From contig NZ_MDTU01000003.1 of assembly GCF_001720395.1 (NCBI RefSeq), positions 1 to 64,000 on the forward strand: a DNA stretch of 64,000 nt. Direction: 5' to 3'. This DNA comes from Piscirickettsia litoralis. GTDB lineage: Bacteria > Pseudomonadota > Gammaproteobacteria > Piscirickettsiales > Piscirickettsiaceae. How positions within the stretch are numbered: the stretch's first letter is position 1; every line of letters starts with the position of its first letter. The notes below the pieces were generated by a model. It did no database searches and was not told where the DNA came from. It saw only the letters and a program-made list of their open reading frames with translations. Made by a program: the position numbers and the translations under genes. This document shows, piece after piece, positions 1 through 64,000 of this stretch.

Positions 1-1083
1 ATCCTCACGCTAATGCAGCCATTGAGTGGCAACATCAATGATAGTAAAGGTTTCAGAGATACTATTGATGCCCACATTGAACAACTAAAGCAAGGTTCCG
101 GGTTAGAATACCTGGTTGGTGATAGTTGCCTTTATTCCGCTGACACACTGAAGAGCATGGAGCACTTATATTGGATATCCAGAGTTCCAGAGACAATTAA
201 TTTGGCCAAAGAGGTCATTCACGAAGCAGCACCAACGCTTATGGAAAATCTAGAAGAAATGAAAATTCATAATCTGCGTACTCACTATGCAGATATTGAG
301 CAACGTTGGTTAGTTGTTTTCTCTCCACAATCCTATCAGCGAGCATTACAGTCAGTGAATAAAGGTTTTCTAAAGCAAACTGAGTCAGAGCAAAAGGAAC
401 TTGAAAAGCTTTGTCGGCGTGAGTTTGCTTGCATCAAAGACGCTGAAAAAGCTTTAGCGCTGTTCAAAGGCACTCTCAAATGTACTGAAGTTAATTGGTC
501 AGAGGTGACTGTTACAAACAAGTTTAATGGCAAAGGAAGACCATCAAAAAAACGTAAGGCAGACTACCAATGCTATAGAATAAGCGCAGGTCTATCCTCG
601 TCTTTATCTAAGAGAAGCAGGCAATTAGAACGAAAAAGCTGTTTTGTGATAGCAACGAATCAGCTTGATTCAAGCGAACTAAATGACCAAGAAGTAATTG
701 ATGTTTACAAGAATCAACAAAAAGTTGAAAGAGGATTTCGTTTTATGAAAGACCCCATGTTCATGGCATCGACGCTGTTTCTAAAATCGCCAAAAAGAAT
801 CATGGCTCTAATGATGGTTATGACTTTGTGTTTGCTGGTATATGCTGCCTTAGAATACCGTATACGTGAATCTTTAGCTTTGTCAGGAGAAACTTTTCCT
901 AGCCAAACAGGTAAAGAATCATCCACGCCGACCGCTCGTTGGGTATTTCAATACTTTTCGGGCATCCATGTCTTGATAATCAATCAACATCAAGAAGTGA
1001 TACTAAATCTAAATTTACATCATCAATTATTGCTGCATTTACTGGGAAATAAGTATGAAAGCTTATATTCTGGAACGGGTTAG
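1..1083 (+). CDS. IS1634-family transposase, C-terminal part (5' end outside window)
   Basis: The reading frame is already open at base 1, so only the C-terminal ~360 residues are present. The segment with PLSGN, the short LYSADTL stretch and the later QQKVERGFRFMKDP block are typical of IS1634-type DDE transposases. In that family the last block contains the catalytic glutamate region (YxxRxxVE-like), followed by a hydrophobic segment (MALMMVMTLCLLVYAAL). The frame ends cleanly at 1083, followed by a GC-rich hairpin at 1113-1144. The left end of the element and its inverted repeat are not visible, so whether it is intact cannot be judged. Family assignment is from recognised motifs. Confidence 0.85.
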   Translation: MLTLMQPLSGNINDSKGFRDTIDAHIEQLKQGSGLEYLVGDSCLYSADTLKSMEHLYWISRVPETINLAKEVIHEAAPTLMENLEEMKIHNLRTHYADIEQRWLVVFSPQSYQRALQSVNKGFLKQTESEQKELEKLCRREFACIKDAEKALALFKGTLKCTEVNWSEVTVTNKFNGKGRPSKKRKADYQCYRISAGLSSSLSKRSRQLERKSCFVIATNQLDSSELNDQEVIDVYKNQQKVERGFRFMKDPMFMASTLFLKSPKRIMALMMVMTLCLLVYAALEYRIRESLALSGETFPSQTGKESSTPTARWVFQYFSGIHVLIINQHQEVILNLNLHHQLLLHLLGNKYESLYSGTG

Positions 1084-1112
1084 TTGGTATGCGGAATGTA
1101 GGCTATATGTTT

Positions 1113-1144
1113 AATGTGAGTGCGTGCGCGTGTGCACTCACATT
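1113..1144. other. 11-bp perfect stem-loop downstream of the IS1634-like gene
   Basis: Arms AATGTGAGTGC (1113-1123) and GCACTCACATT (1134-1144) are perfect inverted repeats around a GT-rich 10-nt loop. It may serve as transcription stop or be part of the right end of the IS1634-like element. No T-run follows directly, so the terminator reading is weak. Confidence 0.5.
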
Positions 1145-1181
1145 GAAAGCCTCTTTTCTTTAGCCATTAGTTGGAGGCTTT

Positions 1182-2285
1182 CGCCCTCCGTCATATGAAG
1201 TGCAACACCACTCTACACTAAGCCGCCATTAAATTCTCTAAAAAAACACGATTAGGTGCGCGATAATCTAAACTCGCCCTTCTTCTCGCATTCAGTGTAT
1301 GCTCTATTTTTGCTATTTCATCATCACTTATTTCATTAAAATCCGTTCCTTTAGGAAGAAAACGTCTTATCAAACCATTTGTGTGCTCATTTAGACCTCT
1401 GTCACAAGAACGATAAGGTCTAGCAAAGTAGAAATCAGCATCAGTAATCTTTGAAATATCCTCATGACCAGCGAATTCTGTCCCGTTATCTGAGGTAATC
1501 GTTTTAAAGTCAAAGAAAGTTGAGGCGACTATACTTCTGAAGGTCTCAACAACGGTTTCTGCACATTTGTTGGCCATTTTCCTTATACAACACATCTTAT
1601 TGGCTTTATCAACAAGGGTTAACAAGTAAGACTTGTGATCTCGACCTACTATCGTATCAATTTCAAAATGACCAAATTCAGTCTTTTCGTCAGCAATAGC
1701 GGGCCTTTGCTCAATACCAACGCGGTTCGGTATTTTAGTTTTATCGCCACTTTTCATCTTCTTCTTATAAGCTTTTCCAGAGTGGGGCAGGCTTTTGTAA
1801 AGCTCTCCTCCTTTCTCTCGATCCTCATGAATATAACGGTAGATGGTGCTCTCGCTCACTTGGATATCATGCTCCTGTATAAGCTCTTTACTAATAACAT
1901 CGGGTGACGTATGGGTGCTTAACCGTTCATGAATCAATACTTTTGCCTTCTCTGAAATTTGTTGAAAAGCCTGCCCTTGCTTAGCATTAGCCCGTTTTTC
2001 TTGTGCACAACGCGTGGCTAAACGATGGCAATAAAGACCGTTAAAATCGCTTGGGGTATGCCGTTTAGTCTCGCGACTGACTGTGCTAGGAGCAAAGCCA
2101 AGCTCTCTAGCAATTGATCTCATGGAGTCCCCTTCTGATAAACGTTGTTCGATATAAAAACGATCTTTTTCATTTAAGTGCCGATAAGCCATCTGTACCC
2201 TCTAAGTCAAAAAGGCGAACTAGAGAGTTTATCTTTATGGGAATGAACTCTCTACTGGGTGTTGCACTTCATATGATGGAGGGCG
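1182..2285 (-). mobile_element. Complete IS30-family insertion sequence
   Basis: Two 28-bp terminal inverted repeats, 1182-1209 and 2258-2285, match with one mismatch (core TCATATGAAGTGCAACACC) and enclose one transposase gene. Flanking bases are TTT on both sides (1179-1181 and 2286-2288), consistent with the 2-3 bp target duplications of IS30 elements. The left flank forms one arm of a hairpin, GAAAGCCTC (1145-1153) with GAGGCTTTC (1174-1182). Removing the element plus one TTT restores the full arm, so insertion was at a hairpin foot. Length 1104 bp fits the family. Confidence 0.9.
1218..2192 (-). CDS. IS30-family transposase
   Basis: This 324-residue protein starts with a helix-turn-helix region typical of IS30 (residues ~1-45, with DSMRSIARELGFAPSTVSRE). 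An integrase-core DDE domain follows: D in FEIDTIVG, D in ITSDNGTEFAGH, and E in LNEHTNGLIRRF. Length is close to the usual 320-380 residues and no frameshift is seen, so the enzyme looks functional. It lies wholly between the two inverted repeats and reads leftward. Confidence 0.95.
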   Translation of the reverse strand: MAYRHLNEKDRFYIEQRLSEGDSMRSIARELGFAPSTVSRETKRHTPSDFNGLYCHRLATRCAQEKRANAKQGQAFQQISEKAKVLIHERLSTHTSPDVISKELIQEHDIQVSESTIYRYIHEDREKGGELYKSLPHSGKAYKKKMKSGDKTKIPNRVGIEQRPAIADEKTEFGHFEIDTIVGRDHKSYLLTLVDKANKMCCIRKMANKCAETVVETFRSIVASTFFDFKTITSDNGTEFAGHEDISKITDADFYFARPYRSCDRGLNEHTNGLIRRFLPKGTDFNEISDDEIAKIEHTLNARRRASLDYRAPNRVFLENLMAA

Positions 2286-2396
2286 TTTCACCCCTAACTT
2301 AACTTTGGCATTAAAAATAAGTAGTTAACACACTTTATGTTTATGATCTATGCTGTGGGTAGGCAGGTACTTTACATATAACTGCCCTAAAAGTAT

Positions 2397-2442
2397 AAAG
2401 CCCGCCCTCCTTGATATGGGGGAATGGGGGCTTTTCTTTTTT
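2397..2442 (+). terminator. Terminator-like hairpin
   Basis: AAAGCCC (2397-2403) pairs with GGGCTTT (2428-2434) and is followed by a T-rich tail to 2442. A second GC hairpin (CCCGCT with AGCGGG) lies at about 2507-2530. The 270-bp gap between the IS30 element and the gene at 2554 holds only these hairpins; a short open frame across it looks non-coding. Confidence 0.5.
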
Positions 2443-2553
2443 GGCATAAAAACTGCATTTCACTCAGTGAGTATTTTTAACTCAAGTAACACACATGGTA
2501 GTTCCCCGCTCTCTCCTAAGAAAGCGGGATTTTCCCCAAGCAGGCTTTAACAA

Positions 2554-2910
2554 GTGATGACGCAGGATGTAATTGACAAAATAATTAAGTGGCTGGATTC
2601 CAGTAACTACTTTCTTACTGTCGGATGCTATAAGCTAACAGAAAAAAATGTTACTATGCCTGCCTTAAAAGAGGATGGCCAAGAATATCAAGCGGCACTG
2701 CTAATCGAGGATACTAATAGAAAGATTAAAGCTTATGTGACACAAATAGCTATTGATGATGGGCTAACTAAGGGTAAGCCTGACCTGATTGCTGAAAGCT
2801 TAATACAAATAGCGACATTCTTGAGTAGTGCTAAAGGTGATTTCTCTGTATGGGGTGATGAGAAAAGACAAAATGGCATTCGCATAAAGTATTTTCGCCA
2901 TGATAACTAA
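2554..2910 (+). CDS. Hypothetical protein, 118 aa
   Basis: I do not recognise this protein. It is soluble, without signal peptide or membrane segment, and has a mixed alpha/beta look. The frame can start at GTG 2554 or ATG 2557; neither has a strong Shine-Dalgarno. It overlaps the following FliL-like gene by 11 nt, so the two are probably translated together. The 113-residue protein at 20248 has a similar length and a similar opening (DxxxxxxxWxxSxxxxxxxxCYK), which may reflect distant relationship. Confidence 0.6.
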   Translation: MMTQDVIDKIIKWLDSSNYFLTVGCYKLTEKNVTMPALKEDGQEYQAALLIEDTNRKIKAYVTQIAIDDGLTKGKPDLIAESLIQIATFLSSAKGDFSVWGDEKRQNGIRIKYFRHDN

Positions 2911-3301
2911 ACGACAAAAGAAAGTGAATGCAATAAAATTACTGCTCTTGTTTGCCCTTTTATTGAGTCCACTCCTGGCACTTTCTACTGATTCCTATGT
3001 CCATCTTAGACCACAGTTTTTGACCAATTTACAAGGCTCAAAAAAATACCTTTATACAGAAGTTTCATTACTGATTGTCGATGACACCACAACAGAAAAA
3101 ATAGTCAACACTCACTTACCACTAATACGAAGTAGTCTGGTTGATTTATTCAGCCGACAAAGCCTTAAAAACCTATCAATGAAGAGTGGCATTAATGGGC
3201 TGCAAAATGAGGCTGTAAAATTGATCAATAAGTTGCTTCAGGAACACGGTGAAACCGTTGAAGTGAAGCGTGTCTTGTTCACTAAATTTAATATCAGTTA
3301 A
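2900..3301 (+). CDS. FliL-like single-pass membrane protein
   Basis: Basic N-terminus, one membrane segment (residues ~12-28, AIKLLLLFALLLSPLLAL), then a ~100-residue domain with the FliL pattern. That pattern is a beta strand ending in YLYTEVSLLI, a helix with LPLIRSSLVDLFS, a second helix NEAVKLINKLL, and a final strand VKRVLFTKFNIS. FliL proteins sit at the flagellar basal body and are stomatin-like stator partners. This copy has no flagellar genes around it and overlaps a gene of unknown function by 11 nt. Its job on a plasmid is unknown; an envelope role near the transfer apparatus is only a guess. It is shorter than chromosomal FliL (~150-180 aa). Confidence 0.7.
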   Translation: MITKRQKKVNAIKLLLLFALLLSPLLALSTDSYVHLRPQFLTNLQGSKKYLYTEVSLLIVDDTTTEKIVNTHLPLIRSSLVDLFSRQSLKNLSMKSGINGLQNEAVKLINKLLQEHGETVEVKRVLFTKFNIS

Positions 3302-3474
3302 GCGACACTTTGAGCACTATTCCTGCCTGCGTTATTCATCACAGCCTGTCCTGCTTGAACAAAAGGCGATGTGAAGCTTGTGACGATGCTAGATTGCTCT
3401 CTAGGTGTAAATGAGCAGGAGCTGAGTATCAAAAAAAGGATGGTTGCTAAGGTGGCTTTAAAGCAACTAATCAT
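3298..3474 (-). CDS. Small lipoprotein, 58 aa
   Basis: An ATG at 3474 opens a 58-codon frame whose product has a perfect lipoprotein signal: short N-terminus, hydrophobic stretch TLATILFLILSS, then Cys-20 in a LSSC lipobox. The mature peptide is ~39 residues, Ser/Gln/Asn-rich and neutral. The start overlaps the end of the upstream DNA-binding gene by 8 nt, which supports translational coupling. It converges on the FliL-like gene, and the two stop codons overlap. Small plasmid lipoproteins can be lysis or entry-exclusion proteins, but nothing here decides that. Confidence 0.7.
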   Translation of the reverse strand: MISCFKATLATILFLILSSCSFTPREQSSIVTSFTSPFVQAGQAVMNNAGRNSAQSVA

Positions 3475-3817
3475 ACCGCCCCAAAAACTTCGCTACTTCT
3501 TCTGAAAAAAGCTGGTCTTCGTCGATAAGAACAAAACCTTTAGTTCGGATAGGTTTGATCAGCCCTGCTTTAAAAATTTCTCTGATTCTTTCTGGTGATA
3601 CCCCTAATTTTTTTGATGCATTTCTTAATAGAAAGTAGTTAGCTTCTGCATCAAGGGAAATAATATTTTTTGGAACGCTTTCTACGGCAATAAATAGCGG
3701 TCTTCTGTAAGAACCAAAGTGTTTAGATTGAAGCTTATTCTGGTTAACAAGCTCATAGACTTCTGGTTCAGCCATTTTGTTAAGTTTTGCGTAGTCAGAG
3801 GCTAGTATATATTTCAT
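3467..3817 (-). CDS. Helix-turn-helix (excisionase/MerR-like) DNA-binding protein
   Basis: 116 residues with two similar wHTH-like halves. The N-terminal half (YILASDYAKLNKMAEPEVYELVNQNKL) looks like an excisionase/MerR-type reader. The C-terminal half (LLRNASKKLGVSPERIREIFKAGLIKPI) is a clearer helix-turn-helix followed by a wing. It is divergent from the gene at 3991 and shares with it a 173-bp intergenic region containing a strong palindrome. It is translationally coupled to the downstream lipoprotein. Likely a local transcription regulator; target unknown. Confidence 0.6.
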   Translation of the reverse strand: MKYILASDYAKLNKMAEPEVYELVNQNKLQSKHFGSYRRPLFIAVESVPKNIISLDAEANYFLLRNASKKLGVSPERIREIFKAGLIKPIRTKGFVLIDEDQLFSEEVAKFLGRYD

Positions 3818-3903
3818 ATGATATTTCTCATTTAGCTAAAACAATAAGATGGTGATTAAATGCTCAATTTCAAGAACGGACTTTAAAGTATCAACTTTGT
3901 GTC

Positions 3904-3953
3904 ACGATATGACATTGTCATATCGTTAATATTTTTATCAAATCAGGTATACT
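3904..3953 (+). promoter_or_regulatory. Palindromic operator and promoter of the 3991 gene
   Basis: A perfect 10+3+10 palindrome (ACGATATGAC at 3904-3913, GTCATATCGT at 3917-3926) lies where the -35 element would be, and TATACT (3948-3953) is a good -10. Such an arrangement suggests autoregulation, probably by the small basic protein at 3991 or by the divergent HTH protein. Confidence 0.6.
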
Positions 3954-3990
3954 AGATATGTTTATAATTATGACTATCTAGGAGAGGAAA

Positions 3991-4290
3991 ATGGGTAAAG
4001 CCGTCATTCAACCAATGTCACAGAAGGACGAGAGAATTACAGTACGAATCAAGCCTGAACTTCGTCAAAAATTGAATCAATATGTGACATTTTTAGAGGC
4101 TGATTCTGGAATTGAAAACCTTGAAAGAGACTATGTGATTAGTGAGTGCATTAATCACGTTCTGAATAAGGATAAAGAGTTCAAAAAATGGCTAAAAAAT
4201 CCTGATAAAACTAGCGATAATATTGTCGATATAACTGAGGATAAAAAAGAAGAAAAAATTGACGATAAAGAAGAGCAAAAAACTGCTTAA
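3991..4290 (+). CDS. Ribbon-helix-helix-like small DNA-binding protein
   Basis: 99 residues. Residues ~13-60 (RITVRIKPELRQKLNQYV, then DYVISECINHVL) fit the ribbon-helix-helix pattern of a short strand and two helices. The C-terminal third is highly charged (KKEEKIDDKEEQK) and probably disordered. AGGAGAGG precedes the ATG. The gene has its own palindrome-bearing promoter and a strong terminator, so it is monocistronic. Small RHH proteins of plasmids act as copy-control, partition or relaxosome proteins. Proximity to mobI and the iteron region favours one of the last two, by inference. Confidence 0.55.
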   Translation: MGKAVIQPMSQKDERITVRIKPELRQKLNQYVTFLEADSGIENLERDYVISECINHVLNKDKEFKKWLKNPDKTSDNIVDITEDKKEEKIDDKEEQKTA

Positions 4291-4296
4291 AATAGG

Positions 4297-4317
4297 AGGG
4301 CTATTCAGCCCTTTTTT
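4297..4317. terminator. Intrinsic terminator between convergent genes
   Basis: AGGGCT (4297-4302) and AGCCCT (4307-4312) form a tight hairpin followed by six T. It ends the plus-strand gene at 4290 and overlaps the end of the convergent parB/korB-like gene. Confidence 0.8.
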
Positions 4318-5293
4318 ATAGCAAGTCAAGCTGTGACTTTTGAGGTATAGAAACTGACTTTTTCTTTGCAGGTTTTCTGACACGGACAATGGAAGAAGCT
4401 GTAACCTTAATCTGATTGCCTGACTCATCAAGCCCGTAAAATTCTGACGGGATATGAGGGACATATTTAACACGTCTGCCATCACTGAGTTCGACTTCTA
4501 CAGTGTTAAGAGGAATCGTGTTTTTGTTTGGTGGAATCTCTTTTTTTAGCGATGGATAACTAGCCAATTCTTTTTTCAGGGGCTGTGCCTTAATGAGGGG
4601 CTGTTTCTCCATAGTTTTCTCTTTTTCAAGCTTCAATCCTTTGCAAAACAATTGCGCCTGATGGCGGCTAATTCCAGAGGTTGATTGTTCACATAAGCGT
4701 TGAGTTCTAGCTTCATCAATTTCATATGCACATAGCAATGAGTTAAGTGTAGATACGTCTTTTACAATTCCTCTGTCGTACAATGACATGATGCATTGTG
4801 GCATGTCTAATAATCGCAAGTGTTTTGTCACGTACTGACGGCTTTTTCCAATCTCTAAGCCGATCTCTTCGTGAGTCAGTCCATGAACATATAGCGCATC
4901 TAAAGCGTGAGCAATTTCTAAAGCCGTTAGCGGTTCTCTTTGAGTGTTTTCAACCAGCTCTGCAACCACCATTTCTGGCTCATTCACAACCGTTGAATCA
5001 ACAATGACTGGGACGCGCTTTAAACCAATATGTTTTGCTGCTCGCCAGCGCCTCTCTCCACACTTAATTGTGAAACGGCCTCTGCCATCACAAGGGTAAA
5101 CGATAATCGGCTGTTGTATCCCAAGCTTCTGAATTGAGGCAGCGAGTTCATCGATTTTTTCAAATGATTTTCTGACCTGTTTTTTTGTTAAAATATGATC
5201 AGTTTCTATCATCATCACAGTACGTGTATGACTCGGCGTTTTATCGAACAAAAACTCGTTTAAATCTATGTCGTCTTCGCTCAACTCTAGCAT
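4316..5293 (-). CDS. ParB/KorB-like partition or regulatory protein
   Basis: 325 residues. The N-terminal ParB/Sulfiredoxin fold has the CTP-binding motif GERRWRAAK (residue ~80), followed by the ELVENTQREPLTALEIA block. A helix-turn-helix follows (LTHEEIGLEIGKSRQYVTKHLRLL). A linker and a C-terminal beta-rich domain (VEVELSDGRRVKYVPHIP) resemble KorB rather than chromosomal ParB. A good AGGAG precedes the ATG at 5293. No ParA is adjacent, so it may be a KorB-like global repressor or orphan centromere binder. It lies 11 nt downstream of mobI. A second, different ParB is at 12801. Confidence 0.85.
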   Translation of the reverse strand: MLELSEDDIDLNEFLFDKTPSHTRTVMMIETDHILTKKQVRKSFEKIDELAASIQKLGIQQPIIVYPCDGRGRFTIKCGERRWRAAKHIGLKRVPVIVDSTVVNEPEMVVAELVENTQREPLTALEIAHALDALYVHGLTHEEIGLEIGKSRQYVTKHLRLLDMPQCIMSLYDRGIVKDVSTLNSLLCAYEIDEARTQRLCEQSTSGISRHQAQLFCKGLKLEKEKTMEKQPLIKAQPLKKELASYPSLKKEIPPNKNTIPLNTVEVELSDGRRVKYVPHIPSEFYGLDESGNQIKVTASSIVRVRKPAKKKSVSIPQKSQLDLL

Positions 5294-5304
5294 TAAAAAA
5301 ACTC

Positions 5305-5729
5305 CTAGTTTTTGATCTGTTTGTAAGCACTGACTTGTCGTCTTATGCGTCCGAGCACTTCGATACGTTTTCTTAACTGGCCAAATTTCTCTTCCAAAAC
5401 ACCAACAGCATCACGCTCCCACTGCTGCATTTTTTTGAATTTATCTGGACTATACATGTACCCCTTCCCTTTCTGGATTTGCTTTGAGAACATCCGCTTT
5501 TTATTGCCTGTGCCGTACCACTTGTTCTCATACCAGACGATTTGAATAGAATTGCGTATACGGCGAACTCTAAGCCCTAATGAGCCGGAGAACTCGTTTG
5601 ACTCGCGTTTAGACTTCACCTCCTCCCAAAAGACGTTTACAAGGGATTGTGCTTCGTTGCTGATCTCTTCAAGCTCCGCTTCGGTCGCTTGGTTAATTTG
5701 ATCAAGCGCATTTTCGTTTTTTTACTCAT
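5305..5729 (-). CDS. mobI: MobI-like conjugative transfer protein, with a frameshift at an A7 run
   Basis: The uninterrupted frame from GTG 5619 encodes GLRVRRIRNSIQIVWYENKWYG and the RKRIEVLGRIRRQV tail, which I recognise as MobI of SXT/IncA/C elements; it is needed for transfer and encoded beside oriT. Family length is ~150 residues. The missing N-terminus is found upstream in the same frame (ALDQINQATEAELEEISNEA), but the only good ATG (5729) is one frame away. The two frames join at a run of seven A on the coding strand (5717-5723), the heptamer A-AAA-AAC. A -1 shift there restores a ~143-residue protein. This may be programmed frameshifting, a natural mutation or a sequence error. Family call is good; the start is uncertain. 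Confidence 0.7.
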
Positions 5730-5809
5730 GCTTATGCCAAATTAATATTTTTTTTGGTAATATAGTATGATGATACCAAATAAAGAAATGCAGTCAATGG
5801 TAATTATCC

Positions 5810-5990
5810 TATGGTGATACCAAATATTTTTACACTATTTTTTAGGTGCTACCACCCTGGCAATTACCCTATGGTTGCACCAAATATTTTTACACTATTT
5901 TGGAGGTGGCACCACCTTGGCAACTACCCTATGGTCGCACCAAATATTTTTACACTATTTTGGCAGTGCTACCAGGGTGGTATAACCACT
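5810..5990. repeat. Three 60-bp tandem repeats with ACCAAATA iterons (candidate oriT/oriV)
   Basis: Three copies of a 60-bp unit start at 5810, 5870 and 5930. Each contains CTATGG, ACCAAATATTTTTACACTATTTT and a variable GGTGCTACCACC-like inverted repeat. The core ACCAAATA recurs with exact 60-bp phase at 5820, 5880, 5940 and 6000, and again near 5776, 6059, 6133 and 6199. The region is non-coding, AT-rich and immediately upstream of mobI, where SXT/IncA/C elements carry oriT. That makes it the best oriT candidate; iterons would also suit an oriV or a binding array for the 3991 RHH protein or the KorB-like protein. Confidence 0.65.
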
Positions 5991-6200
5991 ATAGTTATAC
6001 CAAATAATATATAAGAAATATCTGATTTTCTTCAATTAAAATAAACGAATAGGTCAAACCAAATATTATTTGTATTTTAACGTATAATATTTATCTAAAA
6101 AATCATTGTAAGCGGTAACTACAGATGGATATACCAAATATTGATTGGTTTTTATATACTGCCTATACCATTTATTTGTCATGACTATAGTGGTTATACC
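5979..6200. repeat. 16-bp long-range inverted repeat flanking the second half of the iteron region
   Basis: GGTATAACCACTATAG (5979-5994) and CTATAGTGGTTATACC (6185-6200) are perfect inverted copies about 190 bp apart. The first copy is also half of a local palindrome with GTTATACC (5994-6001). The enclosed DNA is very AT-rich and holds three further ACCAAATA motifs. Such a pair could form a cruciform or bound two protein sites. Confidence 0.7.
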
Positions 6201-6211
6201 AAATAATATTG

Positions 6212-6796
6212 CTAGGACACATTGGAAAATTTAGAACGTTTCTTGTGATAGTGATGAATCGTAGGTGGCCGACAAAATGGGCAATCATCCGCAACAGCCG
6301 TTTGTGCCAAAGTGAGATAATAATTACATCCACAAACATGACAGGCTTGGAATATAGATTCCCCTAAATGCAATTCATTTAAGAGCACATAGGCTTGTTG
6401 AGCATTAATAATGCTCCATGTTTTTTCATTCATGCCACCTACAGAGTGACGTGCATTGACATAGAGTTTATATGCTTTTAAAAACGCTTCTAAATCGACC
6501 TCTCTTTTATCAAAATTTTCTGATACTTTTTTATAGAAATGAACGAGTAAAGATGCTTCAATCATTCGACCTCGTGAGCAGATAATAGACACACTTGTGG
6601 GTTCTGAACCACTCGCAAGTTGCTGTGAAAAGCCATATTTTCTGATAGTTTTACTAATTGATCTTACTCTAGAAGTAGCTACGCCATAGATGCCACTAAT
6701 CCAACGACTTCTAAGGCCAAGCATCATTAAAAAAGCGACCTTATCTTCGTTTGAAACCAACGATGAATTGTAGGTTTTAGATTGCTTTTTTTCCAT
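6212..6796 (-). CDS. FlhC-like transcriptional activator (SetC/AcaC type)
   Basis: About 194 residues, the length of FlhC. The C-terminal zinc site CHVCG...DCPFCRPP matches the four-cysteine cluster of FlhC, and the N-terminal GLRSRWISGIYG...SRVRSISK region resembles FlhC's DNA-binding helix. FlhC works as an FlhD4C2 complex. In SXT and IncA/C elements the homologous SetCD and AcaCD are the master activators of conjugation, so this gene is probably the transfer activator. I prefer ATG 6796 over GTG 6802 because AGGAG lies 8 nt upstream of it. It directly follows an FlhD-like gene. Confidence 0.8.
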   Translation of the reverse strand: MEKKQSKTYNSSLVSNEDKVAFLMMLGLRSRWISGIYGVATSRVRSISKTIRKYGFSQQLASGSEPTSVSIICSRGRMIEASLLVHFYKKVSENFDKREVDLEAFLKAYKLYVNARHSVGGMNEKTWSIINAQQAYVLLNELHLGESIFQACHVCGCNYYLTLAQTAVADDCPFCRPPTIHHYHKKRSKFSNVS

Positions 6797-6801
6797 AACC
6801 A

Positions 6802-7092
6802 CTACTCCTGAATAATCACTTTGATCAGAGATACAGTCTTTTCTATGCCTGACTTATTCAATACTTCAGTCATACTTTTTTCTTTAAAAGAAATTTTTGT
6901 TTTTGCTTGGCTTATTTTGGCAAATCTCTTAAGAACTAAATCACTTGATTTTGAGACTTGGCAAGCAAAATTTTCGCTACATTTGAAAGCGATAGCTGCC
7001 ATTTTTAAATCTCGTTTTGCTAAAGCTTTTAACGATAGTAAGTAGAGAATTTTTAACTCTGATATGACCTTATCTGAATGGAAAATTGACAC
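6802..7092 (-). CDS. FlhD-like protein, copy 1 (SetD/AcaD type)
   Basis: 96 residues. The stretch LKILYLLSLKALAKRDLKMAA, then FKCSENFACQVSKSSDLVLKRFAKISQ, follows the FlhD pattern: a helix with YLLLAQRLI, a loop, then a helical region ending in an aromatic/basic stretch. The start is GTG with GGGAG six bases upstream. It sits between a second FlhD-like gene and the FlhC-like gene, matching the flhD-flhC order of chromosomes and setD-setC of SXT. Assignment rests on pattern and context; pairwise identity to FlhD is low. Confidence 0.65.
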   Translation of the reverse strand: MSIFHSDKVISELKILYLLSLKALAKRDLKMAAIAFKCSENFACQVSKSSDLVLKRFAKISQAKTKISFKEKSMTEVLNKSGIEKTVSLIKVIIQE

Positions 7093-7123
7093 TATACACT
7101 CCCTACAATTTCATCAACTGACT

Positions 7124-7441
7124 CTAGCTTTGGCAGGTCAAGTTTATCTTCATCTTCTTGAAGTTTTTTAGCAAAATAGTTTCTTCTTCACTGAGGAAAA
7201 ATTGACACTCTGAACTGCTTGCGATTGATTTAATAACGTCACTTTTCAGAAGGCTAATCTGGCGTGAAAATTTAGCACTACAACCTAAGACTGATGACAC
7301 AAGCTGTCGATGCTTTAAACCTAAGTCTCTAATGCAGGAAAACATCAATAAGTTGCACTCATAAATCTCTTTAATGGGTGCTCCTGTGGTTATTCTTCCG
7401 ACCTTATTTGCTAGGATTGGAATGATGGGATTTACATCCAT
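7124..7441 (-). CDS. FlhD-like protein, copy 2
   Basis: 105 residues. IYECNLLMFSCIRDLGLKHRQLV, followed by SSVLGCSAKFSRQISLLKSDVIKSIAS and a QFFL block, aligns by eye with the gene at 6802: same helix spacing, same CxxxFxxQxS core, similar length. It is therefore a diverged paralogue and probably the other half of a mixed FlhD-type ring. It is 31 bp upstream of copy 1 and in the same orientation. Its presence makes an unusual D-D'-C set. Confidence 0.6.
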   Translation of the reverse strand: MDVNPIIPILANKVGRITTGAPIKEIYECNLLMFSCIRDLGLKHRQLVSSVLGCSAKFSRQISLLKSDVIKSIASSSECQFFLSEEETILLKNFKKMKINLTCQS

Positions 7442-7514
7442 TTTTTTCTCTCCTATCTCAATGATTTTTATTGTATTTTACCATAGTCGAATAAAGATGC
7501 TTTCCTGAGAAAAA

Positions 7515-7706
7515 TTAGGCAGATTGTTTCAATTGAGAGCAATACTCTTGCTCAAGTTCGGCTACTTTTTCGATAAAAGTAATTGAGGAATCTTCCAATC
7601 CATCAACCACATCAGACTCAAGTATTTCACTCGCTGACATTCGACATAAATAATGGCCAACTTTGACTGAAAATAAGCACTCTGGTGTTATTGAATAGTT
7701 TTGCAT
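7515..7706 (-). CDS. Hypothetical small acidic protein, 63 aa
   Basis: I do not recognise it. The product is acidic with a predicted helical C-terminal half (ITFIEKVAELEQEYCSQL). AAGGAGAAG lies just upstream of the ATG, and the gene follows the 7727 gene by 20 nt in the same direction, so it is likely cotranscribed with it and with the FlhD-like genes. Confidence 0.55.
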   Translation of the reverse strand: MQNYSITPECLFSVKVGHYLCRMSASEILESDVVDGLEDSSITFIEKVAELEQEYCSQLKQSA

Positions 7707-7726
7707 TTTTCTTCTCCTTGAATGTG

Positions 7727-9130
7727 TTAATGGCTGTGAGTCGGCATATCTTTAGGCCGCGTAAAAACAGGTGCAATCTTGGTTAGAATTGCCATAACGT
7801 GATTAGTGGTATAGCCCTCCTCTGTGTATGAATTTTTAATAAACCAAAGCATTTCTTCTGGGTCGAGTCCGTGCTTGATTTGCAGCTTTTCAAGTTGAGT
7901 TTTATGACGGTTATTAAGCTGACGTTTTTGGGCGCAGACTTCTTGTTTGAAGAAGGACTGAGACAATGGATTTTTGACTTTACCGTGTGCTTTGCTGAAG
8001 TCTACTGGGTCTTGAATCAACGTATTGAATGATGTGGTTCTTTGAACTTTGTCTAATGTTTCAATGCTAGGCTCGGGTGTTGATATTTCACAACTAGAAA
8101 TCTCTGTACCGCAGTGTTTTATGAAGTCTGGTTCTATCGGTTTTTGATTGCTTAAAACTGGGTTATCGAGTTCATTTTCTGCTTCTGGGGTGACAGAAGG
8201 ATTGCTGGTGCCTATGATGCCAGCAGTGACATGAGCAGGCTCTGTTACTTGTTCTTCTGGTAAGTTAATCCCCTGGTCAGAAGATACTGCATCATCAACA
8301 ACCTCCCTTCTTTCACTGGCTTTTTTCTTGATCAAGTCTAAGCACTCTTGGCCGTAGGTATCCATGATCACAGTAGTCAAGCCAGTAATGGTTTCTTGAA
8401 GCTCGGTAGCCTGCTTTAGCCATGCTTCTTTGCTTTCTGTTCGATTGAAGTTAGCCAGATGAATTTGTTCTTGTTGCTCTAGCTGGTTAAAAACTTCTGC
8501 ATGATGATCAACAACAGATTGATCAAAGCCTAAAGTCTCTTCGTGAACAACAACAGTTGCTTCTCTGTTGTTGTTATTCTCTTTTCCCTCTTTTTCTTCT
8601 ATCTCTTTATAGGAAACGCCCGTTTGGGAGTTTGGTAACTCCAATTTGGCACTTTCAAACTCCCGTTTGGGAGTTTCGATGTTCTGGTTAGGCGTTTCAA
8701 CAATTACATGGCTTTTCTCCTCTGAAAAAGCAAGTTTACTGGTTTTATATAGTGGCGCTTTCTTAGGAGATATTACTGCTTTTTTCAGTGGGTAATCTGA
8801 CTCGTAATTAGACGATAGTTCATTGAGTAATTCAGTGTTTATTTTGAACGGTTTTTGGCGACCTGAAGTATACTTTTTTGCCTCTAAAATGAGCTTGGCA
8901 TCAAACAAAAATCGCATCGATTTTGATATTTTTTTGAGACTATAAACTCCAAAAAGGCAATCGAATATATCCTTCTGAGAAATGAAATGGGTGTCCCATT
9001 TTAGCTCATTATGACGATGTAAAGCCGTTGATAATATAGCTGCTGCACATTCATTGTTACTGCAAATTTTTAGTAGAAATGGGCGCACCACATACACTTT
9101 TTCTTGTGGCAAATTTATTTGAACGTTCAC
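7727..9130 (-). CDS. Winged-helix replication-type protein with long disordered linker
   Basis: 467 residues. The first ~110 (CAAAILSTALHRHNELKWDTHFISQKDIFDCLFGVYSLKKISKSMRFLFDAKLI) read as a winged-helix domain like phage/plasmid replisome organisers. The middle 250 residues are low-complexity, rich in E, T, P and N with repeated E-TP blocks. The C-terminal ~80 residues form a small basic helical domain (RQLNNRHKTQLEKLQIKHGLDPEEMLWFI). No catalytic motif is seen. It may load replication proteins or regulate the downstream genes. It heads the minus-strand run that ends in the FlhC-like gene. Confidence 0.55.
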   Translation of the reverse strand: MNVQINLPQEKVYVVRPFLLKICSNNECAAAILSTALHRHNELKWDTHFISQKDIFDCLFGVYSLKKISKSMRFLFDAKLILEAKKYTSGRQKPFKINTELLNELSSNYESDYPLKKAVISPKKAPLYKTSKLAFSEEKSHVIVETPNQNIETPKREFESAKLELPNSQTGVSYKEIEEKEGKENNNNREATVVVHEETLGFDQSVVDHHAEVFNQLEQQEQIHLANFNRTESKEAWLKQATELQETITGLTTVIMDTYGQECLDLIKKKASERREVVDDAVSSDQGINLPEEQVTEPAHVTAGIIGTSNPSVTPEAENELDNPVLSNQKPIEPDFIKHCGTEISSCEISTPEPSIETLDKVQRTTSFNTLIQDPVDFSKAHGKVKNPLSQSFFKQEVCAQKRQLNNRHKTQLEKLQIKHGLDPEEMLWFIKNSYTEEGYTTNHVMAILTKIAPVFTRPKDMPTHSH

Positions 9131-9230
9131 TTATATTTCCCTCACATTTATCCGCTTATTTTGAAAGTGAGAGACCTAAATTTATTACCAACCAGTTGAC
9201 TTTATAATGAAATATAGAGTACTATTCGTA

Positions 9231-9286
9231 TTGTGATATTTATACATTTTTATGTATGGTTGGTGGCCTTTTAGGTCACTTTTTTT
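9231..9286 (+). ncRNA. Possible short RNA with promoter and terminator
   Basis: In the 505-bp gap between divergent genes, TTGACT (9196-9201) and TACTAT (9220-9225), 18 bp apart, form a plausible promoter. About 35 bp further on, GTGGCC (9263-9268) and GGTCAC (9274-9279) form a hairpin followed by seven T. The enclosed ~55-nt transcript contains a second small hairpin (TACATTTTTATGTA). No ORF is present. Strand and existence are inferred only from these signals. Confidence 0.4.
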
Positions 9287-9517
9287 GTGATAAGACTACT
9301 CTTTAGTTTTTCTATAACCATTTCAGTTTAATAACTACAACATATGCTAATTTCGTGGCAGTCCTAGAATTTTTCGACAATCTTTCTTTAATTCAAGTCG
9401 ATCCGTGTCTTTATAGCATACTCGTTTAAGGCTTTGCACTTCTCTTTTTCCCTCAATTCATCAAATAGAGTTACCTAGAACCATTAAAAATGAAGATATA
9501 CCAATGAAAAACAATAG

Positions 9518-9563
9518 TCAACAATATTGTTGATTTTTAACTTTATTTCAACCATATTGTTGT
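9518..9563. promoter_or_regulatory. Paired operators upstream of the XRE/S24 repressor gene
   Basis: TCAACAATATTGTTGA (9518-9533) is a perfect 16-bp palindrome. TCAACCATATTGTTGT (9548-9563) is a second copy with two mismatches. Centre-to-centre distance is 30 bp, about three helical turns, as for cooperative repressor dimers. They lie 70-120 bp before the ATG at 9636. The rest of the gap back to 9131 is AT-rich with no further gene. Confidence 0.7.
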
Positions 9564-9635
9564 TTATAGATTTTTGATTAGTCCGCTGATAGAATAAGTA
9601 GTTACAACAAAGCAATACGATGTTTAAAAAATATA

Positions 9636-10322
9636 ATGCATGAAAGCAAAGAAGAGCTGATTGAGAGAGGTATACGACTATCTTTTGCTATAAAAATGAG
9701 CAGGCTCAACCGTCAAGAGTTCTCCAAAGAGAGTAAAATACCTATAAATACTTTAAGAACATGGGAAAAACCAAATAGAGAAAATGTTGGATTAAAAAGT
9801 AAGTCGGCGGATAAAGTTATTGCTGCTCTATTTGATGTAGGTGTTATTTGCACAAAACAATGGCTTTTATATGGAATTGGAGTCACTCCCATGCTTACTA
9901 GCACAGCAAAATCTCTTATTGACTTACCTTTAAATAATACAATGCCTAAGGTAGTCGATGAGTCTCAAAATGATGAAGAAACAGAAATAATTAGAGAGAT
10001 ACAGTTTTTTAAACAAAATTCGAATGGTAATATTATCGTCATTATTCAAGATGACAGTATGCTCCCATTTTATTCCTCATTTGATTATGTTGGTGGTAAA
10101 TTAAGAGAAAGCAATATTGATCAATATATAGGTAGAAACTGCATAATTAAAATTGAAGGCCAAGAATCATATATAATCAGTAGGTTTAAAAAACATGGCG
10201 ACAAATACATACTATATAATACAAATGTTGATAGTGTAGCGTCAGTAAATATTTATAAAGATGTTAAAATAACAGCTTTAGCAGAAATAACGTTTCATCG
10301 AAAAAGGGAATTACAAGGATAA
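9636..10322 (+). CDS. XRE/S24-type repressor lacking the catalytic lysine
   Basis: 228 residues. An N-terminal helix-turn-helix (FAIKMSRLNRQEFSKESKIPINTLRTWE, ~15-45) is followed by a C-terminal S24/LexA-like domain (~125-215). The serine position is kept (IIQDDSMLPF), but where LexA-type proteins have TVKRL this one reads IISRF, so the general-base lysine is missing. Self-cleavage is therefore unlikely and release by a ligand or partner is more plausible. Two palindromic operators lie upstream. It is first of three tightly packed genes, 4 nt from the signal-binding protein. Fold call is firm; regulation is inference. Confidence 0.75.
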   Translation: MHESKEELIERGIRLSFAIKMSRLNRQEFSKESKIPINTLRTWEKPNRENVGLKSKSADKVIAALFDVGVICTKQWLLYGIGVTPMLTSTAKSLIDLPLNNTMPKVVDESQNDEETEIIREIQFFKQNSNGNIIVIIQDDSMLPFYSSFDYVGGKLRESNIDQYIGRNCIIKIEGQESYIISRFKKHGDKYILYNTNVDSVASVNIYKDVKITALAEITFHRKRELQG

Positions 10323-10326
10323 AAGA

Positions 10327-10932
10327 ATGATTGAGGGCTTTACTAAAAATAAGTATAAGCAACGTTTTATTAATGTAGCCGAAAAGCTCAAGTTATTAGT
10401 TGGTGCTGAATATGTCTATTACCTTTTGGAAAAAAACGACCATGCTAATCGCGTAGCCTACTCTACTCATAATGTATGGCAAAATAAATACGTATCTGAA
10501 TTTATTGACGACTGCCATTTATACAGCACTGGCATGGATGTCATATATAATAAAATGCTTACTTCGGTTTGCTTTCCTTGGTCATATCTTCAAATAATAA
10601 GAAAAAACCATAAAATTACTAACGACTGTCGAACTGATTATGGTATTCATAATGGTTTGAGTTATGTCAGTAATTTTTCTAACTTTATTGAGTGCTATAG
10701 CCTTGGGGGCCATATCGATAATGAAGGCTTTTTTCAGAGCGTCATACTTAATCAAAATATACTATATCCTTTTCGAGTTCTGTTACGCGAAATAGCCTTT
10801 TTAGAAATGATTGAACGAAAATGGGAGAAGGAAGAAATAATAAAAACATCAACTTTAAACAATAGCTATGTCAAAATTATAGGCGAATACCAATATAAAA
10901 GGATATACCATGATATACACAACATCACATAG
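10327..10932 (+). CDS. Stand-alone LuxR-type autoinducer-binding domain protein
   Basis: 201 residues with the pattern of an acyl-homoserine-lactone binding domain: YSTHNVWQNKYVSEF, then a helix, then CRTDYGIHNGLSYV and CYSLGG strands. The family normally has WxxxY and D around the ligand pocket and a GI-N-G strand. Unlike LuxR proteins there is no C-terminal helix-turn-helix, so it cannot bind DNA alone in the usual way. It lies between an XRE/S24 repressor and a thioesterase and overlaps the latter by 23 nt. It may sense a fatty-acyl signal and act on the neighbouring repressor. Fold assignment is by eye. Confidence 0.55.
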   Translation: MIEGFTKNKYKQRFINVAEKLKLLVGAEYVYYLLEKNDHANRVAYSTHNVWQNKYVSEFIDDCHLYSTGMDVIYNKMLTSVCFPWSYLQIIRKNHKITNDCRTDYGIHNGLSYVSNFSNFIECYSLGGHIDNEGFFQSVILNQNILYPFRVLLREIAFLEMIERKWEKEEIIKTSTLNNSYVKIIGEYQYKRIYHDIHNIT

Positions 10933-11317
10933 AATACTTGAAAGCCAGATTGATTCAACAGGCCACTTAAGCAACGTTCAATATTATGCTTTTTTCAAAA
11001 GCGCTTTTTATGAATTTTTAAATGAGAATAATTTTGTAGATTTAGTATCGCCAAAAAACCTATGGCCAATTGTGTTTCATGAAAATTGTTCATTTAAAAA
11101 AGAACTTTACTTTAACGAAACAATAGAAATTAAGTTCTATTTCACTGACCTTTCGAGCAAACACAACAAATGGACTGCACAATTTATAATGTATGATGAC
11201 AGCATGAACGAAGTTGCTATATATGAAAGCCATCATGGCATTTTAGATAAAGACACAAGAAAAATATCATCATTACCACAAGCTGCGATCGACTTGGTTA
11301 ATCGATATATGAAATGA
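10910..11317 (+). CDS. Hotdog-fold acyl-CoA thioesterase (4HBT/YbgC-like)
   Basis: 135 residues, the usual length of single-hotdog thioesterases. The diagnostic motif is near the N-terminus: IDSTGHLSNVQYYAFFKSAFYEFL, where D, GH and N-xx-Y match the D-xxGH-xN-xxY active-site helix of YbgC/4HBT enzymes. Such enzymes cleave acyl-CoA or acyl-carrier thioesters. Its start lies inside the preceding signal-binding gene, so expression is coupled. In that setting it may make, trim or remove the acyl signal, which is inference. Confidence 0.75.
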   Translation: MIYTTSHRILESQIDSTGHLSNVQYYAFFKSAFYEFLNENNFVDLVSPKNLWPIVFHENCSFKKELYFNETIEIKFYFTDLSSKHNKWTAQFIMYDDSMNEVAIYESHHGILDKDTRKISSLPQAAIDLVNRYMK

Positions 11318-11661
11318 TATGAATTTCTCCTAACCAGGCTCCTAAACAATTTAAAATCAAACAAACAGGCTGCAATAATAATAAAGTTTTTATGTGGCCT
11401 GCTGCTTCCATATATCTCAATAGAAAGTAAGTAAGTGTTCAGCCACCTCCAAGATCGTTGATATATCTAGCTTTAGATAATACCTCTTACGACAGAACAA
11501 TGCCATAAACAAATGACGTATTATGGAAATTTGCTTGTATAAAATATACTTGGAATTTTAGGTCGCAATGTCACAATAGACTTCAAGTCTTATATCATGC
11601 GGCCTCAGAGGGGTATGAACACTTACAATAGAAAAGTATTAAGCGGTTATGTATAAAGTAG
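11318..11661. other. Intergenic stretch without recognised gene
   Basis: About 340 bp between the thioesterase gene and the phd/par promoter. It has stop codons in all frames and a composition like its surroundings. I see no strong hairpin with T-run and no repeat. Confidence 0.5.
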
Positions 11662-11712
11662 TCATATCATTATATGATCAAATTTGACCTGGGTCAAAGT
11701 TATCGTTATCTT
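11662..11712 (+). promoter_or_regulatory. Promoter and operators of the phd-like/par operon
   Basis: Two adjacent palindromes lie before the operon: TCATAT/ATATGA (11662-11677) and TTTGACC/GGTCAAA (11683-11698). The second overlaps TTGACC, a good -35, with TATCTT 17 bp downstream as -10. Autorepression by the Phd-like protein or by ParA is the natural reading. Confidence 0.55.
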
Positions 11713-11744
11713 TAAGTATATAAATTAATATAAGGCTAGATCAA

Positions 11745-11954
11745 ATGAGAATAGTGTCAGCTACAGAAGCAAAAACTCTGTTTGGAAGAACCTCCTCGAC
11801 AGCACTAAGTGAGCCAGTTATTATTGAAAAGCACAATAGGCCAGAGCTAGTCCTTATGTCTTACAATGAATTCATTTCTCTAAAGAGAATGGCTACGTTG
11901 TCTACTGTTGACACGTGTCAACAGTCTATAGCAGGAGATCAGTATGCCAAATAA
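11745..11954 (+). CDS. Phd/YefM-like protein without toxin partner
   Basis: 69 residues starting MRIVSATEAKTLFGR and carrying PVIIEKHNRPELVLMSYNEF, the DNA-binding N-terminal fold of Phd/YefM antitoxins. The C-terminal toxin-neutralising tail is short, and no Doc, YoeB or PIN gene follows. Instead parA overlaps its last codons by 11 nt. It is therefore likely to serve as the autoregulator of the par operon. Its 3' end contains a perfect parS-like palindrome. Confidence 0.75.
   Translation: MRIVSATEAKTLFGRTSSTALSEPVIIEKHNRPELVLMSYNEFISLKRMATLSTVDTCQQSIAGDQYAK
11904..11925. promoter_or_regulatory. parS: parS-like palindrome 1
   Basis: Perfect 22-bp palindrome with core GTTGACACGTGTCAAC, inside the end of the phd-like gene. 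It resembles the chromosomal parS core TGTTTCACGTGAAACA and is nearly the same as a second site after parB, so both are probable ParB loading sites. Confidence 0.7.
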
Positions 11955-12804
11955 AACTTTAAAAATTATATCTACAGCCAACCAAAAAGGTGGCGTAGGT
12001 AAAACAAATTTGAATTTTAACATAGGCTGCATGTTAGCTGAAAAAGGCAAAAGGGTTTTATTTATAGATAATGATGCTCAAGGCAACCTAACCGAATCAT
12101 TGCTTGGCACTAAAGAGGATTTAACAGCAAATACAGTTGACCTATATCTAAATAACAATGTTGAGCCAACGTCGATTAGAAAAAACATAGATTTAATAGG
12201 AACGAACTCAAATCTTGCAGAAATACAGACATCAGATTTCGAGATAGTGTTTGCATTAGATCACGCGATCGAACCTTATAAAAAAAAATATGATTACATC
12301 TTTATTGACTGCGGCCCCGCGCTTGGACATTCATTGTTAGCGGCATTAATGGCATCAACACACTTATTAATACCTATTGAAATGGATGGATATAGTGCTT
12401 CGGGCATGGAAGAATTACTTCAGAATGTAAATGTAATAACAAGCAAACCAAGGTATAACCCTAGTTTAAAGATTGCTGGCATTCTAATAAATAAAAAGCC
12501 CTCCCCACAAACAAAGCTATCTAAACAAATGGAATCAATGATGCGAGAACTGTATGGTGATTTGGTGTTTAAACAAACAATATCTACATCCACTTCTATG
12601 AAAGAGTGTGCCATGCCAGGAATAGGACTACCAATAACTCAATATGTTGCAAAACACAAGAAAAACGATAAAGCAGCGAATAAAGTAGTAAGAGAAATGA
12701 ATTGTGCTCTAAAAGAACTAAATAAACGATTAGGAATCGACAATAAAAAAGTTATACGTGCGAAAAGAACAGTGAAATCTCGCGCTAAAGGAGCTGCAGC
12801 ATGA
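11944..12804 (+). CDS. parA: ParA-family partition ATPase
   Basis: 286 residues. The deviant Walker A motif is near the N-terminus (NQKGGVGKTNLNFNIG), the switch I/Walker A' segment is FIDNDAQGN and Walker B is YIFIDCGPA. It is a type Ib-sized ParA with only a short N-terminal extension, so it probably lacks a DNA-binding HTH. The C-terminus is basic (RAKRTVKSRAKGAA), suiting non-specific nucleoid binding. It overlaps the phd-like gene by 11 nt and parB by 4 nt (ATGA), a tight operon. Confidence 0.92.
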   Translation: MPNKTLKIISTANQKGGVGKTNLNFNIGCMLAEKGKRVLFIDNDAQGNLTESLLGTKEDLTANTVDLYLNNNVEPTSIRKNIDLIGTNSNLAEIQTSDFEIVFALDHAIEPYKKKYDYIFIDCGPALGHSLLAALMASTHLLIPIEMDGYSASGMEELLQNVNVITSKPRYNPSLKIAGILINKKPSPQTKLSKQMESMMRELYGDLVFKQTISTSTSMKECAMPGIGLPITQYVAKHKKNDKAANKVVREMNCALKELNKRLGIDNKKVIRAKRTVKSRAKGAAA

Positions 12805-13655
12805 GTATATCTGATTTCACGAAAGGAGTCCGGAAAAATATAACACCAAAAACACAAAGCAGAGAAGTAAGAGATAACGAGTATGTTAAAATAAACCCAA
12901 ATTTATGTAAAAACTGGAAATATGCAGATAGGCAAACATTTGAATTAGGTGAAATTGAAGCTCTTGCAAATGATATTAAAGAGAACGGGCAACATCAACC
13001 CATAGTAATTAGGCCAATCAAACATAAAAAGTATGCATATGAAGTAATCGCTGGCGAGAGGCGATGGAGAGCATGTAAACAACAAAAAATTGATGTCACA
13101 GCAATTTGTAGAGATTTATCTGATTTGGCAGCCTTTAAAGTACAGGCAGCAGAAAATGATAAACACAGTTTGTCAGATTACTCTAAAGCCATGCACTACC
13201 ATAAAGTAATTAAGGATGGCGTCATTAGTCAAAATAAGCTAGCTGAATCTCTTGGGGTACATAAATCGACGTTAAGTCACCTCATGGCTTTTACGAAAGT
13301 TGATAGTGAAGTTTGGAATGAAGTGGGTGATATGTCAAAGGTATCGGGTAGAACGGCTGGTGCTATAAGGGCATTATGTTCCCGAGGTCAAGATTACTTA
13401 GACGCTGTTTTAATGTTAACTGATAAAATCAGAGATGGTATAGGTGCTAATGTACTGCAAAAATATGTCGAGGACTTAGTTAATCCCCCAAAAAAAGAGC
13501 CTAAAAAAATGGTGATAACATCAAAATCAGGCAAAGAGCTATTTACTATTTCTAAAAACAATCAGATTGTTATAAGCTCTAAAACTTTAAAAAATAGTGA
13601 CGTGTCTAATGTTAAAAAGCAGCTTAAGCTACTCTTAGAAAAGATCGTTGACTAA
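12801..13655 (+). CDS. parB: ParB-family centromere-binding protein
   Basis: 284 residues. The CTP-binding motif GERRWRACK is followed by an AENDKHSLSDYSKAM segment that replaces the usual ENxQR box. The helix-turn-helix is NKLAESLGVHKSTLSHLMAF, with a C-terminal dimerisation tail after ~230. It overlaps parA by ATGA. A perfect parS-like palindrome starts 3 nt after the stop and another lies before parA. It differs clearly from the KorB-like protein at 4316, so two ParB-type systems coexist. Confidence 0.92.
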   Translation: MSISDFTKGVRKNITPKTQSREVRDNEYVKINPNLCKNWKYADRQTFELGEIEALANDIKENGQHQPIVIRPIKHKKYAYEVIAGERRWRACKQQKIDVTAICRDLSDLAAFKVQAAENDKHSLSDYSKAMHYHKVIKDGVISQNKLAESLGVHKSTLSHLMAFTKVDSEVWNEVGDMSKVSGRTAGAIRALCSRGQDYLDAVLMLTDKIRDGIGANVLQKYVEDLVNPPKKEPKKMVITSKSGKELFTISKNNQIVISSKTLKNSDVSNVKKQLKLLLEKIVD

Positions 13656-13658
13656 AAC

Positions 13659-13678
13659 GTGTTTACACGTGTAAACAC
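13659..13678. promoter_or_regulatory. parS: parS-like palindrome 2
   Basis: GTGTTTACACGTGTAAACAC is a perfect 20-bp palindrome immediately after parB. Its ACACGTGT centre is identical to the site at 11904-11925, and the arms differ by compensating bases. Confidence 0.75.
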
Positions 13679-13772
13679 CAACCTCTAGCGCGGACTAATC
13701 ACTGTTACAAAGTTAGAGTCATGCAGTAATTCGGTCTTTCAGCCCAGATACCCTTCTAAAAGTTAAAGGTAG

Positions 13773-13804
13773 CATATCTTCAAAGAGCAATTTTTGAAGG
13801 TATG
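13773..13804 (+). promoter_or_regulatory. Hairpin covering the traF ribosome-binding site
   Basis: CATATCTTCAAA (13773-13784) pairs over 12 bp, with one G-U, with TTTGAAGGTATG (13793-13804), which contains the GAAGG Shine-Dalgarno two bases before the traF ATG. An alternative partner for the same SD, ATACCCTTC, lies at about 13748-13756. This would repress traF translation until unfolded. Confidence 0.55.
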
Positions 13805-13806
13805 TT

Positions 13807-14811
13807 ATGTTTTACTCACTAAAGAAAAGCTGTGGAATAACGCTATTAAGTTCATTCTGTTTGCTTACTTTTCTAAGTTTGCAAAGCTCTAAGGCTGAAA
13901 ATAGCTTTTACTCCCAACAAGAACAAGGTTGGTTTTGGTATAAGTCAGAACCAAAAGAAGTTAAGCCAAAAAGGAAACAACATCCAAAGACAGTAAACAA
14001 TACCAGCCTTAAGCAACCAACCCCAACAATAAAAACCAAATCAAGCTCCGAAGCGCCTCTCTCTAGCGCATGGCTGCGTAAAAATCTACCGAAGTACCTC
14101 GACGCAGCTCAAGATAATCCAACACTAGACAATGTAAAAACTTATTTTTATCTACAACGAATTGCGATGGATAAGGCAAACCGTTTTTCAGATATGGCTC
14201 AACTCGCAGTCGTAGGAAACCCGAACCTTGATGAGCTTAGTCGCCGCCCAACGGCCACTTTTGCTTCACAAGAAATCGATAAAGAAACTAAGAAGCGGCG
14301 AGAGCATATTTTAAACTTATTGAAGAAGCAAGTTGGTATTTTTTTCTTTTTCCGCTCAACCTGCCCTTATTGTGAAGCTGAATCAAAAATCATTAAGGTG
14401 ATGCAGAACGAAGGCTTCAAGGTTATTCCTATATCGACAGATGGCAAACCTTTTCCAAACGGCTCATTCCCTAACTATAAAATTGATACTGGACAATCGA
14501 AAAATCTAGGCATTCAGCAAGTTCCAGCTTTATTTCTTGTTTCAGGCAAAGGAGAAGTTGCGCCACTTGGTCAAGGCTTAATGAGTTATGACCAAATCAC
14601 GCAGAGAATGCTTATTTCAGCACGACAGAAGAACTGGATTAGCCAATCAGAGTTTGACTTAACGCGCCCTCTCCTACATATGAGCAACAATTTAGCAAAC
14701 AAGCTTCAAGGACAAAGTGTGGGACTGAAAAAAGATGAATCAAAATCGAGCTTCATTCCTCCTGAAGAGTTATTGCACTACATCGAAAATCACCTGAAAG
14801 AAAGAGGTTAA
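13807..14811 (+). CDS. traF: TraF, F-type conjugal pilus assembly protein
   Basis: 334 residues with an N-terminal signal peptide (residues ~8-30, cut after SSKA-like). A TraF/thioredoxin-like domain contains FFFRSTCPYCEAESKI, the CxxC motif, and later the cis-proline loop IQQVPALFLVSG. F TraF is periplasmic and lacks CxxC; SXT/IncA/C relatives keep it. It probably folds or stabilises pilus-assembly proteins, with DsbC. It is 3 nt before traH and starts the plus-strand F-H-G operon. Confidence 0.9.
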   Translation: MFYSLKKSCGITLLSSFCLLTFLSLQSSKAENSFYSQQEQGWFWYKSEPKEVKPKRKQHPKTVNNTSLKQPTPTIKTKSSSEAPLSSAWLRKNLPKYLDAAQDNPTLDNVKTYFYLQRIAMDKANRFSDMAQLAVVGNPNLDELSRRPTATFASQEIDKETKKRREHILNLLKKQVGIFFFFRSTCPYCEAESKIIKVMQNEGFKVIPISTDGKPFPNGSFPNYKIDTGQSKNLGIQQVPALFLVSGKGEVAPLGQGLMSYDQITQRMLISARQKNWISQSEFDLTRPLLHMSNNLANKLQGQSVGLKKDESKSSFIPPEELLHYIENHLKERG

Positions 14812-14814
14812 ACC

Positions 14815-16212
14815 ATGTTTAGACGAACAAAAATCATATTGCTGATACTCGCCTGCAATATCCCACTGCTTAGTCATGGCGAGGGATTGCAAGATCAACT
14901 CAACAGTGTTTTTAATGGCATGTCAAATGTCAATCAGCCCGGTGCTTATGAAAGTGAAAGGCGCGGTGTAATTTTTGGTGGTCAGATAGAAGCTAAAACT
15001 AAAATTATGAACGCAGACCTAGTTTCTATGCTGCCTCCCTCGTTTAAAGGTGGTTGTGGAGGTGTCGATCTTTTTGGTGGCTCCCTTTCATATATCAATA
15101 AAGACCAACTTGTTCAGCTATTGAGAACTGTCGCGGCCAATGCAAAAGGCTATGCGTTTCAACTGGCACTCCAAAACGTTTGTCCATCATGCTCAACGTG
15201 GATAGAGAATTTTCAGAAAAAAATACAAGCCCTCAATCAGTATTTTGGTAATTCATGCCAACTTGCACAAGGCATCATGAATGATACTGCGGATGCAATG
15301 GGCATGAAACAACATAACAATGCTTCCCTTTCTAGCATGTTAGATGGTTTCAATAAGGACTTTTTTGACTCAAATACAAATGAACCAAAAGAGGTCATTA
15401 AGCAGAAAAAGCCTGACGAATATAAGAACATGATTGGCAATATTGTGTGGAAGCAACTAAAAGCAAACCATGTTGCAGGTTGGTTTGGTAAAAATAAAGA
15501 CGACACATTACTTGAAACAATAATGTCGGTTACAGGTACAGTTATTATCGGTGATTTAAAAGATGGAGAAAAAGGTAAAGGAAAAACAAATCCAATTACA
15601 ACCCTACCCGGCAATAAAGTAACTCTAGCAGACATGATTGATGGTAGTGGCTCCAAAAAGCTAACGATCTACTCTTGTGATTCTGATAAAGACGAATGCT
15701 TAAATGCAGGGACTAAAAGTGGTGGTTTGAAAGAAATTAAAATAAACAGCCTGCGTCATGAAATTATCAAAATGTTAGCAGGCGTGAATAATAATGACGG
15801 CATCATTTTCAAGCTTCATAACGAGATTAAACTTACTCAAATAGAAATGAATTTCATGTCCAACCTGCCTTCAGGGATTGGTGCCTTTATTCGTAATTTA
15901 TCAATCCAAGCCCCTGATGCTGCCAATGTGTTTGCCATCGAGTCCGCTTCATCTATTGCGCTCGAACTTACTTATAGTTTGATGAGAGATTTACTGAAGG
16001 CTGGGCAAACAGCTTTAGCAAATAGCAAAAGTGAATACCTGAAAAAAGCACAGGAGGTTTTAGATCAGTCTTCTAAAAATCTTGAAAATGAATATCTAAA
16101 TCTTAGTCGTCAATATGGTTCTCTAGTCACTCTCATCAAGGACTACAACCAAATCATTATTAACATTCAAAAAGTAAATTATCACCTTAGTGATTTAAAA
16201 AGTAGAGGATAA
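14815..16212 (+). CDS. traH: TraH, F-type conjugal pilus assembly protein
   Basis: 465 residues, full family length. Signal peptide (LLILACNIPLLSHG), then the TraH signature segments GGCGGVDLFGGSLSYIN and CPSCSTWIENFQKKIQALNQ, and a coiled-coil C-terminus. TraH lies in the outer-membrane-associated pilus assembly complex. It is between traF (3 nt) and traG (4 nt), the invariant order of F-type systems. Confidence 0.93.
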   Translation: MFRRTKIILLILACNIPLLSHGEGLQDQLNSVFNGMSNVNQPGAYESERRGVIFGGQIEAKTKIMNADLVSMLPPSFKGGCGGVDLFGGSLSYINKDQLVQLLRTVAANAKGYAFQLALQNVCPSCSTWIENFQKKIQALNQYFGNSCQLAQGIMNDTADAMGMKQHNNASLSSMLDGFNKDFFDSNTNEPKEVIKQKKPDEYKNMIGNIVWKQLKANHVAGWFGKNKDDTLLETIMSVTGTVIIGDLKDGEKGKGKTNPITTLPGNKVTLADMIDGSGSKKLTIYSCDSDKDECLNAGTKSGGLKEIKINSLRHEIIKMLAGVNNNDGIIFKLHNEIKLTQIEMNFMSNLPSGIGAFIRNLSIQAPDAANVFAIESASSIALELTYSLMRDLLKAGQTALANSKSEYLKKAQEVLDQSSKNLENEYLNLSRQYGSLVTLIKDYNQIIINIQKVNYHLSDLKSRG

Positions 16213-16216
16213 AAAT

Positions 16217-19200
16217 ATGGCTATAGAATTTACTGTTTACTCCATTGGCAATGTAAATTTTCTTGCAGAGGTAATGGGAGCGGTGAAAATGCTCACAGGT
16301 AATGGTGAGTTTAAAAAAATCATGATGATTGGGTTTCTACTATCTGCCTTATTCACCGGCATACAAGCGATTGCTAATGGAGGGAAGTTTGACTTTCCAC
16401 AGCTTGTTTTAGGATGGGTTCTTTACTCTTGCGCCTTTTGGCCAACAGCAACAGTTCATATAGAAAGTACCTACAACGGTGCCGCAAGATCAGTTGATAA
16501 CATGCCTGTAGGTATTGCTGCTCCTGCATCAATTATCTCATCCATCGGTTACAAAATAACAGAGCTTTTTGAAACCGCTTATTCACGGCCTACGAGCATC
16601 ACTCAAAATACTTTCGCCGCACCACTTAGTATTTTAGTTGACGTTAGGCGCATGATGACCAGCCCACAAATTATTATGGCAATGAACACAGCTATCAGTA
16701 GCAAAGGAGGCTCTGATATAGAACGTTCTTGGAAAAACTATATTAGTGAATGTACTTTAAATAAAGTCGATCTGGGACAAGATACACTTCAACACATGTA
16801 CTCTGAAACAGCTCTACAAGCTGCACACTATGACTCTTATAATTTAGGTACACGCTTATATCTTGACCCTAATGGCAAGCCTCAAGATGTTACTTGTGAG
16901 CAAGCCTATAAAATGCTTACGTCAGGTAATGCAAGTATCACCCGGTTAATGAATGATACGAATGTTAAAGGGGCACTCGCTTCAGTTGTCCATGACCCTA
17001 ATGCATTTAACACATTAGATGAGGCTTTAAATACGATGACTTCAGGTGCTCAAAGTGCACAACAGTTCATGCTTGATTCTTTCATTGATTTAATGTGGGG
17101 GCCTGCCGCAATAAAACGCTACCAAGATTTTCAAGGCTTTAATCAAGCAGAAATGCTTCACCAATCACTCATGCAACGAGATACACAGTGGGCGGCGCAA
17201 AGCAACTTATTTGTATCTGCGATGCAACCACTGATGACTTTCTTTGAGGGATTAAGTTATGCAATCACACCCTTTGTCGCCTTTATGCTTGTTTTCGGTA
17301 TGGCCGGATTACAATTTGCAAAACGGTACGTCCAAACTCTGATTTGGATACAGCTATGGATGCCTATTATGTCCATCATCAATTTATTCTTAGTGATGGT
17401 GTCTTCAGGAGAAATGTCATCTATACCCGTACTAACCTCTATGAGTGGTTTATCTTCTATGGATAGCATTTTATCTCACTGGATTTCAGTCGGCGGACTA
17501 TTAATCAGTGCAACCCCTGCAATTAGTTTGAGTCTGGTTTATGGTGGCTCCGTTGCCGCAACTAACTTATCAGGAAAAATATCGGCTGGTGACACTATCA
17601 ATGAAAAAATAATGACCCCTGATCTAATGCAGCCTCAAGCGGCAAATATTCCAGATGTTGCTTATCATCAAAATAGATATTCAGGCCCAAGCCTCTCAGG
17701 AGCACCGACAGCTTCGCTTGATATGAGTAAATCTTTTGGTGAGTCGGTTTCAAGGGCACAAACTCAATCAGCACAAGCAACAGAATCTTTTGGGCAGCAA
17801 CTTAGCCGAGGTTTTCAGTCTGCATATCAGCATAATAATGCTAGTGCGTTTTCTGAGAGAGTTGGAAAAACAATCAGTGGTTCTCATTCTCACAGTGCTG
17901 GAGTCGCAAACTCAATAACAGACAGCGTAATGAAACAATTCAGTATAAACAAAAGCCATCGAAATGAAGTTGCTGGCGCTGTTGCTCTTGATTTATCTGG
18001 AAGCGCTGGAGCAAATCTTTTTAAAGCAATTGGTGCTAAAGCCTCCATTCACGGAAGTGGCTCAAAAAGTTCAACAGACACTGCCAACCAGATGGCCCAG
18101 TTTGTAAATGCAAAAGGGAAAGACCTTGGTTTTTCACAAAAAGACTCTGCTGAGCTTTTACAAAACATTGCTCATGGTACAGTACAGGATAAAAGTGACA
18201 GCTTCAGTAAATCGATGGGTTCGTCAGAGGCAAAATCTCTTCAAAGGTCAGCCCAAAAGGTTAATTCAAAAACTGATGCTCTTTCAAGAGCAAAAACTCA
18301 ACAGAGTCAGTATGGTTCTTCATTTAAGGTCGATTTAGATCAAGCTGCTGGGTGGGTGCAGTCGCAAGGTAAGCAATATGAACTTGGTGAGTCTTATAGA
18401 GCACTAGTTGGTTCAGGTGATGTTCAAGAAGACGATAAAAGAAATGCTATGGCGACCTTTGCTCCTTACTATACAAGTCAAAGCCAACTACAAAATATGG
18501 CAGAAATGAGAGCAATGTCATATTCGCCTAAAGGTAGAGAAGCCCTTCAAAATATTCTTTTTGGTGGAAGTAAAAGTCTAGAGGTTGATACATCAAAACC
18601 ACAACAAGAATTAAAGGGTATTAAGCCAAGCAAAGACTTAAGTGAAGCTGAAAACATAAAGGGTAATGTTGAGGATAATCTTAATAAGCCGATCAATGGT
18701 GATGCAGTTAAAGAACAATATGGGAAGTGGGAGAGTGGCGTTGAAAATTCATGGAAAAGTCAGCGAGCGGAGGCAGCAAAAGAGCGCCTCAAAGAAAATG
18801 CTCCGCAGCTATTAAGGAAGTCTTATGAGACACCCTCATTAGCTTCACGCCTGCTTTCTTCTGATGATAAAACCAGGGCAGGCCATAATTCCATTGCTAA
18901 TAAACATAATGCTGAAAGAGATGCGTTGTTTGCAGGATTTCATGGGAATAAACAAGCCTTTGACAAGTTGATGACTGATGCTCAATCACCTGAAAAGCGC
19001 ACAGCAATGATGGAACAAATAAAGAACGATGATCAGGCATTTACCGAAAAGTATGGAGTAATTGGCAGCATAGGAAAGGGAGTTGAAAATGCTGGCCGCA
19101 CTATTGCTGGCGCAGCATTAAGTGGTTACGACTATGCCGAGAAATTTATCACAGGCCACCATTCTGATCTGGGTAAGGCGACACAAGGAATGTCTTGGCA

Positions 19201-19582
19201 AGAAAAAGGAGCATTTTTAACTGCCGCCGCTACCACCGTCAATAAGGCAGGAGGAGAAGCAGTACAACAATTTTGGAGTCAAAATGAAGGTGAGTATAAA
19301 GGAACAATTGCTCAAATGGCCCAAAATGAATATGGGTTAACAAAAGATCAGTCTACTATTTTTGCTGAGAATTATAGCTCAAATCCTAATCAAGCTAACA
19401 TTAATACAGCAATGAATAATATGAAAAAGGATTATGACAACAAGGATTTCTTGCCTAATAACACAGCCGAGTCGTTAAAAAAAGTCATTTCTGATAGCAG
19501 TAAAATGGGAGATCAAGCTGGGGCTTGGCTCGCTGGTGTATCAACTTTTAATAGTGATTATAATGACACGAAAGAGCATTAA
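16217..19582 (+). CDS. traG: TraG, mating-pair stabilisation and pilus assembly protein
   Basis: 1121 residues. The N-terminal half contains several membrane segments (residues ~35-80, ~345-375, ~380-400, ~425-450), as in TraG_N. The long C-terminal periplasmic part is hydrophilic, rich in Ser, Gln and Ala, and predicted helical/disordered. In F, the N-terminal part is needed for pilus assembly and the C-terminal part for mating-pair stabilisation and entry exclusion through recognition of the recipient's exclusion protein. It is last gene of the F-H-G unit and is followed by a strong hairpin. Confidence 0.93.
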   Translation: MAIEFTVYSIGNVNFLAEVMGAVKMLTGNGEFKKIMMIGFLLSALFTGIQAIANGGKFDFPQLVLGWVLYSCAFWPTATVHIESTYNGAARSVDNMPVGIAAPASIISSIGYKITELFETAYSRPTSITQNTFAAPLSILVDVRRMMTSPQIIMAMNTAISSKGGSDIERSWKNYISECTLNKVDLGQDTLQHMYSETALQAAHYDSYNLGTRLYLDPNGKPQDVTCEQAYKMLTSGNASITRLMNDTNVKGALASVVHDPNAFNTLDEALNTMTSGAQSAQQFMLDSFIDLMWGPAAIKRYQDFQGFNQAEMLHQSLMQRDTQWAAQSNLFVSAMQPLMTFFEGLSYAITPFVAFMLVFGMAGLQFAKRYVQTLIWIQLWMPIMSIINLFLVMVSSGEMSSIPVLTSMSGLSSMDSILSHWISVGGLLISATPAISLSLVYGGSVAATNLSGKISAGDTINEKIMTPDLMQPQAANIPDVAYHQNRYSGPSLSGAPTASLDMSKSFGESVSRAQTQSAQATESFGQQLSRGFQSAYQHNNASAFSERVGKTISGSHSHSAGVANSITDSVMKQFSINKSHRNEVAGAVALDLSGSAGANLFKAIGAKASIHGSGSKSSTDTANQMAQFVNAKGKDLGFSQKDSAELLQNIAHGTVQDKSDSFSKSMGSSEAKSLQRSAQKVNSKTDALSRAKTQQSQYGSSFKVDLDQAAGWVQSQGKQYELGESYRALVGSGDVQEDDKRNAMATFAPYYTSQSQLQNMAEMRAMSYSPKGREALQNILFGGSKSLEVDTSKPQQELKGIKPSKDLSEAENIKGNVEDNLNKPINGDAVKEQYGKWESGVENSWKSQRAEAAKERLKENAPQLLRKSYETPSLASRLLSSDDKTRAGHNSIANKHNAERDALFAGFHGNKQAFDKLMTDAQSPEKRTAMMEQIKNDDQAFTEKYGVIGSIGKGVENAGRTIAGAALSGYDYAEKFITGHHSDLGKATQGMSWQEKGAFLTAAATTVNKAGGEAVQQFWSQNEGEYKGTIAQMAQNEYGLTKDQSTIFAENYSSNPNQANINTAMNNMKKDYDNKDFLPNNTAESLKKVISDSSKMGDQAGAWLAGVSTFNSDYNDTKEH

Positions 19583-19595
19583 ACGATGAGCACTT

Positions 19596-19615
19596 GGTGG
19601 GTATTAAAACCCACC
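19596..19615. terminator. Bidirectional hairpin after traG
   Basis: GGTGGGT (19596-19602) and ACCCACC (19609-19615) with a 6-nt loop separate traG from the convergent gene at 19604, whose last codons it covers. The T-run is short. Confidence 0.6.
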
Positions 19616-19993
19616 ATCATTTCTAGAAAGCTTGTTGTCATACATCATATCATATTTACCTGTTCCAATATCATAGCCATCATCTGTATACAAACCTGAA
19701 GAAGTACGTTCAGAATCGTAAGAAAAAACATCGTTATTACTTAATCTTGTTTGATATAGCTCTGTAGGCATGTTGTGACTTTCGTCTAAGTTACTTTTTT
19801 CCGAGATATTAGCTCTAGTGCTAGCACATTGATTATTTCTACCACCATACATAAATATCACATACACGAGCGTACTAAAAAAACCAACCTTCAACCCAAA
19901 CAGCCCAACTAAAACGCCGAACACACAAAACAAGAACTGCCACTTTAACCACCACTTGTTGCGAAATACAAATTTCTTGGGCGCTTTTTTCAT
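19604..19993 (-). CDS. Small membrane protein next to traG (possible entry-exclusion protein)
   Basis: 129 residues with a basic aromatic N-terminus (FVFRNKWWLKW), two closely spaced membrane segments (~20-50), then a ~75-residue hydrophilic tail rich in S, D, N and Y. I do not recognise the sequence. In SXT and R391 the inner-membrane entry-exclusion protein Eex is of this size and encoded directly after traG; here the gene is on the opposite strand. Position and shape make it an Eex candidate, by inference. Confidence 0.5.
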   Translation of the reverse strand: MKKAPKKFVFRNKWWLKWQFLFCVFGVLVGLFGLKVGFFSTLVYVIFMYGGRNNQCASTRANISEKSNLDESHNMPTELYQTRLSNNDVFSYDSERTSSGLYTDDGYDIGTGKYDMMYDNKLSRNDGGF

Positions 19994-20043
19994 TGTCGAC
20001 CTCCTTGTAAGTCAAAATTTCTTTCTGGCTCTATAATACCGCA

Positions 20044-20200
20044 TTCCGCCCCAAATACACTCCATTAATTTTGTAGGTCTTGAACATCGGGGTATTTTTC
20101 GATAAAGTCAGTATCGGACAAGCAAAATCAACCGAGTCGGTTTGTCCAATCAACTGCAAACTCACTGTGAAAGAGCCAACAACGGTGGCTCTTTTTTTCT
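20044..20200 (+). ncRNA. Candidate structured RNA ending in a strong terminator
   Basis: In the 254-bp gap a TATAAT (20032-20037) is followed by ~150 nt without ORF. Within it GGACAA pairs with TTGTCC around a nested AACCG/CGGTT hairpin (about 20117-20149). The stretch ends in AGAGCCA (20172-20178) with TGGCTCT (20186-20192) plus seven T, a textbook terminator. No gene upstream on this strand needs that terminator, which favours a separate small RNA. No -35 at ideal spacing is seen. Confidence 0.5.
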
Positions 20201-20247
20201 TTTTGCTGGTCTAATGTGATGATCATTAAATGGGCTGCCAGTAAAAT

Positions 20248-20589
20248 ATGATTGATTCCAAAGACTTTGATGAAATGCTCGCATGGGTGCAAAGCCCAGA
20301 TAGGAGCACTAATCTTGTGGTTTGTCGCTACAAATTCTTTAGTTTGAAGCGTAGTTTGCCTAACATTGATGCTGAAATTGCAGTTACAATCAAAAACGCT
20401 GAAAACGATTCACACGCCTACTTCTCAGAAGACTCGTTTACTCAGTCATTCACTGACAATGAAGCTATTGTTGATAATCTGCATATAATATTGAAGAGAC
20501 TCAGGAATCGTAGCAACGACTACTATGTTTCTGGCAATATGGAAATCGAAACTTTGCTTAAAAGGATTAAAAGTAAAATTAACCTATGA
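20248..20589 (+). CDS. Hypothetical protein, 113 aa
   Basis: Not recognised. Soluble, mixed alpha/beta, beginning DSKDFDEMLAWVQS and ending in a basic helix (ILKRLRNRSNDYY, LLKRIKSKI). It is convergent with the RepL-like gene, 6 nt apart. Its shape recalls the protein at 2554, but similarity is too weak to claim. Confidence 0.5.
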   Translation: MIDSKDFDEMLAWVQSPDRSTNLVVCRYKFFSLKRSLPNIDAEIAVTIKNAENDSHAYFSEDSFTQSFTDNEAIVDNLHIILKRLRNRSNDYYVSGNMEIETLLKRIKSKINL

Positions 20590-20595
20590 CCAAAG

Positions 20596-21114
20596 TCAGT
20601 TATTTTTTACCACCTTTAGTTTTGGCTTTTTTGCAGGCTTTTCTCTAATATCTGTCGAAATTTTTCTACCCTTCTCTGTGTAATCTATTTTTAGTGATAT
20701 GTCTGCTCTATTTCTTAATTTCTTAATATCAGACCACTTACCTCGGGCAATTATGTAAGGGTTAGGTTTGTAGACTCCGCGACCAGCAGATAGCAAAATC
20801 TGTTTCTTCTTCAGTGTCGCAATATAGTTATTTAAGGTTTGAACACGTTTAATGCCTAAAGTTTTAACAATTTGCTCTTTCCTTGGTGTAGTTAAGTGAA
20901 TCTCATTTGTTTCAAAATCAATCAACTTAATTAACTCAAATAAAACATCACTTAAACCTTTAGGCATGCCAAACAAGAAAGCTAAATCATCAAAGTAAAG
21001 CTTTACGTAACTTGGTTCACCGGAGTTTACAGTATGCGATACTTCTGTACGTTGCACTAAAACGCCATCCTCAAAGTGCTCCTGAATATCTGATTTTATT
21101 GTCTTATTTGACAT
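20596..21114 (-). CDS. RepL-like replication initiator (winged helix)
   Basis: 172 residues. The central part (YVKLYFDDLAFLFGMPKGLSDVLFELIKLID, then KEQIVKTLGIKRVQTLNNYIATLKKKQILLSAGRGVYKPNPYIIARGKW) has the winged-helix layout and terminal strand of RepL-type plasmid replication/maintenance proteins. The tail is very basic (KKPKLKVVKNN). Immediately upstream are nested inverted repeats and a perfect DnaA box, as expected for a self-contained replicon. It could instead be a copy-control repressor binding these repeats. Confidence 0.65.
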   Translation of the reverse strand: MSNKTIKSDIQEHFEDGVLVQRTEVSHTVNSGEPSYVKLYFDDLAFLFGMPKGLSDVLFELIKLIDFETNEIHLTTPRKEQIVKTLGIKRVQTLNNYIATLKKKQILLSAGRGVYKPNPYIIARGKWSDIKKLRNRADISLKIDYTEKGRKISTDIREKPAKKPKLKVVKNN

Positions 21115-21131
21115 AAATCCTCTCTAATCAA

Positions 21132-21271
21132 TGATCTTATATACTCTAAATCAGAGTATAACTAAATTAAGACTGTAAGCAAGTTATACTCTAATTTAGA
21201 GTATAAGTAGTCCATGACTCATGTATTACTTATACTTGATATGAGTATGTTTAATACATGAGTCATGGACT
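21132..21271. repeat. Nested inverted repeats upstream of the RepL-like gene (candidate oriV)
   Basis: Half-site TATACTCT/AGAGTATA occurs as two palindromes (21132-21152 and 21184-21206). They are followed by a perfect 20-bp inverted repeat: 21209-21228 starting AGTCCATGACTC, and 21252-21271 ending GAGTCATGGACT. Its 23-nt loop holds another TATACTT...GAGTATG pair. The array lies between the initiator gene and a DnaA box. Confidence 0.75.
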
Positions 21272-21325
21272 TCCTGAACTTTTAAATACCTCTTGAACAA
21301 AGCATCAATATTAGCTTTGAGGCAC

Positions 21326-21334
21326 TTATCCACA
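21326..21334 (+). promoter_or_regulatory. Perfect DnaA box
   Basis: TTATCCACA matches the DnaA consensus exactly. It is the only perfect copy I noticed near any replicon in the window. Beyond it a GC-rich stretch begins with a 7-bp hairpin, AGGAGGC (21361-21367) with GCCTCCT (21381-21387), and runs to about 21450. This may carry a regulatory RNA. The gap up to the gene at 21510 has no convincing ORF. Confidence 0.65.
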
Positions 21335-21509
21335 AGGTGCATTTCCATATAGTATTATATAGGAGGCTCACCACCACGTTGCCTCCTCTCTCGCTGGCTC
21401 GATTCACCTCCACGCTCGTGCGTTGCGGCGAGTACGCCGGTCGCACCCTTTCTGAGAGCAAACTATACTTTTTAGTAGGTATGGCAAAGTTATCAGGAGA
21501 TACGAATAT

Positions 21510-21854
21510 ATGAAATATAGCCACGCATGGACACAACTTGAATTTGCCATTCGGTGTGCCGTTTACGGAGTGGGGAGTCGCAAAGAGCGCCTAATGGAAG
21601 CCTATCAAAACCATTTATCTGCGATCATTCCAAAATACGATTTACCACTCGAAATGCGCCATAGTTTTGAAAGCTTCTTGCAAGCCTTTGCCACAGAGTC
21701 AGGCGAAATTATTATCGAGAACTTTAGCATTGACGATATTACTAAAATCAATAATCGTATTGTCTGCTTTCAAAAAGAGCTTCAAAAATTTCTTATAAAA
21801 AATGCTGAAAAAATACCGACATTATCAAAAAGCGTGGAAGCTGAAGAAGCCTAA
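21510..21854 (+). CDS. Hypothetical protein, 114 aa
   Basis: Not recognised. Mostly helical, soluble, with a YSHAWTQLEFAIRCAVYGVGSRKERLMEAY N-terminus that suggests a four-helix fold. It is followed at 65 bp by the histone-like gene in the same direction. Confidence 0.55.
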   Translation: MKYSHAWTQLEFAIRCAVYGVGSRKERLMEAYQNHLSAIIPKYDLPLEMRHSFESFLQAFATESGEIIIENFSIDDITKINNRIVCFQKELQKFLIKNAEKIPTLSKSVEAEEA

Positions 21855-21918
21855 CTTCGCTATATGGTTAACCAAGTGCTACAATGACTTTATATCATTG
21901 TTTTAAGAGAATATTTTA

Positions 21919-22386
21919 ATGAAAACAACACTCAACCTTGGCGAGCTGGCGGCACCTAAAAATGGCTTTTGTTTGAAAATTGATGGGTTAGGGGAGCTAA
22001 AGGTCACTGCAAGCGGCATCGGCCTTAAGAAAAAAGGCGCTAGTAAGGAGCAAAAAGTCACTTGGAAAAAACTTGCTGATTTACTGGATGATAAGCCAGC
22101 ACCTAAAGCAGCAACCAAGAAAGCAAGTGCAGCCAAAAAGCCAGCAGCGAAGAAGAGTGCGGCTAAAAAGGCGACTAAAACGACCACGAAGAAACCTGCT
22201 GCAAAGAAAGCCACACCTAAAAAAGCAGCCGCTAAAGCAGCTACGAAGAAAACTGTCACGAAAAAATCCCCAGTGAAGAAAGCGACACCTAAAAAGGCCG
22301 CAGCTAAGAAAATTATCGCTAAAAAGGTAGTTAAGGCTAAAACGGCGGCGAAGAAGCCAGCAAAAAAGGCCACAAAGAAAAAATAG
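21919..22386 (+). CDS. Histone H1-like Lys/Ala-rich DNA-binding protein
   Basis: 155 residues. A ~55-residue globular N-terminus (LNLGELAAPKNGFCLKIDGLGELKV) is followed by ~95 residues made almost wholly of KKA, AAK, PKK and TKK repeats. That composition is typical of bacterial histone H1-like proteins (HC2/AlgP type). It should bind DNA non-specifically and compact the plasmid or adjust its silencing. The repeat produces long but spurious open frames on both strands. It sits next to the RepL-like replicon. Confidence 0.8.
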   Translation: MKTTLNLGELAAPKNGFCLKIDGLGELKVTASGIGLKKKGASKEQKVTWKKLADLLDDKPAPKAATKKASAAKKPAAKKSAAKKATKTTTKKPAAKKATPKKAAAKAATKKTVTKKSPVKKATPKKAAAKKIIAKKVVKAKTAAKKPAKKATKKK

Positions 22387-22393
22387 CCCGCAC

Positions 22394-22666
22394 ATGCTAG
22401 ACCAGACAAAAAACTTAACACGGGCAGAGCGTAGAAAGCGAGAAGCCATGCTACGCTCTAAGCAGGTCTTACGCTGGCATGTCATCGCTGATTATGAGGT
22501 GGGTGAGGAGGTCACTGAGGTTGAGTTCATTATTAAAGCTGCGCCCAAAGATGCGATAACACTGGCGACTGCAAAGGTCGCTGAGCTGGTTCAAAGTGAT
22601 TATGGTGCGGATAGGGTAGGGCCGGATAAGCTGAATGTGAAGCGATTTGTACCTTTATCACCTTGA
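22394..22666 (+). CDS. Hypothetical small protein, 90 aa
   Basis: Not recognised. A basic N-terminus (RAERRKREAMLRSKQ) leads to an alpha/beta C-terminal half (VLRWHVIADYEVGEEVTEVEFIIKA). Starts 7 nt after the histone-like gene, so likely cotranscribed. Confidence 0.5.
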   Translation: MLDQTKNLTRAERRKREAMLRSKQVLRWHVIADYEVGEEVTEVEFIIKAAPKDAITLATAKVAELVQSDYGADRVGPDKLNVKRFVPLSP

Positions 22667-22789
22667 ATATACTATAAATTTAAAGAGCTTAATTTTTGGA
22701 TTGAGGCCAAAGAAAGTATGTTAGCTTACAACCAATTTGATCACTATTATCAATAGCGCTCAATATCAATGCTACAAGGAAGTTGATAT

Positions 22790-23740
22790 ATGAAGGATTC
22801 TTATGAAAAATCACATAACCTTTATAAATATCTTGATGTTGAAGGGGCACGTAAAACGCTAATTGGTCAATCATTTTTATATAGTGTTCCAGAAGAGTTT
22901 AATGACCCTTTTGACTGTGATCTAAAAATTCCGATGACGGGTGAGGCAAATGACTTAAAGATATTTAGCAATCAAATTTCTAAATGGTTGTCAGGTCAAT
23001 CATCCCCATTCAATAATCCATCCGATAGTGAAATGAAGACACACATTTGTAATGAATGGCAAAGACTGAGAAACCTAAACAGAAAAGAAAGATTAAAGGA
23101 GTTAAGCAGTAATAAAAAAACTGTTGAAGCTAAATGGATTAATTATTTAAAAAAGATGATTAGTTCACAATTAGAGCATTATCAGACTATGTCCAAGAGG
23201 GGAAGAGTTCTCTGCTTGTCATCCTGTAATGACAATATACTTATGTGGTCACACTACGCTGATCACCATAAAGGAATAGTAATAGAAGTTCAACCTACTT
23301 CTAAAGTTCCTAATCTTATATCATTAGCTCAAAGAGTCAGTTATGAAAATGAGTTTCCTAAGCCACTTTCGTACAAAAAATTTGCTGAAAGTTGGCTCAC
23401 TTGGGATGAGAAAGTAATAGCCAAGAGCAGTGAGAATCTCTACAAGAGCTTTGTATTAACAAAGTCAAATGATTGGGGGTATGAGAACGAGTGGCGAATT
23501 ATACATTCTTTACGCGAAGAAGACGATAGTAGGTGTGGCGCGGTTCTTATTCCATTTAAGTCAGAAGTTATTAAATCTGTATATTTTGGGTGTCGAACAA
23601 GCGATCTTGACAAGAAGAGTATAAAATTAATACTGAATCAAATGCACCCTCACGTAAAAATGTATGAAATGCAAAAAAGTGAAAGTAATTTTTCTCTTAT
23701 ACCAAAAATTGTTAACTGTACTGTTGCTGCGGTTGCTTGA
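22790..23740 (+). CDS. DUF2971-family protein
   Basis: 316 residues with the hallmarks of DUF2971: an opening LYKYLDVEGARKTL, then FLYSVPEEFNDPFDCD, and the central CLSSCNDNILMWSHYADHHKGIVIEV. A late NDWGYENEWRII motif completes the pattern. The function of the family is not established; members are frequent in mobile elements and next to defence genes. Well-placed GAAGTTG precedes the ATG. The gene is followed at 36 bp by an OGG-like protein in the same direction, and the two form a self-contained pair. Confidence 0.8.
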   Translation: MKDSYEKSHNLYKYLDVEGARKTLIGQSFLYSVPEEFNDPFDCDLKIPMTGEANDLKIFSNQISKWLSGQSSPFNNPSDSEMKTHICNEWQRLRNLNRKERLKELSSNKKTVEAKWINYLKKMISSQLEHYQTMSKRGRVLCLSSCNDNILMWSHYADHHKGIVIEVQPTSKVPNLISLAQRVSYENEFPKPLSYKKFAESWLTWDEKVIAKSSENLYKSFVLTKSNDWGYENEWRIIHSLREEDDSRCGAVLIPFKSEVIKSVYFGCRTSDLDKKSIKLILNQMHPHVKMYEMQKSESNFSLIPKIVNCTVAAVA

Positions 23741-23776
23741 ATCATATATGGAATAAATTTTATAGAGAATTATTTT

Positions 23777-24340
23777 ATGCCTGAAATATTACCAAGCAAA
23801 AGCGAAGTTAAAAAATACCTTAAAATATGGGATGAGGATGAAAAGTATGTTAACCAAGATAAAAGCTTGAAAAAATTATTTGGTCAAATTTACAGAAAGA
23901 ATGACAAGCTCGAAAATGTTCTGATAAAGGTATCTGCGCTTAATGATTTTTATAGTACTAATATTTATGGCACTCACTCTATGGCAAAGCATATTGTGAG
24001 TTTAAATATTGATCAGCGTTTATTAAATCATGACCATACACTTGTAGATGAAATTGCTTCAGTCCCTTATGGGAATAAATACTTGTACTCTTTTGCTACT
24101 AAGTACTGCTGTCATCATGAGTCTAACCAATACCCTATTTATGATAGTTTTGTAGATAAAGTGCTCACACATCTTAAGAAAAAAGATAAATTTTGCAAAT
24201 TTAGAAGAAGAGACTTAAAAGAATATCCAAAATTTATAGAAATATTAAAACAGTTTAAGGCTTATTATGGCTTAGAAGGCGTTAGCTTTAGGGAGCTGGA
24301 TAGATATTTGTGGCTTACGGGCAAAAAGAATTTTAAATAA
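23777..24340 (+). CDS. OGG/HhH-like protein, possible nucleic-acid glycosylase
   Basis: 187 residues. ALNDFYSTNI, then YSFATKYCCHH...QYPIYDSFVDKVL and a closing FRELDRYLWLTGK resemble small 8-oxoguanine-glycosylase-fold (HhH-type) proteins annotated in many bacteria. The helix-hairpin-helix itself is not clear. It is in tandem with the DUF2971 gene, suggesting one functional unit. Assignment is tentative. Confidence 0.4.
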   Translation: MPEILPSKSEVKKYLKIWDEDEKYVNQDKSLKKLFGQIYRKNDKLENVLIKVSALNDFYSTNIYGTHSMAKHIVSLNIDQRLLNHDHTLVDEIASVPYGNKYLYSFATKYCCHHESNQYPIYDSFVDKVLTHLKKKDKFCKFRRRDLKEYPKFIEILKQFKAYYGLEGVSFRELDRYLWLTGKKNFK

Positions 24341-24603
24341 GTATCACACAAATAAGCTGTATGTTGGGCTGCTTACCTACATATCATTGCAACAGAATTT
24401 CTGTGCGTTCATAGGCCATTATACGAAATATTTCCTGGTTTAATTTTCCGGCAATATACGACAACCCAATCTAAAAAGTTAGTTAAATAACATGATTTGA
24501 TATGAAGCCGTACCCTTGGGCGATTCAAAGGTGACGTTTCACAAATCAGTTCCACGCAGCGCTCATGCGACTTTAGCTTCTCTCAAAAAAAGATTTTACT
24601 TTA

Positions 24604-24626
24604 AAGGCCCCTTCTTGGGGTCTTTT
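24604..24626 (+). terminator. Hairpin terminator in the 24.34-24.77 kb gap
   Basis: AAGGCCCC and GGGGTCTT form a short-loop hairpin followed by TTTT. It probably ends the DUF2971 operon. The remaining 420 bp of the gap shows no ORF; AT-rich sequence at 24655-24730 may hold the promoter of the next operon. Confidence 0.6.
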
Positions 24627-24767
24627 CTACTGTTTAGAAGTATCTATTCTAACAAATCAAAATAATACGATAAATTAGATATTTATCTCGATATAGCGTA
24701 TAATTAAATCAATAAAATATTTAAAATGTAAGCCAATAATGGTGGGAAACGGGAAGGATTTTAAAAA

Positions 24768-26159
24768 ATGCCAGCACTCAATCGTGAACTCTGGACAAAG
24801 AAGCTAGAGAAAATCAGTCAAGAGAAACTGTTTGACTGCATTCTCTCGCATGCAGAAGAAGACAAACACTTTAAAAAGAAACTCGATTTACTCTTAGTCA
24901 GTCTCGACCCCAAGAAACTGGCGAAAAAATTAAAAACAGAAGTCACTGCACTCAAGCGTGCTAAAAAGTTTTTGGGTTGGCGCGAAGCTTCACAACTCTC
25001 ACTACAAATAGACTCCTTGCTAGAAACTATTGAGAAAGACTTATTAGAAGCCGCCCCTCAAGAAGCGGCTGATTTACTACAAGCCTTAATCGAGACTGAT
25101 CGTTATACCTTTGAGCGAGCTGACGATTCAAATGGTGATATTGGTGGCAGCTATCGAGAAATGGTTGAGCTTTGGGGCAAAGCCTGGGCTTGTGTTGAAA
25201 AAGTAGACCCAATCAAACTAGCTGAAACTGTGCTCACGGTTTATTTAAATAATAGTTATGGTGTGCGTGATGAAGTGATCAGCAGCTTTAAGCATGCACT
25301 TGTGCCCGAAGCGGTCAATCATCTAGAACTGCTTGTAAAAAAATTATTAAAGAGCAAAGGCAACTCTGACGATTCTTTTGCACTTAACAGCGCACTAGAA
25401 GATATCGCGGATTTACGTGATGATGTCGATGGATACATTGATCTAATTCGTCAAGGAAGCTCCGAGCTTCAGCCAAATGATATTATAGAAATTTCCTACC
25501 GACTGATCAAAGCATGGCGCTCTAAAGAAGCGATTGACTATCTTATAGGTTATAAAAACTGTGTTGACCCTATGCACTTCTATCAAGATGAGATTAATAA
25601 ACTACTAACTGAGGCGTATGAGTTAGAAGGTTTAACCAAAGAAGCTCAAGCAGTACGCTGGCAAAATTTTGAACGCTTAGTTAATGCCAGCAGCTTTCAA
25701 AAGTATATTAAACATTGTTCAGCCACTGAAGTTATCGATGCAAAGAAAAAAGCTATAGAGTATGCGAAAGCGCAATCACTTAAACTGACTTTTAGCTTTC
25801 TAATGGAAATGGGAGAGGTTGCTCTTGTTGCAACCTGGGTGCGAGAGAACATCAATGACCTTGAGAATGTGCACTACTCTTCTTTACGCACACTCTCAAA
25901 TCAATTAGCTCAGCAAGGTTATCCACTGGAAGGAGTCATTTGCCGCCGTACTCTTGTTGATGGTGTTCTCGTAAAAGTGCAATCCAAGTATTACAAGTAT
26001 GCAGTCAATGATTTAAAACAGGCCATGAAATTTGCAGAAGATATTCAAGAGTGGGGAAACATCCCCTCACAAGCAGATTATCATGCAAAATTAAAAGAAG
26101 CGCATAAGCGTAAAGTGTCACTTTGGCAATTAGTTCAAGAGGCTGGCTTAAAAATATAA
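24768..26159 (+). CDS. DUF6880-family helical-repeat protein
   Basis: 463 residues. The N-terminus (ALKRAKKFLGWREASQLSLQIDSLLETIEKDL) and the strongly conserved FERADDSNGDIGG segment match DUF6880. The rest is alpha-helical and repeat-like, resembling TPR arrays. Function is unknown. Its stop overlaps the next start (TAATG), and the following genes overlap too, so it heads an operon running through kfrA and the recombinase. Confidence 0.7.
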   Translation: MPALNRELWTKKLEKISQEKLFDCILSHAEEDKHFKKKLDLLLVSLDPKKLAKKLKTEVTALKRAKKFLGWREASQLSLQIDSLLETIEKDLLEAAPQEAADLLQALIETDRYTFERADDSNGDIGGSYREMVELWGKAWACVEKVDPIKLAETVLTVYLNNSYGVRDEVISSFKHALVPEAVNHLELLVKKLLKSKGNSDDSFALNSALEDIADLRDDVDGYIDLIRQGSSELQPNDIIEISYRLIKAWRSKEAIDYLIGYKNCVDPMHFYQDEINKLLTEAYELEGLTKEAQAVRWQNFERLVNASSFQKYIKHCSATEVIDAKKKAIEYAKAQSLKLTFSFLMEMGEVALVATWVRENINDLENVHYSSLRTLSNQLAQQGYPLEGVICRRTLVDGVLVKVQSKYYKYAVNDLKQAMKFAEDIQEWGNIPSQADYHAKLKEAHKRKVSLWQLVQEAGLKI

Positions 26160-26887
26160 TGCAGTTCAAACTCAATTTGCTCGATGAAAAAAAGGAGCCA
26201 GCATTTATGAATAGAGAATGGATAAGCTTAGAGAGTGAAGAGCGAACCACTTATCTGCAATGCTACAGCCTTCGTGATGCTCAGCTCGATATTGTGCAAA
26301 TGCAGCAAATTGGCGATTCAAACACCATACTATCAACCGATGATCATTTGCACCCAAAAGCCAATTATTATGAGTTGCAGTTTGAGTTGGGAACACCTTG
26401 CGGTTATGTCGTAGCAAGCTTGGTATTTGACCACTATGATCTAAACCTAAGTCAGAAAAGTTTAGAGAGCTTTGTTCGTTTATTTAGAGTGCTAAATGAA
26501 CTTCGCCTATTATCCAGTGAGCGTCTCTACCTTATAGAGCAGCAAGTTTTACATTTTATCGCTCCACTTAATCTAGTGGCCCAAGAAGAAAGCCCCTTTG
26601 ACTTAAAACCTGTTTGGCCAGAGAGCATATTACTAACTTTAAAGAACCAAAAGGCCAGTTCACTGAAAACCAAGCAGCTTTATTTAGTGGAAGTGAACAT
26701 TAATCAATATGGCCCAAAGTTTGAGCTAATCATTAACCAAAAATATCATTGCAACTATAACTTAGAAACCCAGCTTACCGAGTTTAAAACCTTCATTCAG
26801 CAACTCTACCGTTGTGATTTGCCCAGTGATTTAATTCAAAGTATGCAAGGCGCTCTTGATGCCTTTTATGAAGAGGTGGAAGTATGA
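26159..26887 (+). CDS. Hypothetical protein, 242 aa
   Basis: Not recognised. The start at 26159 is chosen because it overlaps the DUF6880 stop as TAATG; a longer frame from 26123 would run into the upstream gene. The product is soluble, acidic, alpha/beta, with YYELQFELGTPCGYVVASLVFDHYD as the best-conserved-looking part. It overlaps kfrA by 4 nt. Confidence 0.6.
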   Translation: MQFKLNLLDEKKEPAFMNREWISLESEERTTYLQCYSLRDAQLDIVQMQQIGDSNTILSTDDHLHPKANYYELQFELGTPCGYVVASLVFDHYDLNLSQKSLESFVRLFRVLNELRLLSSERLYLIEQQVLHFIAPLNLVAQEESPFDLKPVWPESILLTLKNQKASSLKTKQLYLVEVNINQYGPKFELIINQKYHCNYNLETQLTEFKTFIQQLYRCDLPSDLIQSMQGALDAFYEEVEV

Positions 26888-27933
26888 TCTCTATGGAAAA
26901 AAAGCAACATGGTAATGTGCGTCTTGATGATGCAACTTTACAGCAAGCCTGTTTTGCCATTCATCAACGCGGTGAGCGTGTCACCAACCAGCGAGTCAAA
27001 GATGAGCTGGGCGGTAAAGGCTCCGCTCGTCGCATTGGTGAAATAGTGCGTTGGTTTAATAGCAAAGGCATCCACCAAGTCAATCGCAGCCAGCAGGTAG
27101 AGCATGTTCTTACTCAAAATGATCAACCGAAAGTCATCGCTTCTTCTGGTGCTATTACTCAAATTGTTGCAGGCTTAGAATCAGCACTCACAGACCGCGA
27201 GCAACAGCTTGAAGGCGAATTTTCCGAGCGCCAGCAAGCATTGGAAGAAGAATATCAACAGCGTTTTGTTGAACTCGAAAAACAACAAGGGCAAGTGCAG
27301 TCAGAACGTGAGTTAATGAAAAATGAAATTGAGCATTTACGCCAAATGGACGCAGGTAAAAGTCGCGCCATTGAGGAGTATGTGAATCAGCTTAGAGTCT
27401 TAGAGCAAAAACGCACTCAGGCTGAAGCGCAGATGCACGCTTTGATAGAAAAACAAAATCAAAAAGAAGCCGATACAATTCAACTTGAAAATGATCTGGC
27501 AATGGAAAAACAGCGCCAGAGTCAATTAATGACCACCATTAGCGCCGCTTTAGATGAAAAATATGTCGATAAAATTGTATTGTTGGAATCGAATATTAAG
27601 CTTTTAGAAAAGCGGTTGGAAGATGCCAATGACTCCTATGAATCCGATACTGCCATGTGGATGAATAAATATGATGCTGCACGGACTGAGCGAGATACCC
27701 TCAAAGAAAAGCATGGTGTGCTGCGCGAAAAATACTTCAAGCTTGAAGATGAAATGCGATCAAATCGCAGCGCACTGACTGAACAGAGTTTAGATAACAA
27801 AGCCCTAAAACAAAACCAAGTGAAACAAGGCAAATTGTTGCAAGCACTAACAAGTAAAGATCAAAAACTCAAACAACTTATTAAAGCAAATAAGTTATTG
27901 CTGCGTAAAGTTAATCAATTAGCTACGAAATAA
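26884..27933 (+). CDS. kfrA: KfrA-like DNA-binding coiled-coil protein
   Basis: 349 residues. Residues ~10-60 (ACFAIHQRGERVTNQRVKDELGGKGSARRIGEIVRWF) are the KfrA_N helix-turn-helix domain. From ~95 to the end the protein is one long heptad-rich coiled coil (EQQLEGEFSERQQALEEEY and so on). KfrA proteins bind plasmid DNA, autoregulate and aid stable inheritance. A second ATG lies 9 nt downstream. The ATGA overlap ties it to the preceding gene. Confidence 0.85.
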   Translation: MISMEKKQHGNVRLDDATLQQACFAIHQRGERVTNQRVKDELGGKGSARRIGEIVRWFNSKGIHQVNRSQQVEHVLTQNDQPKVIASSGAITQIVAGLESALTDREQQLEGEFSERQQALEEEYQQRFVELEKQQGQVQSERELMKNEIEHLRQMDAGKSRAIEEYVNQLRVLEQKRTQAEAQMHALIEKQNQKEADTIQLENDLAMEKQRQSQLMTTISAALDEKYVDKIVLLESNIKLLEKRLEDANDSYESDTAMWMNKYDAARTERDTLKEKHGVLREKYFKLEDEMRSNRSALTEQSLDNKALKQNQVKQGKLLQALTSKDQKLKQLIKANKLLLRKVNQLATK

Positions 27934-27944
27934 CAGGGGACTAT

Positions 27945-28908
27945 ATGCAAGAACTCGTAGTAAACAACGCCTCCACGGAGTTGCTTGATTCCTTAAAAGA
28001 GCTGCAATCCTTCGTTGAAAATAACAGCGCTGCGCCTAACACAGAAATTGCCTATGCAAAACCTTGGAAGGATTTTGAGACGTATTGCTATAAGTTAGGG
28101 CTGACACCGCTACCTGCCGATGAAGGCGCAGTCGCGCTTTTTTTACATCACCTGTATAAAGCAAAAAAAGCGCAAGCGTACTACGATTCAAAAATCACTG
28201 GCCGCAATCAATGCTAAGCACGTCAAGATGGGCTTTAAGTCCTTCAGTGACTCCATGCAGGTTAAGGCTGTGTTGTTTTCCATCAAACGTCATGATAATT
28301 ACCAGCCTAAGCAGGCTAAACCTTTATTAAAAGCAGAGTTTGAGCAATTGTTGTCAGTCATTGATACACAGTCACTGGCCGGAATACGCGATTTAGCCTT
28401 ATTGTCATGGCTATGGTTTGGAGCTTTTAGAAAGTCCGAGATTGTTGCTGCAAAGGTGGAAGATTTAGAAAGTGTGGCAGGGAAGGGGATGTTGCTTAAT
28501 TTAGGGCGCAATAAAGTGAATCAAACAGGTGAGAAACGCTTGCAGGTGCCAATGATACTGCAACCGGTCTATCCATATTGCCCGAGTACATTGATGCAGT
28601 TGTGGTTGGAGCGCAGCAAAATTAAAAAAGGCCCAGTGTTTAGAGCAATCAAAAAAGGGGAGCAATTACAAAGCAAGGCTCTATCCAGCAGTGCTGTTGA
28701 CCATATCCTCAACAAATACCTCGATCTTGCAAACTTGACAGGCTATACGCCACACAGCTTTAGAGCAGGATTCTTGACGGAAGCTAAGCTTGCAGGTGCG
28801 CCTGATGAAAAGCTCAGGCAAGTCAGTCAACATAGTTCTGCGGCGTTGGAGCGGTATATCCGACCTGTGGAGTTACTTGATCATCCTGCGGCAGCATACA
28901 TTATTTAA
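27945..28908 (+). pseudogene. Tyrosine recombinase split by a +1 frameshift
   Basis: The first frame (27945-28217) encodes the SAM-like core-binding domain (TEIAYAKPWKDFETYCYKLGL). The second (open 28120-28908) gives the catalytic domain with all active residues: R in GAFRKSEI, K in NKVNQTGEKRL, HSFR, H in VSQHSSAALE and Tyr in ERYI. Skipping one base near 28179 yields KKAQATTIQKSLAAINAKH, which joins the domains smoothly. A run of seven A lies just before. The gene is probably inactivated by one inserted base, unless frameshifting or separate starts rescue it. It follows kfrA at 11 nt. Confidence 0.75.
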
Positions 28909-28917
28909 TTGGAGAAA

Positions 28918-30213
28918 ATGCAAGTGGGAACAGAGATTACACTGAGAATTGAAAATATAACTTTAACCTACAGCAAGAATGATATTGGTGATGACCATAG
29001 TTCTATCTTTCAAGAGAAAGACCACATGCCGGTAACATCAGACCAGATAAATTATGATTATTTTAAAGAAGCTGGAAAAAGCCCTGGCCACATGGAGGCA
29101 GCCCTTGTGCGCTCACTTAAAGAAATTAAACCAAGACTAAAATTATTAGGATTTAATCTTCAACATGCAGAAGATGAATATAATAAAAAGATTAAAGAAG
29201 CAGATGATAACCTAATATATGAGGAAATAGATTTTAATAAGAAAGAGCGGCCAACATTCACAGAGTTTTGTAAATTAATTACACAGCGCCCCGTCAGTAG
29301 TTTTAGTGATGAATACATAGATTATGAAGATCAAGAAAAGGAAATGTATAAAATCCGTGGGCGTTTAACTAACTGTAAATTTAAATCTTTACCTTCATTT
29401 GAGCGTGCTGAAGCGGACTCATATTCCGAATCAAGCTATTTTTCTTACTTAATCGGCTTCATAGACCCATATTCAATATTAATAATCTTAGCCGAAAACG
29501 AGGAAAATCTTGAAGCTAGAGTAATATGGCAATATGGGCCATTGGTGTATGCAGGGTGGGCTTCTAAAAGTGATTTTATATCTGGATCAAATCGCAATGA
29601 AAAATTCCTTCTTCTTACAGAAGGTAAGTCTGATACAAAAATAATTAAACATGCATTAGAAAACCTTTACCCAGAGATATACGATTTTTTTAATTTCATT
29701 GACTTAGACATTAACGGGATAAACCACCCTTTTTTTAAGGCGAGCGAACTAGCCAAGCTTGTCAAAAGTTTAGTCACAATGGACATCCAAAATAAAACGG
29801 TTGCAATATTTGACAATGATGCTGAAGGAAATGAGCAGTACGAAACAATTAATACAGATAAATTACCAGAAAATATTCAAATTATGCTTTTACCTAAGCT
29901 TAGCGAATTTAATAATTTTCCAACCATTGGCCCAGATGGTGAAAGTTATGGAGATATAAACGGAAAAGCGGTTGCTATTGAGTGTTTCCTCGATCTTGAT
30001 AGTGGTGAAGAACCGAAGGCTAAAGTGCGCTGGAATTCATATAAAAAGAAGGTTGGCCTTTATCAAGGTGCATTAGATAGTAAAGAAACGTATTCAAATA
30101 AATTTTGTAAGCAAACGCGCGAGAGCTTAATGGATGGCTCGTATGATACCAGAAAAATTAAAATTTTAATCGATGCACTATTAGAAAAGTGCTATCTTAT
30201 TTCAAAGCAGTAG
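28918..30213 (+). CDS. HEPN/Toprim-associated protein with Toprim nuclease domain
   Basis: 431 residues. The N-terminus (EITLRIENITLTYSKNDIGDDHSSIF) is the HEPN/Toprim-associated N-terminal domain. In the C-terminal half, TEGKSDTKIIKHAL and, ~75 residues later, VAIFDNDAEG are the conserved Glu and DxD motifs of a Toprim domain. Such proteins occur with antiviral systems and are likely metal-dependent nucleases. The ATG at 28918 is preferred over TTG 28909 because GGAG lies just before it. It is 9 nt after the recombinase frame and may be cargo of that integration unit. Confidence 0.75.
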   Translation: MQVGTEITLRIENITLTYSKNDIGDDHSSIFQEKDHMPVTSDQINYDYFKEAGKSPGHMEAALVRSLKEIKPRLKLLGFNLQHAEDEYNKKIKEADDNLIYEEIDFNKKERPTFTEFCKLITQRPVSSFSDEYIDYEDQEKEMYKIRGRLTNCKFKSLPSFERAEADSYSESSYFSYLIGFIDPYSILIILAENEENLEARVIWQYGPLVYAGWASKSDFISGSNRNEKFLLLTEGKSDTKIIKHALENLYPEIYDFFNFIDLDINGINHPFFKASELAKLVKSLVTMDIQNKTVAIFDNDAEGNEQYETINTDKLPENIQIMLLPKLSEFNNFPTIGPDGESYGDINGKAVAIECFLDLDSGEEPKAKVRWNSYKKKVGLYQGALDSKETYSNKFCKQTRESLMDGSYDTRKIKILIDALLEKCYLISKQ

Positions 30214-30360
30214 GGGGTGTATACAATTTAATTAAAATCAAAAGAAAATAAACACACAACAAAAGACACTTTATAATTTAGAGCTTGCTATGCTGAATTT
30301 CTTGTTCATCTCAGAAGAGTCCAAATTGTTACAAAGTACCTGAAATGTTATTTATCAAAT

Positions 30361-31050
30361 CTATGTTGCTAAAACTATTAGACTTCTTATTTTCTGTAGG
30401 CTAGAAGCAGCAACTTGGTTATTTTGCTCCGCTCTCCTTTTAAGAAAAGGTTTAACTAAAGGAGGTTGATCATAAACTTTACCTGCCAAAAATCGACGAA
30501 TATGGCGCATATACACCCTCTTAAACAAAGAATACTCGCTATGCTGGTGTCCAACAGACAATCTGTCTTTATCATATAGCTCCATGCTTGCGGCAAAAAT
30601 TAACGGATGACTCCATCGCTGACCTGAATATTTGTGCGCGTTCTTTGTATATTTATAGCACTCATCATAAGCAAAACGAAAGTTTGGAAAACCCAGCTCT
30701 TCGGGCTGCAAAGCTCTACAATAACCCAAAAATCGCTGTGCTGAGATAATATGCGGCAGCTCATCTTGTGGAAGTAAAGATAACTTGTTACAAACCGCCT
30801 CTAACTCTAGCTGACTGATTGGCTTGAGTGCTTCATTCCACTCCAAAACATAAGCATCACGCTCAAGATCATTTTTAAAGCCTTTACTCTCCCATAGCCG
30901 ATCATAAATAATATCAAATTGCGCAAAGACAAACTGGGATTTATCGGAAGGCAACACTTTCTTTTTAGACGCACGAAACCGGCTTGGCAGATTGCTCTGG
31001 CCCTGCAAAGTACATTGGAGTTGCTTATTAACAGCTAAAACACTTTTCAT
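30361..31050 (-). CDS. Replication protein P-like (DnaB-loader type)
   Basis: 229 residues. FDIIYDRLWESKGFKNDLERDAYVLEWNEAL and LSLLPQDELPHIISAQRFLGYCR resemble phage lambda P-type proteins, as does the later AYDECYKYTKNAHKYSGQRWSHPLIFAA segment. P proteins recruit DnaB helicase. The tail is basic. No O-type partner is adjacent; the primase gene lies 1.3 kb away on the same strand. Confidence in family is moderate. Confidence 0.6.
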   Translation of the reverse strand: MKSVLAVNKQLQCTLQGQSNLPSRFRASKKKVLPSDKSQFVFAQFDIIYDRLWESKGFKNDLERDAYVLEWNEALKPISQLELEAVCNKLSLLPQDELPHIISAQRFLGYCRALQPEELGFPNFRFAYDECYKYTKNAHKYSGQRWSHPLIFAASMELYDKDRLSVGHQHSEYSLFKRVYMRHIRRFLAGKVYDQPPLVKPFLKRRAEQNNQVAASSLQKIRSLIVLAT

Positions 31051-31135
31051 ATCTATATCATAACATATGCAGAGTATTTCTTATTGGAATATACCGTGTT
31101 ATTCTTTTTTTAAGCACATTAATAAGGATATTGCA

Positions 31136-31369
31136 ATGCGAAACATATTCACCCAACACCCTCATGATGTTAATGAAACCTATTTCCAACACTTTTGTTT
31201 TGCCGCTTCTCGTGGTTTGAAATCAATCTGTTGTGGATTTGGCTTGATCATCCATGCCGTCTTCCCTTTTTTATTCATACAAACAGGAAGTAACTTTGTT
31301 GGCAATATGCACAAAGAGATGCAGGAAAAACGTAAAATTTTAGCTGAAAAGAAAAAAGAGGCTGCTTAA
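31136..31369 (+). CDS. DUF6356-family small membrane protein
   Basis: 77 residues from the ATG at 31136, which has AAGGA in front; a longer frame from 31067 lacks one. FTQHPHDVNETYFQHFCFAASRG and LIIHAVFPFLFIQTGSNFV match DUF6356, a short protein with one or two membrane segments and a charged tail (MQEKRKILAEKKKE). Function is unknown. Convergent with the small gene at 31366, with overlapping ends. Confidence 0.7.
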   Translation: MRNIFTQHPHDVNETYFQHFCFAASRGLKSICCGFGLIIHAVFPFLFIQTGSNFVGNMHKEMQEKRKILAEKKKEAA

Positions 31370-31545
31370 GCTCTGAAGCGTTTGCCCTCCGACCACTCAG
31401 GGCGTTTCTGATGTTGGGCCATAGCCTGCTGATTTTGTTGCTTCACTTGCCCAAATTGATTGACATTAAAACCTTTCTCTCGCCACATCCCTGTATGGCT
31501 CATCAAAAAGACATAACCATATGGCAAGCCATCAATGGTGTTCAT
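31366..31545 (-). CDS. Small soluble protein, 59 aa
   Basis: ATG at 31545 opens a 59-codon frame: MNTIDGLPYGYVFLMSHTG, then WREKGFNVNQFGQVKQQNQQ and a basic end RPEWSEGKRFRA. Codon use and composition look real, and it lies in line with the other small minus-strand genes. No strong SD is present and the frame overlaps the convergent DUF6356 stop by 4 nt. Function unknown. Confidence 0.45.
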   Translation of the reverse strand: MNTIDGLPYGYVFLMSHTGMWREKGFNVNQFGQVKQQNQQAMAQHQKRPEWSEGKRFRA

Positions 31546-31596
31546 AATACACTAACCCCAATATTTAATTAATTTTCTAACGAAACGAAATGCTTT

Positions 31597-31779
31597 TTAA
31601 GCATACCCAGCAGAATTACACCCATCAAAAACAGTTCTATCGAATAGCGATAACTCTTTTTGAGTCCAAAAAAGCGTTCCTTTGTGCTTTCTTAGCTTTT
31701 CTAACAGGTCAGGTCTTGACTGGAAAAATTGAACGGCTCGCGCTTTAAATATTGCTAACTCTTCTGAGTCGAAAAACAT
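31597..31779 (-). CDS. Hypothetical small protein, 60 aa
   Basis: Not recognised. Predicted helical (EELAIFKARAVQFFQSRPDLLEKLRKHKG) with an aromatic C-terminus. AGAG lies close upstream of the ATG at 31779. Follows a terminator-like hairpin, so it may have its own promoter in the AT-rich 31780-31865 stretch. Confidence 0.45.
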   Translation of the reverse strand: MFFDSEELAIFKARAVQFFQSRPDLLEKLRKHKGTLFWTQKELSLFDRTVFDGCNSAGYA

Positions 31780-31869
31780 AACACTCTCTTATAATCAATA
31801 GGATTTACTAATGTTGCATAGAAGCAAAGAAAAAACAATAGGATTTGTTACGGATTTTTTACAGCATGA

Positions 31870-31901
31870 AAATTAAAGTGAGCCGAAGCCCACCTTAATT
31901 T
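31870..31901 (-). terminator. Terminator at the end of the minus-strand DNA-metabolism operon
   Basis: On the minus strand AAATTAAGGTGGGC pairs with GCTCACTTTAATTT (about 31870-31901) around a CTTCGG-like tetraloop. It is placed 10 bp after the stop of the 43-aa gene, and is the best terminator for the operon reading from 40.6 kb. Confidence 0.6.
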
Positions 31902-31911
31902 GTGAAAAAGA

Positions 31912-32043
31912 TTAAGACTTAGCTCTCAGCCTCGTCTTTATCTTGTCATTTTTTTTGTCTAGCTGATGGCGACTCCAAAAGCCGTAAACAGCCATGAGTA
32001 GAAAGACCAGTGCAACAATAGAGAGAACAAAATTAAAACCCAT
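31912..32043 (-). CDS. Single-pass membrane microprotein, 43 aa
   Basis: The 43-residue frame from ATG 32043 encodes one membrane span (FVLSIVALVFLLMAVYGFW) followed by a strongly basic tail (KKNDKIKTRLRAKS). TTTGGAG precedes the start at good distance. It is downstream of another small membrane protein and is the last gene before the terminator. Confidence 0.6.
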   Translation of the reverse strand: MGFNFVLSIVALVFLLMAVYGFWSRHQLDKKNDKIKTRLRAKS

Positions 32044-32066
32044 AATTCACTCCAAAACAGCTCTCA

Positions 32067-32321
32067 TTAATGATCATCCTTTTTGTTGGTTTTCGTCAAG
32101 AAAATACCAACGACCCACATGATTAGCCCTAAAAATACTAATTTCTCAGCATCTATCGTGCTAATGCCGCCTTGGTGTAAGAACATACCAACAATACCAC
32201 CACCAATGGCTGCTAAACCTGCCTTACGCAAGTCTTCAGCAAGGGCTTCAGTACGTTTGATGTCTGACTGGGCCAGCTTTTTAATCCACTTTATCACACT
32301 TCTTTTGATTTTCTTTGCCAT
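32067..32321 (-). CDS. Small membrane protein, 84 aa
   Basis: Basic amphipathic N-terminus (KKIKRSVIKWIKKL), a coiled stretch, then two membrane segments (~36-55, ~61-78) and a charged tail. Not recognised. GGAGG precedes the ATG but can be masked by the RNA element just upstream (32322-32376). With the following 43-aa gene it closes the operon and may form a holin-like or anchoring pair; that is only a guess. Confidence 0.6.
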   Translation of the reverse strand: MAKKIKRSVIKWIKKLAQSDIKRTEALAEDLRKAGLAAIGGGIVGMFLHQGGISTIDAEKLVFLGLIMWVVGIFLTKTNKKDDH

Positions 32322-32376
32322 GAATCCTCCGTTTCAGATGCGGAGGAACCCCAAGTGGAGTTTCCCCCACTTGGGT
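32322..32376 (-). promoter_or_regulatory. RBS-mimic leader element 1 (before the 84-aa membrane protein)
   Basis: Coding strand: stem CCCAAGTGG/CCACTTGGG (plus 32367-32375 and 32350-32358) with loop GGGAAACT. The next strand GTTCCTCCG (32341-32349) can pair with the loop region (7 of 8 positions) or with CGGAGGA, the SD at about 32325-32331. The two pairings exclude each other. Confidence 0.7.
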
Positions 32377-32388
32377 TGGTTGTTTAAA

Positions 32389-33744
32389 TTAAGCGGCGAT
32401 GGTTTGGTTGAGTTTGCCTAAAATGCATTGCACCTCTTGAGCGAACGGGCCTCGAATCACCAACTTCACTTTCTTTTGTAATTTTGCTGTCACCAGCATG
32501 CGTTGATAAAACATCACATCACGATACCGCTCACGCATAAGCATGAGGTAATCGTCAGGATTGCCTTGCCAACCGTGAGGCGGACAAAAAGCACACTCGC
32601 CACTTTTGCCAGCCTCTGTGTCAATAACGGACATATTGATCTGTGCCATGCGTTGTTTCTCCTGAAAGTAGTGCTGTTGCAATGATTTTTTTGTGGGAAA
32701 GCCTGCATGTTGGTGCTGGCACCACACATCATTCCAATCCACACTTTTTCGATCACCTAACAGACACTGATCAGGCAGCATAACCAGCACAGTGATGCCT
32801 TGTTGCTGTAGCCGCTCTTTTAAAATCAAAGCAGCTTCTTCACCTGCACAAGAGCGATCTTGATCAGCCCAAATAATGACCGTGCGAATACTTTTAGGCG
32901 GCTGTACGCTTTTTAAAAGTGTTGCAGTCATCGCTGACCATGTAGGAATACCGGTGGCAAGGTAGACAGACAACGCTGTCTCTATACCTTCAGCGATTCC
33001 TAAGATGCTCCCCTGCGGCCCCACTAAACGAATTGCGTTACCGGCAACCGCAAGGTTGTCAGGAATGCTCATCATTTTTTTCACTTTCTCAACAGGCGCT
33101 TTGTGACCCTCGTTCGTTAAATACGTTCGATGCAAAGTCACGATCTGACCGGCTGCATTTTGAACTGAACACACCATCGCAGGAAATTCACCCACACGAT
33201 GCCCTTCTTCATCGAAGTAAGGCAAAGCCGGATGAAAACGCACACAGTCACTTACATGAGAAGTAAAACAGCGGCGTTGTTGCAGATAACGCTTCACCGC
33301 ATCGTCACCGAGCGGTTGAGCTTGATTCCACACCTGAGTAATCCAAAATGCGGCTTGTTCAGATTGCTTTTTCTGCTGAGTCAGTTGCTGTTGAGCATGT
33401 TGTAGCCAAGGTTGCTGCTTGTGTGAGTCCACTTGATTATGCAAGCTCGTCACCCCTAAAAAGGCGGCGACCTGCTCAAGCGTCTCACGAAAACTCCAAC
33501 CATTGAGCCATTTTAATAATTCAAAGCCATCGGATTTTGCGCCACAGCTATTGCAAATGCCCCCACCAGTTTCATTCACATCTTTAAATAAACGAAACCC
33601 GTCTTGGCCGTGATGCACGGGGCAGGACACATGTCGTCCAGGCTTTTTTAATGCGCTTTCTAATTGCGGTGCCAGTCCAGACAAGACACATAACCATTGG
33701 TTCTGAGCCTTTTCTCGTACTTGCTTTGCATTAATGTAGTTCAT
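32389..33744 (-). CDS. CHC2/Toprim primase-like protein
   Basis: 451 residues from the ATG at 33744, chosen because CAGGAGG lies 6 nt upstream; the longer open frame runs through the RNA leader and is unlikely. A zinc-binding N-terminus (CPVHHGQDGFRLF...CNSCGAKSDG) is followed by a Toprim domain: GIAEGIETALSVYLA, and VIIWADQDRSCAGEEAA. This is a DnaG-like primase without helicase domain, as in conjugative and ICE primases. It would prime the transferred strand or plasmid replication. Confidence 0.85.
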   Translation of the reverse strand: MNYINAKQVREKAQNQWLCVLSGLAPQLESALKKPGRHVSCPVHHGQDGFRLFKDVNETGGGICNSCGAKSDGFELLKWLNGWSFRETLEQVAAFLGVTSLHNQVDSHKQQPWLQHAQQQLTQQKKQSEQAAFWITQVWNQAQPLGDDAVKRYLQQRRCFTSHVSDCVRFHPALPYFDEEGHRVGEFPAMVCSVQNAAGQIVTLHRTYLTNEGHKAPVEKVKKMMSIPDNLAVAGNAIRLVGPQGSILGIAEGIETALSVYLATGIPTWSAMTATLLKSVQPPKSIRTVIIWADQDRSCAGEEAALILKERLQQQGITVLVMLPDQCLLGDRKSVDWNDVWCQHQHAGFPTKKSLQQHYFQEKQRMAQINMSVIDTEAGKSGECAFCPPHGWQGNPDDYLMLMRERYRDVMFYQRMLVTAKLQKKVKLVIRGPFAQEVQCILGKLNQTIAA

Positions 33745-33773
33745 AATTGCCTCCTGAAATAACCTGACATCGA

Positions 33774-33824
33774 GGTTTCTCAAAGCCCCTGTATCAGAGG
33801 ATTTAAGAAACCCCGACACAGAGG
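33774..33824 (-). promoter_or_regulatory. RBS-mimic-type leader element 2 (proximal, before primase gene)
   Basis: Coding strand: 10-bp stem CCTCTGTGTC with GATACAGGGG (two G-U pairs), 19-nt loop beginning GGGGTTTCTTAAA. The following TTTGAGAAACC pairs with the loop over 11 positions (one G-U). Same H-type pseudoknot plan as the other elements. The downstream strand can alternatively form a local AACCT/AGGTT hairpin just before the SD. Confidence 0.65.
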
Positions 33825-33826
33825 AT

Positions 33827-33862
33827 GGAGGCACCCCATAGGGAGTTGCCTCCCCTTGGGGT
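33827..33862 (-). promoter_or_regulatory. RBS-mimic leader element 3 (distal, before primase gene)
   Basis: Coding strand: stem ACCCCA with TGGGGT (plus 33857-33862 and 33833-33838), loop containing GGAGGCA. The next strand TGCCTCC (33827-33833) is a perfect 7-bp match both to that loop and to GGAGGCA at the primase SD (33748-33754). This is the clearest case of loop and RBS sharing one sequence. Confidence 0.75.
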
Positions 33863-33868
33863 GAATGG

Positions 33869-34162
33869 TTATGCTGCATATTGCTGCTGTTCGAGGATGA
33901 GATCACGAAGTTCATCGGCACAAAAGCCGAGCATTTCCGCGCAAACACAAAAACTAAATGGATGCTTCTCTGTTGAGAGTACCCACGCTAAAGCTTCTTT
34001 AACAGACTGCCTAGCAGTGCGATGATCAGCGAGTGCTGATAACGCGCCATAGAGCATTCCTTCTCGAAGCTTAAACACGTCTTCGTCTGTCCACTCAATT
34101 GCCTCTTCCAACGGCAATACCAGTTGATATTCTTCAAAGTAACGTTGTGCCAAACTCATCAT
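33869..34162 (-). CDS. Hypothetical protein, ~97 aa
   Basis: The start is taken at 34162 or 34159 (two adjacent ATG), preceded by GGAGGG and only 7 nt after the VWA gene's stop; the longer frame reaching 34228 lies inside that gene. Helical, acidic, two Cys in SFCVCAEMLGFC. Not recognised. Translationally coupled to the VWA gene, and it has no RNA element of its own. Confidence 0.6.
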   Translation of the reverse strand: MMSLAQRYFEEYQLVLPLEEAIEWTDEDVFKLREGMLYGALSALADHRTARQSVKEALAWVLSTEKHPFSFCVCAEMLGFCADELRDLILEQQQYAA

Positions 34163-34169
34163 GCCCTCC

Positions 34170-35801
34170 CTATGCCACCAAAACCGCATGAGCAAGAGCG
34201 AATAATGATTGCTTGAGTTCACTGACATCGTTGATCACGACTGATGAAGTAAAATAATGTTTGACCTCATCATATTTGATTCCGATGCCAATCAACTCAA
34301 TGCCACTGTCTCGACATCGCTGAATCATCGCTTTCGCATGATCTGGTCGTGTCGGTTGGCCATCGGTGAGCACAAAAATAATTTTGCGCTCTGTTCGTTG
34401 GCCGACAATAGCAAGCACTGCATTCAGCAGGGCTTGAGCTAAAGGAGTATTCCCTTTAAAGCCACACTTAAAGCGTCCTGCTTGTTGAGCCACTCGTTCA
34501 CTTTGATTTAATACGGTGTAATGCTTTGAGCCAGTAAAACAACTGGCACTCACATGTACCCCTTTAATGGTTTCTAAACCCAGTGCTAAACACAGAGCTG
34601 CTTGTAGCGCCACATCACCCATCGCTTGATTTTGAGGAGTGCGTACCGCCATTGATGCGGAGCAATCGATTAAAAAGTGCACCGCCGTATTCGGCATCAC
34701 TTTATCCACCGACTTGACGAACACTTTGTTGCACCCAGTTGCAACTCGATGAAGCTGTGTTCGTGCTAAACGTCTGCCTTGGTCACTGTAACGAACTGAT
34801 ACACGTTGGTTGGCCTGGACTAATCCCATGAGTTGAGCACGGAGCATCATTGATGCCTGTGCAGCGTCATGAAGCAAGTCACATCCTGACCCACTATCGT
34901 GCATAGTGTGTGTTGGCAAAGGTTGAATTTCATTCTCGACTTCATCGTCACGAAAGGACTGTAGAATGTGAGACTGAAGATCACCCATCACCTCATCATC
35001 GGTCGCATTCAATAAAGAATCGAGTACCTGTTGCGTGCTCGGGATAGAAGAAGATGGCGCTTTCTCTGGTGAGTTTTCAGAGTTAAAACTATCCAAAGAA
35101 TCTGAGTCTAGCTCCTTGCTATCATCACCTGCTGAAGGTTGCTCCTGACTCTCATCATTTGCATTTTCAGAAGACTCGTCGGATTGCTCATCGCTCTGAG
35201 ATTCTGATTGAAGTAAATCAATCACGGCTTGCGCCAAAGCCACCGCCTCTTTTGTAGAGGTTAGCGACTTAGATTGTTGCAGCAATAAATCAACTTGGTT
35301 GAGCATGGGCAACTGTGAAATCAAACACTGACGGTAAGCGATTAAATGTTCATTCACCGCTTGAGTCAGTCCATGACAACGTACCCAAAACAAGCAATAG
35401 CCTGTGAGTAATTGTGCAACATGTGCTTTGGCATCGGGCATTTCAAACAAGCCATTCGCCTTACAGTACTCGACTGTAGCGTTCAGCGTAGTGATCGTGC
35501 CCGGATACAATCGCATCATTTGCTTTTCAATGCGCCCGTCCTCAAAAATGTTGCTCAGCGATTGGTGCAGTGGACTGCTAAATCCACAGTAATCTGCAAA
35601 TTGAGTCAATCGCACATGCGCCGCTTCATGGGCTAAATAGCCCCATAAAGCATCTAAGTTTGGATAGTCTTCAGGCAGCGCAGGCAATTGAATGGTTTGA
35701 CCATCCGTATATGCCTCCTGTCCGCCAATTTTAACTTTCACGCCGAACTTTTCAGCATAGGCATTCGCAACAATAGGAAGTGCTTTAAAAATTGTTTTCA
35801 T
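34170..35801 (-). CDS. CobT-like von Willebrand A (VWA) protein
   Basis: 543 residues from ATG 35801 (GTGGAGAAACACC upstream). The N-terminal part contains HEAAHVRLTQF, like the metal-binding helix of VWA/CobT-type proteins. The middle is a long acidic Ser/Asp/Glu linker. The C-terminal VWA domain has the MIDAS motif FLIDCSASM and FVLTDGQPT. Together with the MoxR/CobS-like ATPase at 39163 it forms a MoxR-VWA chaperone pair, which SXT/IncA/C elements carry as cobS/cobT. Despite the name a role in cobalamin synthesis is unlikely here. Confidence 0.85.
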   Translation of the reverse strand: MKTIFKALPIVANAYAEKFGVKVKIGGQEAYTDGQTIQLPALPEDYPNLDALWGYLAHEAAHVRLTQFADYCGFSSPLHQSLSNIFEDGRIEKQMMRLYPGTITTLNATVEYCKANGLFEMPDAKAHVAQLLTGYCLFWVRCHGLTQAVNEHLIAYRQCLISQLPMLNQVDLLLQQSKSLTSTKEAVALAQAVIDLLQSESQSDEQSDESSENANDESQEQPSAGDDSKELDSDSLDSFNSENSPEKAPSSSIPSTQQVLDSLLNATDDEVMGDLQSHILQSFRDDEVENEIQPLPTHTMHDSGSGCDLLHDAAQASMMLRAQLMGLVQANQRVSVRYSDQGRRLARTQLHRVATGCNKVFVKSVDKVMPNTAVHFLIDCSASMAVRTPQNQAMGDVALQAALCLALGLETIKGVHVSASCFTGSKHYTVLNQSERVAQQAGRFKCGFKGNTPLAQALLNAVLAIVGQRTERKIIFVLTDGQPTRPDHAKAMIQRCRDSGIELIGIGIKYDEVKHYFTSSVVINDVSELKQSLFALAHAVLVA

Positions 35802-35823
35802 GGTGTTTCTCCACGTAAAAAAG

Positions 35824-35860
35824 AGAGACACCTCCCCAGTGGAAGGTATCTCCCACTGGG
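35824..35860 (-). promoter_or_regulatory. RBS-mimic leader element 4 (before VWA gene)
   Basis: Coding strand: stem CCCAGTGG/CCACTGGG (plus 35853-35860 and 35835-35842), loop GAGATACCTT. The next strand AGGTGTCTC (35824-35832) pairs with GAGATACCT over 9 bp (one G-U), or its GGTGT pairs with ACACC directly before the ATG. Confidence 0.75.
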
Positions 35861-35873
35861 GTTTAGATGTAAT

Positions 35874-36821
35874 TTAGAAGTAACTAGACTCAGCTTGAAA
35901 ATTTTCGCTGGTGGATTGAGCTGCAAAAAATGCATCCATATCGTCCAGTTGAGTTTTCGGTTGAGTCGGTAAGGGGGTAGAGAATGCCTGAGCAGACACT
36001 TCACCACGCGCAAATTGCTCGATGCGGTGACGGTCGCTCAGCAGCAACAACAGACTCATCAATTTATGAAAAGTGTTGCCCATGATCTTGTGGCCATCCA
36101 AACATTCCACTTCACGTAGAACATCACGCATGAGTGAGACAATCGGTAAGATTGCGCCATGCAAAAAGGATAACCCATCAATCTTGTCGCACAGAACAGC
36201 AAGCTTATTGCTCATCCGAGTGTGACATTCATCTTTACCCACTAAATTTTGATAGAGGTCATCGGCTTCTCGAATCACTTCACTGATTAAATCATCACCC
36301 AACTGATCGACACCTTGCTCTAATCGTTTAGAGCTGGCATCACTGCTGGGTTGGATTTTAAAAAGCTGATAACCAGAAAATAACCGTTTAGCGACTTGTT
36401 CTTTCGGCATAATGCTCGATTGAATCGCCGCCGCATAGTTCTGATTTTCATGTATCCAGGCTTCCAGTGAAGCGTCATAGTCCGACAAGAATAACTGCTT
36501 ATTGTCCTCAAACTCATCGCAAATCACGTCGAGTTCTTGGGCAAGCTGATCTTCTTTGGCGGTTGGAACAGCATAACCATTCAAAAAGTTCAGACCATAT
36601 TTTTCACACGTTCTAATGGCACGGCGTTTTAGACTGTTGAAGTGTTTTAGCAAGTCAGGATTACAAATACGTTTGCGTCCTAAAAGTGCTAACCGCTCAG
36701 GAGGAATGTCGCCGCCTTCACCCAGCTTTAAGTCGCTGATTGAAAGCTTAGTCATGCCACTCCAAATGGTAAAGTCCAACTGAAATACGCTCAGTGCTTC
36801 TAAAATTTGTGCTTGTTTCAT
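35874..36821 (-). CDS. DUF3150-family protein
   Basis: 315 residues, mostly helical, opening ALSVFQLDFTIWSGMTKLSISDLKLG and continuing KRICNPDLLKHFNSLKRRAIRTCEKYGLNFLNGYAVP. This is the DUF3150 pattern found between cobS and cobT in SXT/IncA/C elements. A probable third member or substrate adaptor of the MoxR-VWA machine. Function is not established. GAGG precedes the ATG inside an RNA element. Confidence 0.75.
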   Translation of the reverse strand: MKQAQILEALSVFQLDFTIWSGMTKLSISDLKLGEGGDIPPERLALLGRKRICNPDLLKHFNSLKRRAIRTCEKYGLNFLNGYAVPTAKEDQLAQELDVICDEFEDNKQLFLSDYDASLEAWIHENQNYAAAIQSSIMPKEQVAKRLFSGYQLFKIQPSSDASSKRLEQGVDQLGDDLISEVIREADDLYQNLVGKDECHTRMSNKLAVLCDKIDGLSFLHGAILPIVSLMRDVLREVECLDGHKIMGNTFHKLMSLLLLLSDRHRIEQFARGEVSAQAFSTPLPTQPKTQLDDMDAFFAAQSTSENFQAESSYF

Positions 36822-36843
36822 GGTGTTATCCTCAAAAAATAAA

Positions 36844-36875
36844 CACCATGCGCCCAGGGGCGCAATGGTGCGCCC
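36844..36875 (-). promoter_or_regulatory. RBS-mimic leader element 5 (before DUF3150 gene)
   Basis: Coding strand: stem GGGCGC/GCGCCC (plus 36870-36875 and 36858-36863), loop containing CACCAT. The strand ATGGTG (36844-36849) pairs with that loop, or, extended as ATGGTGTT, with AACACCAT covering the start codon itself. A third GGGCGC copy (coding strand, plus 36850-36855) also competes for the stem. Confidence 0.75.
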
Positions 36876-36887
36876 GAAGAGGCTTAA

Positions 36888-37862
36888 TTAAAAATAGGCA
36901 GAAAAAGGTTCATTAAAGTGAGGGCGACTCTGAACCAGAGCGGCCTTATTTACTTTAGGTAGAAGCTTTTCTGACCCTAATTTACGGTACTGGTTTAACT
37001 GATCATCACTCAATTGTGGCAATAAAGTTTCGACGATTTTTTTATAATCAATCGCTCCTTTTGCCATTGAGCGCGTCAGTGTTAGACCACCGAAGTCGGC
37101 AATTTTGTTGTTCCCCATCCCTTTTTCAAGTTCAGTAAGACACCCTTTTTGTGCCAACTCGTAGGCTTTGACCGTTTTTTTCAATGCAGCGAGTTTTTCT
37201 GCGTAAAAGCAATACTCAGACACATACTCAGACTGCACGCCGTGTAATAAAGCAATATCACGCTCAGGGTCACGTTCTGGTGCAACATCGGTTTGCACCG
37301 CCTGCCAAAACGCCGAGGCTTTTTTGACCAATTGCGAAATGAGTTCTTCATCACGCCGAATCAAAAAGACCTTAATCTGACCCTCATGGTAAAAACACAA
37401 ATAACCTTGCTGCGCTTCTGCCACGTAGATTTGATACTGCACTTGATAAAAATACAGTTGGTAAGCCTTGCTGTGCTCTTTTTGCTCAATCACATCCTGC
37501 CACGTTTTAGGTGAGGGGACTTTCAATTCAACAGGAAACCCCTGTGAACTTAAGCCATCAAACGAAGCACGAATCACTGAATGTTCAGAGCTTTCAGCAC
37601 AGAGAGGAATGAGTAAATCATCCAACAGTGCTTCCATCTTTGCGCGTGCCGCAGGTTCCAGTGCATGTCCTCTTTTGACAAAGAAGTTATCACTCAAATC
37701 AGGCGGCTCCACACGTTGCGTTTTTTCAGCCCACAAGCGCCAAGGCGTTTTGTAAGGCGAAGTATTCATAAACACCGCAGCATCCGAAGCACTCACGCCG
37801 AGCTTGCGCCAAGCGTGCCATTGATCAGAGCCTTGAATCAGGTCAACGACTTTCATCGGCAT
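36888..37862 (-). CDS. YqaJ-family recombination exonuclease
   Basis: 324 residues. RGHALEPAAR, IRASFDG, VELKVPSPKTW and YYQVQYQIYVA-like segments supply the Glu, Asp, Glu-x-Lys and Gln of the lambda-exonuclease/YqaJ nuclease core. It digests one strand at double-strand ends and hands the single strand to the Bet annealase encoded just upstream. Start 37862 lies 20 nt inside bet, with GGAGG before it, so the two are made together; an ATG at 37856 is an alternative. Confidence 0.88.
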   Translation of the reverse strand: MPMKVVDLIQGSDQWHAWRKLGVSASDAAVFMNTSPYKTPWRLWAEKTQRVEPPDLSDNFFVKRGHALEPAARAKMEALLDDLLIPLCAESSEHSVIRASFDGLSSQGFPVELKVPSPKTWQDVIEQKEHSKAYQLYFYQVQYQIYVAEAQQGYLCFYHEGQIKVFLIRRDEELISQLVKKASAFWQAVQTDVAPERDPERDIALLHGVQSEYVSEYCFYAEKLAALKKTVKAYELAQKGCLTELEKGMGNNKIADFGGLTLTRSMAKGAIDYKKIVETLLPQLSDDQLNQYRKLGSEKLLPKVNKAALVQSRPHFNEPFSAYF

Positions 37863-38823
37863 TTCCTCCGAAATAGAAGTTAGCTTGATTTATTGTCTCT
37901 TGAGCTGGTGCCTCAAACTCTGCTTCCTCAACAGGTGTTTCAGGCGTTGGGGTAGGCTGAAATTCAGCTTGCGCTTCACTCAGTCGTTGCAATGCATAGT
38001 CTTTGTCAGCCCCTTGCAGTTTTGACTCGACATAGCTTTTTGCAGTATCCCAACATCCAGAGGGTTTTGCTCGCTCAATTAACTGATTTAAAGTTACATC
38101 AAGTGAGCTACGTGCTTCCTGTTCCAATCCCGGTGTCGCTGTAGACAGAGGCACCACATTGGTCGGCTGTTTGGTTGGGGTAATATCGACTTCTTGGCGA
38201 TTCATCTCACAAATGCGCTCAGCTTCATCGAGATCATAAATCCCAGCAAAACCAATCGCAACTCGTGCCGCTTGAATCAGTGCCTTATGGCCCAACATCC
38301 GTTTTGGGTGTGATTGCCAAGGCCCATCAATCGTGTAATTACCGTAATCCCCTTTTTTCTCAATCGCAGGACGATAGACTTCATCAAAGTACTCACGAAC
38401 ACAGACAGGGTGTGAGCGATCTTTACGATAAATCACACACTCTATCCATTCGTGACATGACTTATGCTTATCATCGAGGTTCACTTTATTATCGGCATAG
38501 CGAAATTCCATCCCATCGTAAAATTGGTTTTCGTTGATGATACGTGACCATCCATCCACACTCACGACAGGAACAATTCCACCTTTTTTATCAGGAAACG
38601 CCCAAATCTCTTTTAAAAAGGGGTTGAGGTTGAACTGATCTGCGACCAACAACAAAGCCACCATTTGCTCAGTTGAAATGTCGGGGGCAGCCCAATGGCC
38701 GCTCTTATCTTTTCTGGCCGGTTGCTTAAATGCAGTGGCTTTTAAAGTATTTAAAAGCTTATCCGCATCAAGGTTAAACCGCTCTGCAAAACGAATGACC
38801 AGTGAGTTATTTGCATTTATCAT
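37843..38823 (-). CDS. bet: Bet/RecT-type single-strand annealing recombinase
   Basis: 326 residues from ATG 38823 (TTAGGAGATACACC upstream). LLVADQFNLNPFLKEIWAFPDKKGGIVPVVSVDGWSRIIN and the later QSHPKRMLGHKALIQAARVAIGF are signatures of lambda Bet-type annealases. SXT, R391 and IncA/C plasmids carry bet/exo pairs that promote element recombination. The C-terminal ~90 residues are low-complexity linker. Longer frame to 38964 includes the RNA leader and is rejected. Confidence 0.93.
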   Translation of the reverse strand: MINANNSLVIRFAERFNLDADKLLNTLKATAFKQPARKDKSGHWAAPDISTEQMVALLLVADQFNLNPFLKEIWAFPDKKGGIVPVVSVDGWSRIINENQFYDGMEFRYADNKVNLDDKHKSCHEWIECVIYRKDRSHPVCVREYFDEVYRPAIEKKGDYGNYTIDGPWQSHPKRMLGHKALIQAARVAIGFAGIYDLDEAERICEMNRQEVDITPTKQPTNVVPLSTATPGLEQEARSSLDVTLNQLIERAKPSGCWDTAKSYVESKLQGADKDYALQRLSEAQAEFQPTPTPETPVEEAEFEAPAQETINQANFYFGGNADESR

Positions 38824-38889
38824 GGTGTATCTCCTAAATAAGAAGGGATACACCTCACCCAACCGGGGAAAGCATATCCCCATTGGGTT
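38824..38889 (-). promoter_or_regulatory. RBS-mimic leader element 6 (before bet)
   Basis: Coding strand: two-part stem ACCCAA/TTGGGT and GGGGA/TCCCC, loop region GGGATATGCTT. The strand AGGTGTATCCC (plus 38845-38855) pairs with it over 11 positions including G-U pairs. Alternatively its GGTGTATC pairs perfectly with GATACACC, which joins SD and ATG. Confidence 0.75.
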
Positions 38890-38896
38890 TGATCTG

Positions 38897-39166
38897 TTAC
38901 AGCAAATTAAAACAAGCGTTGCCTTTAGCATTAAACTCTTCACCAGGAACGTACCCGGCATCAAGTTTTTTGCAAATCGACAAACGCTCTAATGCTTGAA
39001 CAGCACTTGGTATATCAGAGGTTTTAAAAGCTTCAAGATAAGTCATCTTGTGTCGAGCGCCTTTACGCTGACTCACTTCTAACAACACGGTTGAGTTTTG
39101 TAATTGACGATAGCCTATGGCCCAATATTCGTTTTCTTTCCAGAAGAGCTGGCACTGAATACTCAT
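38897..39166 (-). CDS. Hypothetical protein, 89 aa
   Basis: Not recognised. Small alpha/beta protein, QLFWKENEYWAIGYRQL and KLDAGYVPGEEFNAKGNACFNLL. Its start overlaps the CobS-like stop as ATGA, so it is translated by coupling and lacks its own RNA element. Confidence 0.6.
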   Translation of the reverse strand: MSIQCQLFWKENEYWAIGYRQLQNSTVLLEVSQRKGARHKMTYLEAFKTSDIPSAVQALERLSICKKLDAGYVPGEEFNAKGNACFNLL

Positions 39167-40140
39167 GCGGCTTGCTCCTCTTCTCGCCAGGATGACCCGA
39201 AAACATCTTTACTAATGCGTAAAATAGCTTCGCGTTCTTCATAGCTTGCTCGGAAAGTTAACGCTTGATCTAAGGCATAACCAATCGCATTAGGTGCACC
39301 CTTAAACGTTTGAGTAAGCCGCGCCCATCGAACCAAAGTTCGTGTAGACATGGTGATACTCAATGTTCCAGCGTGACCTTGTTCACCTAGGAATAACCGG
39401 CGTATCTCGTTAGCGACTTTAATCATCGACGAACGAATGGTATCCGGTAGACTCGGTATTGCTTTATCTAAAATAGACGACTCTTCTTGCTCAGAAGCGT
39501 ATCCCACACGCATAAACCGATAGCGATCTAATGCAGCTAAGTTCTGCATTTGAATCCCTTGGTAAAGCCCACTGGAATCACCTGAACCTGTCGAGTTCCC
39601 CGTGACAATCACACGAAACATTTCATGAGGCTGAATCACCTCACCTTCGTTTTGTGGAATCACCAACGGTCGTCCTTCTAAGACATCGTTGAGTCCGGCC
39701 AATTCCGCCGGGTCAGCTAAATCCACTTCGTTGATTAAAAGAATATGTCCTTCTTTCATTGCACGTGCCAATGGCCCATGCACGAATGTGGTTTTAGTGC
39801 CGCCCAACCGGTCAGCAACCAACTGAATAGAACCCACCAGATCGGAAAGCTCCATGCGCCCATGGGCGCATAATTGCTGGGCAGGCCAATTTAATCGAGC
39901 TGCGACTTCAGTCACGCCCGAGGTTTTACCTGAACCTGTCGGCCCGGAGATATAAAGCGCATCAGAGCACGGTTGTGCTAAAAACGCTAAAATGTCTCGC
40001 AAGAACTCACGACGAAACAGGTAATTGTCATCTTTTTTGGGAATGCAGGGATGCGTCTCATCGAGATAACCCAAGACACGCAAGTCAACATCAAACCCAA
40101 AACGTTCTTTCACCGTAAAAACGGTCATTGAATGATTCAT
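39163..40140 (-). CDS. CobS/MoxR-like AAA+ ATPase
   Basis: 325 residues. Walker A is ISGPTGSGKTSG (~residue 65), Walker B HILLINEVDLADPAELAGLN, sensor 1 RVIVTGNSTGSGD, and the C-terminal AAA lid follows. MoxR-type ATPases remodel complexes together with VWA proteins; the partner is encoded at 34170. In SXT/IncA/C elements the gene is called cobS. The start at 40140 has GGAGTACACC before it inside RNA element 7. Confidence 0.88.
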   Translation of the reverse strand: MNHSMTVFTVKERFGFDVDLRVLGYLDETHPCIPKKDDNYLFRREFLRDILAFLAQPCSDALYISGPTGSGKTSGVTEVAARLNWPAQQLCAHGRMELSDLVGSIQLVADRLGGTKTTFVHGPLARAMKEGHILLINEVDLADPAELAGLNDVLEGRPLVIPQNEGEVIQPHEMFRVIVTGNSTGSGDSSGLYQGIQMQNLAALDRYRFMRVGYASEQEESSILDKAIPSLPDTIRSSMIKVANEIRRLFLGEQGHAGTLSITMSTRTLVRWARLTQTFKGAPNAIGYALDQALTFRASYEEREAILRISKDVFGSSWREEEQAA

Positions 40141-40208
40141 GGTGTACTCCTGTAGATCGCTGAGTACACACGCTCCCCACGATTGGGTAAAAAGTGCATA
40201 CCCAATCG
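40141..40208 (-). promoter_or_regulatory. RBS-mimic leader element 7 (before CobS-like gene)
   Basis: Coding strand: perfect 10-bp stem CGATTGGGTA/TACCCAATCG (plus 40199-40208 and 40180-40189). GTATGCAC at its loop edge pairs with GTGTGTAC downstream. The same strand, as GTGTACTC (40162-40169), pairs perfectly with GAGTACAC at the SD/start. Confidence 0.75.
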
Positions 40209-40225
40209 AGGTGTTAATTTAGAAA

Positions 40226-40576
40226 TTAAAGTGCGCCAATCACTTGTGGGTGACAGTTGACACTGATTTCTTGATTTGAAACCGCAGTGATTGCAGAACA
40301 ATCATTGAGGATGTTAATAGGCACAACCACACGTTTGCTTAAACAGTGATGCGGTTGGTCTTGATTGCGCAAATAAGCAGGCTCGTCATATTGCGCCCAG
40401 TTTTGAGTTAACACTGGACTCATAGCAAGTCGTCTTACTCGTTGAGGTTGAGCGTGTGACGCAGGAAAGAGCGCCCGTATTATTGAAGTCAACAGAGGTA
40501 CAATAAGTTGCTTTAGGCCGTTTAAAGCGAGAGCAAGTAAACCCAGTGTGACAATAATAACGATGAAATGGCTCAT
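40226..40576 (-). CDS. Small membrane protein, 116 aa
   Basis: One N-terminal membrane segment (FIVIIVTLGLLALALNGL) and a second weaker hydrophobic stretch, then a ~70-residue hydrophilic domain. Not recognised. First gene of the minus-strand operon; TAGGAG precedes its ATG within RNA element 8. Confidence 0.6.
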   Translation of the reverse strand: MSHFIVIIVTLGLLALALNGLKQLIVPLLTSIIRALFPASHAQPQRVRRLAMSPVLTQNWAQYDEPAYLRNQDQPHHCLSKRVVVPINILNDCSAITAVSNQEISVNCHPQVIGAL

Positions 40577-40650
40577 GTGTTTCTCCTAAAAATAATCAGG
40601 AGCAAACACAATTTTCCCAGTGGGAGAATACGTTGCTCCCAGAGGGTGTA
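40577..40650 (-). promoter_or_regulatory. RBS-mimic leader element 8 (before 116-aa membrane protein)
   Basis: Coding strand: stem CTGGGAG with CTCCCA (imperfect outer pairs), loop containing GGAGCAA. The strand GTGTTTGCTCC pairs with that loop through TTGCTCC, or with AGGAGAAACAC, the SD and start region, over 11 bp with one bulge. Confidence 0.7.
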
Positions 40651-40664
40651 AAATAGCAAATCGA

Positions 40665-40880
40665 CCTTAAATAAATAAGGTGGTGCTTGGAATAATCCAA
40701 CCTAGCGTTTAGGTGGCGTAATAAACTTAACCGAGAAAAGGGTTAAGCCGAAAACCTTTACAGGTTATGGTGTGTTTCAATCAAACTTAATCGATTAAAA
40801 CAGAGTGCCTCTTTCGAGGATATTGTCTGGTGGTTTAGCGAACTCCAGATTAGCTCGTCGATGTATCGCGCGAAGCGATA
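40665..40880. other. Array of eight short hairpins upstream of the DNA-metabolism operon
   Basis: Consecutive inverted repeats lie at 40665-40680, 40687-40700, 40701-40713, 40726-40747 (CTTAACC/GGTTAAG), 40753-40766, 40808-40819, 40827-40848 and 40864-40880 (TATCGC/GCGATA). There is no ORF. The array lies between divergent genes and would be the 5' leader if the minus-strand operon starts near 40900. It could be a structured RNA or a DNA site of folded single strands. Confidence 0.55.
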
Positions 40881-41028
40881 ACAAGTAGTCTCATCCTAAC
40901 AAAGATATTTTTTTATGTAAACCGAGAGTGCTGCACAAAAGTGGTCATTTAGCCCCAATGGTTGCCTTCTACTCCCTTTTAAACTGTGTTCTAGCGGCAT
41001 TGAAATATCAAGAAACTAGGAGAGGAAT

Positions 41029-41634
41029 ATGGCCGATAAGCGAAAAGCGCTCCAATCAAAACCTGTACTTAAACGCCCCATTAAGCTCAATACCTTACAA
41101 GCACAACGCATTTATCATGACCGTTTTCGTTTTGTCTCAAATTCATTGTTTAGCCTAAGCGTCATATTGCGTGTTATTGGCCAAGAAGATGATATTGACA
41201 CATTAGAAGATATGATCTTGGGCTACTTTAATAAAGCAGAAACAGAATTAAAAGACTCGATTAATCGTTATAAAGAATTAATTAAATCTCAAGGTATTCA
41301 AGAAATACCCACTTATAGCGAACCGTTGGAGGCCACCATCGAGGTGAACTCACCACTGGTCTTTCGTTTGATTAATACCTTTCAAACAATGGACGTAACC
41401 ATCCAGCTCATAGACGCTTTGTGGTTTTCTGGTGCTTTACGAGACAAGCAGCACTGCGCGGCACATGGCGAATGTATTTCTCATATGAATAAATTTTTAG
41501 GTCGTGTCACCAATATCGAAAAACGCGCCCGCAATGCCGCACGACAAAAAGGCAAATCAGAAGAAGTAAGCGAAGAAGCTCCGAAAGTTGAAAGTCAACC
41601 TCAAGAGCAAGAATCTAATCAAAAAGTTGCATAA
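41029..41634 (+). CDS. DUF1845-like protein of integrative/conjugative elements
   Basis: 201 residues. LQAQRIYHDRFRFV, a helical middle with YFNKAETELKDSINRYKEL, then YSEPLEATIEVNSPLVFRLINTFQTMD and LIDALWFSGAL recall the DUF1845 (PFL_4669) family of conjugative elements. The C-terminal 30 residues are Glu/Gln-rich and disordered. CTAGGAGAGG precedes the ATG. It leads a plus-strand run with the TraC-like ATPase at 41646. Confidence 0.5.
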   Translation: MADKRKALQSKPVLKRPIKLNTLQAQRIYHDRFRFVSNSLFSLSVILRVIGQEDDIDTLEDMILGYFNKAETELKDSINRYKELIKSQGIQEIPTYSEPLEATIEVNSPLVFRLINTFQTMDVTIQLIDALWFSGALRDKQHCAAHGECISHMNKFLGRVTNIEKRARNAARQKGKSEEVSEEAPKVESQPQEQESNQKVA

Positions 41635-41645
41635 GGAAAAAGATC

Positions 41646-42680
41646 ATGACAAGTAAAACAATCATTATCGACGAACAATGGAACGAAAATAGCCCAAAAA
41701 CTGAGAGCATGCTCAAAAATCACAACAAAAATAAAGATGCTCCGGCTATCATAGCCAGCTCGCCCCCAATGGACTTCAACCTTACCAATCTATTCAATAA
41801 AGAAGATAAAACTGCTTCAAATATGTTGATTACAGGAGAATCTGGCGCAGGTAAAACTTTTGAGCTTAAGACTCTAATAAAAAAGCTAAGCTCTCAAGGT
41901 GCAAAAGTCTTAATTCTTGATGTGGGTCACTCTTTTGCAGAGCTAGTTGCAAAACTTGGCGGACAAACGATTCAACATCCTTTTACATCAAATTTTGACA
42001 GCTACTGCCACCCTGTTTTTACCAGTTTGTTAGAAGAAACAAACAATGCTGACGAATTTGAACAGCATTCAACACTCATTGCTGAACTTGTTTATTATAT
42101 CGCAGGCGGTAATTTAGCTTTGCAAGGAAGTTTTGAAAATTATAAAAATACGCTGGTTTCAATTGTGAAAAGTGCATTTGAGCAATACCGGGAACCCAAC
42201 TTCATTTCTAACCTGATTTTCGCCTGTGAAGAAATGAGCTATGGGAATAAGCAAGCATCGACGCTCTTTGAGCGACTTTCAGAAGCAGAAGCAAACTATC
42301 AAAAAATTTACAGTAACAAAAGAAAGATTGACTTTAGTCAAGATATTATCCATATCGGCGATAATCACTATTTTTCAGAGTTATCAAAAAAGAAAAACCA
42401 ATTCGCTGTGTTTCTCTGCTTTTTAGCCTTACGCTACCGCCTCGCCAACCCTCAAACCCCGATTGTAATTTGTATTGACGAGATTATTCGATTTGATGCA
42501 ATTACTCACTTACTCCCCTTAATTAACACTTATCAGGTCAGTGTTGTTGCAACATCGCAGCCACATGACGACTTAGAGAAGTACAAAAAAGAGTTTCAGT
42601 GCCAAGTTGAAGTTACTGCTCCTAACGGTAAGGCTCCATCGAATAGGCAGCATTTGCAAGTTATCCGTACAAGTGCATAA
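41646..42680 (+). CDS. Stand-alone TraC/VirB4-like ATPase domain
   Basis: 344 residues. Walker A is MLITGESGAGKTFELKTL, followed by AKVLILDVGHSFAELVAKLGG. That is clearly related to the TraC encoded at 57896, which reads AAESGSGKSFF and VWVIDVGRSYEKLVNTLGG. Walker B is PIVICIDEI. It contains only the motor half; the N-terminal TraC/VirB4 part is missing and no trace of it is found upstream, so it is a deliberate short protein or an old paralogue. It might power plasmid DNA handling or modulate the pilus motor. Confidence 0.7.
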   Translation: MTSKTIIIDEQWNENSPKTESMLKNHNKNKDAPAIIASSPPMDFNLTNLFNKEDKTASNMLITGESGAGKTFELKTLIKKLSSQGAKVLILDVGHSFAELVAKLGGQTIQHPFTSNFDSYCHPVFTSLLEETNNADEFEQHSTLIAELVYYIAGGNLALQGSFENYKNTLVSIVKSAFEQYREPNFISNLIFACEEMSYGNKQASTLFERLSEAEANYQKIYSNKRKIDFSQDIIHIGDNHYFSELSKKKNQFAVFLCFLALRYRLANPQTPIVICIDEIIRFDAITHLLPLINTYQVSVVATSQPHDDLEKYKKEFQCQVEVTAPNGKAPSNRQHLQVIRTSA

Positions 42681-42701
42681 ACCAAACGATTAAAGGTTAA
42701 T

Positions 42702-42721
42702 GGGCTGTGTCAATACAGCCC
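42702..42721 (+). terminator. Hairpin between the ATPase and Phd-like genes
   Basis: GGGCTGT (42702-42708) with ACAGCCC (42715-42721). No T-run follows, so it may be an mRNA end-protector or weak pause rather than a true terminator. Confidence 0.45.
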
Positions 42722-42743
42722 CAAGATATAAGGGAAGAATAGA

Positions 42744-42947
42744 ATGAATACAGCAATGTGCCAAGCCTATCAACATGCCAAACGCCAGCAGGCCAAAGTG
42801 ACAAACAAAGCAGGTGAAGTGCTTCTGACCATTAGTGTTTCAGAGCTTCAAAAAAACCTGAAGCAAATCGTTAACATGCTAGATCGAGGGGTCTTTATTG
42901 AAATTCAAAAACGCAACCGAAAAATAGCAATGCTTGTTCCTTATTAA
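42744..42947 (+). CDS. Orphan Phd/YefM-like antitoxin
   Basis: 67 residues. ISVSELQKNLKQIVNMLDRGVFIEIQKRNRKIAMLVPY matches the Phd DNA-binding fold almost to its end; the toxin-binding tail is missing. AAGGGAAG precedes the ATG. No toxin gene follows; the next gene encodes an exported protein. Probably a small repressor. Confidence 0.7.
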   Translation: MNTAMCQAYQHAKRQQAKVTNKAGEVLLTISVSELQKNLKQIVNMLDRGVFIEIQKRNRKIAMLVPY

Positions 42948-42979
42948 ACAATAAATTTATACATCAAAAGGGGGAAACC

Positions 42980-43723
42980 ATGAAAACCTTTACAAAGTAC
43001 TTAATCACATTGAGCACAATTATTATTGTAGCAGCATCATCTCACGCTGCCTCAATAAGCAATGAACCACAGCTAATCAAAGATGAAGCTCTTCAAACTG
43101 CTATGGATAATGCCAACAAAAAAACTATCAACAGATATGTTGAAGGCTTAATTAGGCAAATTATCAATGAAAAATACAATAATAACTTTGCCTTATCTGA
43201 AAACCAAAAAATTGCTAACCAAACAAATAGTAATGATGAGATTGCACTGGCTCACCAGTTTAAATCGATTCAGGCGAATGATAAATTCTACGCCTTAAGT
43301 AGAGCAATGCAAGTTGTAGACCCTGAAGGCTATCGCATAATCACTAACGAGCAACTCTTAAGACTAGCAATGGATAGGAAAAATGCACTCAACAAACAAA
43401 CACACTTGCTTGAAAAAATAGAGCGCAATCAGGAAATTTTAATCAATGCCCTGAAAAACAGAAAAGCTAATTTTTTGAAGACAGGTTCCTTTGCGACAAG
43501 CTCTATCGCATCTCCAAGCACAGCGAATCCTTGTGGTGGCATTGAGTTGTTCGCTGGTGGTGCTCAACAACAATCTGCAACAGACCACCTTAAGCATATT
43601 GTCAGTGAGATTGAACAATATGATGAAACGAGTGACTCAGGCAAAATGAATATTTCTCATCCCTCCCAAGGCTTGAATAATGGCATTACTTATTTTTTTT
43701 CCAGGCAGCATAGAAGACCTTAA
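42980..43723 (+). CDS. Exported hypothetical protein, 247 aa
   Basis: Signal peptide of ~24 residues (YLITLSTIIIVAASSHA then A). The mature protein is helical with coiled stretches (NALNKQTHLLEKIERNQEILINALKNRK), then a Ser-rich linker and NPCGGIELFAGGAQQ. That short Gly/Cys segment resembles the one near the start of TraH (GGCGGVDLFGGS). GGGGGAAACC precedes the ATG. A transfer-related periplasmic role is plausible but unproven. Confidence 0.6.
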   Translation: MKTFTKYLITLSTIIIVAASSHAASISNEPQLIKDEALQTAMDNANKKTINRYVEGLIRQIINEKYNNNFALSENQKIANQTNSNDEIALAHQFKSIQANDKFYALSRAMQVVDPEGYRIITNEQLLRLAMDRKNALNKQTHLLEKIERNQEILINALKNRKANFLKTGSFATSSIASPSTANPCGGIELFAGGAQQQSATDHLKHIVSEIEQYDETSDSGKMNISHPSQGLNNGITYFFSRQHRRP

Positions 43724-43739
43724 ACAGTAGCCATCAACT

Positions 43740-43761
43740 AGCCCTTTTGAAAAGGGCTTTT
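43740..43761 (+). terminator. Intrinsic terminator
   Basis: AGCCCTTT/AAAGGGCT with a 3-nt loop followed by TTTTC, 15 bp after the exported-protein gene. Another perfect hairpin, GCGCTATAT/ATATAGCGC (43877-43900), lies just beyond the end of the convergent gene at 43907. Confidence 0.75.
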
Positions 43762-43906
43762 CTATCCTTTGATATAAGTAAATCTCCTTGTGATATATTT
43801 TAATGTACCTTTTGTATGCATGCAGATAAGAAACATCAAAGTGAAAGTCCATTTATTTAAGTTTAAGTCTTCCCAAGCGCTATATCTGAAAATATAGCGC
43901 CTACCC

Positions 43907-44302
43907 TTACTTTTCAGTTACCACCACGTGCGCTGTTCTTTTTTTCACTGTGAAAATGCAATACGCCGCATTAATAATCACAACCAACGAAAACATCAAA
44001 TAAACAAATCGCTCCCAAATTGGCGGCGACACGACTGTATTGTCATAAACGATCACACCAGCATAAGCAACTAAGCAGATAAACGACAATACCATTGCCA
44101 CGCATTTAATCGGCTTGCTATGCATCGCGATTGCCATCATAGATAGCAACGATGCTGCAATAATACAAACATCACTACCGAGGAAAAATATTCGTGCAGG
44201 AATGCTCAAACCATCAATGTTAAATAAATTAACCACCAGCCAAAAAGTAAAGGCGATACATACAAACGACTGAGAGATCAAAAACATAATAAACCCTATC
44301 AT
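43907..44302 (-). CDS. Four-span membrane protein, 131 aa
   Basis: Four hydrophobic segments at ~3-24, ~36-58, ~66-87 and ~98-118 with a short basic tail (VKKRTAHVVVTEK). Not recognised. It stands alone between a hairpin and a cluster of small minus-strand genes. Confidence 0.6.
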   Translation of the reverse strand: MIGFIMFLISQSFVCIAFTFWLVVNLFNIDGLSIPARIFFLGSDVCIIAASLLSMMAIAMHSKPIKCVAMVLSFICLVAYAGVIVYDNTVVSPPIWERFVYLMFSLVVIINAAYCIFTVKKRTAHVVVTEK

Positions 44303-44398
44303 TATCCATCACTGCGACAAAAGCAGTGCCTCCCTGATATTAAAAGATAACTTTTATCCGATCAATGAAAAACAAGCCCATACTTTAAGGGGCATATT

Positions 44399-44647
44399 TT
44401 AAAAGAAAAGTGCCTTAGCTTCTACAGCATCAACGCCATAACGATCACACAACTCTTGACGAGCACGTTCTCTTTCGGATTCTTTCGTCCCAAGAAAGTC
44501 ATGTATGGTCGCCAGCGCATTGTACTGAAACTTGAAGTCCAATTGTGACAAATACCGTGCAGTTTGTCGTTCCTTATTCTGGCGATTACGCTCAAAAATC
44601 TCAGCAATAAAAGCATCCATTTCATCACCTTTTCTGATTGTTTTCAT
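44399..44647 (-). CDS. Hypothetical small protein, 82 aa
   Basis: Helical and charged (FIAEIFERNRQNKERQTARYLSQ; ESERERARQELCDRYG). Not recognised. Last of five small overlapping or close genes; starts within the preceding stop (ATGA overlap of 4 nt). Confidence 0.55.
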   Translation of the reverse strand: MKTIRKGDEMDAFIAEIFERNRQNKERQTARYLSQLDFKFQYNALATIHDFLGTKESERERARQELCDRYGVDAVEAKALFF

Positions 44648-44871
44648 GACCGCGCCTCCTGTCCGTGTCGCTCATGCGGTATAAAAAATCGACCGCGCTC
44701 GCTCAATGCTTCACTAATCTCAAAAAGCAAGTTGCCTGAGAACTCAATATCCTCGTACTCGCCTTCTTTAGCCGCCATTTTGACGAACTCAATTTCACCA
44801 CAGACACGGAACAGCAACTCCTGTACGTTCTTGACATAGGCACGATAGCCTTCGGCAGTCGTTTTACGCAT
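44644..44871 (-). CDS. Hypothetical small protein, 75 aa
   Basis: Helical (YVKNVQELLFRVCGEIEFVKMAAKEG). Not recognised. Overlaps both neighbours by a few bases, a sign of translational coupling within the small-gene cluster. Confidence 0.55.
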   Translation of the reverse strand: MRKTTAEGYRAYVKNVQELLFRVCGEIEFVKMAAKEGEYEDIEFSGNLLFEISEALSERGRFFIPHERHGQEARS

Positions 44872-45064
44872 GACTCAACCCTCCATCATAATCTTCTAAC
44901 GTTCCTGTGATGTTGGCTTGCATCATCGCTTTAAAAAAAATATTGCAAAGCCGATCAAGATCACTGTTATTCACCGTATCTTTATCTTTGGCCAACCCCA
45001 GATAGGCAGTCACATAAATTGCATCGCGTGGATTGAGATTTATAGCAACAGTTTTGGTGCTCAT
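44864..45064 (-). CDS. Hypothetical small protein, 66 aa
   Basis: ATG 45064 is preferred to TTG 45079 because a GGGGGG Shine-Dalgarno lies 6 nt upstream. VAINLNPRDAIYVTAYLGLAKD and LDRLCNIFFKAMMQAN suggest an alpha/beta small regulator. Not recognised. Confidence 0.55.
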   Translation of the reverse strand: MSTKTVAINLNPRDAIYVTAYLGLAKDKDTVNNSDLDRLCNIFFKAMMQANITGTLEDYDGGLSHA

Positions 45065-45072
45065 AACCCCCC

Positions 45073-45294
45073 CTAACAACGACTTTTGTTGATCTGATTA
45101 AGTTCATAGGCTGCTTGGTCAAAGTCAGCCGCAATCAGGTGCAAAATACATTGATCTGAAGCTTCCAAGTTGAGTCGCTTAATGCCTCCTTCAATTTTTC
45201 TAAGCAGCGCACATGTGCGCGTCAGGTCAGCAGCAGAAAATTCCATACGAGCGACAGCCTGACCTTGATTATTTTTAGCAATAAATCCAGACAT
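45073..45294 (-). CDS. Hypothetical small protein, 73 aa
   Basis: Begins with a beta segment (AKNNQGQAVARMEFSAADL) followed by helices (CALLRKIEGGIKRLNLEAS). Not recognised. AGGGGAC precedes the ATG. Confidence 0.55.
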   Translation of the reverse strand: MSGFIAKNNQGQAVARMEFSAADLTRTCALLRKIEGGIKRLNLEASDQCILHLIAADFDQAAYELNQINKSRC

Positions 45295-45321
45295 GATAGT
45301 CCCCTTGATCTTGATGATGAG

Positions 45322-45543
45322 TTAACGTATTTCAGCACTGCATAAGCCCGTTACAATCACCTGCTTTGAGTGATTGTCAGGTTGTGACAATAAAGCTGGG
45401 GAATCTAACTGTTTCAAAATTCGCTGAGCTACTGGAATAGGTTGTTTCGCTCTGCTTTGAAGAAAATGCAGCATCGCACCAAGATCGCGGATGTCCGTTT
45501 TTGACAGTTGAAGAGATAAAGAGGGTTCGGTAGAATTACTCAT
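45322..45543 (-). CDS. Hypothetical small protein, 73 aa
   Basis: SLSLQLSKTDIRDLGAMLHFLQ resembles the opening of the 45073 protein (strand, then D-L/I-x-x helix), so the two may be paralogues. AAGGAG precedes the ATG and can pair with a CCTTA upstream in the leader. First gene of the cluster. Confidence 0.55.
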   Translation of the reverse strand: MSNSTEPSLSLQLSKTDIRDLGAMLHFLQSRAKQPIPVAQRILKQLDSPALLSQPDNHSKQVIVTGLCSAEIR

Positions 45544-45578
45544 GATGATCTCCTTAATCTTGAGTCTAAGGGATTGTC

Positions 45579-45620
45579 AAAGCCCCTTCAGTGTTGGTAG
45601 CGCGGAGGGGCTTTTTTTTT
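45579..45620 (+). terminator. Large stem-loop with T-run between divergent operons
   Basis: AAAGCCCCT (45579-45587) pairs with AGGGGCTTT (45606-45614) and nine T follow on the plus strand. As a plus-strand terminator it would shield trfA from read-through. On the minus strand it is part of the leader of the small-gene cluster. Confidence 0.6.
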
Positions 45621-45770
45621 GCAAGAAAGTAAACTTTCTCTATATGAGGCATTAAATCATAAGCTTACTTAAAAGTAAATAACTTTTTCTTTTAATTGTA
45701 TTTTTTTTTACTTTTAGGTAATCTTTATGCTAAAGTTATAGGCATGATAATAAAGAGAAGAGAGTAAACT

Positions 45771-45962
45771 ATGGACTATACCCTGAAAGAAGCTGCCGAT
45801 ATTGCTGGAGTAACGCCAACTAATTTAAGGATACTCTGCAAGAAAGGTACAATACCGGCAAAAAAAAGAGGCAATGTTTGGTTCATAAGTGAAACATCTC
45901 TAAATGGCTACCAACAGTTTATACGCAGAAATAAAACCTCTAAGGAACAGGACAATGGCTAA
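45771..45962 (+). CDS. Excisionase/MerR-like helix-turn-helix protein
   Basis: 63 residues forming one winged HTH (DYTLKEAADIAGVTPTNLRILCKKGTIPAKKRGNVWFIS) and a basic tail. Such proteins act as repressors or excisionases. It overlaps trfA by 8 nt, so it probably controls the TrfA replicon. AGAGAAGAGAG precedes the ATG. Confidence 0.7.
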   Translation: MDYTLKEAADIAGVTPTNLRILCKKGTIPAKKRGNVWFISETSLNGYQQFIRRNKTSKEQDNG

Positions 45963-46854
45963 AGAAGTTTCATCATCATCGATTGCAGAGATAATAAAAA
46001 ACATCGAACAGAAGGGTAAACACTCAAGTTTGAAAAAAAAGACTGTGTTTAATGATGATACAGCTCAAAAGCTAATGGCAATGAAACAGCCTTGCGATGT
46101 TATACCCTTTCCAGTACAGCCAAGTAATGACAAATCAATATTACCATATCACATATTAAGAAGCGCGTTATTTGGAATAGTAAAACGTGGTGCTCGTAAA
46201 GAGTTTAGAGTTAGTCCTGAGTCAATGAAGGGAGAAGAAATAGCCGCTTATGGCAGTGTCAAAATCAGGTACAGCGGCTATCAACTAGATCAAGCAGACC
46301 TGGATACCTGGATGTGCTGTTTGGAGTTAATTAAATCTCATGGGTTCGGTGCAACTGTTCATGTAACTCCATATGAAATGCTTACAACTATCGGAAGGCG
46401 CACAAACAATGAATCATATAAATGGCTTGATAAGAGTGTTAGAAGGTTAAATCAGGGAACAGTGGAAATAGAAGCTGGGAAACAGTCTTACTGTGGCCAT
46501 TTAATAGACACTTTCATTTATGACTCTGACCGTAAAAAATTTATCTTAAAAATTGACACAAAAATTTCACAACTATTTTCGAATAAGTCCTATACATTCC
46601 TTGAACGAGAAAAAAGAAAGAAGCTAAAGGGCGATTTAGCTAAATGGTTGTACGGTTATATTTTATCCCATGATACAAAAAACAATGTCCATTGTATCTC
46701 GTTAGAAAAAATTCGTAAGCTATGCGGCAGCCAATCACCAATGAGAAACTTTAAAATATCGTTACAGAATGCCATCAAGCAACTCGAAAAAGAAGGAAAT
46801 GAAATTGCAAAAGGCTATATTGAAGATGGAAAGTTATACATAACTAGACTGTAG
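45955..46854 (+). CDS. trfA: TrfA-family plasmid replication initiator
   Basis: 299 residues from ATG 45955, inside the end of the HTH gene (AAGGAACAGGAC before it). LPYHILRSALFGIV, VKIRYSGYQLDQADLDTWMCCLELIKSHGFG and YEMLTTIGRR...YKWLDKSVRRLNQGTVEI are the TrfA signatures: two winged-helix domains binding iterons. Twelve iterons lie directly downstream, so this is a complete IncP-like replicon module, distinct from the RepL-like one at 20.6 kb. Confidence 0.92.
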   Translation: MAKEVSSSSIAEIIKNIEQKGKHSSLKKKTVFNDDTAQKLMAMKQPCDVIPFPVQPSNDKSILPYHILRSALFGIVKRGARKEFRVSPESMKGEEIAAYGSVKIRYSGYQLDQADLDTWMCCLELIKSHGFGATVHVTPYEMLTTIGRRTNNESYKWLDKSVRRLNQGTVEIEAGKQSYCGHLIDTFIYDSDRKKFILKIDTKISQLFSNKSYTFLEREKRKKLKGDLAKWLYGYILSHDTKNNVHCISLEKIRKLCGSQSPMRNFKISLQNAIKQLEKEGNEIAKGYIEDGKLYITRL

Positions 46855-46916
46855 GCACACTTTTGAAACAATTTAGATATTATCTAGCTTTTGTTGGTTT
46901 ATCTCAATTCTTGCAG

Positions 46917-47372
46917 TATCGACATATCAAATGCAGGACTTAATCATCATCATAAACTTTTATTTAATCAAAGTAGTAGCTATTGCTTTTCTACTGGGCA
47001 GGTTCTTCGCATACAAAGCTATCGACATATCAAATGCAAAACAAAAAACAATATGTATATCAATAGGTAAGGCCACATTGTCCTTTGAAACTATCGACAT
47101 ATCAAATGCAAACTAAATATAATCAGCTCATAAACTACTTTTATATTCATATAGATAGCAACATTTCTACCAAATTATCGACATATCAAGTGCAAAACTA
47201 TCGACATATCAAATGCAACTATCGACATATCAGATGCAGAATGTGTCGACATATCAAATGCATCTATCGACATATCAAGTGCAAATCTATCGACATATCA
47301 AATGCACTATCGACATATCAAATGCAAATCTATCGACATATCAAATGCAAAATTATCGACATATCAAATGCA
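46917..47372. repeat. oriV: Twelve 19-bp iterons downstream of trfA (oriV)
   Basis: The unit TATCGACATATCAAATGCA occurs twelve times in direct orientation. Three copies are spaced (starting ~46917, 47022, 47091), then nine are clustered from ~47175 to 47372 with 2-5 bp gaps, giving a 21-24 bp period. Variants differ at one base (G for A in CAAGTG; TGTCGAC). This is a TrfA-type iteron origin. Open frames across it on both strands merely reflect the repeat. AT-rich DNA to about 47480 follows and may be the melting region. No perfect DnaA box is seen. Confidence 0.92.
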
Positions 47373-47492
47373 AATCTTTTATTGAAATCAAGCATAACCC
47401 TATAATTATCAACATGTTTAAGACGATCAATTTTCTCTATAAGCTCTTATAAGCTTTTATAAAAATAGAATAGGAGAAAGAATGCCTTCGCC

Positions 47493-48269
47493 CTACTCCA
47501 CTGTCACTAAAATTTCAGCCATCAATTCTTTAAAACGAGAGTCGTACCAATGAGGCTGAACTTCACTTGGTGACTGAGGGTGCTGTTTATTTTCTCCGTA
47601 CTTCAATCCTTTGTCAGTAATGGACTTGAAGGTTTTTTCTTTACCGCTTTTTCCTGTACGCTTATTCGTTTGCAAAAAGCCATGCTCTAATAACAGCTTA
47701 TTGATTTTTTGTGCTGAATAATTGAGTTGATGTTTTTTGATGAGGTCAGACAGCGCATAAGAGACTTGAGCTTCGACATATTCTGGAAGCATGGTTGTCG
47801 TAATTCCATTGCTTTCACACAACTTCTGCGCCATTAACAACTTTCCAGAGTCAGAGACATTGAGAAAACCTGCCAAAGTTTGCATTGCCGCCGCATCTCG
47901 TTTGAATTTTAGCTCTTGCTCTAGAGATTGCAGTCGCAATTGCTCTTCAGGTACAGGGGGTGATGTAGGCTTGCTTTCCATCTCATTAAAGGCTTGAATA
48001 TAGCGTTCACGAAATTGCATTGCTTTTTCGTTGTTATATCCCATTGCAAGCATAGTGAAACCATCTTTGGTGATCTGGTAAATAGGTTTGTTTTCAACTT
48101 CAAAAAAACGCTTGAAGTTGTCCTCTTTAAAATTTTGGCTGCACTGCAAGGTGTCAATGTCATGAATAACGTTATCGTGGTCTAACTCAAAGACTTTTGC
48201 AACTTTGTGTGATGTCGTAACTGCATGTCCGTCATGGACTTCGACCAAATCTGTAATGAGATTGAGCAT
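47493..48269 (-). CDS. Rha-family phage-type regulatory protein
   Basis: 258 residues. The N-terminal Rha domain (HAVTTSHKVAKVFELDHDNVIHDI, then FKRFFEV...YQITKDGFTMLAMGYNNEKAMQFRERYIQAFN) is unmistakable. A C-terminal antirepressor-like domain (KINKLLLEHGFLQTNKRTGKSGKEK) ends the protein. Rha proteins regulate phage or mobile-element genes. Stands alone next to the oriV. Confidence 0.88.
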   Translation of the reverse strand: MLNLITDLVEVHDGHAVTTSHKVAKVFELDHDNVIHDIDTLQCSQNFKEDNFKRFFEVENKPIYQITKDGFTMLAMGYNNEKAMQFRERYIQAFNEMESKPTSPPVPEEQLRLQSLEQELKFKRDAAAMQTLAGFLNVSDSGKLLMAQKLCESNGITTTMLPEYVEAQVSYALSDLIKKHQLNYSAQKINKLLLEHGFLQTNKRTGKSGKEKTFKSITDKGLKYGENKQHPQSPSEVQPHWYDSRFKELMAEILVTVE

Positions 48270-48395
48270 CTTTTGGCCTCACTTTTTCACTTATCTTTAA
48301 TATTAACATTTTTAGCGATAAATAGAGAAATAGCCTGCTTTGCTCAAGGCTGCTATAATGCGCTTTCAATATTAACCGCGATTCGAGGTGTAAAT

Positions 48396-48593
48396 ATGCG
48401 GAAAATAGCAGTAATTTTTCCTATTATTTTGATGTTGGGTTCTAGTTGGGCTTCTGATAGCACCACAACTAGTAAGTTTAAACAATGGGCAGGCAAAGCT
48501 GAAACAGCAACGAGCCATGCTTGGCAAAGTACCAAAAGTGGTACAAAAAAGCTGTGGGATAAGATGCATTCTAAGAAAAAATCAGACTCGTGA
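48396..48593 (+). CDS. Small exported protein, 65 aa
   Basis: From ATG 48396 the product has a signal peptide (IAVIFPIILMLGSSWA) and a ~45-residue basic mature part with KQWAGKAETATSHAWQSTKSGTKKLWDKM. The long frame reaching back to 48225 is not credible. Six nt before the next gene, so cotranscribed. Unknown function. Confidence 0.6.
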   Translation: MRKIAVIFPIILMLGSSWASDSTTTSKFKQWAGKAETATSHAWQSTKSGTKKLWDKMHSKKKSDS

Positions 48594-48599
48594 GGCTGT

Positions 48600-48971
48600 A
48601 TGGCGAAAAATGATGATATGAGGCGACTAGCCGAATGGTTGGTGAAAATTGCTGCTAAAGACCCTCTGGGCCAGCATGTGAAGTTGCTTGGTGTGGGCTT
48701 TGGCGTGTTTCTGGTGATACTATGGATTTACACTTTGTTGAAGAGTGGTTTTGGCCCGAGCTTTAATTTGGCCGTAGTTTTTTCTTTAGGCTTATTTTTC
48801 CTGACGAAGCGTTATGGTACGCGGCTATTAAGAGCTAAAGAAGGAAAGCTACAACCGGATTTCAACGATTCACGCCTTTATTTCATTGCTGGACGTGCAC
48901 TTAAGCTTTTTACTTTGAGTATGATTTCTTCTTATGCAGCAATGCTTGTAGTATCCGTATTTTCTTCATAG
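48600..48971 (+). CDS. Membrane protein, 123 aa
   Basis: Three or four hydrophobic segments (~28-48, ~53-68, ~95-120) with a soluble basic loop. Not recognised. Between a small exported protein and a lipoprotein in the same direction; the three may form an envelope operon. Confidence 0.6.
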   Translation: MAKNDDMRRLAEWLVKIAAKDPLGQHVKLLGVGFGVFLVILWIYTLLKSGFGPSFNLAVVFSLGLFFLTKRYGTRLLRAKEGKLQPDFNDSRLYFIAGRALKLFTLSMISSYAAMLVVSVFSS

Positions 48972-49048
48972 AGTGTGCCCACCGAGCATCTTTGTCGGCT
49001 TCCTGTATAATGGCCTTCATAAAACATTAATCTTAACAAGGAGTTACG

Positions 49049-49900
49049 ATGTTTAAGAAGGCTGTTACAATTGCTGCTTTGGCAGCATCTTATGCGCTTT
49101 TGAATGGCTGTGCCTCTATGCAAAGCGCGGCAAAATATGATTCAGATCATTCTCGTGCATATAACTTGTCTACTGCGGCAGGCTTAGAGCAAGGTATCCG
49201 TGATTACGATAAACCTAAAACTGGCACAGGCAGCTTGGCTAACTCTGGCGAATATGGGGCAGCGTTTACAGCAACTGGATTTTATATACCTTATTCTGGT
49301 TTGTCAGGCTTAGCTAGTGGTGGTTTAAACTTAATTAGTTGGCTTGTACAACCAGAAGATCAATATAAGCATAATAACTTCTTTGCTTGGATGCCTAAAG
49401 GTATGGCAACTAGCGAAGAAGACTCTTTGCTGAAAATGAAAAAAATTATTAGAGCTGCATTAAAGAAAACATTCAAAGATATGGGAGTGGATTATCATAA
49501 ACGTTATGAGGATGAAGATGTTTATGAGTATTATATTTACAGTAAAAAATATAACTGCCCAACAATGGAGCATCAGCTTCTTAAAAACATGTGTATCGTT
49601 GGCGTTAGAGTTTACGAACCTTATATTCAGAAAGCTCCTTTATTTTTAAAGACAAGTAATAAAGGTAAAAAATCTTATAAATATTCCGTAGCAAGAAATA
49701 ATTCCTACAATAATATTGGTTTTAAAAGAGGAGATATGGGAAAAATATCAGAGGTAGAATTTTTTGAAGCTTTGAGCAAAAATTTGCCAAAATGGGCTTT
49801 TATGTACATTGCACCCAACCAATTTCACTTGCCAAGTGGGAAAGTAGTTAAAGCTCCATATTTATTGGAGCATGGGAAGCCCCTTTTTTATGTGATTTGA
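49049..49900 (+). CDS. Lipoprotein, 283 aa
   Basis: Lipobox LNGC with Cys ~21 after a typical signal (TIAALAASYALLNG). The mature part contains a hydrophobic GFYIPYSGLSGLASGGLNLISW stretch, then a ~170-residue alpha/beta domain. AAGGAG precedes the ATG. I do not recognise it; surface-exclusion (TraT-like) lipoproteins are of similar size, but no TraT motif is seen. Convergent with traN. Confidence 0.65.
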   Translation: MFKKAVTIAALAASYALLNGCASMQSAAKYDSDHSRAYNLSTAAGLEQGIRDYDKPKTGTGSLANSGEYGAAFTATGFYIPYSGLSGLASGGLNLISWLVQPEDQYKHNNFFAWMPKGMATSEEDSLLKMKKIIRAALKKTFKDMGVDYHKRYEDEDVYEYYIYSKKYNCPTMEHQLLKNMCIVGVRVYEPYIQKAPLFLKTSNKGKKSYKYSVARNNSYNNIGFKRGDMGKISEVEFFEALSKNLPKWAFMYIAPNQFHLPSGKVVKAPYLLEHGKPLFYVI

Positions 49901-49923
49901 ACAAGGGGGCAACGCCCCCGATT

Positions 49924-52662
49924 TTATTGTGTAGGTTCGCCAATATCAGGAATAATATTTTTAGTCATTTTTCGCCTCAGCTTATCTATATCAAGACCAT
50001 CTATTCTTTGCTTCGTGCGCTCAATGGCATTTTTTCTGTCACCATTGATGTTAAGAGTGCTTCCTTTGCCTGTAAGTTTATCTATATTAAGATCACTTGC
50101 ATCTTTAGGATAGTGACCTGTGACTTTTAATATGGCCTGCCACTCAGAAAGGTCTACTTTTGACCAGTCAATTTCATTAAGTCGATTTAACGGAATACCA
50201 TCACAGGAAGGGTGCTCGGCAGCTCCAAAACTCATTCCAAGTTGGGGCCGTACTTGCTCTTGAATAATTCGAGAGAGCGGCGAGTTGTAGCAACAATAAG
50301 CTTTAATCGTTTTGATGCAGCCTAAACCTGGTACTTTTTTGCCACAATAAGAGCCAATGTAGTGACAATTTTTCAGTTCCCTTTGTGCGTTCATTTGATA
50401 TTCATCTTTCGTGCAAGCACCAATGATAAACTGCTTGTAGATCAGCATAGTGATGACATAAATCTGATAAATGGTCATGGCAGTTGCTAACCATGTTGCA
50501 GCACCAGTCGCCATGCTTTTTGCTGCTGTACCAGAAGCCTCTGATGCACCTGCTTGTGCTCCTGCTTCGGTAGCCTGCTTTTTAAACATGTCATAAAAGA
50601 TTTGTTTAAGTTTATCTTCAAACTCCTTCATGATTTCTTTTACAAAATCTTCAATAGGTTGAGTTAGTTTTTCATAAGCGCCAGAGATATTGTCAACGAA
50701 GTTAGAAAAAGGCTTTACCGCTTCCGTCCAGCTATTCACTATAGGGTTTCTTAGTGCTGAGTAAGCACTTTTAATTATGTTTGTGTCTCCAAGGCTCATA
50801 ATCCCAGTATCAAGCTTTGGAGCGGCCATAATCAATGTAATATAGTCTGATAGTGAAATTCCTTCTGGTGCTTCGCAACAATCCTGTGCAGCCTTGCCTG
50901 AATGACAGCTTCCAGCCTTCCCAGAGAACACTTTACAAGTCACATCTTGCGTTGCATCGGGCTTCACGCATTTCATGTCTTGAGTCATAAATTCTGCAAC
51001 ATGTAAGAGCGCAGCAGCTTTCGCAAAATCTTGCGACTTGCCTGCGGTGTTATCGACACATTCACCGCCTAAGCATTCCACAGCCCCCGGACATTTATAA
51101 ACGAATTTTTTCTTCTTATTTTCAACTTCAACATCTTTGCCACAGTCGTAGGTGTCTGTGAACATATAACACAGCCCTGACTTCCCTTTGGAGCCATCGA
51201 CACACTTAGAATTAATAAAGCCGCATTTATCCTTGTATTGATCACAGGAGTCGTAGGCATATATTGATTTGAGCGCGTCTACGCTATTTTGTTTGTAGTC
51301 CGCATCCACTTGTACTTTGGTACATAAGGGCGGAATGCCTTTGAGTGGTGGTGTTTTAAAATAAGGGTTACATACTTTCAGTCCATTCATGACGGTGCAG
51401 CCATCTTTATCCGCAGGGTTTTGAATACATTTCACTGTGCCTTTCGCAAAGCCATCATAAATCCCTTGAGCCGCATCGACACAGCTCTCAGGAGTCCACT
51501 CATCGCGCTGTACGACCTTTTTCGGGTCAAAGTGAATGCGGATACGTGCATAGCCCTCACCGCCGCCTGTGACGGAGACACGGACTTTAAAGTTAACAAT
51601 CTCACCAGGGTCAACGTTTTTTTTGAAAGCGTCAGTCACATCCACATTCAAGCCTCGCTCCCAACTGGTGCTTAACTCACATGCGCCGGGAGTTTCAGGA
51701 GGAAAGTTATCATTAGGGCCATTCCATACTTTATTTTCCATGCCATCTTTGCCGACCCACACTTGCATATAGTCATCCCACTTGGCGTATTCGAGTGTGG
51801 CACTGGTAATAGCATCGGGATTAGTGACGCGGACTTTGGTTTCTTCTTGGTAGATCGAGCAATTACCACCCCAATAGTTATCACCAACACGACCAATCCA
51901 AAGCAACATACAACCTTTACCACAAGGACTGTAGTTGAAGGGGCCATTGTAGTGCTCAATAATACTGGCACTGTAGGTATGATTAACAACACAACTACCA
52001 GAGCGGTCATTAATTTGAGTACACTGCTTATAATCTGGCAAGTGTTTTTTCTCTTTGATCTTGATGATTTCCGTGTCTTTTTTGCAATCGGTAAATCCTG
52101 CGTCAATGAGGTCGATATTATCGAAAATGTTTTTTTGTTGCTGAAACATCGGGTCTTTGCTTAAGTCAGGACGTGACTTATCACTGAAGGTTTTTTCAGC
52201 CACATCATACACCTGCCCCATCATTGACGGATGACCACTTTTAGAGTCGCCATAAAGCGAAGTTTTGGCTTGTTTGCCGAGTTCATCCATCGCACTGCTG
52301 GAATTGGCGGCATTTTGCATGGCATTCACATCGGGGGCTTTACCATCGGGAAAATAATAATCCATGTCTTCTTTTGACACATGGCTGGTGCCGGGGAAGA
52401 GGTCTTTGATGTTAATTTTCATTTGGTTCTTCTGGTCGCCCCAAACAATCTCGCCATTATTATTGGTGGACTTTTGCTGTTGAGCGCCGAGTTGTTTGCC
52501 CCACTGATGACCAAGGTCTTGTGCCTCTTTTGCAGTTTTTTCAAAATCAGAGTTGTCCCCCTTGAGTGTAAAATTAGCAAAGGCACTGTTGATGGAAAAC
52601 ACGCTCATTGAAACAACCAGAGTGGAGGCAATGATCTTTTTTATTCGCTTTTCAAAAAACAT
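49924..52662 (-). CDS. traN: TraN, mating-pair stabilisation protein
   Basis: 912 residues, signal peptide (IIASTLVVSMSVFSINSAFA) and a cysteine-rich body with more than 30 Cys in patterns such as CGKGCML, CKVFSGKAGSC and CYNSPLSRIIQEQVRPQLG near the C-terminus. The last is strongly conserved in TraN. It is the outer-membrane protein that stabilises mating pairs. Last gene of the transfer operon, 9 nt after traU. Confidence 0.92.
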   Translation of the reverse strand: MFFEKRIKKIIASTLVVSMSVFSINSAFANFTLKGDNSDFEKTAKEAQDLGHQWGKQLGAQQQKSTNNNGEIVWGDQKNQMKINIKDLFPGTSHVSKEDMDYYFPDGKAPDVNAMQNAANSSSAMDELGKQAKTSLYGDSKSGHPSMMGQVYDVAEKTFSDKSRPDLSKDPMFQQQKNIFDNIDLIDAGFTDCKKDTEIIKIKEKKHLPDYKQCTQINDRSGSCVVNHTYSASIIEHYNGPFNYSPCGKGCMLLWIGRVGDNYWGGNCSIYQEETKVRVTNPDAITSATLEYAKWDDYMQVWVGKDGMENKVWNGPNDNFPPETPGACELSTSWERGLNVDVTDAFKKNVDPGEIVNFKVRVSVTGGGEGYARIRIHFDPKKVVQRDEWTPESCVDAAQGIYDGFAKGTVKCIQNPADKDGCTVMNGLKVCNPYFKTPPLKGIPPLCTKVQVDADYKQNSVDALKSIYAYDSCDQYKDKCGFINSKCVDGSKGKSGLCYMFTDTYDCGKDVEVENKKKKFVYKCPGAVECLGGECVDNTAGKSQDFAKAAALLHVAEFMTQDMKCVKPDATQDVTCKVFSGKAGSCHSGKAAQDCCEAPEGISLSDYITLIMAAPKLDTGIMSLGDTNIIKSAYSALRNPIVNSWTEAVKPFSNFVDNISGAYEKLTQPIEDFVKEIMKEFEDKLKQIFYDMFKKQATEAGAQAGASEASGTAAKSMATGAATWLATAMTIYQIYVITMLIYKQFIIGACTKDEYQMNAQRELKNCHYIGSYCGKKVPGLGCIKTIKAYCCYNSPLSRIIQEQVRPQLGMSFGAAEHPSCDGIPLNRLNEIDWSKVDLSEWQAILKVTGHYPKDASDLNIDKLTGKGSTLNINGDRKNAIERTKQRIDGLDIDKLRRKMTKNIIPDIGEPTQ

Positions 52663-52671
52663 GAGAGTCTC

Positions 52672-53676
52672 CTAGTTGTTGCAACAATCTACCCAGCGCC
52701 ATACCAGATACACGGGGTCTTCACCGATTCCAGGCAAGGTACGTCCAACCCCCCAAACCAATGTCGATTGGCCGATGACGTGATCTGAATCGGTTTCAGC
52801 AACGGGATAAAACATGGTGAATTTATATTGCGCTTTGGGGAGGACAGGATTAATAAAGCCACGACACAGCGCCCTATCGCCCATTGTTTGCCACGCTAAA
52901 CCTCGACGATGTAATGCAGCAAGAACACGCACAGAAAGTAAGCTGGTGTCTTCTAACACCCCTTGATTACCTGCTTGGTTGCCAGAGAACGGGTAAATGT
53001 TGCCCCAACTTCCTGCACACCAGAACATTGATGAAATGGGATGACCTGTGCTGGCGGCAATCGCATCGGCAGAACACGCAGCAGTCGCAATTGGATTGGA
53101 AACGGCGGCGGCTTCTGGATTAGCAAAGAAAGCAAGTTCATCATTATTCCAGGTAGGGTCAAGCTCTGACATATACATGATGTCCAAGTCCATATAACCA
53201 TCGGCATTACAGTTACGCTTGATAAATAAATCCAAGATGGATAGCAAGGGAAAGGCATAATAGTGAAAGTGATAAAAGGAACTGTCTCCCCCATCTTTAT
53301 CACCCGTGCCGTTGGTGCCCTGAAATAAGCGATCAAAAGGAAAGGTAATGCCATTAAGCACAGAGGAGCAGCCAGGAACGTGCTCAAACTCGACAAGACG
53401 CGCAGGCTCCCACATTGAGGTAGTAATCCCCGGACGGGGCAAACCGGCATCATCGCTACAAATGCATAAGGGGTTGTCGGCGGCTCCCGATGGAACACGC
53501 CCACCTTTGCCACTGATGGGGACTCCCATGACTTTGATTGGAAAGAGGCACGACCAGCAGACATCGGTGAGGAGTTTGCCACTGATCACATCGGCATTGG
53601 GGCACCCCACCGTAGAGGCATGTGTAGTTATTGAAAATAGACAACTGACCGCAAGAAAACAAAGGGCTTTAAACAT
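52672..53676 (-). CDS. traU: TraU, F-type conjugal transfer protein
   Basis: 334 residues, signal peptide (ALCFLAVSCLFSITTHA). GKLLTDVCWSCLFPIKVMGVPI, CICSDDAGLPRPGITTSMWEPARLVE and DIMYMSELDPTWNNDELAFF are hallmark TraU segments; length equals the family's. It is a periplasmic protein for DNA transfer and pilus assembly. Overlaps the preceding traW by 8 nt. Confidence 0.95.
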   Translation of the reverse strand: MFKALCFLAVSCLFSITTHASTVGCPNADVISGKLLTDVCWSCLFPIKVMGVPISGKGGRVPSGAADNPLCICSDDAGLPRPGITTSMWEPARLVEFEHVPGCSSVLNGITFPFDRLFQGTNGTGDKDGGDSSFYHFHYYAFPLLSILDLFIKRNCNADGYMDLDIMYMSELDPTWNNDELAFFANPEAAAVSNPIATAACSADAIAASTGHPISSMFWCAGSWGNIYPFSGNQAGNQGVLEDTSLLSVRVLAALHRRGLAWQTMGDRALCRGFINPVLPKAQYKFTMFYPVAETDSDHVIGQSTLVWGVGRTLPGIGEDPVYLVWRWVDCCNN

Positions 53677-54904
53677 TTGGGCCTCCTTTAATCGCTAGCT
53701 CTTGGACGATAAAGTGATCACCTTCTGCCGTAACGATGGAGGGTGTGCGCTCAAGCTGAAAGCGGTTTTTAATGTCTGGGCTAAGCAAGAAGATGGGGGC
53801 TTCAAATAGATTTGTGACCTGCTTGTAGTCTTTCCAGCCTTGTGTCCGGTTGAGTTGTGTTGTGATTAAAATGACCTTCTTAATTGCTGGGTCGTACCTG
53901 AGTCGTTGCACGGCTTGCTGAACACAAGCTAATTCTTTCTGGTCAGTTGCATTAAAAACGACGAGGGCTTCATCAAAAGGCCGCATGTGCAGTGGATTAA
54001 TTGAACTGCCTGCTGGCACGATAATTTGACCATTCGGTGCTTGAATATTGCGTGTGACTGTAATTGTTGGGTCGATAATGCGTGTTTTGTCTTTATGAGC
54101 TTCAGGTAAAGCGGTGAAAATCTGTTTTTGCCAAAAGCGTTTAATCGCGGCTTCTTTTTTCTGTTTCCAGTCAATTTTCATGACACGTTCTTTCATGACA
54201 TCGATCAGGTCAGGTTCAGAAATCGCCACTGTTTCTCCTGCTTGGCCAAAGTCTTTTGCATGTCTGTCTTTGACTTGGTTAATCAGCCAGTGTGGATTAG
54301 ATAGACCTTCAACTCTGGCCAGCGGTTTATAAACAGGTCGTGTAGCTTCTGGGTTAATAACCTGATCACTCAAGTAAATCATCGTTGGAGCTACAGTGAC
54401 GTGATAGGTTTTGAATAAGGTGGGGTCTAGCATGATATTGGGAACAGGTTTTAACTGAGCACCGAGGGATTGAATTTTAATCAGTGCCTTCATGATCGGC
54501 ATGCCTTTAGGAATCCCTCGAAAAACCACAACGGCTTGAGGTAAGGTGTGAACACGCTTAAGCAATGCCTTTAGCCCACTTTCCCCCATTGCGAGTGAGG
54601 CAAACACCAAAATTTTATGGAGCTTGTAATAGGAGGCTTGCTGTCGGTCTTGACGTGCTTGTTTAAGCGTTGGGTTGGTTTCTGATAACTGATGATAAAG
54701 TTGCATGGCCTCTTGTTTTTCTTCAGCCATTTTTGAGGGATGTAGAATATCTGCAAAGTCTTTCTCCTTGGCTTGTGCCATGATTTTTTGGCTTTGTTGA
54801 ACGATTTTCATGTCCTGATCGGACAGAGAGTTGGCATAGAGAGTGTGAAGGCTCAAAGCCAACACGCTAAAACAACGGATACACACGACCGATAATTTGT
54901 TCAT
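53669..54904 (-). CDS. traW: TrbC-TraW fusion protein
   Basis: 411 residues with signal peptide. Residues ~85-180 (ILVFASLAMGESGLKALLKRV, VVVFRGIPKG, NIMLDPTLFKTYHVTVAPTMIYL) are the F-type TrbC domain. From ~205 on (GETVAISEPDLIDVMKERV, PAGSSINPLHM, FDEALVVFNATDQKEL) it is TraW. Such fusions are typical of SXT/IncA/C-type systems. Periplasmic, pilus assembly. Overlaps the peptidase gene by 38 nt; a start further in would remove the signal peptide, so the overlap is probably real. Confidence 0.88.
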   Translation of the reverse strand: MNKLSVVCIRCFSVLALSLHTLYANSLSDQDMKIVQQSQKIMAQAKEKDFADILHPSKMAEEKQEAMQLYHQLSETNPTLKQARQDRQQASYYKLHKILVFASLAMGESGLKALLKRVHTLPQAVVVFRGIPKGMPIMKALIKIQSLGAQLKPVPNIMLDPTLFKTYHVTVAPTMIYLSDQVINPEATRPVYKPLARVEGLSNPHWLINQVKDRHAKDFGQAGETVAISEPDLIDVMKERVMKIDWKQKKEAAIKRFWQKQIFTALPEAHKDKTRIIDPTITVTRNIQAPNGQIIVPAGSSINPLHMRPFDEALVVFNATDQKELACVQQAVQRLRYDPAIKKVILITTQLNRTQGWKDYKQVTNLFEAPIFLLSPDIKNRFQLERTPSIVTAEGDHFIVQELAIKGGPNV

Positions 54905-55376
54905 TGCTGACGGTTCCCCAATAACGTGAGTCGAAGGATTGATCGCTTTTGCCCATAAACCAATACTGGTTAGGCTTTAAGGTGGTTTTTCCATAGAGTT
55001 GTTGTGGTGTTCGACCAAGGATGTCTGCGTAAGTTAGACCATGACCGACACAAGCACCATTGACGAAAATACCTTTTGCATTGATTTGAATTTGATCACC
55101 GGGCAGCCCAACTAAGACTTTTGCCATGTGATCTGAGTCGGAGAAAAAAGGCTTTAATTTGCCGGAATGAAAAGCATAGATATGGCCTCGCACTAATGCT
55201 TTATCTTTGGTATCCACTAGAAAAAAAGAATAGCCGGGCAAGCATTTTACAGTTTGTGGGTCATAATCGAATCGATAGCGACTACCGAAGACTGCAACAC
55301 TGCCGACGATGCTCATCACAATAAAAAACTTTAGTCCAAACCACCACCATGATTGTTTTTTTCTGAAGAGCTTCAT
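54867..55376 (-). CDS. S26-family signal-peptidase-like protein (TraF/TrhF type)
   Basis: 169 residues, one membrane anchor (FFIVMSIVGSVAVFGS). CLPGYSFFLVDT supplies the candidate serine, VLVGLPGDQI with a preceding AK the candidate lysine region, and YWFMGKSDQSFDSRYWGTV the S26 box. In R27, SXT and IncA/C this peptidase lies upstream of traW and probably trims or cyclises a pilus component. Overlaps the TrbI-like gene by 4 nt. Confidence 0.85.
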   Translation of the reverse strand: MKLFRKKQSWWWFGLKFFIVMSIVGSVAVFGSRYRFDYDPQTVKCLPGYSFFLVDTKDKALVRGHIYAFHSGKLKPFFSDSDHMAKVLVGLPGDQIQINAKGIFVNGACVGHGLTYADILGRTPQQLYGKTTLKPNQYWFMGKSDQSFDSRYWGTVSNEQIIGRVYPLF

Positions 55377-55687
55377 AGGTCATGCCCCTCGATATAAATG
55401 TCACTCGGCGCGGCCATGACTTGATTGGCGTTAAGGACGAGATAACCTGCGTCTTTAAGCTTGGCAATATCAGAGTGCAACTTATTAAGTCGTGCATTAA
55501 CCGTTTGTTCAGAGGCTCCTTTCGGGTAGCTTTGAACAAATTGGGTCAGATCAACGACTGCAATGGGCGGTGTTTGAGCAAGCTGATTTTCAAGGTGTGA
55601 TATTTTGTTGTGAAAGAAAAGAAAAACGACAATTGTTGCAATGATACTGCTAACTATGACAGAAATGAGAGTTTGTTTGATGTGCAT
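55373..55687 (-). CDS. TrbI-like pilus assembly protein
   Basis: 104 residues: N-terminal membrane span (LISVIVSSIIATIVVFLFF), then PIAVVDLTQFVQSYPKG, a coiled region and LVLNANQVMAAPSDIYI, a layout shared with F-type TrbI. SXT has a comparable short gene here. The GGAGGC ribosome site can be sealed in a hairpin with GCCTCC (plus 55692-55697 and 55710-55715). Confidence 0.7.
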   Translation of the reverse strand: MHIKQTLISVIVSSIIATIVVFLFFHNKISHLENQLAQTPPIAVVDLTQFVQSYPKGASEQTVNARLNKLHSDIAKLKDAGYLVLNANQVMAAPSDIYIEGHDL

Positions 55688-55691
55688 GATA

Positions 55692-55715
55692 GCCTCCTAA
55701 CGAGTTGTTGGAGGC
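55692..55715 (-). promoter_or_regulatory. Hairpin masking the TrbI-like gene's ribosome site
   Basis: Coding strand GCCTCC/GGAGGC with a 12-nt loop; GGAGGC is the Shine-Dalgarno five bases before the ATG. This gene lost direct coupling to traC through the Fic/TA insertion. Confidence 0.55.
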
Positions 55716-55812
55716 ATTGTGACTCATCTCTCTAGGTGGCTACTGGGGCTAGAAGACCAGATTTTGACTTTCAGCGTCGATGAATTGAAAAAACTTTGGT
55801 CTGTTTTTGTGC

Positions 55813-55884
55813 TATAATTGAGACATTATTGAAGACATTTTTTATGGATTTTTGATATAAAGCTAATAATATCAATATATTGAT
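55813..55884 (+). promoter_or_regulatory. Promoter and palindrome upstream of fic
   Basis: Extended -10 TGTGCTATAAT (TATAAT at 55813-55818) and a perfect 14-bp palindrome ATCAATATATTGAT at 55871-55884, between promoter and start. A very similar extended -10 precedes the toxin-antitoxin pair at 57170. Confidence 0.55.
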
Positions 55885-55916
55885 GAATTAACCTTTGAGA
55901 CATTTGTAGAGACAAA

Positions 55917-57086
55917 ATGATAGATGACTCTGATTTGATAGGCTCTATGAGAAGTTACGATGATAAAGTAGTAACTCACAAGAGTGGCCATTTTAAATTT
56001 GTTGTTGGCATTAGTCCTGAAGTAGATCACTTGCTTTTGAGAGCACAAGATGCTCATGATCGCTACTATGAGGCGGCTGCATCTTTCCCTAGTCTTGCGA
56101 AAGAGCAAGCAAAATTTTTTCGAGTTTCTTCGATTTATTCAACCAACACCATTGAAGGAGGAACGCTCACTGAGGATGAAACAGAACAAATTGTAAGTCG
56201 TGGCAGTCATGAAGTTACAAAGGAACAAGAAGAGCTTAGAGTTTTAAATCTATTAAAAGCCTATGAGTATATTGATCAACTTTTACTCAATAATAAAATA
56301 GCTAAAAAAGTTTTAGACCTTAATGATATTAAAGAACTTCATAAGTTGGTTACAGAGGGTTTGGCGCATGAGCAGAATACACCTGGAATATACAGAGATA
56401 ATAAGCCTGGGGCACCGACTAGAGTTGGCTTAACAGGGTATCGCCCCCCTAAGTGTTTAGATGACATCATTACTCTGATGAACTCATATCGTGCATTTTG
56501 GCAGCTTTTGGTAGAAAGTGGTGTTCACCCTTTGTATGTAGCTCCTCTAATTCATTTCTATTATGAGTTAATACACCCCTTTTTTGATGGAAATGGGAGA
56601 GTTGGTCGTATCATAGAGGTCTATGCTTTACAAAGTAGTGGTTATCATATAGTTCCCTACAAAGTAAATGACTATTATTTAGCAAACCAAGAAACTTATT
56701 TCAAACTGTTTGACGAGTGTAGGCTTGCAATCAAAAATGGAGAACCCTATCCATTAACACCCTTTATTAAGTTTTTCCTCGAAGGGTTTCTAGTCACAGT
56801 TAATCGCTGTCAGGCTAGCTTGATTTTAAAGCTAAAAGAGCGAGGCCAACAAGACCATGAAGATGCTGCTGTTGCGAATAAAAAAATCAATTCGCGTCAA
56901 GCAATAATATTAAAATTAATTCGAAGTAGAGAAGAAAGTGATAGAAACCGTAGAAGCATAATCAATAGTGTAGACTTCAAGGCGTTATATAAAAATACTA
57001 GAATGTATGATCGTGACATCAAAAAACTAGTTGAACTCGGCTTTATGGAAATTAGTGAAGACAATCAGTATGTCATCGCATATTGA
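55917..57086 (+). CDS. Fic-family AMP/NMP transferase
   Basis: 389 residues. The active-site motif HPFFDGNGRVGR is complete (catalytic His). An N-terminal autoinhibitory helix motif, STNTIEGG, fits the [S/T]xxxE[G/N] signature of class II Fic proteins. A winged-helix C-terminus follows (RQAIILKLIRSREESDRNRR). It is a regulated adenylyltransferase; targets unknown. It lies on the opposite strand inside the transfer operon, between traC and the TrbI-like gene, with its own promoter. Confidence 0.93.
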   Translation: MIDDSDLIGSMRSYDDKVVTHKSGHFKFVVGISPEVDHLLLRAQDAHDRYYEAAASFPSLAKEQAKFFRVSSIYSTNTIEGGTLTEDETEQIVSRGSHEVTKEQEELRVLNLLKAYEYIDQLLLNNKIAKKVLDLNDIKELHKLVTEGLAHEQNTPGIYRDNKPGAPTRVGLTGYRPPKCLDDIITLMNSYRAFWQLLVESGVHPLYVAPLIHFYYELIHPFFDGNGRVGRIIEVYALQSSGYHIVPYKVNDYYLANQETYFKLFDECRLAIKNGEPYPLTPFIKFFLEGFLVTVNRCQASLILKLKERGQQDHEDAAVANKKINSRQAIILKLIRSREESDRNRRSIINSVDFKALYKNTRMYDRDIKKLVELGFMEISEDNQYVIAY

Positions 57087-57169
57087 TTGCCATTAACTCA
57101 TTAAATGCATTAATTCTCAATGTCTTAATAAAAAGGTGTCAATATGCGCCCTTTTGGAACCTTTTGTGC

Positions 57170-57175
57170 TATACT
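57170..57175 (+). promoter_or_regulatory. Extended -10 promoter of the ParD/ParE-type pair
   Basis: TGTGCTATACT (TATACT 57170-57175) preceded by CTTTT, almost the same as the fic promoter. No good -35, as usual for extended -10 promoters. Confidence 0.5.
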
Positions 57176-57221
57176 CTATCTAACTGATTATGAAAGCTAA
57201 TGAAAATGAGGTGATAGCAAT

Positions 57222-57521
57222 ATGAGCACGACATCCATAAAAATTAATGACGATTATGTCGATACAGCGAGAGGGTTCAGTAACCTTTACGAAAGATCAC
57301 TCACTGGCCAAATTAACTATTTTGTGAAACTTGGCATTTTAGCGCAGGAAAATCCAGAGTTATCTTTGAACTATATGTTATCCATAGCAGAGGATAACCC
57401 TGATTTACCTTTGAACTTTATTTTAGATATTTTAAAAGCTAAAGGTGAAGTAGAGCGTGGTGAGACAGTACCTTTCATCGCAGAAGGTGAATCTGGCGAT
57501 GGCCGAGAGACTAATTTGTAA
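57222..57521 (+). CDS. ParD-like antitoxin
   Basis: 99 residues. TSIKINDDYVDTARGFSNLYERSLTGQINYFVKLGILAQENPELSL is the ParD-like antitoxin fold (ribbon-helix-helix variant); the C-terminus is acidic (VERGETVPFIAEGESGDG) as expected for toxin binding. AGGTGATAG precedes the ATG. Stop and toxin start overlap by one base. Confidence 0.82.
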   Translation: MSTTSIKINDDYVDTARGFSNLYERSLTGQINYFVKLGILAQENPELSLNYMLSIAEDNPDLPLNFILDILKAKGEVERGETVPFIAEGESGDGRETNL

Positions 57522-57793
57522 TGCAGGTTAATCAATCACCATCGTTCAGGAAAGTGTACAAAAAGTTACACAATAACCAAAAAACTGATGTTAATACTGC
57601 TGTTAGAGAACTAATGGGCAACCCCTCGTTGGGAGAGTCAAAGACTGGGAACCTTACAGGTGTCTTGGTGTATAAATTCCGTATGGTTAAGCAAGAAACA
57701 CTACTGGCTTATACTTTTGACGCTTATTCTCAGGTTTTAACCTTGATGAGCCTGGGGTCACATGAGAACTTTTATAGAGATTTGAAAAAGTAA
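57521..57793 (+). CDS. RelE/ParE-type toxin
   Basis: 90 residues: SFRKVYKKLHNNQKTDVNTAVRELMGNP, then VLVYKFRMVKQETLLAYTF and LTLMSLGSHENFYRDLKK, the RelE/ParE strand-helix order with the terminal GxHENFYRDL. An mRNA-cleaving or gyrase-acting toxin, neutralised by the overlapping ParD-like gene. A GCCCCTT/AAGGGGC hairpin at 57814-57834 ends the unit. Confidence 0.85.
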   Translation: MQVNQSPSFRKVYKKLHNNQKTDVNTAVRELMGNPSLGESKTGNLTGVLVYKFRMVKQETLLAYTFDAYSQVLTLMSLGSHENFYRDLKK

Positions 57794-57895
57794 GACACAG
57801 CCTTATAGCCCATGCCCCTTACCTCAGAAGGGGCTGAAATATTAGTTTTTGCTGTGGCTAAATTTAAGTACTGAAACCCAATTGAAGTTAACTTT

Positions 57896-60367
57896 TTAAC
57901 TTAAGTAACCACTTTCTAAAAGCTTACTAATTGCTTCATTCACGCTTAAGCCTTGGTCAGTGAGATTTTTAATTGCATTTACATCATCCGGGTGCGTGCT
58001 ATAAAGCAACTTCTGAAAATCATTGACAATTAAGCGACCTACGCCCAAAGACTCTTTCATCTTGATGAATATCTCAGAATATTCACCAGATAAAGTTCTG
58101 ACGGACTCAAGGAGCCTGAATGCAGGTTCAGACATGACTAAGCGTTTTGACTCTTTTACTTCACTGATCGACTCAGGGTTTTGCATAAGCAGGCACGTAA
58201 TTGCTGAGTTCGCAGCAATAGCTCGCCCTGCACTTCCTTTGGTGCTATCCAGGTCACTGATGGACTGAGTGGCAATAGCGGCTGAAGCGCCGTATTTTCT
58301 AAATCGACGGTAAGCATGTTCCATGAAAACGGCGGTGTCTCCATGCCTTAATAAATCCCAGGCTTCATCAATAATCACAATCTTTTTGCGGTCACGATCA
58401 CCTAGATAAACCTCTTGCTGGATTTGATAGATCAATTGAAGAAGTACTACTTTTTGTAGGTCTTTTTTCCCCTTCAGCTCTTCGAGTTCAAGCACGGTAA
58501 ATGAGCCATTGAGATCAACATTATTATCACGATTAAAATATCTGCCATATGCCCCTTTACTTGTAAACGCATAAAGTTGAGTGCCAACATCTCTGACACG
58601 CTGATCTTTATCGGTGAGTAGAGATTCTGCGATGTGATCAATCAGCGTGTTTCGATCATGAATAGCCCAAACATCATGTAAATGCTTTTTAAGTTGAGAA
58701 GTTTGTAAGTCCGACAGTTTTTCATTTGGCGCGGCCATTGCCTGTAAAATACCAATAATGGCATCTTCCTCACCTTCATCTTCAGTTTCTTTATTACCCA
58801 CTAAGGATTCGACCATTGGAAATGGATTAATACAGGCATCAGAACTCGCACCGAAGTGTAAAAATGAACCGCCCAGCGTGTTGACTAATTTTTCATAAGA
58901 GCGTCCGACATCAATCACCCACACTTGAGCACCTTCAGATAAATAAGAAAGGATAAGCTCGTTTACGAAAAATGATTTACCACTTCCAGATTCCGCAGCG
59001 ATAATTGCATTTTTATTGGAATTAGAGTCATGCAGTGAAAAACTCATGAGCTGTCCATTGCGTGAAATTAATGAAACATGTGGTGTTCCTGTGCCCTTCC
59101 ACTCTGAAAATAAAGGCACAATCACTGAGGCATGCTCTGAGGTCATGGTTTTGTATCGAAATAAGTCACGTACTGCATAGCGGTCAGCACCCAGTGGTAA
59201 CGCATTTAGTAAAACTGGCAGATTAATGTGAACGTCTGCTTTTAAGTTAAACCCTTTCGAGTGCCAGTACTTGTCTGACTTTGAAGTAATTTCATCCAAC
59301 TCTTTTAGTGATTTAGCAAACAATACCTGTGTCATACTAATGCGTATGGGATTAGAGCTGTTGCGTGACATCGATTTATACATGAGATCAAGGTCATGAT
59401 GCTTGTCTGCAAGAACAGGAACAAACTTTAATAGTGGCCCATAAGCTTGACGCACAGTAAAAGTTCGCTTTCGCTCAACCTTGCTTTTCTCCTTATCGCT
59501 TTTTGGAAAAAACATGTTGCAGACAACCATGTAGTTATTACTAACGGCAGACTTACTATCACTTCCCGCAATCCAGTCGCCTGAATAAGCGGTTGCATCA
59601 CCAAAGCGTAGGGTTTTAGGAAACGTTTTGACTGATAAGGTGCGTGTGTATGTGTCGCCAATTTTGATATGGTCTTTGAAAACTCCCACCTCTTTACCAT
59701 AATCAAAAACTTGCTCTGAGATTGGCGTTTCTTCATCCCATTGCATTCGAGTTGACTCGAACTCACGCCAGCCTGCATTTTCTTCCCAGTTCATCATTGT
59801 TTCAAGCAGGCGAATATAAATGTCAGGGTTGATATTGATGGGGTATAACTTTATGGCATCTAGGCTGCTGTAGATTTTATTTTTTAACTCAGCACAACGT
59901 ACCAAGTCATCTTCTGTAGGTTGGTTGTTGGCAATAGGCATTTTACAGGAGACAATAAGCTTTACATCGGATATTCGGCTGCTAATCCGCTTGCTAATGG
60001 GTTTCGTGGTGTTACTCAGTAAAAAATCAGCTCGTTTTTTGATGACCTCATTCATATCTTTGTCATAAAAATGCTTGCGGATATTAAAAATCTGAGAGAT
60101 TTGTTTATAAATATCAGGAGAGCGAAACAAGCAAAATTGCATAAGAAAGTCCGCAGGATAATCCCCATTTAGAAATGACTTCACTTCTTCAAATAAAGTG
60201 TCATTAACTCCATTAATCGGCTCACACAAAAACGCAAAACCTAGGCTTTTATCATCGGTAAGATAGAGTTCATCTTCAGCATTGTAGGCTTGAGCTGGAA
60301 TTAAAGAAGAACAGCGCACAGACTTTGGTATGGTTTCATCGGAGAAAAAACTGCGCTTGATAAACAT
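57896..60367 (-). CDS. traC: TraC, F-type secretion ATPase
   Basis: 823 residues, normal length. N-terminal TraC/VirB4 region, then Walker A AIIAAESGSGKSFFVNEL, VWVIDVGRSYEKLVNTLGG and Walker B KIVIIDEAWDLL. SISDLDSTKGSAG and the late helical SVNEAISKLLESGYL complete it. It powers pilus assembly at the inner membrane. Follows dsbC with a single base between. Confidence 0.95.
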   Translation of the reverse strand: MFIKRSFFSDETIPKSVRCSSLIPAQAYNAEDELYLTDDKSLGFAFLCEPINGVNDTLFEEVKSFLNGDYPADFLMQFCLFRSPDIYKQISQIFNIRKHFYDKDMNEVIKKRADFLLSNTTKPISKRISSRISDVKLIVSCKMPIANNQPTEDDLVRCAELKNKIYSSLDAIKLYPININPDIYIRLLETMMNWEENAGWREFESTRMQWDEETPISEQVFDYGKEVGVFKDHIKIGDTYTRTLSVKTFPKTLRFGDATAYSGDWIAGSDSKSAVSNNYMVVCNMFFPKSDKEKSKVERKRTFTVRQAYGPLLKFVPVLADKHHDLDLMYKSMSRNSSNPIRISMTQVLFAKSLKELDEITSKSDKYWHSKGFNLKADVHINLPVLLNALPLGADRYAVRDLFRYKTMTSEHASVIVPLFSEWKGTGTPHVSLISRNGQLMSFSLHDSNSNKNAIIAAESGSGKSFFVNELILSYLSEGAQVWVIDVGRSYEKLVNTLGGSFLHFGASSDACINPFPMVESLVGNKETEDEGEEDAIIGILQAMAAPNEKLSDLQTSQLKKHLHDVWAIHDRNTLIDHIAESLLTDKDQRVRDVGTQLYAFTSKGAYGRYFNRDNNVDLNGSFTVLELEELKGKKDLQKVVLLQLIYQIQQEVYLGDRDRKKIVIIDEAWDLLRHGDTAVFMEHAYRRFRKYGASAAIATQSISDLDSTKGSAGRAIAANSAITCLLMQNPESISEVKESKRLVMSEPAFRLLESVRTLSGEYSEIFIKMKESLGVGRLIVNDFQKLLYSTHPDDVNAIKNLTDQGLSVNEAISKLLESGYLS

Positions 60368-60368
60368 G

Positions 60369-61058
60369 CTATGCCTCCAAAAAGCGTTTAAGGTTTAGAG
60401 GGCGACCACGCATCATTCTGCCATCGGGAGCGATAACCACAGGCACTCCATTGATTCCTAAAACTTGTGCTGTGACGAGTGTTTTATTGTAAGCACTGAG
60501 GTCACAGTCTTTTTTTGACTGGGGTAATTGGTCTATTTTTTCATTAATCAGCGCCTCTAATGCTTTTTTCTTATTGGCTGTGCAGGCTAAAACTTTATCA
60601 AGTTGATTAGATTTATCCCCCAAAGCAGGTACAGGCACAACAGTAAAGGTGTAGTCATTAACTAGATGTTGAGCGTCTTTGAGTACACCGTGACAATAAG
60701 GGCAGCGAGGGTCTACAAATAGAGTGGCTTTTTTAGGGCCATGTCCAAGAGTTAAAGTGGCTAAGCCATCGAGCTTAATGCCCATTTTGCTAAAATCTAA
60801 ACGGTTGGCTGTTTGTTGTAGGTCTTTCACATTATCAATTTCTTTGCGATACCAAGCATCAAACAACTCACCACGAAAAACATAGCGGCCATTTTCAGAC
60901 ATAAAATAGAGTTCACCGTTTGAGTCCACTACTTTCATGCTTTTAATGGGTAGAGTAAAGATATGGTTGATTTTAGCAGGGGCTTCGGCAAAAACCTGAG
61001 CACTGATAAGTGTAGTAAGGGTAAAGGCCATTAATTTTTTTAACATAGAAAACTCCAT
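60369..61058 (-). CDS. dsbC: DsbC-type disulfide isomerase of the transfer system
   Basis: 229 residues, signal peptide (KLMAFTLTTLISAQVFA). Short N-terminal dimerisation part, then thioredoxin domain with FVDPRCPYCHGVL (CPYC active site) and cis-proline INGVPVVIAPDG. It would shuffle disulfides in Cys-rich TraN, TraU and TraH. SXT/IncA/C operons have dsbC between traA and traC, exactly as here. Confidence 0.93.
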   Translation of the reverse strand: MEFSMLKKLMAFTLTTLISAQVFAEAPAKINHIFTLPIKSMKVVDSNGELYFMSENGRYVFRGELFDAWYRKEIDNVKDLQQTANRLDFSKMGIKLDGLATLTLGHGPKKATLFVDPRCPYCHGVLKDAQHLVNDYTFTVVPVPALGDKSNQLDKVLACTANKKKALEALINEKIDQLPQSKKDCDLSAYNKTLVTAQVLGINGVPVVIAPDGRMMRGRPLNLKRFLEA

Positions 61059-61060
61059 TG

Positions 61061-61083
61061 AAAAAAGTGGGGAGAATCCCCAC
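61061..61083 (-). terminator. Terminator/attenuator between traA and dsbC
   Basis: Coding strand GTGGGGA/TCCCCAC with a 3-nt loop followed by six T. It comes right after the pilin gene, and would give more pilin mRNA than downstream mRNA while letting some transcripts pass. Confidence 0.8.
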
Positions 61084-61085
61084 GC

Positions 61086-61511
61086 TTATGAAAGTCCGTT
61101 GCTTAGGTGGATTAAGCTCGGCGCATAATGAGGCAGGCCGTCTAAAGTGGCAGAGAACAGTTTTTCAATGATGAGGGGTGAATAATACAAGCCCACACCA
61201 CCGCCTGTTCCTGTTGCCAGTGCCATGATGGATTGGCGAGCAATCCCTGCCACAATACCGACCAAGACCATTGAGCCACAGACAACACGCCCCAAAGAGC
61301 CATCGACCCAATCCTTGAGTTTTGTCCATATGGCATCAAAGTCACTGTTCGGGTTCGAGCCGGGTGTGCCATCGGCGTTAATCGAGCCTGCAATCGCAGG
61401 TTCAATGAAAAAGAAAAATGCCGCGATGAGAGTCAGTGCATAAAATGCGTAGAGCGCAACACGCTGGGTCTCTTTTTGTTCAGGTGAAATACAGTTTGAA
61501 TTGGCGAACAT
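61086..61511 (-). CDS. traA: TraA-like pilin precursor
   Basis: 141 residues. Long leader ending in FFFFIEPAIAG, a likely leader-peptidase site, a short hydrophilic loop (NADGTPGSNPNSDFDAIW), then two membrane segments (~78-95, ~105-120). Matches the layout of SXT/IncA/C TraA pilins. The S26-type peptidase encoded downstream may process it. Confidence 0.8.
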   Translation of the reverse strand: MFANSNCISPEQKETQRVALYAFYALTLIAAFFFFIEPAIAGSINADGTPGSNPNSDFDAIWTKLKDWVDGSLGRVVCGSMVLVGIVAGIARQSIMALATGTGGGVGLYYSPLIIEKLFSATLDGLPHYAPSLIHLSNGLS

Positions 61512-61523
61512 AGTGCCTCCTAA

Positions 61524-62009
61524 TTATTTATGTTTTTTTGTTGATGAAACGGTTTGCAGAGGATGGAACACGGTTGGTGAGCTTTCGGCTTGATCATTAC
61601 CTATAACCCAACGACGATGCTCAATCTCTGTATAGACATAACCGGGCACATTCAAGTCCCCGTCTTTGCTTTGCCAAGGTGCAACCCATATCCGCATAAT
61701 TTTGGCTGGCGTGCGGATAGGTGTTGGCCCTTCATCTAAAGTCGGTGCAATATAAGCACGGCTTCGGTTGTCTGAAACATTGGTGATTGTTGCTTCTTGA
61801 TGACTCTCCTCTGTTGAGTTTTCTTTTTTAGGGTGCATGGGTAATGGCACGTTGCCATTGTTGGTTTGGTGGTAAACGTCACGTGCAGACTGACACATCA
61901 TGCCGTCTGGCATGCCTTTACAACCAAAATCATCGTTGCCAATAGCAAACATTGATGAGCAACCTGATAGTGTGGCTACTGCTAATGCAGCAAGAACTAA
62001 AACACGCAT
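61524..62009 (-). CDS. traV: TraV, outer-membrane lipoprotein of the transfer core
   Basis: 161 residues; lipobox LSGC at ~17, then GCKGMPDGMMCQSARDVYHQTNNG, the short Cys motif typical of TraV. Proline/threonine-rich middle and APTLDEGPTPIRTPAKIMRIWVAPW, the conserved C-terminal TraV block. It anchors TraK/TraB to the outer membrane. Overlaps traB by one base. Confidence 0.9.
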   Translation of the reverse strand: MRVLVLAALAVATLSGCSSMFAIGNDDFGCKGMPDGMMCQSARDVYHQTNNGNVPLPMHPKKENSTEESHQEATITNVSDNRSRAYIAPTLDEGPTPIRTPAKIMRIWVAPWQSKDGDLNVPGYVYTEIEHRRWVIGNDQAESSPTVFHPLQTVSSTKKHK

Positions 62010-63289
62010 TAGGCTTGATCTCCTGCTTTCACTTTGAGTTTTACGCCGTACTCTAAAATCACATCGACCTGACGACCGGCACTGATTTCAATCACGGGGA
62101 ACATTTTTTCAGCCATCTTGATGTAAAAATCAGCAATGCGTTTAAGTGAGTCCCCTGCCCCTTTTGCTGCGGCACTTTGGAACATGCCTTGGGACATCAT
62201 GGATTGATATTGCACGGAGCTACCGGCATCACCGTTGCTAAAATTAATGGTGGGCACGGGCACTTTTTGAAAGCCTTCACCGAGTCCACCAAAGAAACCT
62301 GAGACAAAAGACTTGGCAATAAGCTGGCCTTGGCGTGACACTAAGCGCCCTCTCACTCCGGCAAGGCCATCTTCTCCTGCAACATAGCCTTTGAGTTCAG
62401 CTTCAGTCACATCACCGTTGTTACGAACACAAGACAGGGTTTCGCCGCGCAGATAAACACGTTCTGAACTTAAGTCACCATAACCGCCGACGAGCAAGAA
62501 GCATTCTTTAATGTCCTCACTGTATTTGTTGGGTAAAATGGCCTCTTTTTGTAAGCGCAACAAGGCAGGAAAAGGGTGATCTTGAGTGCCATCACTGGTG
62601 GGTGCATCCATGCCCGTGACTAATGTTCCTGTCAGGATAGAGCCTGCTGGAATATATAAGAAGTCATCTTTTTGCATGTCTTGCGCCACACTTTTTTCTT
62701 TGTTGCCAATGTCATCTAGCTTTGGTGCGCTGTAGGTTTGCACAGAAGTGATACTCCCCTCTTTCGACTTTTCTTCAGGCAATTGAGGTAAGGGGGCATT
62801 GGCGAAAATCGCGTTTTTATCTTGCCAATTAATCGGGTGGTTTAAGTAATGATCACCTTCAGAGTGAGGCGTATTGGCAATGGTTTGAACACCTGTTTGG
62901 TGCATGCGTGAGTTCAGTTGTTTATTTTCCTCCTGTAAGTAGGCTATTTTTTGGCTGAGCTGTTTATATTGCTCTTTGGAAGCATTTGATGAATCTTTTT
63001 TGATTTTGAGTAACTGCGCGTTGAGTTGTTTAATTTGTTGCTGCTTTTCTAGCCCTTCACGGCGCAGCTCATCAATGTTTTTGGCGATTTGATCCATTGT
63101 GAAATTGTGTGGACTGCTATCGGTCAAAACATGACGTATGGTGGCTTGGCGTGAGGTATTTTGAGCTTTGGAAGAGCCTCCTGAAAAAAAAGAAACCAGC
63201 CCAATTGCAGAAATTAACACCGCACCAATCATGCCATAGCGTCGAAACTTTGGATTAAGACTGAACCAAAACCGTTTAAATATGCCCAT
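62009..63289 (-). CDS. traB: TraB, VirB10-like core scaffold
   Basis: 426 residues: membrane anchor (MIGAVLISAIGLVSFFSGG), a long coiled coil (~60-130), proline-rich linker, then a VirB10-type C-terminal domain with FLYIPAGSILTGTLVTGMDAPT and VDVILEYGVKLKV. Spans the envelope. Overlaps traK by 14 nt. Confidence 0.93.
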   Translation of the reverse strand: MGIFKRFWFSLNPKFRRYGMIGAVLISAIGLVSFFSGGSSKAQNTSRQATIRHVLTDSSPHNFTMDQIAKNIDELRREGLEKQQQIKQLNAQLLKIKKDSSNASKEQYKQLSQKIAYLQEENKQLNSRMHQTGVQTIANTPHSEGDHYLNHPINWQDKNAIFANAPLPQLPEEKSKEGSITSVQTYSAPKLDDIGNKEKSVAQDMQKDDFLYIPAGSILTGTLVTGMDAPTSDGTQDHPFPALLRLQKEAILPNKYSEDIKECFLLVGGYGDLSSERVYLRGETLSCVRNNGDVTEAELKGYVAGEDGLAGVRGRLVSRQGQLIAKSFVSGFFGGLGEGFQKVPVPTINFSNGDAGSSVQYQSMMSQGMFQSAAAKGAGDSLKRIADFYIKMAEKMFPVIEISAGRQVDVILEYGVKLKVKAGDQA

Positions 63290-64000
63290 GTTGATCTCCT
63301 CCTTGCTCTAATAGCGAAGGCCGTTGACTCTCTTGAGAGAACGATTGATGAGGCATATTCATCACCACATAAATCTCACTGGACTGGCCAGAGGTTAAAA
63401 AAACATTTGGCCATGCGGCAACGGCTGCAACATTCCAATTTCCACAGGAAGATTCTTTGAGTTCGATGGGGTTGGGTGTGGCGTTGTGAACGGTGCCTAC
63501 CAGAATTTTAAAATGGTGCCCTGCAATGGTTTGGCCACCATTAAAACTAAAGGATAGTCCGGGTTGAGCACAGTGAGGTAGCGCATCGTTGGGCTGTGTT
63601 TTTCCAAGACTATAACCGCTCGGCACTTTACCCAAAGCGGTGTCACGTAATGCTAGGCGTAGCGACTCAATATAGGGTTGGGATTCTTCCCAGCGTTGCG
63701 CTTTCTTATTGCTGAAGTTGTAGTGCTGTTGACCTTTGATGTTGAGTTCATATTGTTGCGGTGGAATACGTCTAGGCACTAATGTGATTGATAAAGCCAC
63801 CGACTCTGAACCGGCATCACGAATATACAGTGTGATCGGAGCTGGGTTTTCAGTGGCGACATAAAGCACATTGTCTTTAATGTCGATGGTGGTTGAGCTG
63901 TCCATCTTGATGACTTTGGGTGACGAAAATGGAGTCACGATTCGATTGGCGTGTCCTAATGCAATGGGAAGCACTTCGTTCATACCGGGCTTTAAGCTGA
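63276..64000 (-). CDS. traK: TraK, VirB9-like core protein (5' end outside window)
   Basis: The frame is open to the window edge. SLKPGMNEVLPIALGHANRIVTPFSSPKVI is the conserved start of mature TraK, so only the signal peptide and first residues are missing; ATG 63983 is internal. VTLVPRRIPPQQYELNIKGQ and NWNVAAVAAWPNVFLTSGQSSEIYVVM complete the secretin-like/TraK domain. Confidence 0.9.
   Translation of the reverse strand, partial: SLKPGMNEVLPIALGHANRIVTPFSSPKVIKMDSSTTIDIKDNVLYVATENPAPITLYIRDAGSESVALSITLVPRRIPPQQYELNIKGQQHYNFSNKKAQRWEESQPYIESLRLALRDTALGKVPSGYSLGKTQPNDALPHCAQPGLSFSFNGGQTIAGHHFKILVGTVHNATPNPIELKESSCGNWNVAAVAAWPNVFLTSGQSSEIYVVMNMPHQSFSQESQRPSLLEQGGDQHGHI

Follow-up and report, generated by a model that had tools for sequence, protein, structure and literature searches.

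Leader RNAs predicted to refold during transcription precede separately initiated genes in a Piscirickettsia litoralis recombination operon and in IncC and SXT/R391-type elements

Translational attenuators of the ermC/cat type use mutually exclusive 2:3 and 3:4 helices to free or hide the SD. In the maturation-gene leader of MS2, translation takes place from a transient fold, until a stable fold covers the start region (PMC6733600). The hok and aapA3 toxin mRNAs form sequential hairpins co-transcriptionally, with competition between SD and anti-SD (PMC6733600). The activator pseudoknot of ColIb-P9/IncI repZ lies in a plasmid leader, where an alternative structure decides access to the RBS (PMC9977716).

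The leaders described here were found in a stretch of 64,000 nucleotides of P. litoralis DNA (contig NZ_MDTU01000003.1, positions 1 to 64,000), referred to as the window. Its minus-strand operon, a DNA-recombination operon of a conjugative element, encodes, in order, a hypothetical protein, a CobS-like protein, a small protein, Bet/RecT, a YqaJ exonuclease, a DUF3150 protein, a CobT/VWA protein, a small protein, a Toprim primase and an 84-aa protein. Seven of the genes have a leader of ~65-75 nt, that of the primase being longer by an insertion. Scores in bits refer to a covariance model (CM).

32067..40576, minus strand: operon served by the leaders, defined from ORFs and Pfam.
40574..40649, minus strand: leader 1, before a 116-aa gene (40226-40576); hairpin TGGGAGCAAC..TCTCCCA, anti strand GTGTTTGCTCC, RBS GGAGAAACACA; CM R1 25.7 bits; nascent refolding predicted.
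40138..40212, minus strand: leader 2, before the CobS-like AAA ATPase gene (39163-40140); hairpin CGATTGGGTATGCAC.., anti strand GTGTGTACTC, RBS GAGTACACC; CM 17.1 bits; mimic:anti 12 bp, anti:RBS 8 bp.
38821..38890, minus strand: leader 3, before Bet/RecT (37843-38823); mimic GGGGATATGCTTT, anti strand GAGGTGTATCCC, RBS GATACACC; CM 59.5 bits, E 4.5e-14 (a training sequence of the model); mimic:anti 13 bp; three-state path predicted.
36819..36886, minus strand: leader 4, before the DUF3150 gene (35874-36821); mimic GCACCAT, anti strand CATGGTGTT, RBS AACACCATG; CM 17.0 bits; 0/200 shuffles as good; three-state path predicted.
35799..35864, minus strand: leader 5, before the CobT-like VWA gene (34170-35801); mimic GGGAGATACCT, anti strand AGGTGTCTCTC, RBS GGAGAAACACC; CM 44.9 bits (training sequence); shuffle test 0/200.
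33742..33863, minus strand: leader 6, before the primase gene (32389-33744); mimic GGAGGCA, anti strand TGCCTCC, RBS GGAGGCA; 7-bp mimic:anti and 7-bp anti:RBS pairing; hairpin of ~60 nt inserted between anti strand and SD.
About 33760-33820, minus strand: the inserted hairpin in leader 6, outside the leader family.
32319..32378, minus strand: leader 7, before an 84-aa gene (32067-32321); mimic GTGGGGGAA, anti strand TTCCTCCGC, RBS CGGAGGA; CM 25.9 bits (training sequence); shuffle test 0/200; intermediate state absent from nested folds.

A leader is built from six strands: a (AACCC), b (GGGG plus loop, the RBS mimic), c (CCCC), d (GGG(G)), e (the anti strand) and f (the RBS/start). A preliminary description of this DNA had named hairpins, anti strands and RBS complementarities, all of which are present on the coding (minus) strand. 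It listed eight elements where we count seven, since the one at 33774 is the separate hairpin inside the primase leader; this hairpin is single-copy in the genome, lacks the family core and was rejected as a member. The genes that overlap their upstream neighbor (the exonuclease, 38897-39166 and 33869-34159) have no leader, as had been described.

Shuffled sequences were used as controls. The combined score of hairpin, loop:anti and anti:RBS pairing exceeded 200/200 dinucleotide shuffles for the leaders at starts 35801, 36821 and 32321; at 33744 (the primase leader) the automatic choice took the inserted hairpin instead. Five of the 10 operon starts beat all 60 shuffles, compared with 1/42 E. 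coli K-12 starts and 0/14 other window genes. In a swap test, anti strands were exchanged among the seven window leaders. Scored by mimic:anti or by the two pairings summed, only 1/5040 assignments, the true one, did as well, and 3/5040 did as well for anti:RBS alone. Comparable triple complementarity was missing from the shuffled, swapped and unrelated-gene sets; shuffling was the control that the preliminary description had proposed.

The swap test was extended to 113 non-redundant leaders, which were located by the consensus model and not by the pairings under test. Mimic:anti gave z = -25.5 and anti:RBS z = -17.7, versus -2.1 for the mimic:RBS control. For 64 independent leaders from genomes outside the model building, the values were -15.8, -17.2 and -1.5, respectively. 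Mismatches in the mimic:anti helix were 45 G.U to 1 A.C, as opposed to 17:10 after swapping, which places this pairing in the coding-strand RNA, that is, the mRNA. Computation thereby shows that the strands are co-adapted individually and that mimic:anti pairing is under selection at the RNA level. The swap tests and G.U mismatches support the original idea of a translational-switch family in which a strand mimics the RBS and one anti strand has two mutually exclusive pairings. Both pairings are kept while sequences diverge, as had also been claimed, among the window copies (by the swap test) and among homologous elements. Double changes that keep the pairing were seen in 9/11 (anti:RBS) and 11/18 (mimic:anti) cases in ortholog pairs, a positive but small signal. 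Pair counts from a MAFFT alignment show a G/C core that is conserved in sequence without covariation; because of this conservation such counts cannot test the pairing, and swap tests were used instead.

The nested structures formed by the leaders were computed as ground states at 37 C, without kinetics. In the nascent RNA ending before the RBS, 8.9 mimic:anti pairs are expected, compared with 1.6 with a swapped anti strand. At full length the hairpin plus anti:RBS beats the mimic:anti state in 129/158 leaders, by a median of 5.6 kcal/mol. As a ground-state prediction, states 1, 2 and 3 (defined below) are traversed in order by 74% of leaders, versus 17-18% with swapped anti strands and 5% of shuffled sequences. 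State 2 is the step specific to the anti strand (93% vs 26%). About a quarter of leaders are without the full three-state path, window leader 7 among them.

The preliminary description had placed the anti strand in an H-type pseudoknot with the loop. Pairing of anti strand and loop is indeed selected (z = -14.8 for the loop alone), but the simple loop-only form found less support: the GGGG of the 5' arm is part of the mimic, its inclusion raises the signal to z = -25.5 and requires an open upper stem, and the competing nested hairpin needs the first hairpin to be opened. A rough pseudoknot energy was less favorable than that of the nested state. These models favor a long nested hairpin (b:e with an inner c:d), the predicted ground state of the nascent RNA, over an H-type pseudoknot as the mimic:anti fold. 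A pseudoknot that keeps the lower stem is conceivable.

The explanation that we favor, with moderate confidence and from modeled folds, is a co-transcriptional three-step translational leader, or timer, that ends OFF. It would be a cis-acting element of ~70 nt, one per separately initiated gene, with ordered folding during transcription. In state 1 a local hairpin (a:d plus b:c) would form. In state 2 the emerging anti strand e would capture the mimic (b:e), and c:d would be able to form an inner hairpin; with e paired to the mimic no anti-SD is free, so the SD about to be made would be accessible. Once the RBS (f) is made, a:d plus b:c would re-form and e would pair with f, hiding the SD and often the start codon (state 3). 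The lowest-energy end state would therefore be OFF, with state 2 a metastable ON window. State 3 becomes the ground state when the transcript end is ~4 nt before the start codon (median). It is favored before a 30S could bind, and an ON window thus needs slow refolding. We infer that state 2 is translated and that refolding is slow enough to matter. The length of this ON phase may be set by the refolding barrier, ribosome loading and possibly a factor recognizing the AACCC/GGG core, and the use of the switch would be to limit recombination and replication proteins to fresh transcripts. The conserved unpaired AA and near-invariant CCC suggest a trans-acting partner, which the three-state model does not need.

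States 2 and 3 follow the logic of the MS2 leader. By ground-state prediction the leaders have the hallmark of MS2/hok-type kinetic switches, ordered and mutually exclusive folds that change SD access in the growing transcript. However, MS2 has a single RNA-phage leader, while this is a DNA-element module in many copies, each refitted to the RBS of its own gene. The transient hairpins of hok and aapA3 prevent translation or direct the RNA into an inert structure, whereas the predicted transient fold here frees the SD; those are toxin mRNAs, and no toxin or antisense RNA was seen with the leaders. Mutually exclusive helices controlling the SD are shared with ermC/cat, but here the other partner of the mimic sits between mimic and anti strand, and there are many copies per operon. 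No leader ORF stood out within the elements, no leader peptide or stalling ribosome was identified, and upstream stops lie at variable distance. ColIb-P9 repZ differs in having one leader per plasmid under control of an antisense Inc RNA; no antisense RNA was found here, and the nested alternative is favored.

The strongest competing explanation, somewhat unlikely in our estimate, is a ligand- or protein-gated switch in which one trans-acting factor, encoded by element or host, recognizes the core AACCC.GGGG.CCCC.GGG. Its binding would set every leader of an element at once, with the two pairings as ON and OFF outputs. Copies within an element do share the core and not the variable strands. 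AA and CCC are also conserved beyond pairing needs (77/87% A before CCC regardless of upstream-stop distance, CCC 98-100%), figures that are partly due to the model selecting for the core. Core identity is, however, explicable if the G and C runs serve twice over in the three states, and no protein family recurs in every leader cluster within ~20 kb. Neither ProQ/FinO nor CsrA fits as an element-encoded regulator, with homologues on 0/13 and 3/13 plasmid records searched, respectively; a host-encoded homologue is conceivable.

The state-2 hairpin is GC-rich at its base and forms the predicted ground state just after RNA polymerase has moved past it. Together with a U tract it could be an intrinsic terminator before each gene, with the first hairpin as antiterminator. 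T is enriched after the anti strand (5 or more of 7 positions are T in 33/113 tails, and none has 5 A), and the terminator-like layout of GC-rich hairpin then U tract occurs in 29% of leaders, concentrated in methylotroph plasmids. We consider such transcription attenuation improbable. U tracts are rare in IncC (2/20) and absent from the Azospirillum loci (0/10), placing a terminator ahead of every one of ~30 genes would cause extreme polarity, and neither the strong anti:RBS complementarity nor the end of the leaders at the start codon is explained.

Ribosome coupling, suggested earlier as a general trigger, fares worse still. A ribosome that ends translation at the hairpin or close to it would refold the leader and pass translation from gene to gene. 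In agreement with this, the stop codon is often <=25 nt from the hairpin and sometimes overlaps it (TAACCC), and leaderless genes include all those with full or near overlap with their predecessor. Yet the stop-to-hairpin distance runs from 0 to >150 nt with the AACCC core equally conserved, leaders also precede the first gene of the window operon and genes that follow long gaps, and a ribosome sitting on the stop codon would occlude the mimic, favoring the OFF state. Folded single-stranded DNA, as in conjugative transfer, is scarcely credible despite the conjugative context and the suggestion that the STAXI motif is ssDNA (PMC2864571), given the 45 G.U to 1 A.C, the anti:RBS pairing at SD and start codon, and leaders that end at the start codon.

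The leaders are not confined to the window. A near-identity BLAST of the operon against plasmids gave no match, and a protein search was used instead. The covariance-model search for relatives, also proposed in the preliminary description, matched an IncC plasmid at 29 places, pAhD4-1 at 32 and an SXT/R391-like record at 9. Further copies lie on plasmids of methylotrophs and Azospirillum and in ICE-like clusters, and leaders occur in 23/398 Pseudomonadota genomes. The module is repeated about 4-32 times per element, the core being common and the variable strands different, and the family has >200 versions. In a 27-kb IncC array, 24/35 genes appear to carry a leader. Leaders end at start codons, which supports a translational role. 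In the recombination operon here and in IncC and SXT/R391-type elements, almost all genes that have an intergenic leader of their own carry a custom RNA predicted to refold stepwise during its synthesis, with the RBS at first free and later hidden. More tentatively, large conjugative elements across Proteobacteria may use a generic, reusable RNA timer by which dozens of genes per element are translated only from fresh transcripts, or only while state 2 is held by a common signal. Establishment and recombination functions would then come in a post-transcriptional pulse across the whole element.

Multidrug resistance is carried to a large extent by IncC plasmids and SXT/R391 ICEs, whose transcriptional control by AcaCD and SetCD is well studied. 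Undescribed leaders would give the biology of conjugative elements a further, post-transcriptional layer. The >200 natural re-designs of one three-state RNA offer a series for testing co-transcriptional folding rules, and the covariance model can serve to mark those arrays of conjugative elements in which most genes are without assigned function.

The leaders look like a widespread, unnamed class of translational switch. As the preliminary description had supposed, they correspond to no named motif in Rfam: Rfam 15 at curated thresholds gave no match on the window or on records L009 and L012, and permissive searches gave only chance-level matches near leaders. No earlier description of the leaders in IncC, SXT/R391 or ICEs was found in a search outside subscription journals, where SXT bet/exo expression may be treated. 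Like the leaders, the radC RNA motif (RF01754, a 149-nt conserved structure) and the STAXI motif are orphan RNAs of mobile elements, but they differ in sequence and structure. radC RNA is absent from the window and the IncC array; the leader lies outside the radC model and occurs without radC in IncC, SXT-like and methylotroph plasmids. In some ICE-like loci radC RNA, the only Rfam match in L065/L062, ends ~20 nt upstream of a leader.

The minus-strand operon at window positions 32067-40576 encodes a 116-aa protein, a CobS-like AAA ATPase, Bet/RecT, a YqaJ exonuclease, DUF3150, a CobT-like VWA protein, a Toprim primase, and small genes. Sequence inspection bore out the preliminary description in that each gene without overlap with its upstream neighbor has a hairpin in front of it, followed by a short anti strand and an RBS that complements this strand. 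Eight such leaders (RNAs of ~65-75 nt) had been counted. The operon has seven; what had been taken for an element at 33774 is an inserted hairpin within the primase leader (33760-33820, ~60 nt, two-layer, one copy in the genome). The pattern withstood controls. Three window leaders examined automatically beat 200/200 dinucleotide shuffles, and the operon was strongly enriched relative to E. coli K-12 starts and to other window genes. When anti strands were assigned among the seven leaders, only the true assignment (1/5040) was as good for pairing with the RBS-mimicking strand (mimic:anti), and likewise for both pairings summed; for anti:RBS alone 3/5040 were as good. A AATTAAGGTGGGCTTCGGCTCACTTTAATT hairpin at the 3' end of the operon (31871-31905) is a likely terminator.

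Sequence comparison indicates that both leader pairings are selected. Consensus position served to place the mimic, anti, and RBS/start strands, which were then compared both inside each leader and across leaders. For 113 non-redundant leaders, mimic:anti averaged -16.9 vs. -10.2 kcal/mol with partners swapped among leaders (z=-25.5). The loop alone with anti gave z=-14.8, anti:RBS z=-17.7, and anti with the segment from -8 to the ATG z=-15.6, whereas the control pair mimic:RBS, not expected to form, gave z=-2.1. An earlier leader set, anchored on hairpins alone, produced a similar picture, and 64 leaders from genomes outside model building yielded z=-15.8 (mimic:anti), z=-17.2 (anti:RBS) and -1.5 (control). 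Mimic:anti helices, selected on Watson-Crick pairs only, contained 45 G.U and 1 A.C mismatches (~2:1 predicted from composition), a signature of mimic:anti pairing in the transcript, not in DNA or the opposite strand. C.A is common in anti:RBS helices because the CCCC of the anti strand faces GGAG, which also gives anti a better fit to the mimic than to the SD. Double changes in ortholog pairs retained pairing in 11/18 cases (mimic:anti) and 9/11 cases (anti:RBS), a small concordant sample in which some pairs are not strictly syntenic.

The preliminary description proposed a loop pseudoknot. The loop does complement the anti strand, but the mimic also takes in the GGGG of the 5' arm, and in growing transcripts it is predicted to fold with anti as a nested hairpin. 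Computed folding gave, in order, the first hairpin (state 1), the long nested mimic:anti hairpin (state 2), often with CCCC:GGG as its inner stem, and, after synthesis of the RBS, a return to the first hairpin together with anti:RBS (state 3). For the Bet leader, a 13-bp mimic:anti helix is predicted at 48-60 nt, then an end state of -35 kcal/mol. The three states were passed in order by 74% of 160 leaders vs. 17-18% with anti strands swapped and 5% when shuffled; state 2 itself was predicted in 93%, down to 26% on anti swapping. In the full leader, hairpin plus anti:RBS was the more stable state in 129/158. A pseudoknot with the lower stem kept is a possible alternative to the nested hairpin.

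From comparative and thermodynamic evidence we propose that the leader is a co-transcriptional timer. The SD would be accessible in state 2 of the nascent leader and sequestered at equilibrium. The leader might serve as a plain timer, its opening might be maintained by ribosome loading, or it might be set by a factor reading the AACCC/GGG core, which is conserved beyond what pairing requires. No protein is common to all leader clusters within ~20 kb; ProQ/FinO and CsrA are not general across the 13 plasmid records searched, and no candidate protein emerges. The subset of leaders with U tracts may have a role in termination. Upstream ribosomes, invoked earlier through ribosome coupling, probably do not serve as a general trigger. 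The erm attenuators resemble these leaders. The proposed timer works like kinetic translational switches such as hok, aapA3, and the MS2 leader; in MS2, a transient structure permits translation ahead of the stable fold (PMC6733600). The IncI repZ pseudoknot is also similar (PMC9977716). Compared with the open-access literature, what is new here is a standard module, refitted in sequence gene by gene, with up to ~30 copies per element.

The closest relatives of the operon are in IncC plasmids, an Aeromonas plasmid, Vibrio, Marinobacter, Microbulbifer, Allochromatium, methylotroph and Azospirillum plasmids, and the Proteus mirabilis R997 record, which has SXT/R391-like gene order. Their intergenic leaders keep the plan with different variable sequences; 34 leaders gave the consensus nAACCCnAnnGGGGnnnnnTnnCCCnnnTGGGGGnGTGGTnnnCCCnnnnnTTTnGGAGAnnCACCATG. 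No Rfam family covers them. Along the lines proposed in the preliminary description, a covariance model (R1, with the first hairpin as its only structure) matched leaders in related plasmids. Counting matches at E up to 1, with rough E-values and several matches being training sequences, R1 found 29 in the 170-kb IncC plasmid, 32 in pAhD4-1, 25 in Azospirillum p1, 23 in the Methylobacter plasmid, 9 in the R997 record, and 4-6 in the Marinobacter, V. tubiashii and Microbulbifer plasmids. The more distant relative pCTEL-2 had no match, and matches in 50 kb of E. coli K-12 and other stretches of the window's genome were not above chance. In the IncC array a leader ends at the annotated start of 23/34 genes with a measurable upstream gap, plus the first gene, and none occurs where a gene overlaps the previous one or starts within 13 nt of it. 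R1 matches, many clustered, were found in 23/398 Pseudomonadota genomes. DUF3150 was absent from 10/18 re-examined genomes with leaders; therefore leaders also occur independently of the recombination module.

The gene lying divergently upstream of the operon (window 41029-41634) has matching genes in the IncC, Aeromonas and R997-like loci, as do reading frames at 49924-54904; the matches include the end of IncC traN. These matches place the window in an IncC/SXT-like conjugative element. The SXT/R391 counterpart operon, whose first gene is s089, codes for a RecA-independent recombination system, and SetCD activates its transcription (PMC4344509); leaders there would act downstream of this activation. 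Recombinase-like reading frames at window 27945-28217 and 28120-28908 overlap in two frames, suggestive of a frameshifted or recoded integrase gene.

Other RNA elements lie near leaders. The orphan motif radC RNA (RF01754) occurs directly upstream of leaders in some ICE-like loci, in several cases with a gap of ~20 nt; membership of the leaders in this family was rejected, the two being separate. A second repeated element, GCGATAGCTGGTCGCCAAAAACAAACAGC, lies upstream of some leaders and reads as an H-type pseudoknot with stems GCGA:TCGC and GCTG:CAGC and an A-rich loop. Compensatory changes occur in its first stem (GCGA/TCGC, GAGA/TCTC, GAAGG/CCTTC), and Rfam gave no convincing match near it.

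Positions of the two elements in the examined loci (L047, IncC NZ_OQ821021 70000-112000; L011, L060, L062 and L065, other loci)
L065 3003-3158, 3805-3961, 4929-5087, 11441-11578: radC RNA (RF01754)
L062 1712-1854: radC RNA (RF01754)
L047 2587, 3631, 8466, 12298, 16715, 20497, 26751: GCGATAGCTGGTCGCCAAAAACAAACAGC element
L011 7810, 8870, 13142, 18032: GCGATAGCTGGTCGCCAAAAACAAACAGC element
L060 5400: GCGATAGCTGGTCGCCAAAAACAAACAGC element

Just after the gene for an 817-aa protein in the IncC array (L047 23519-23553), the sequence matches a ctRNA_p42d-type terminator hairpin below threshold.
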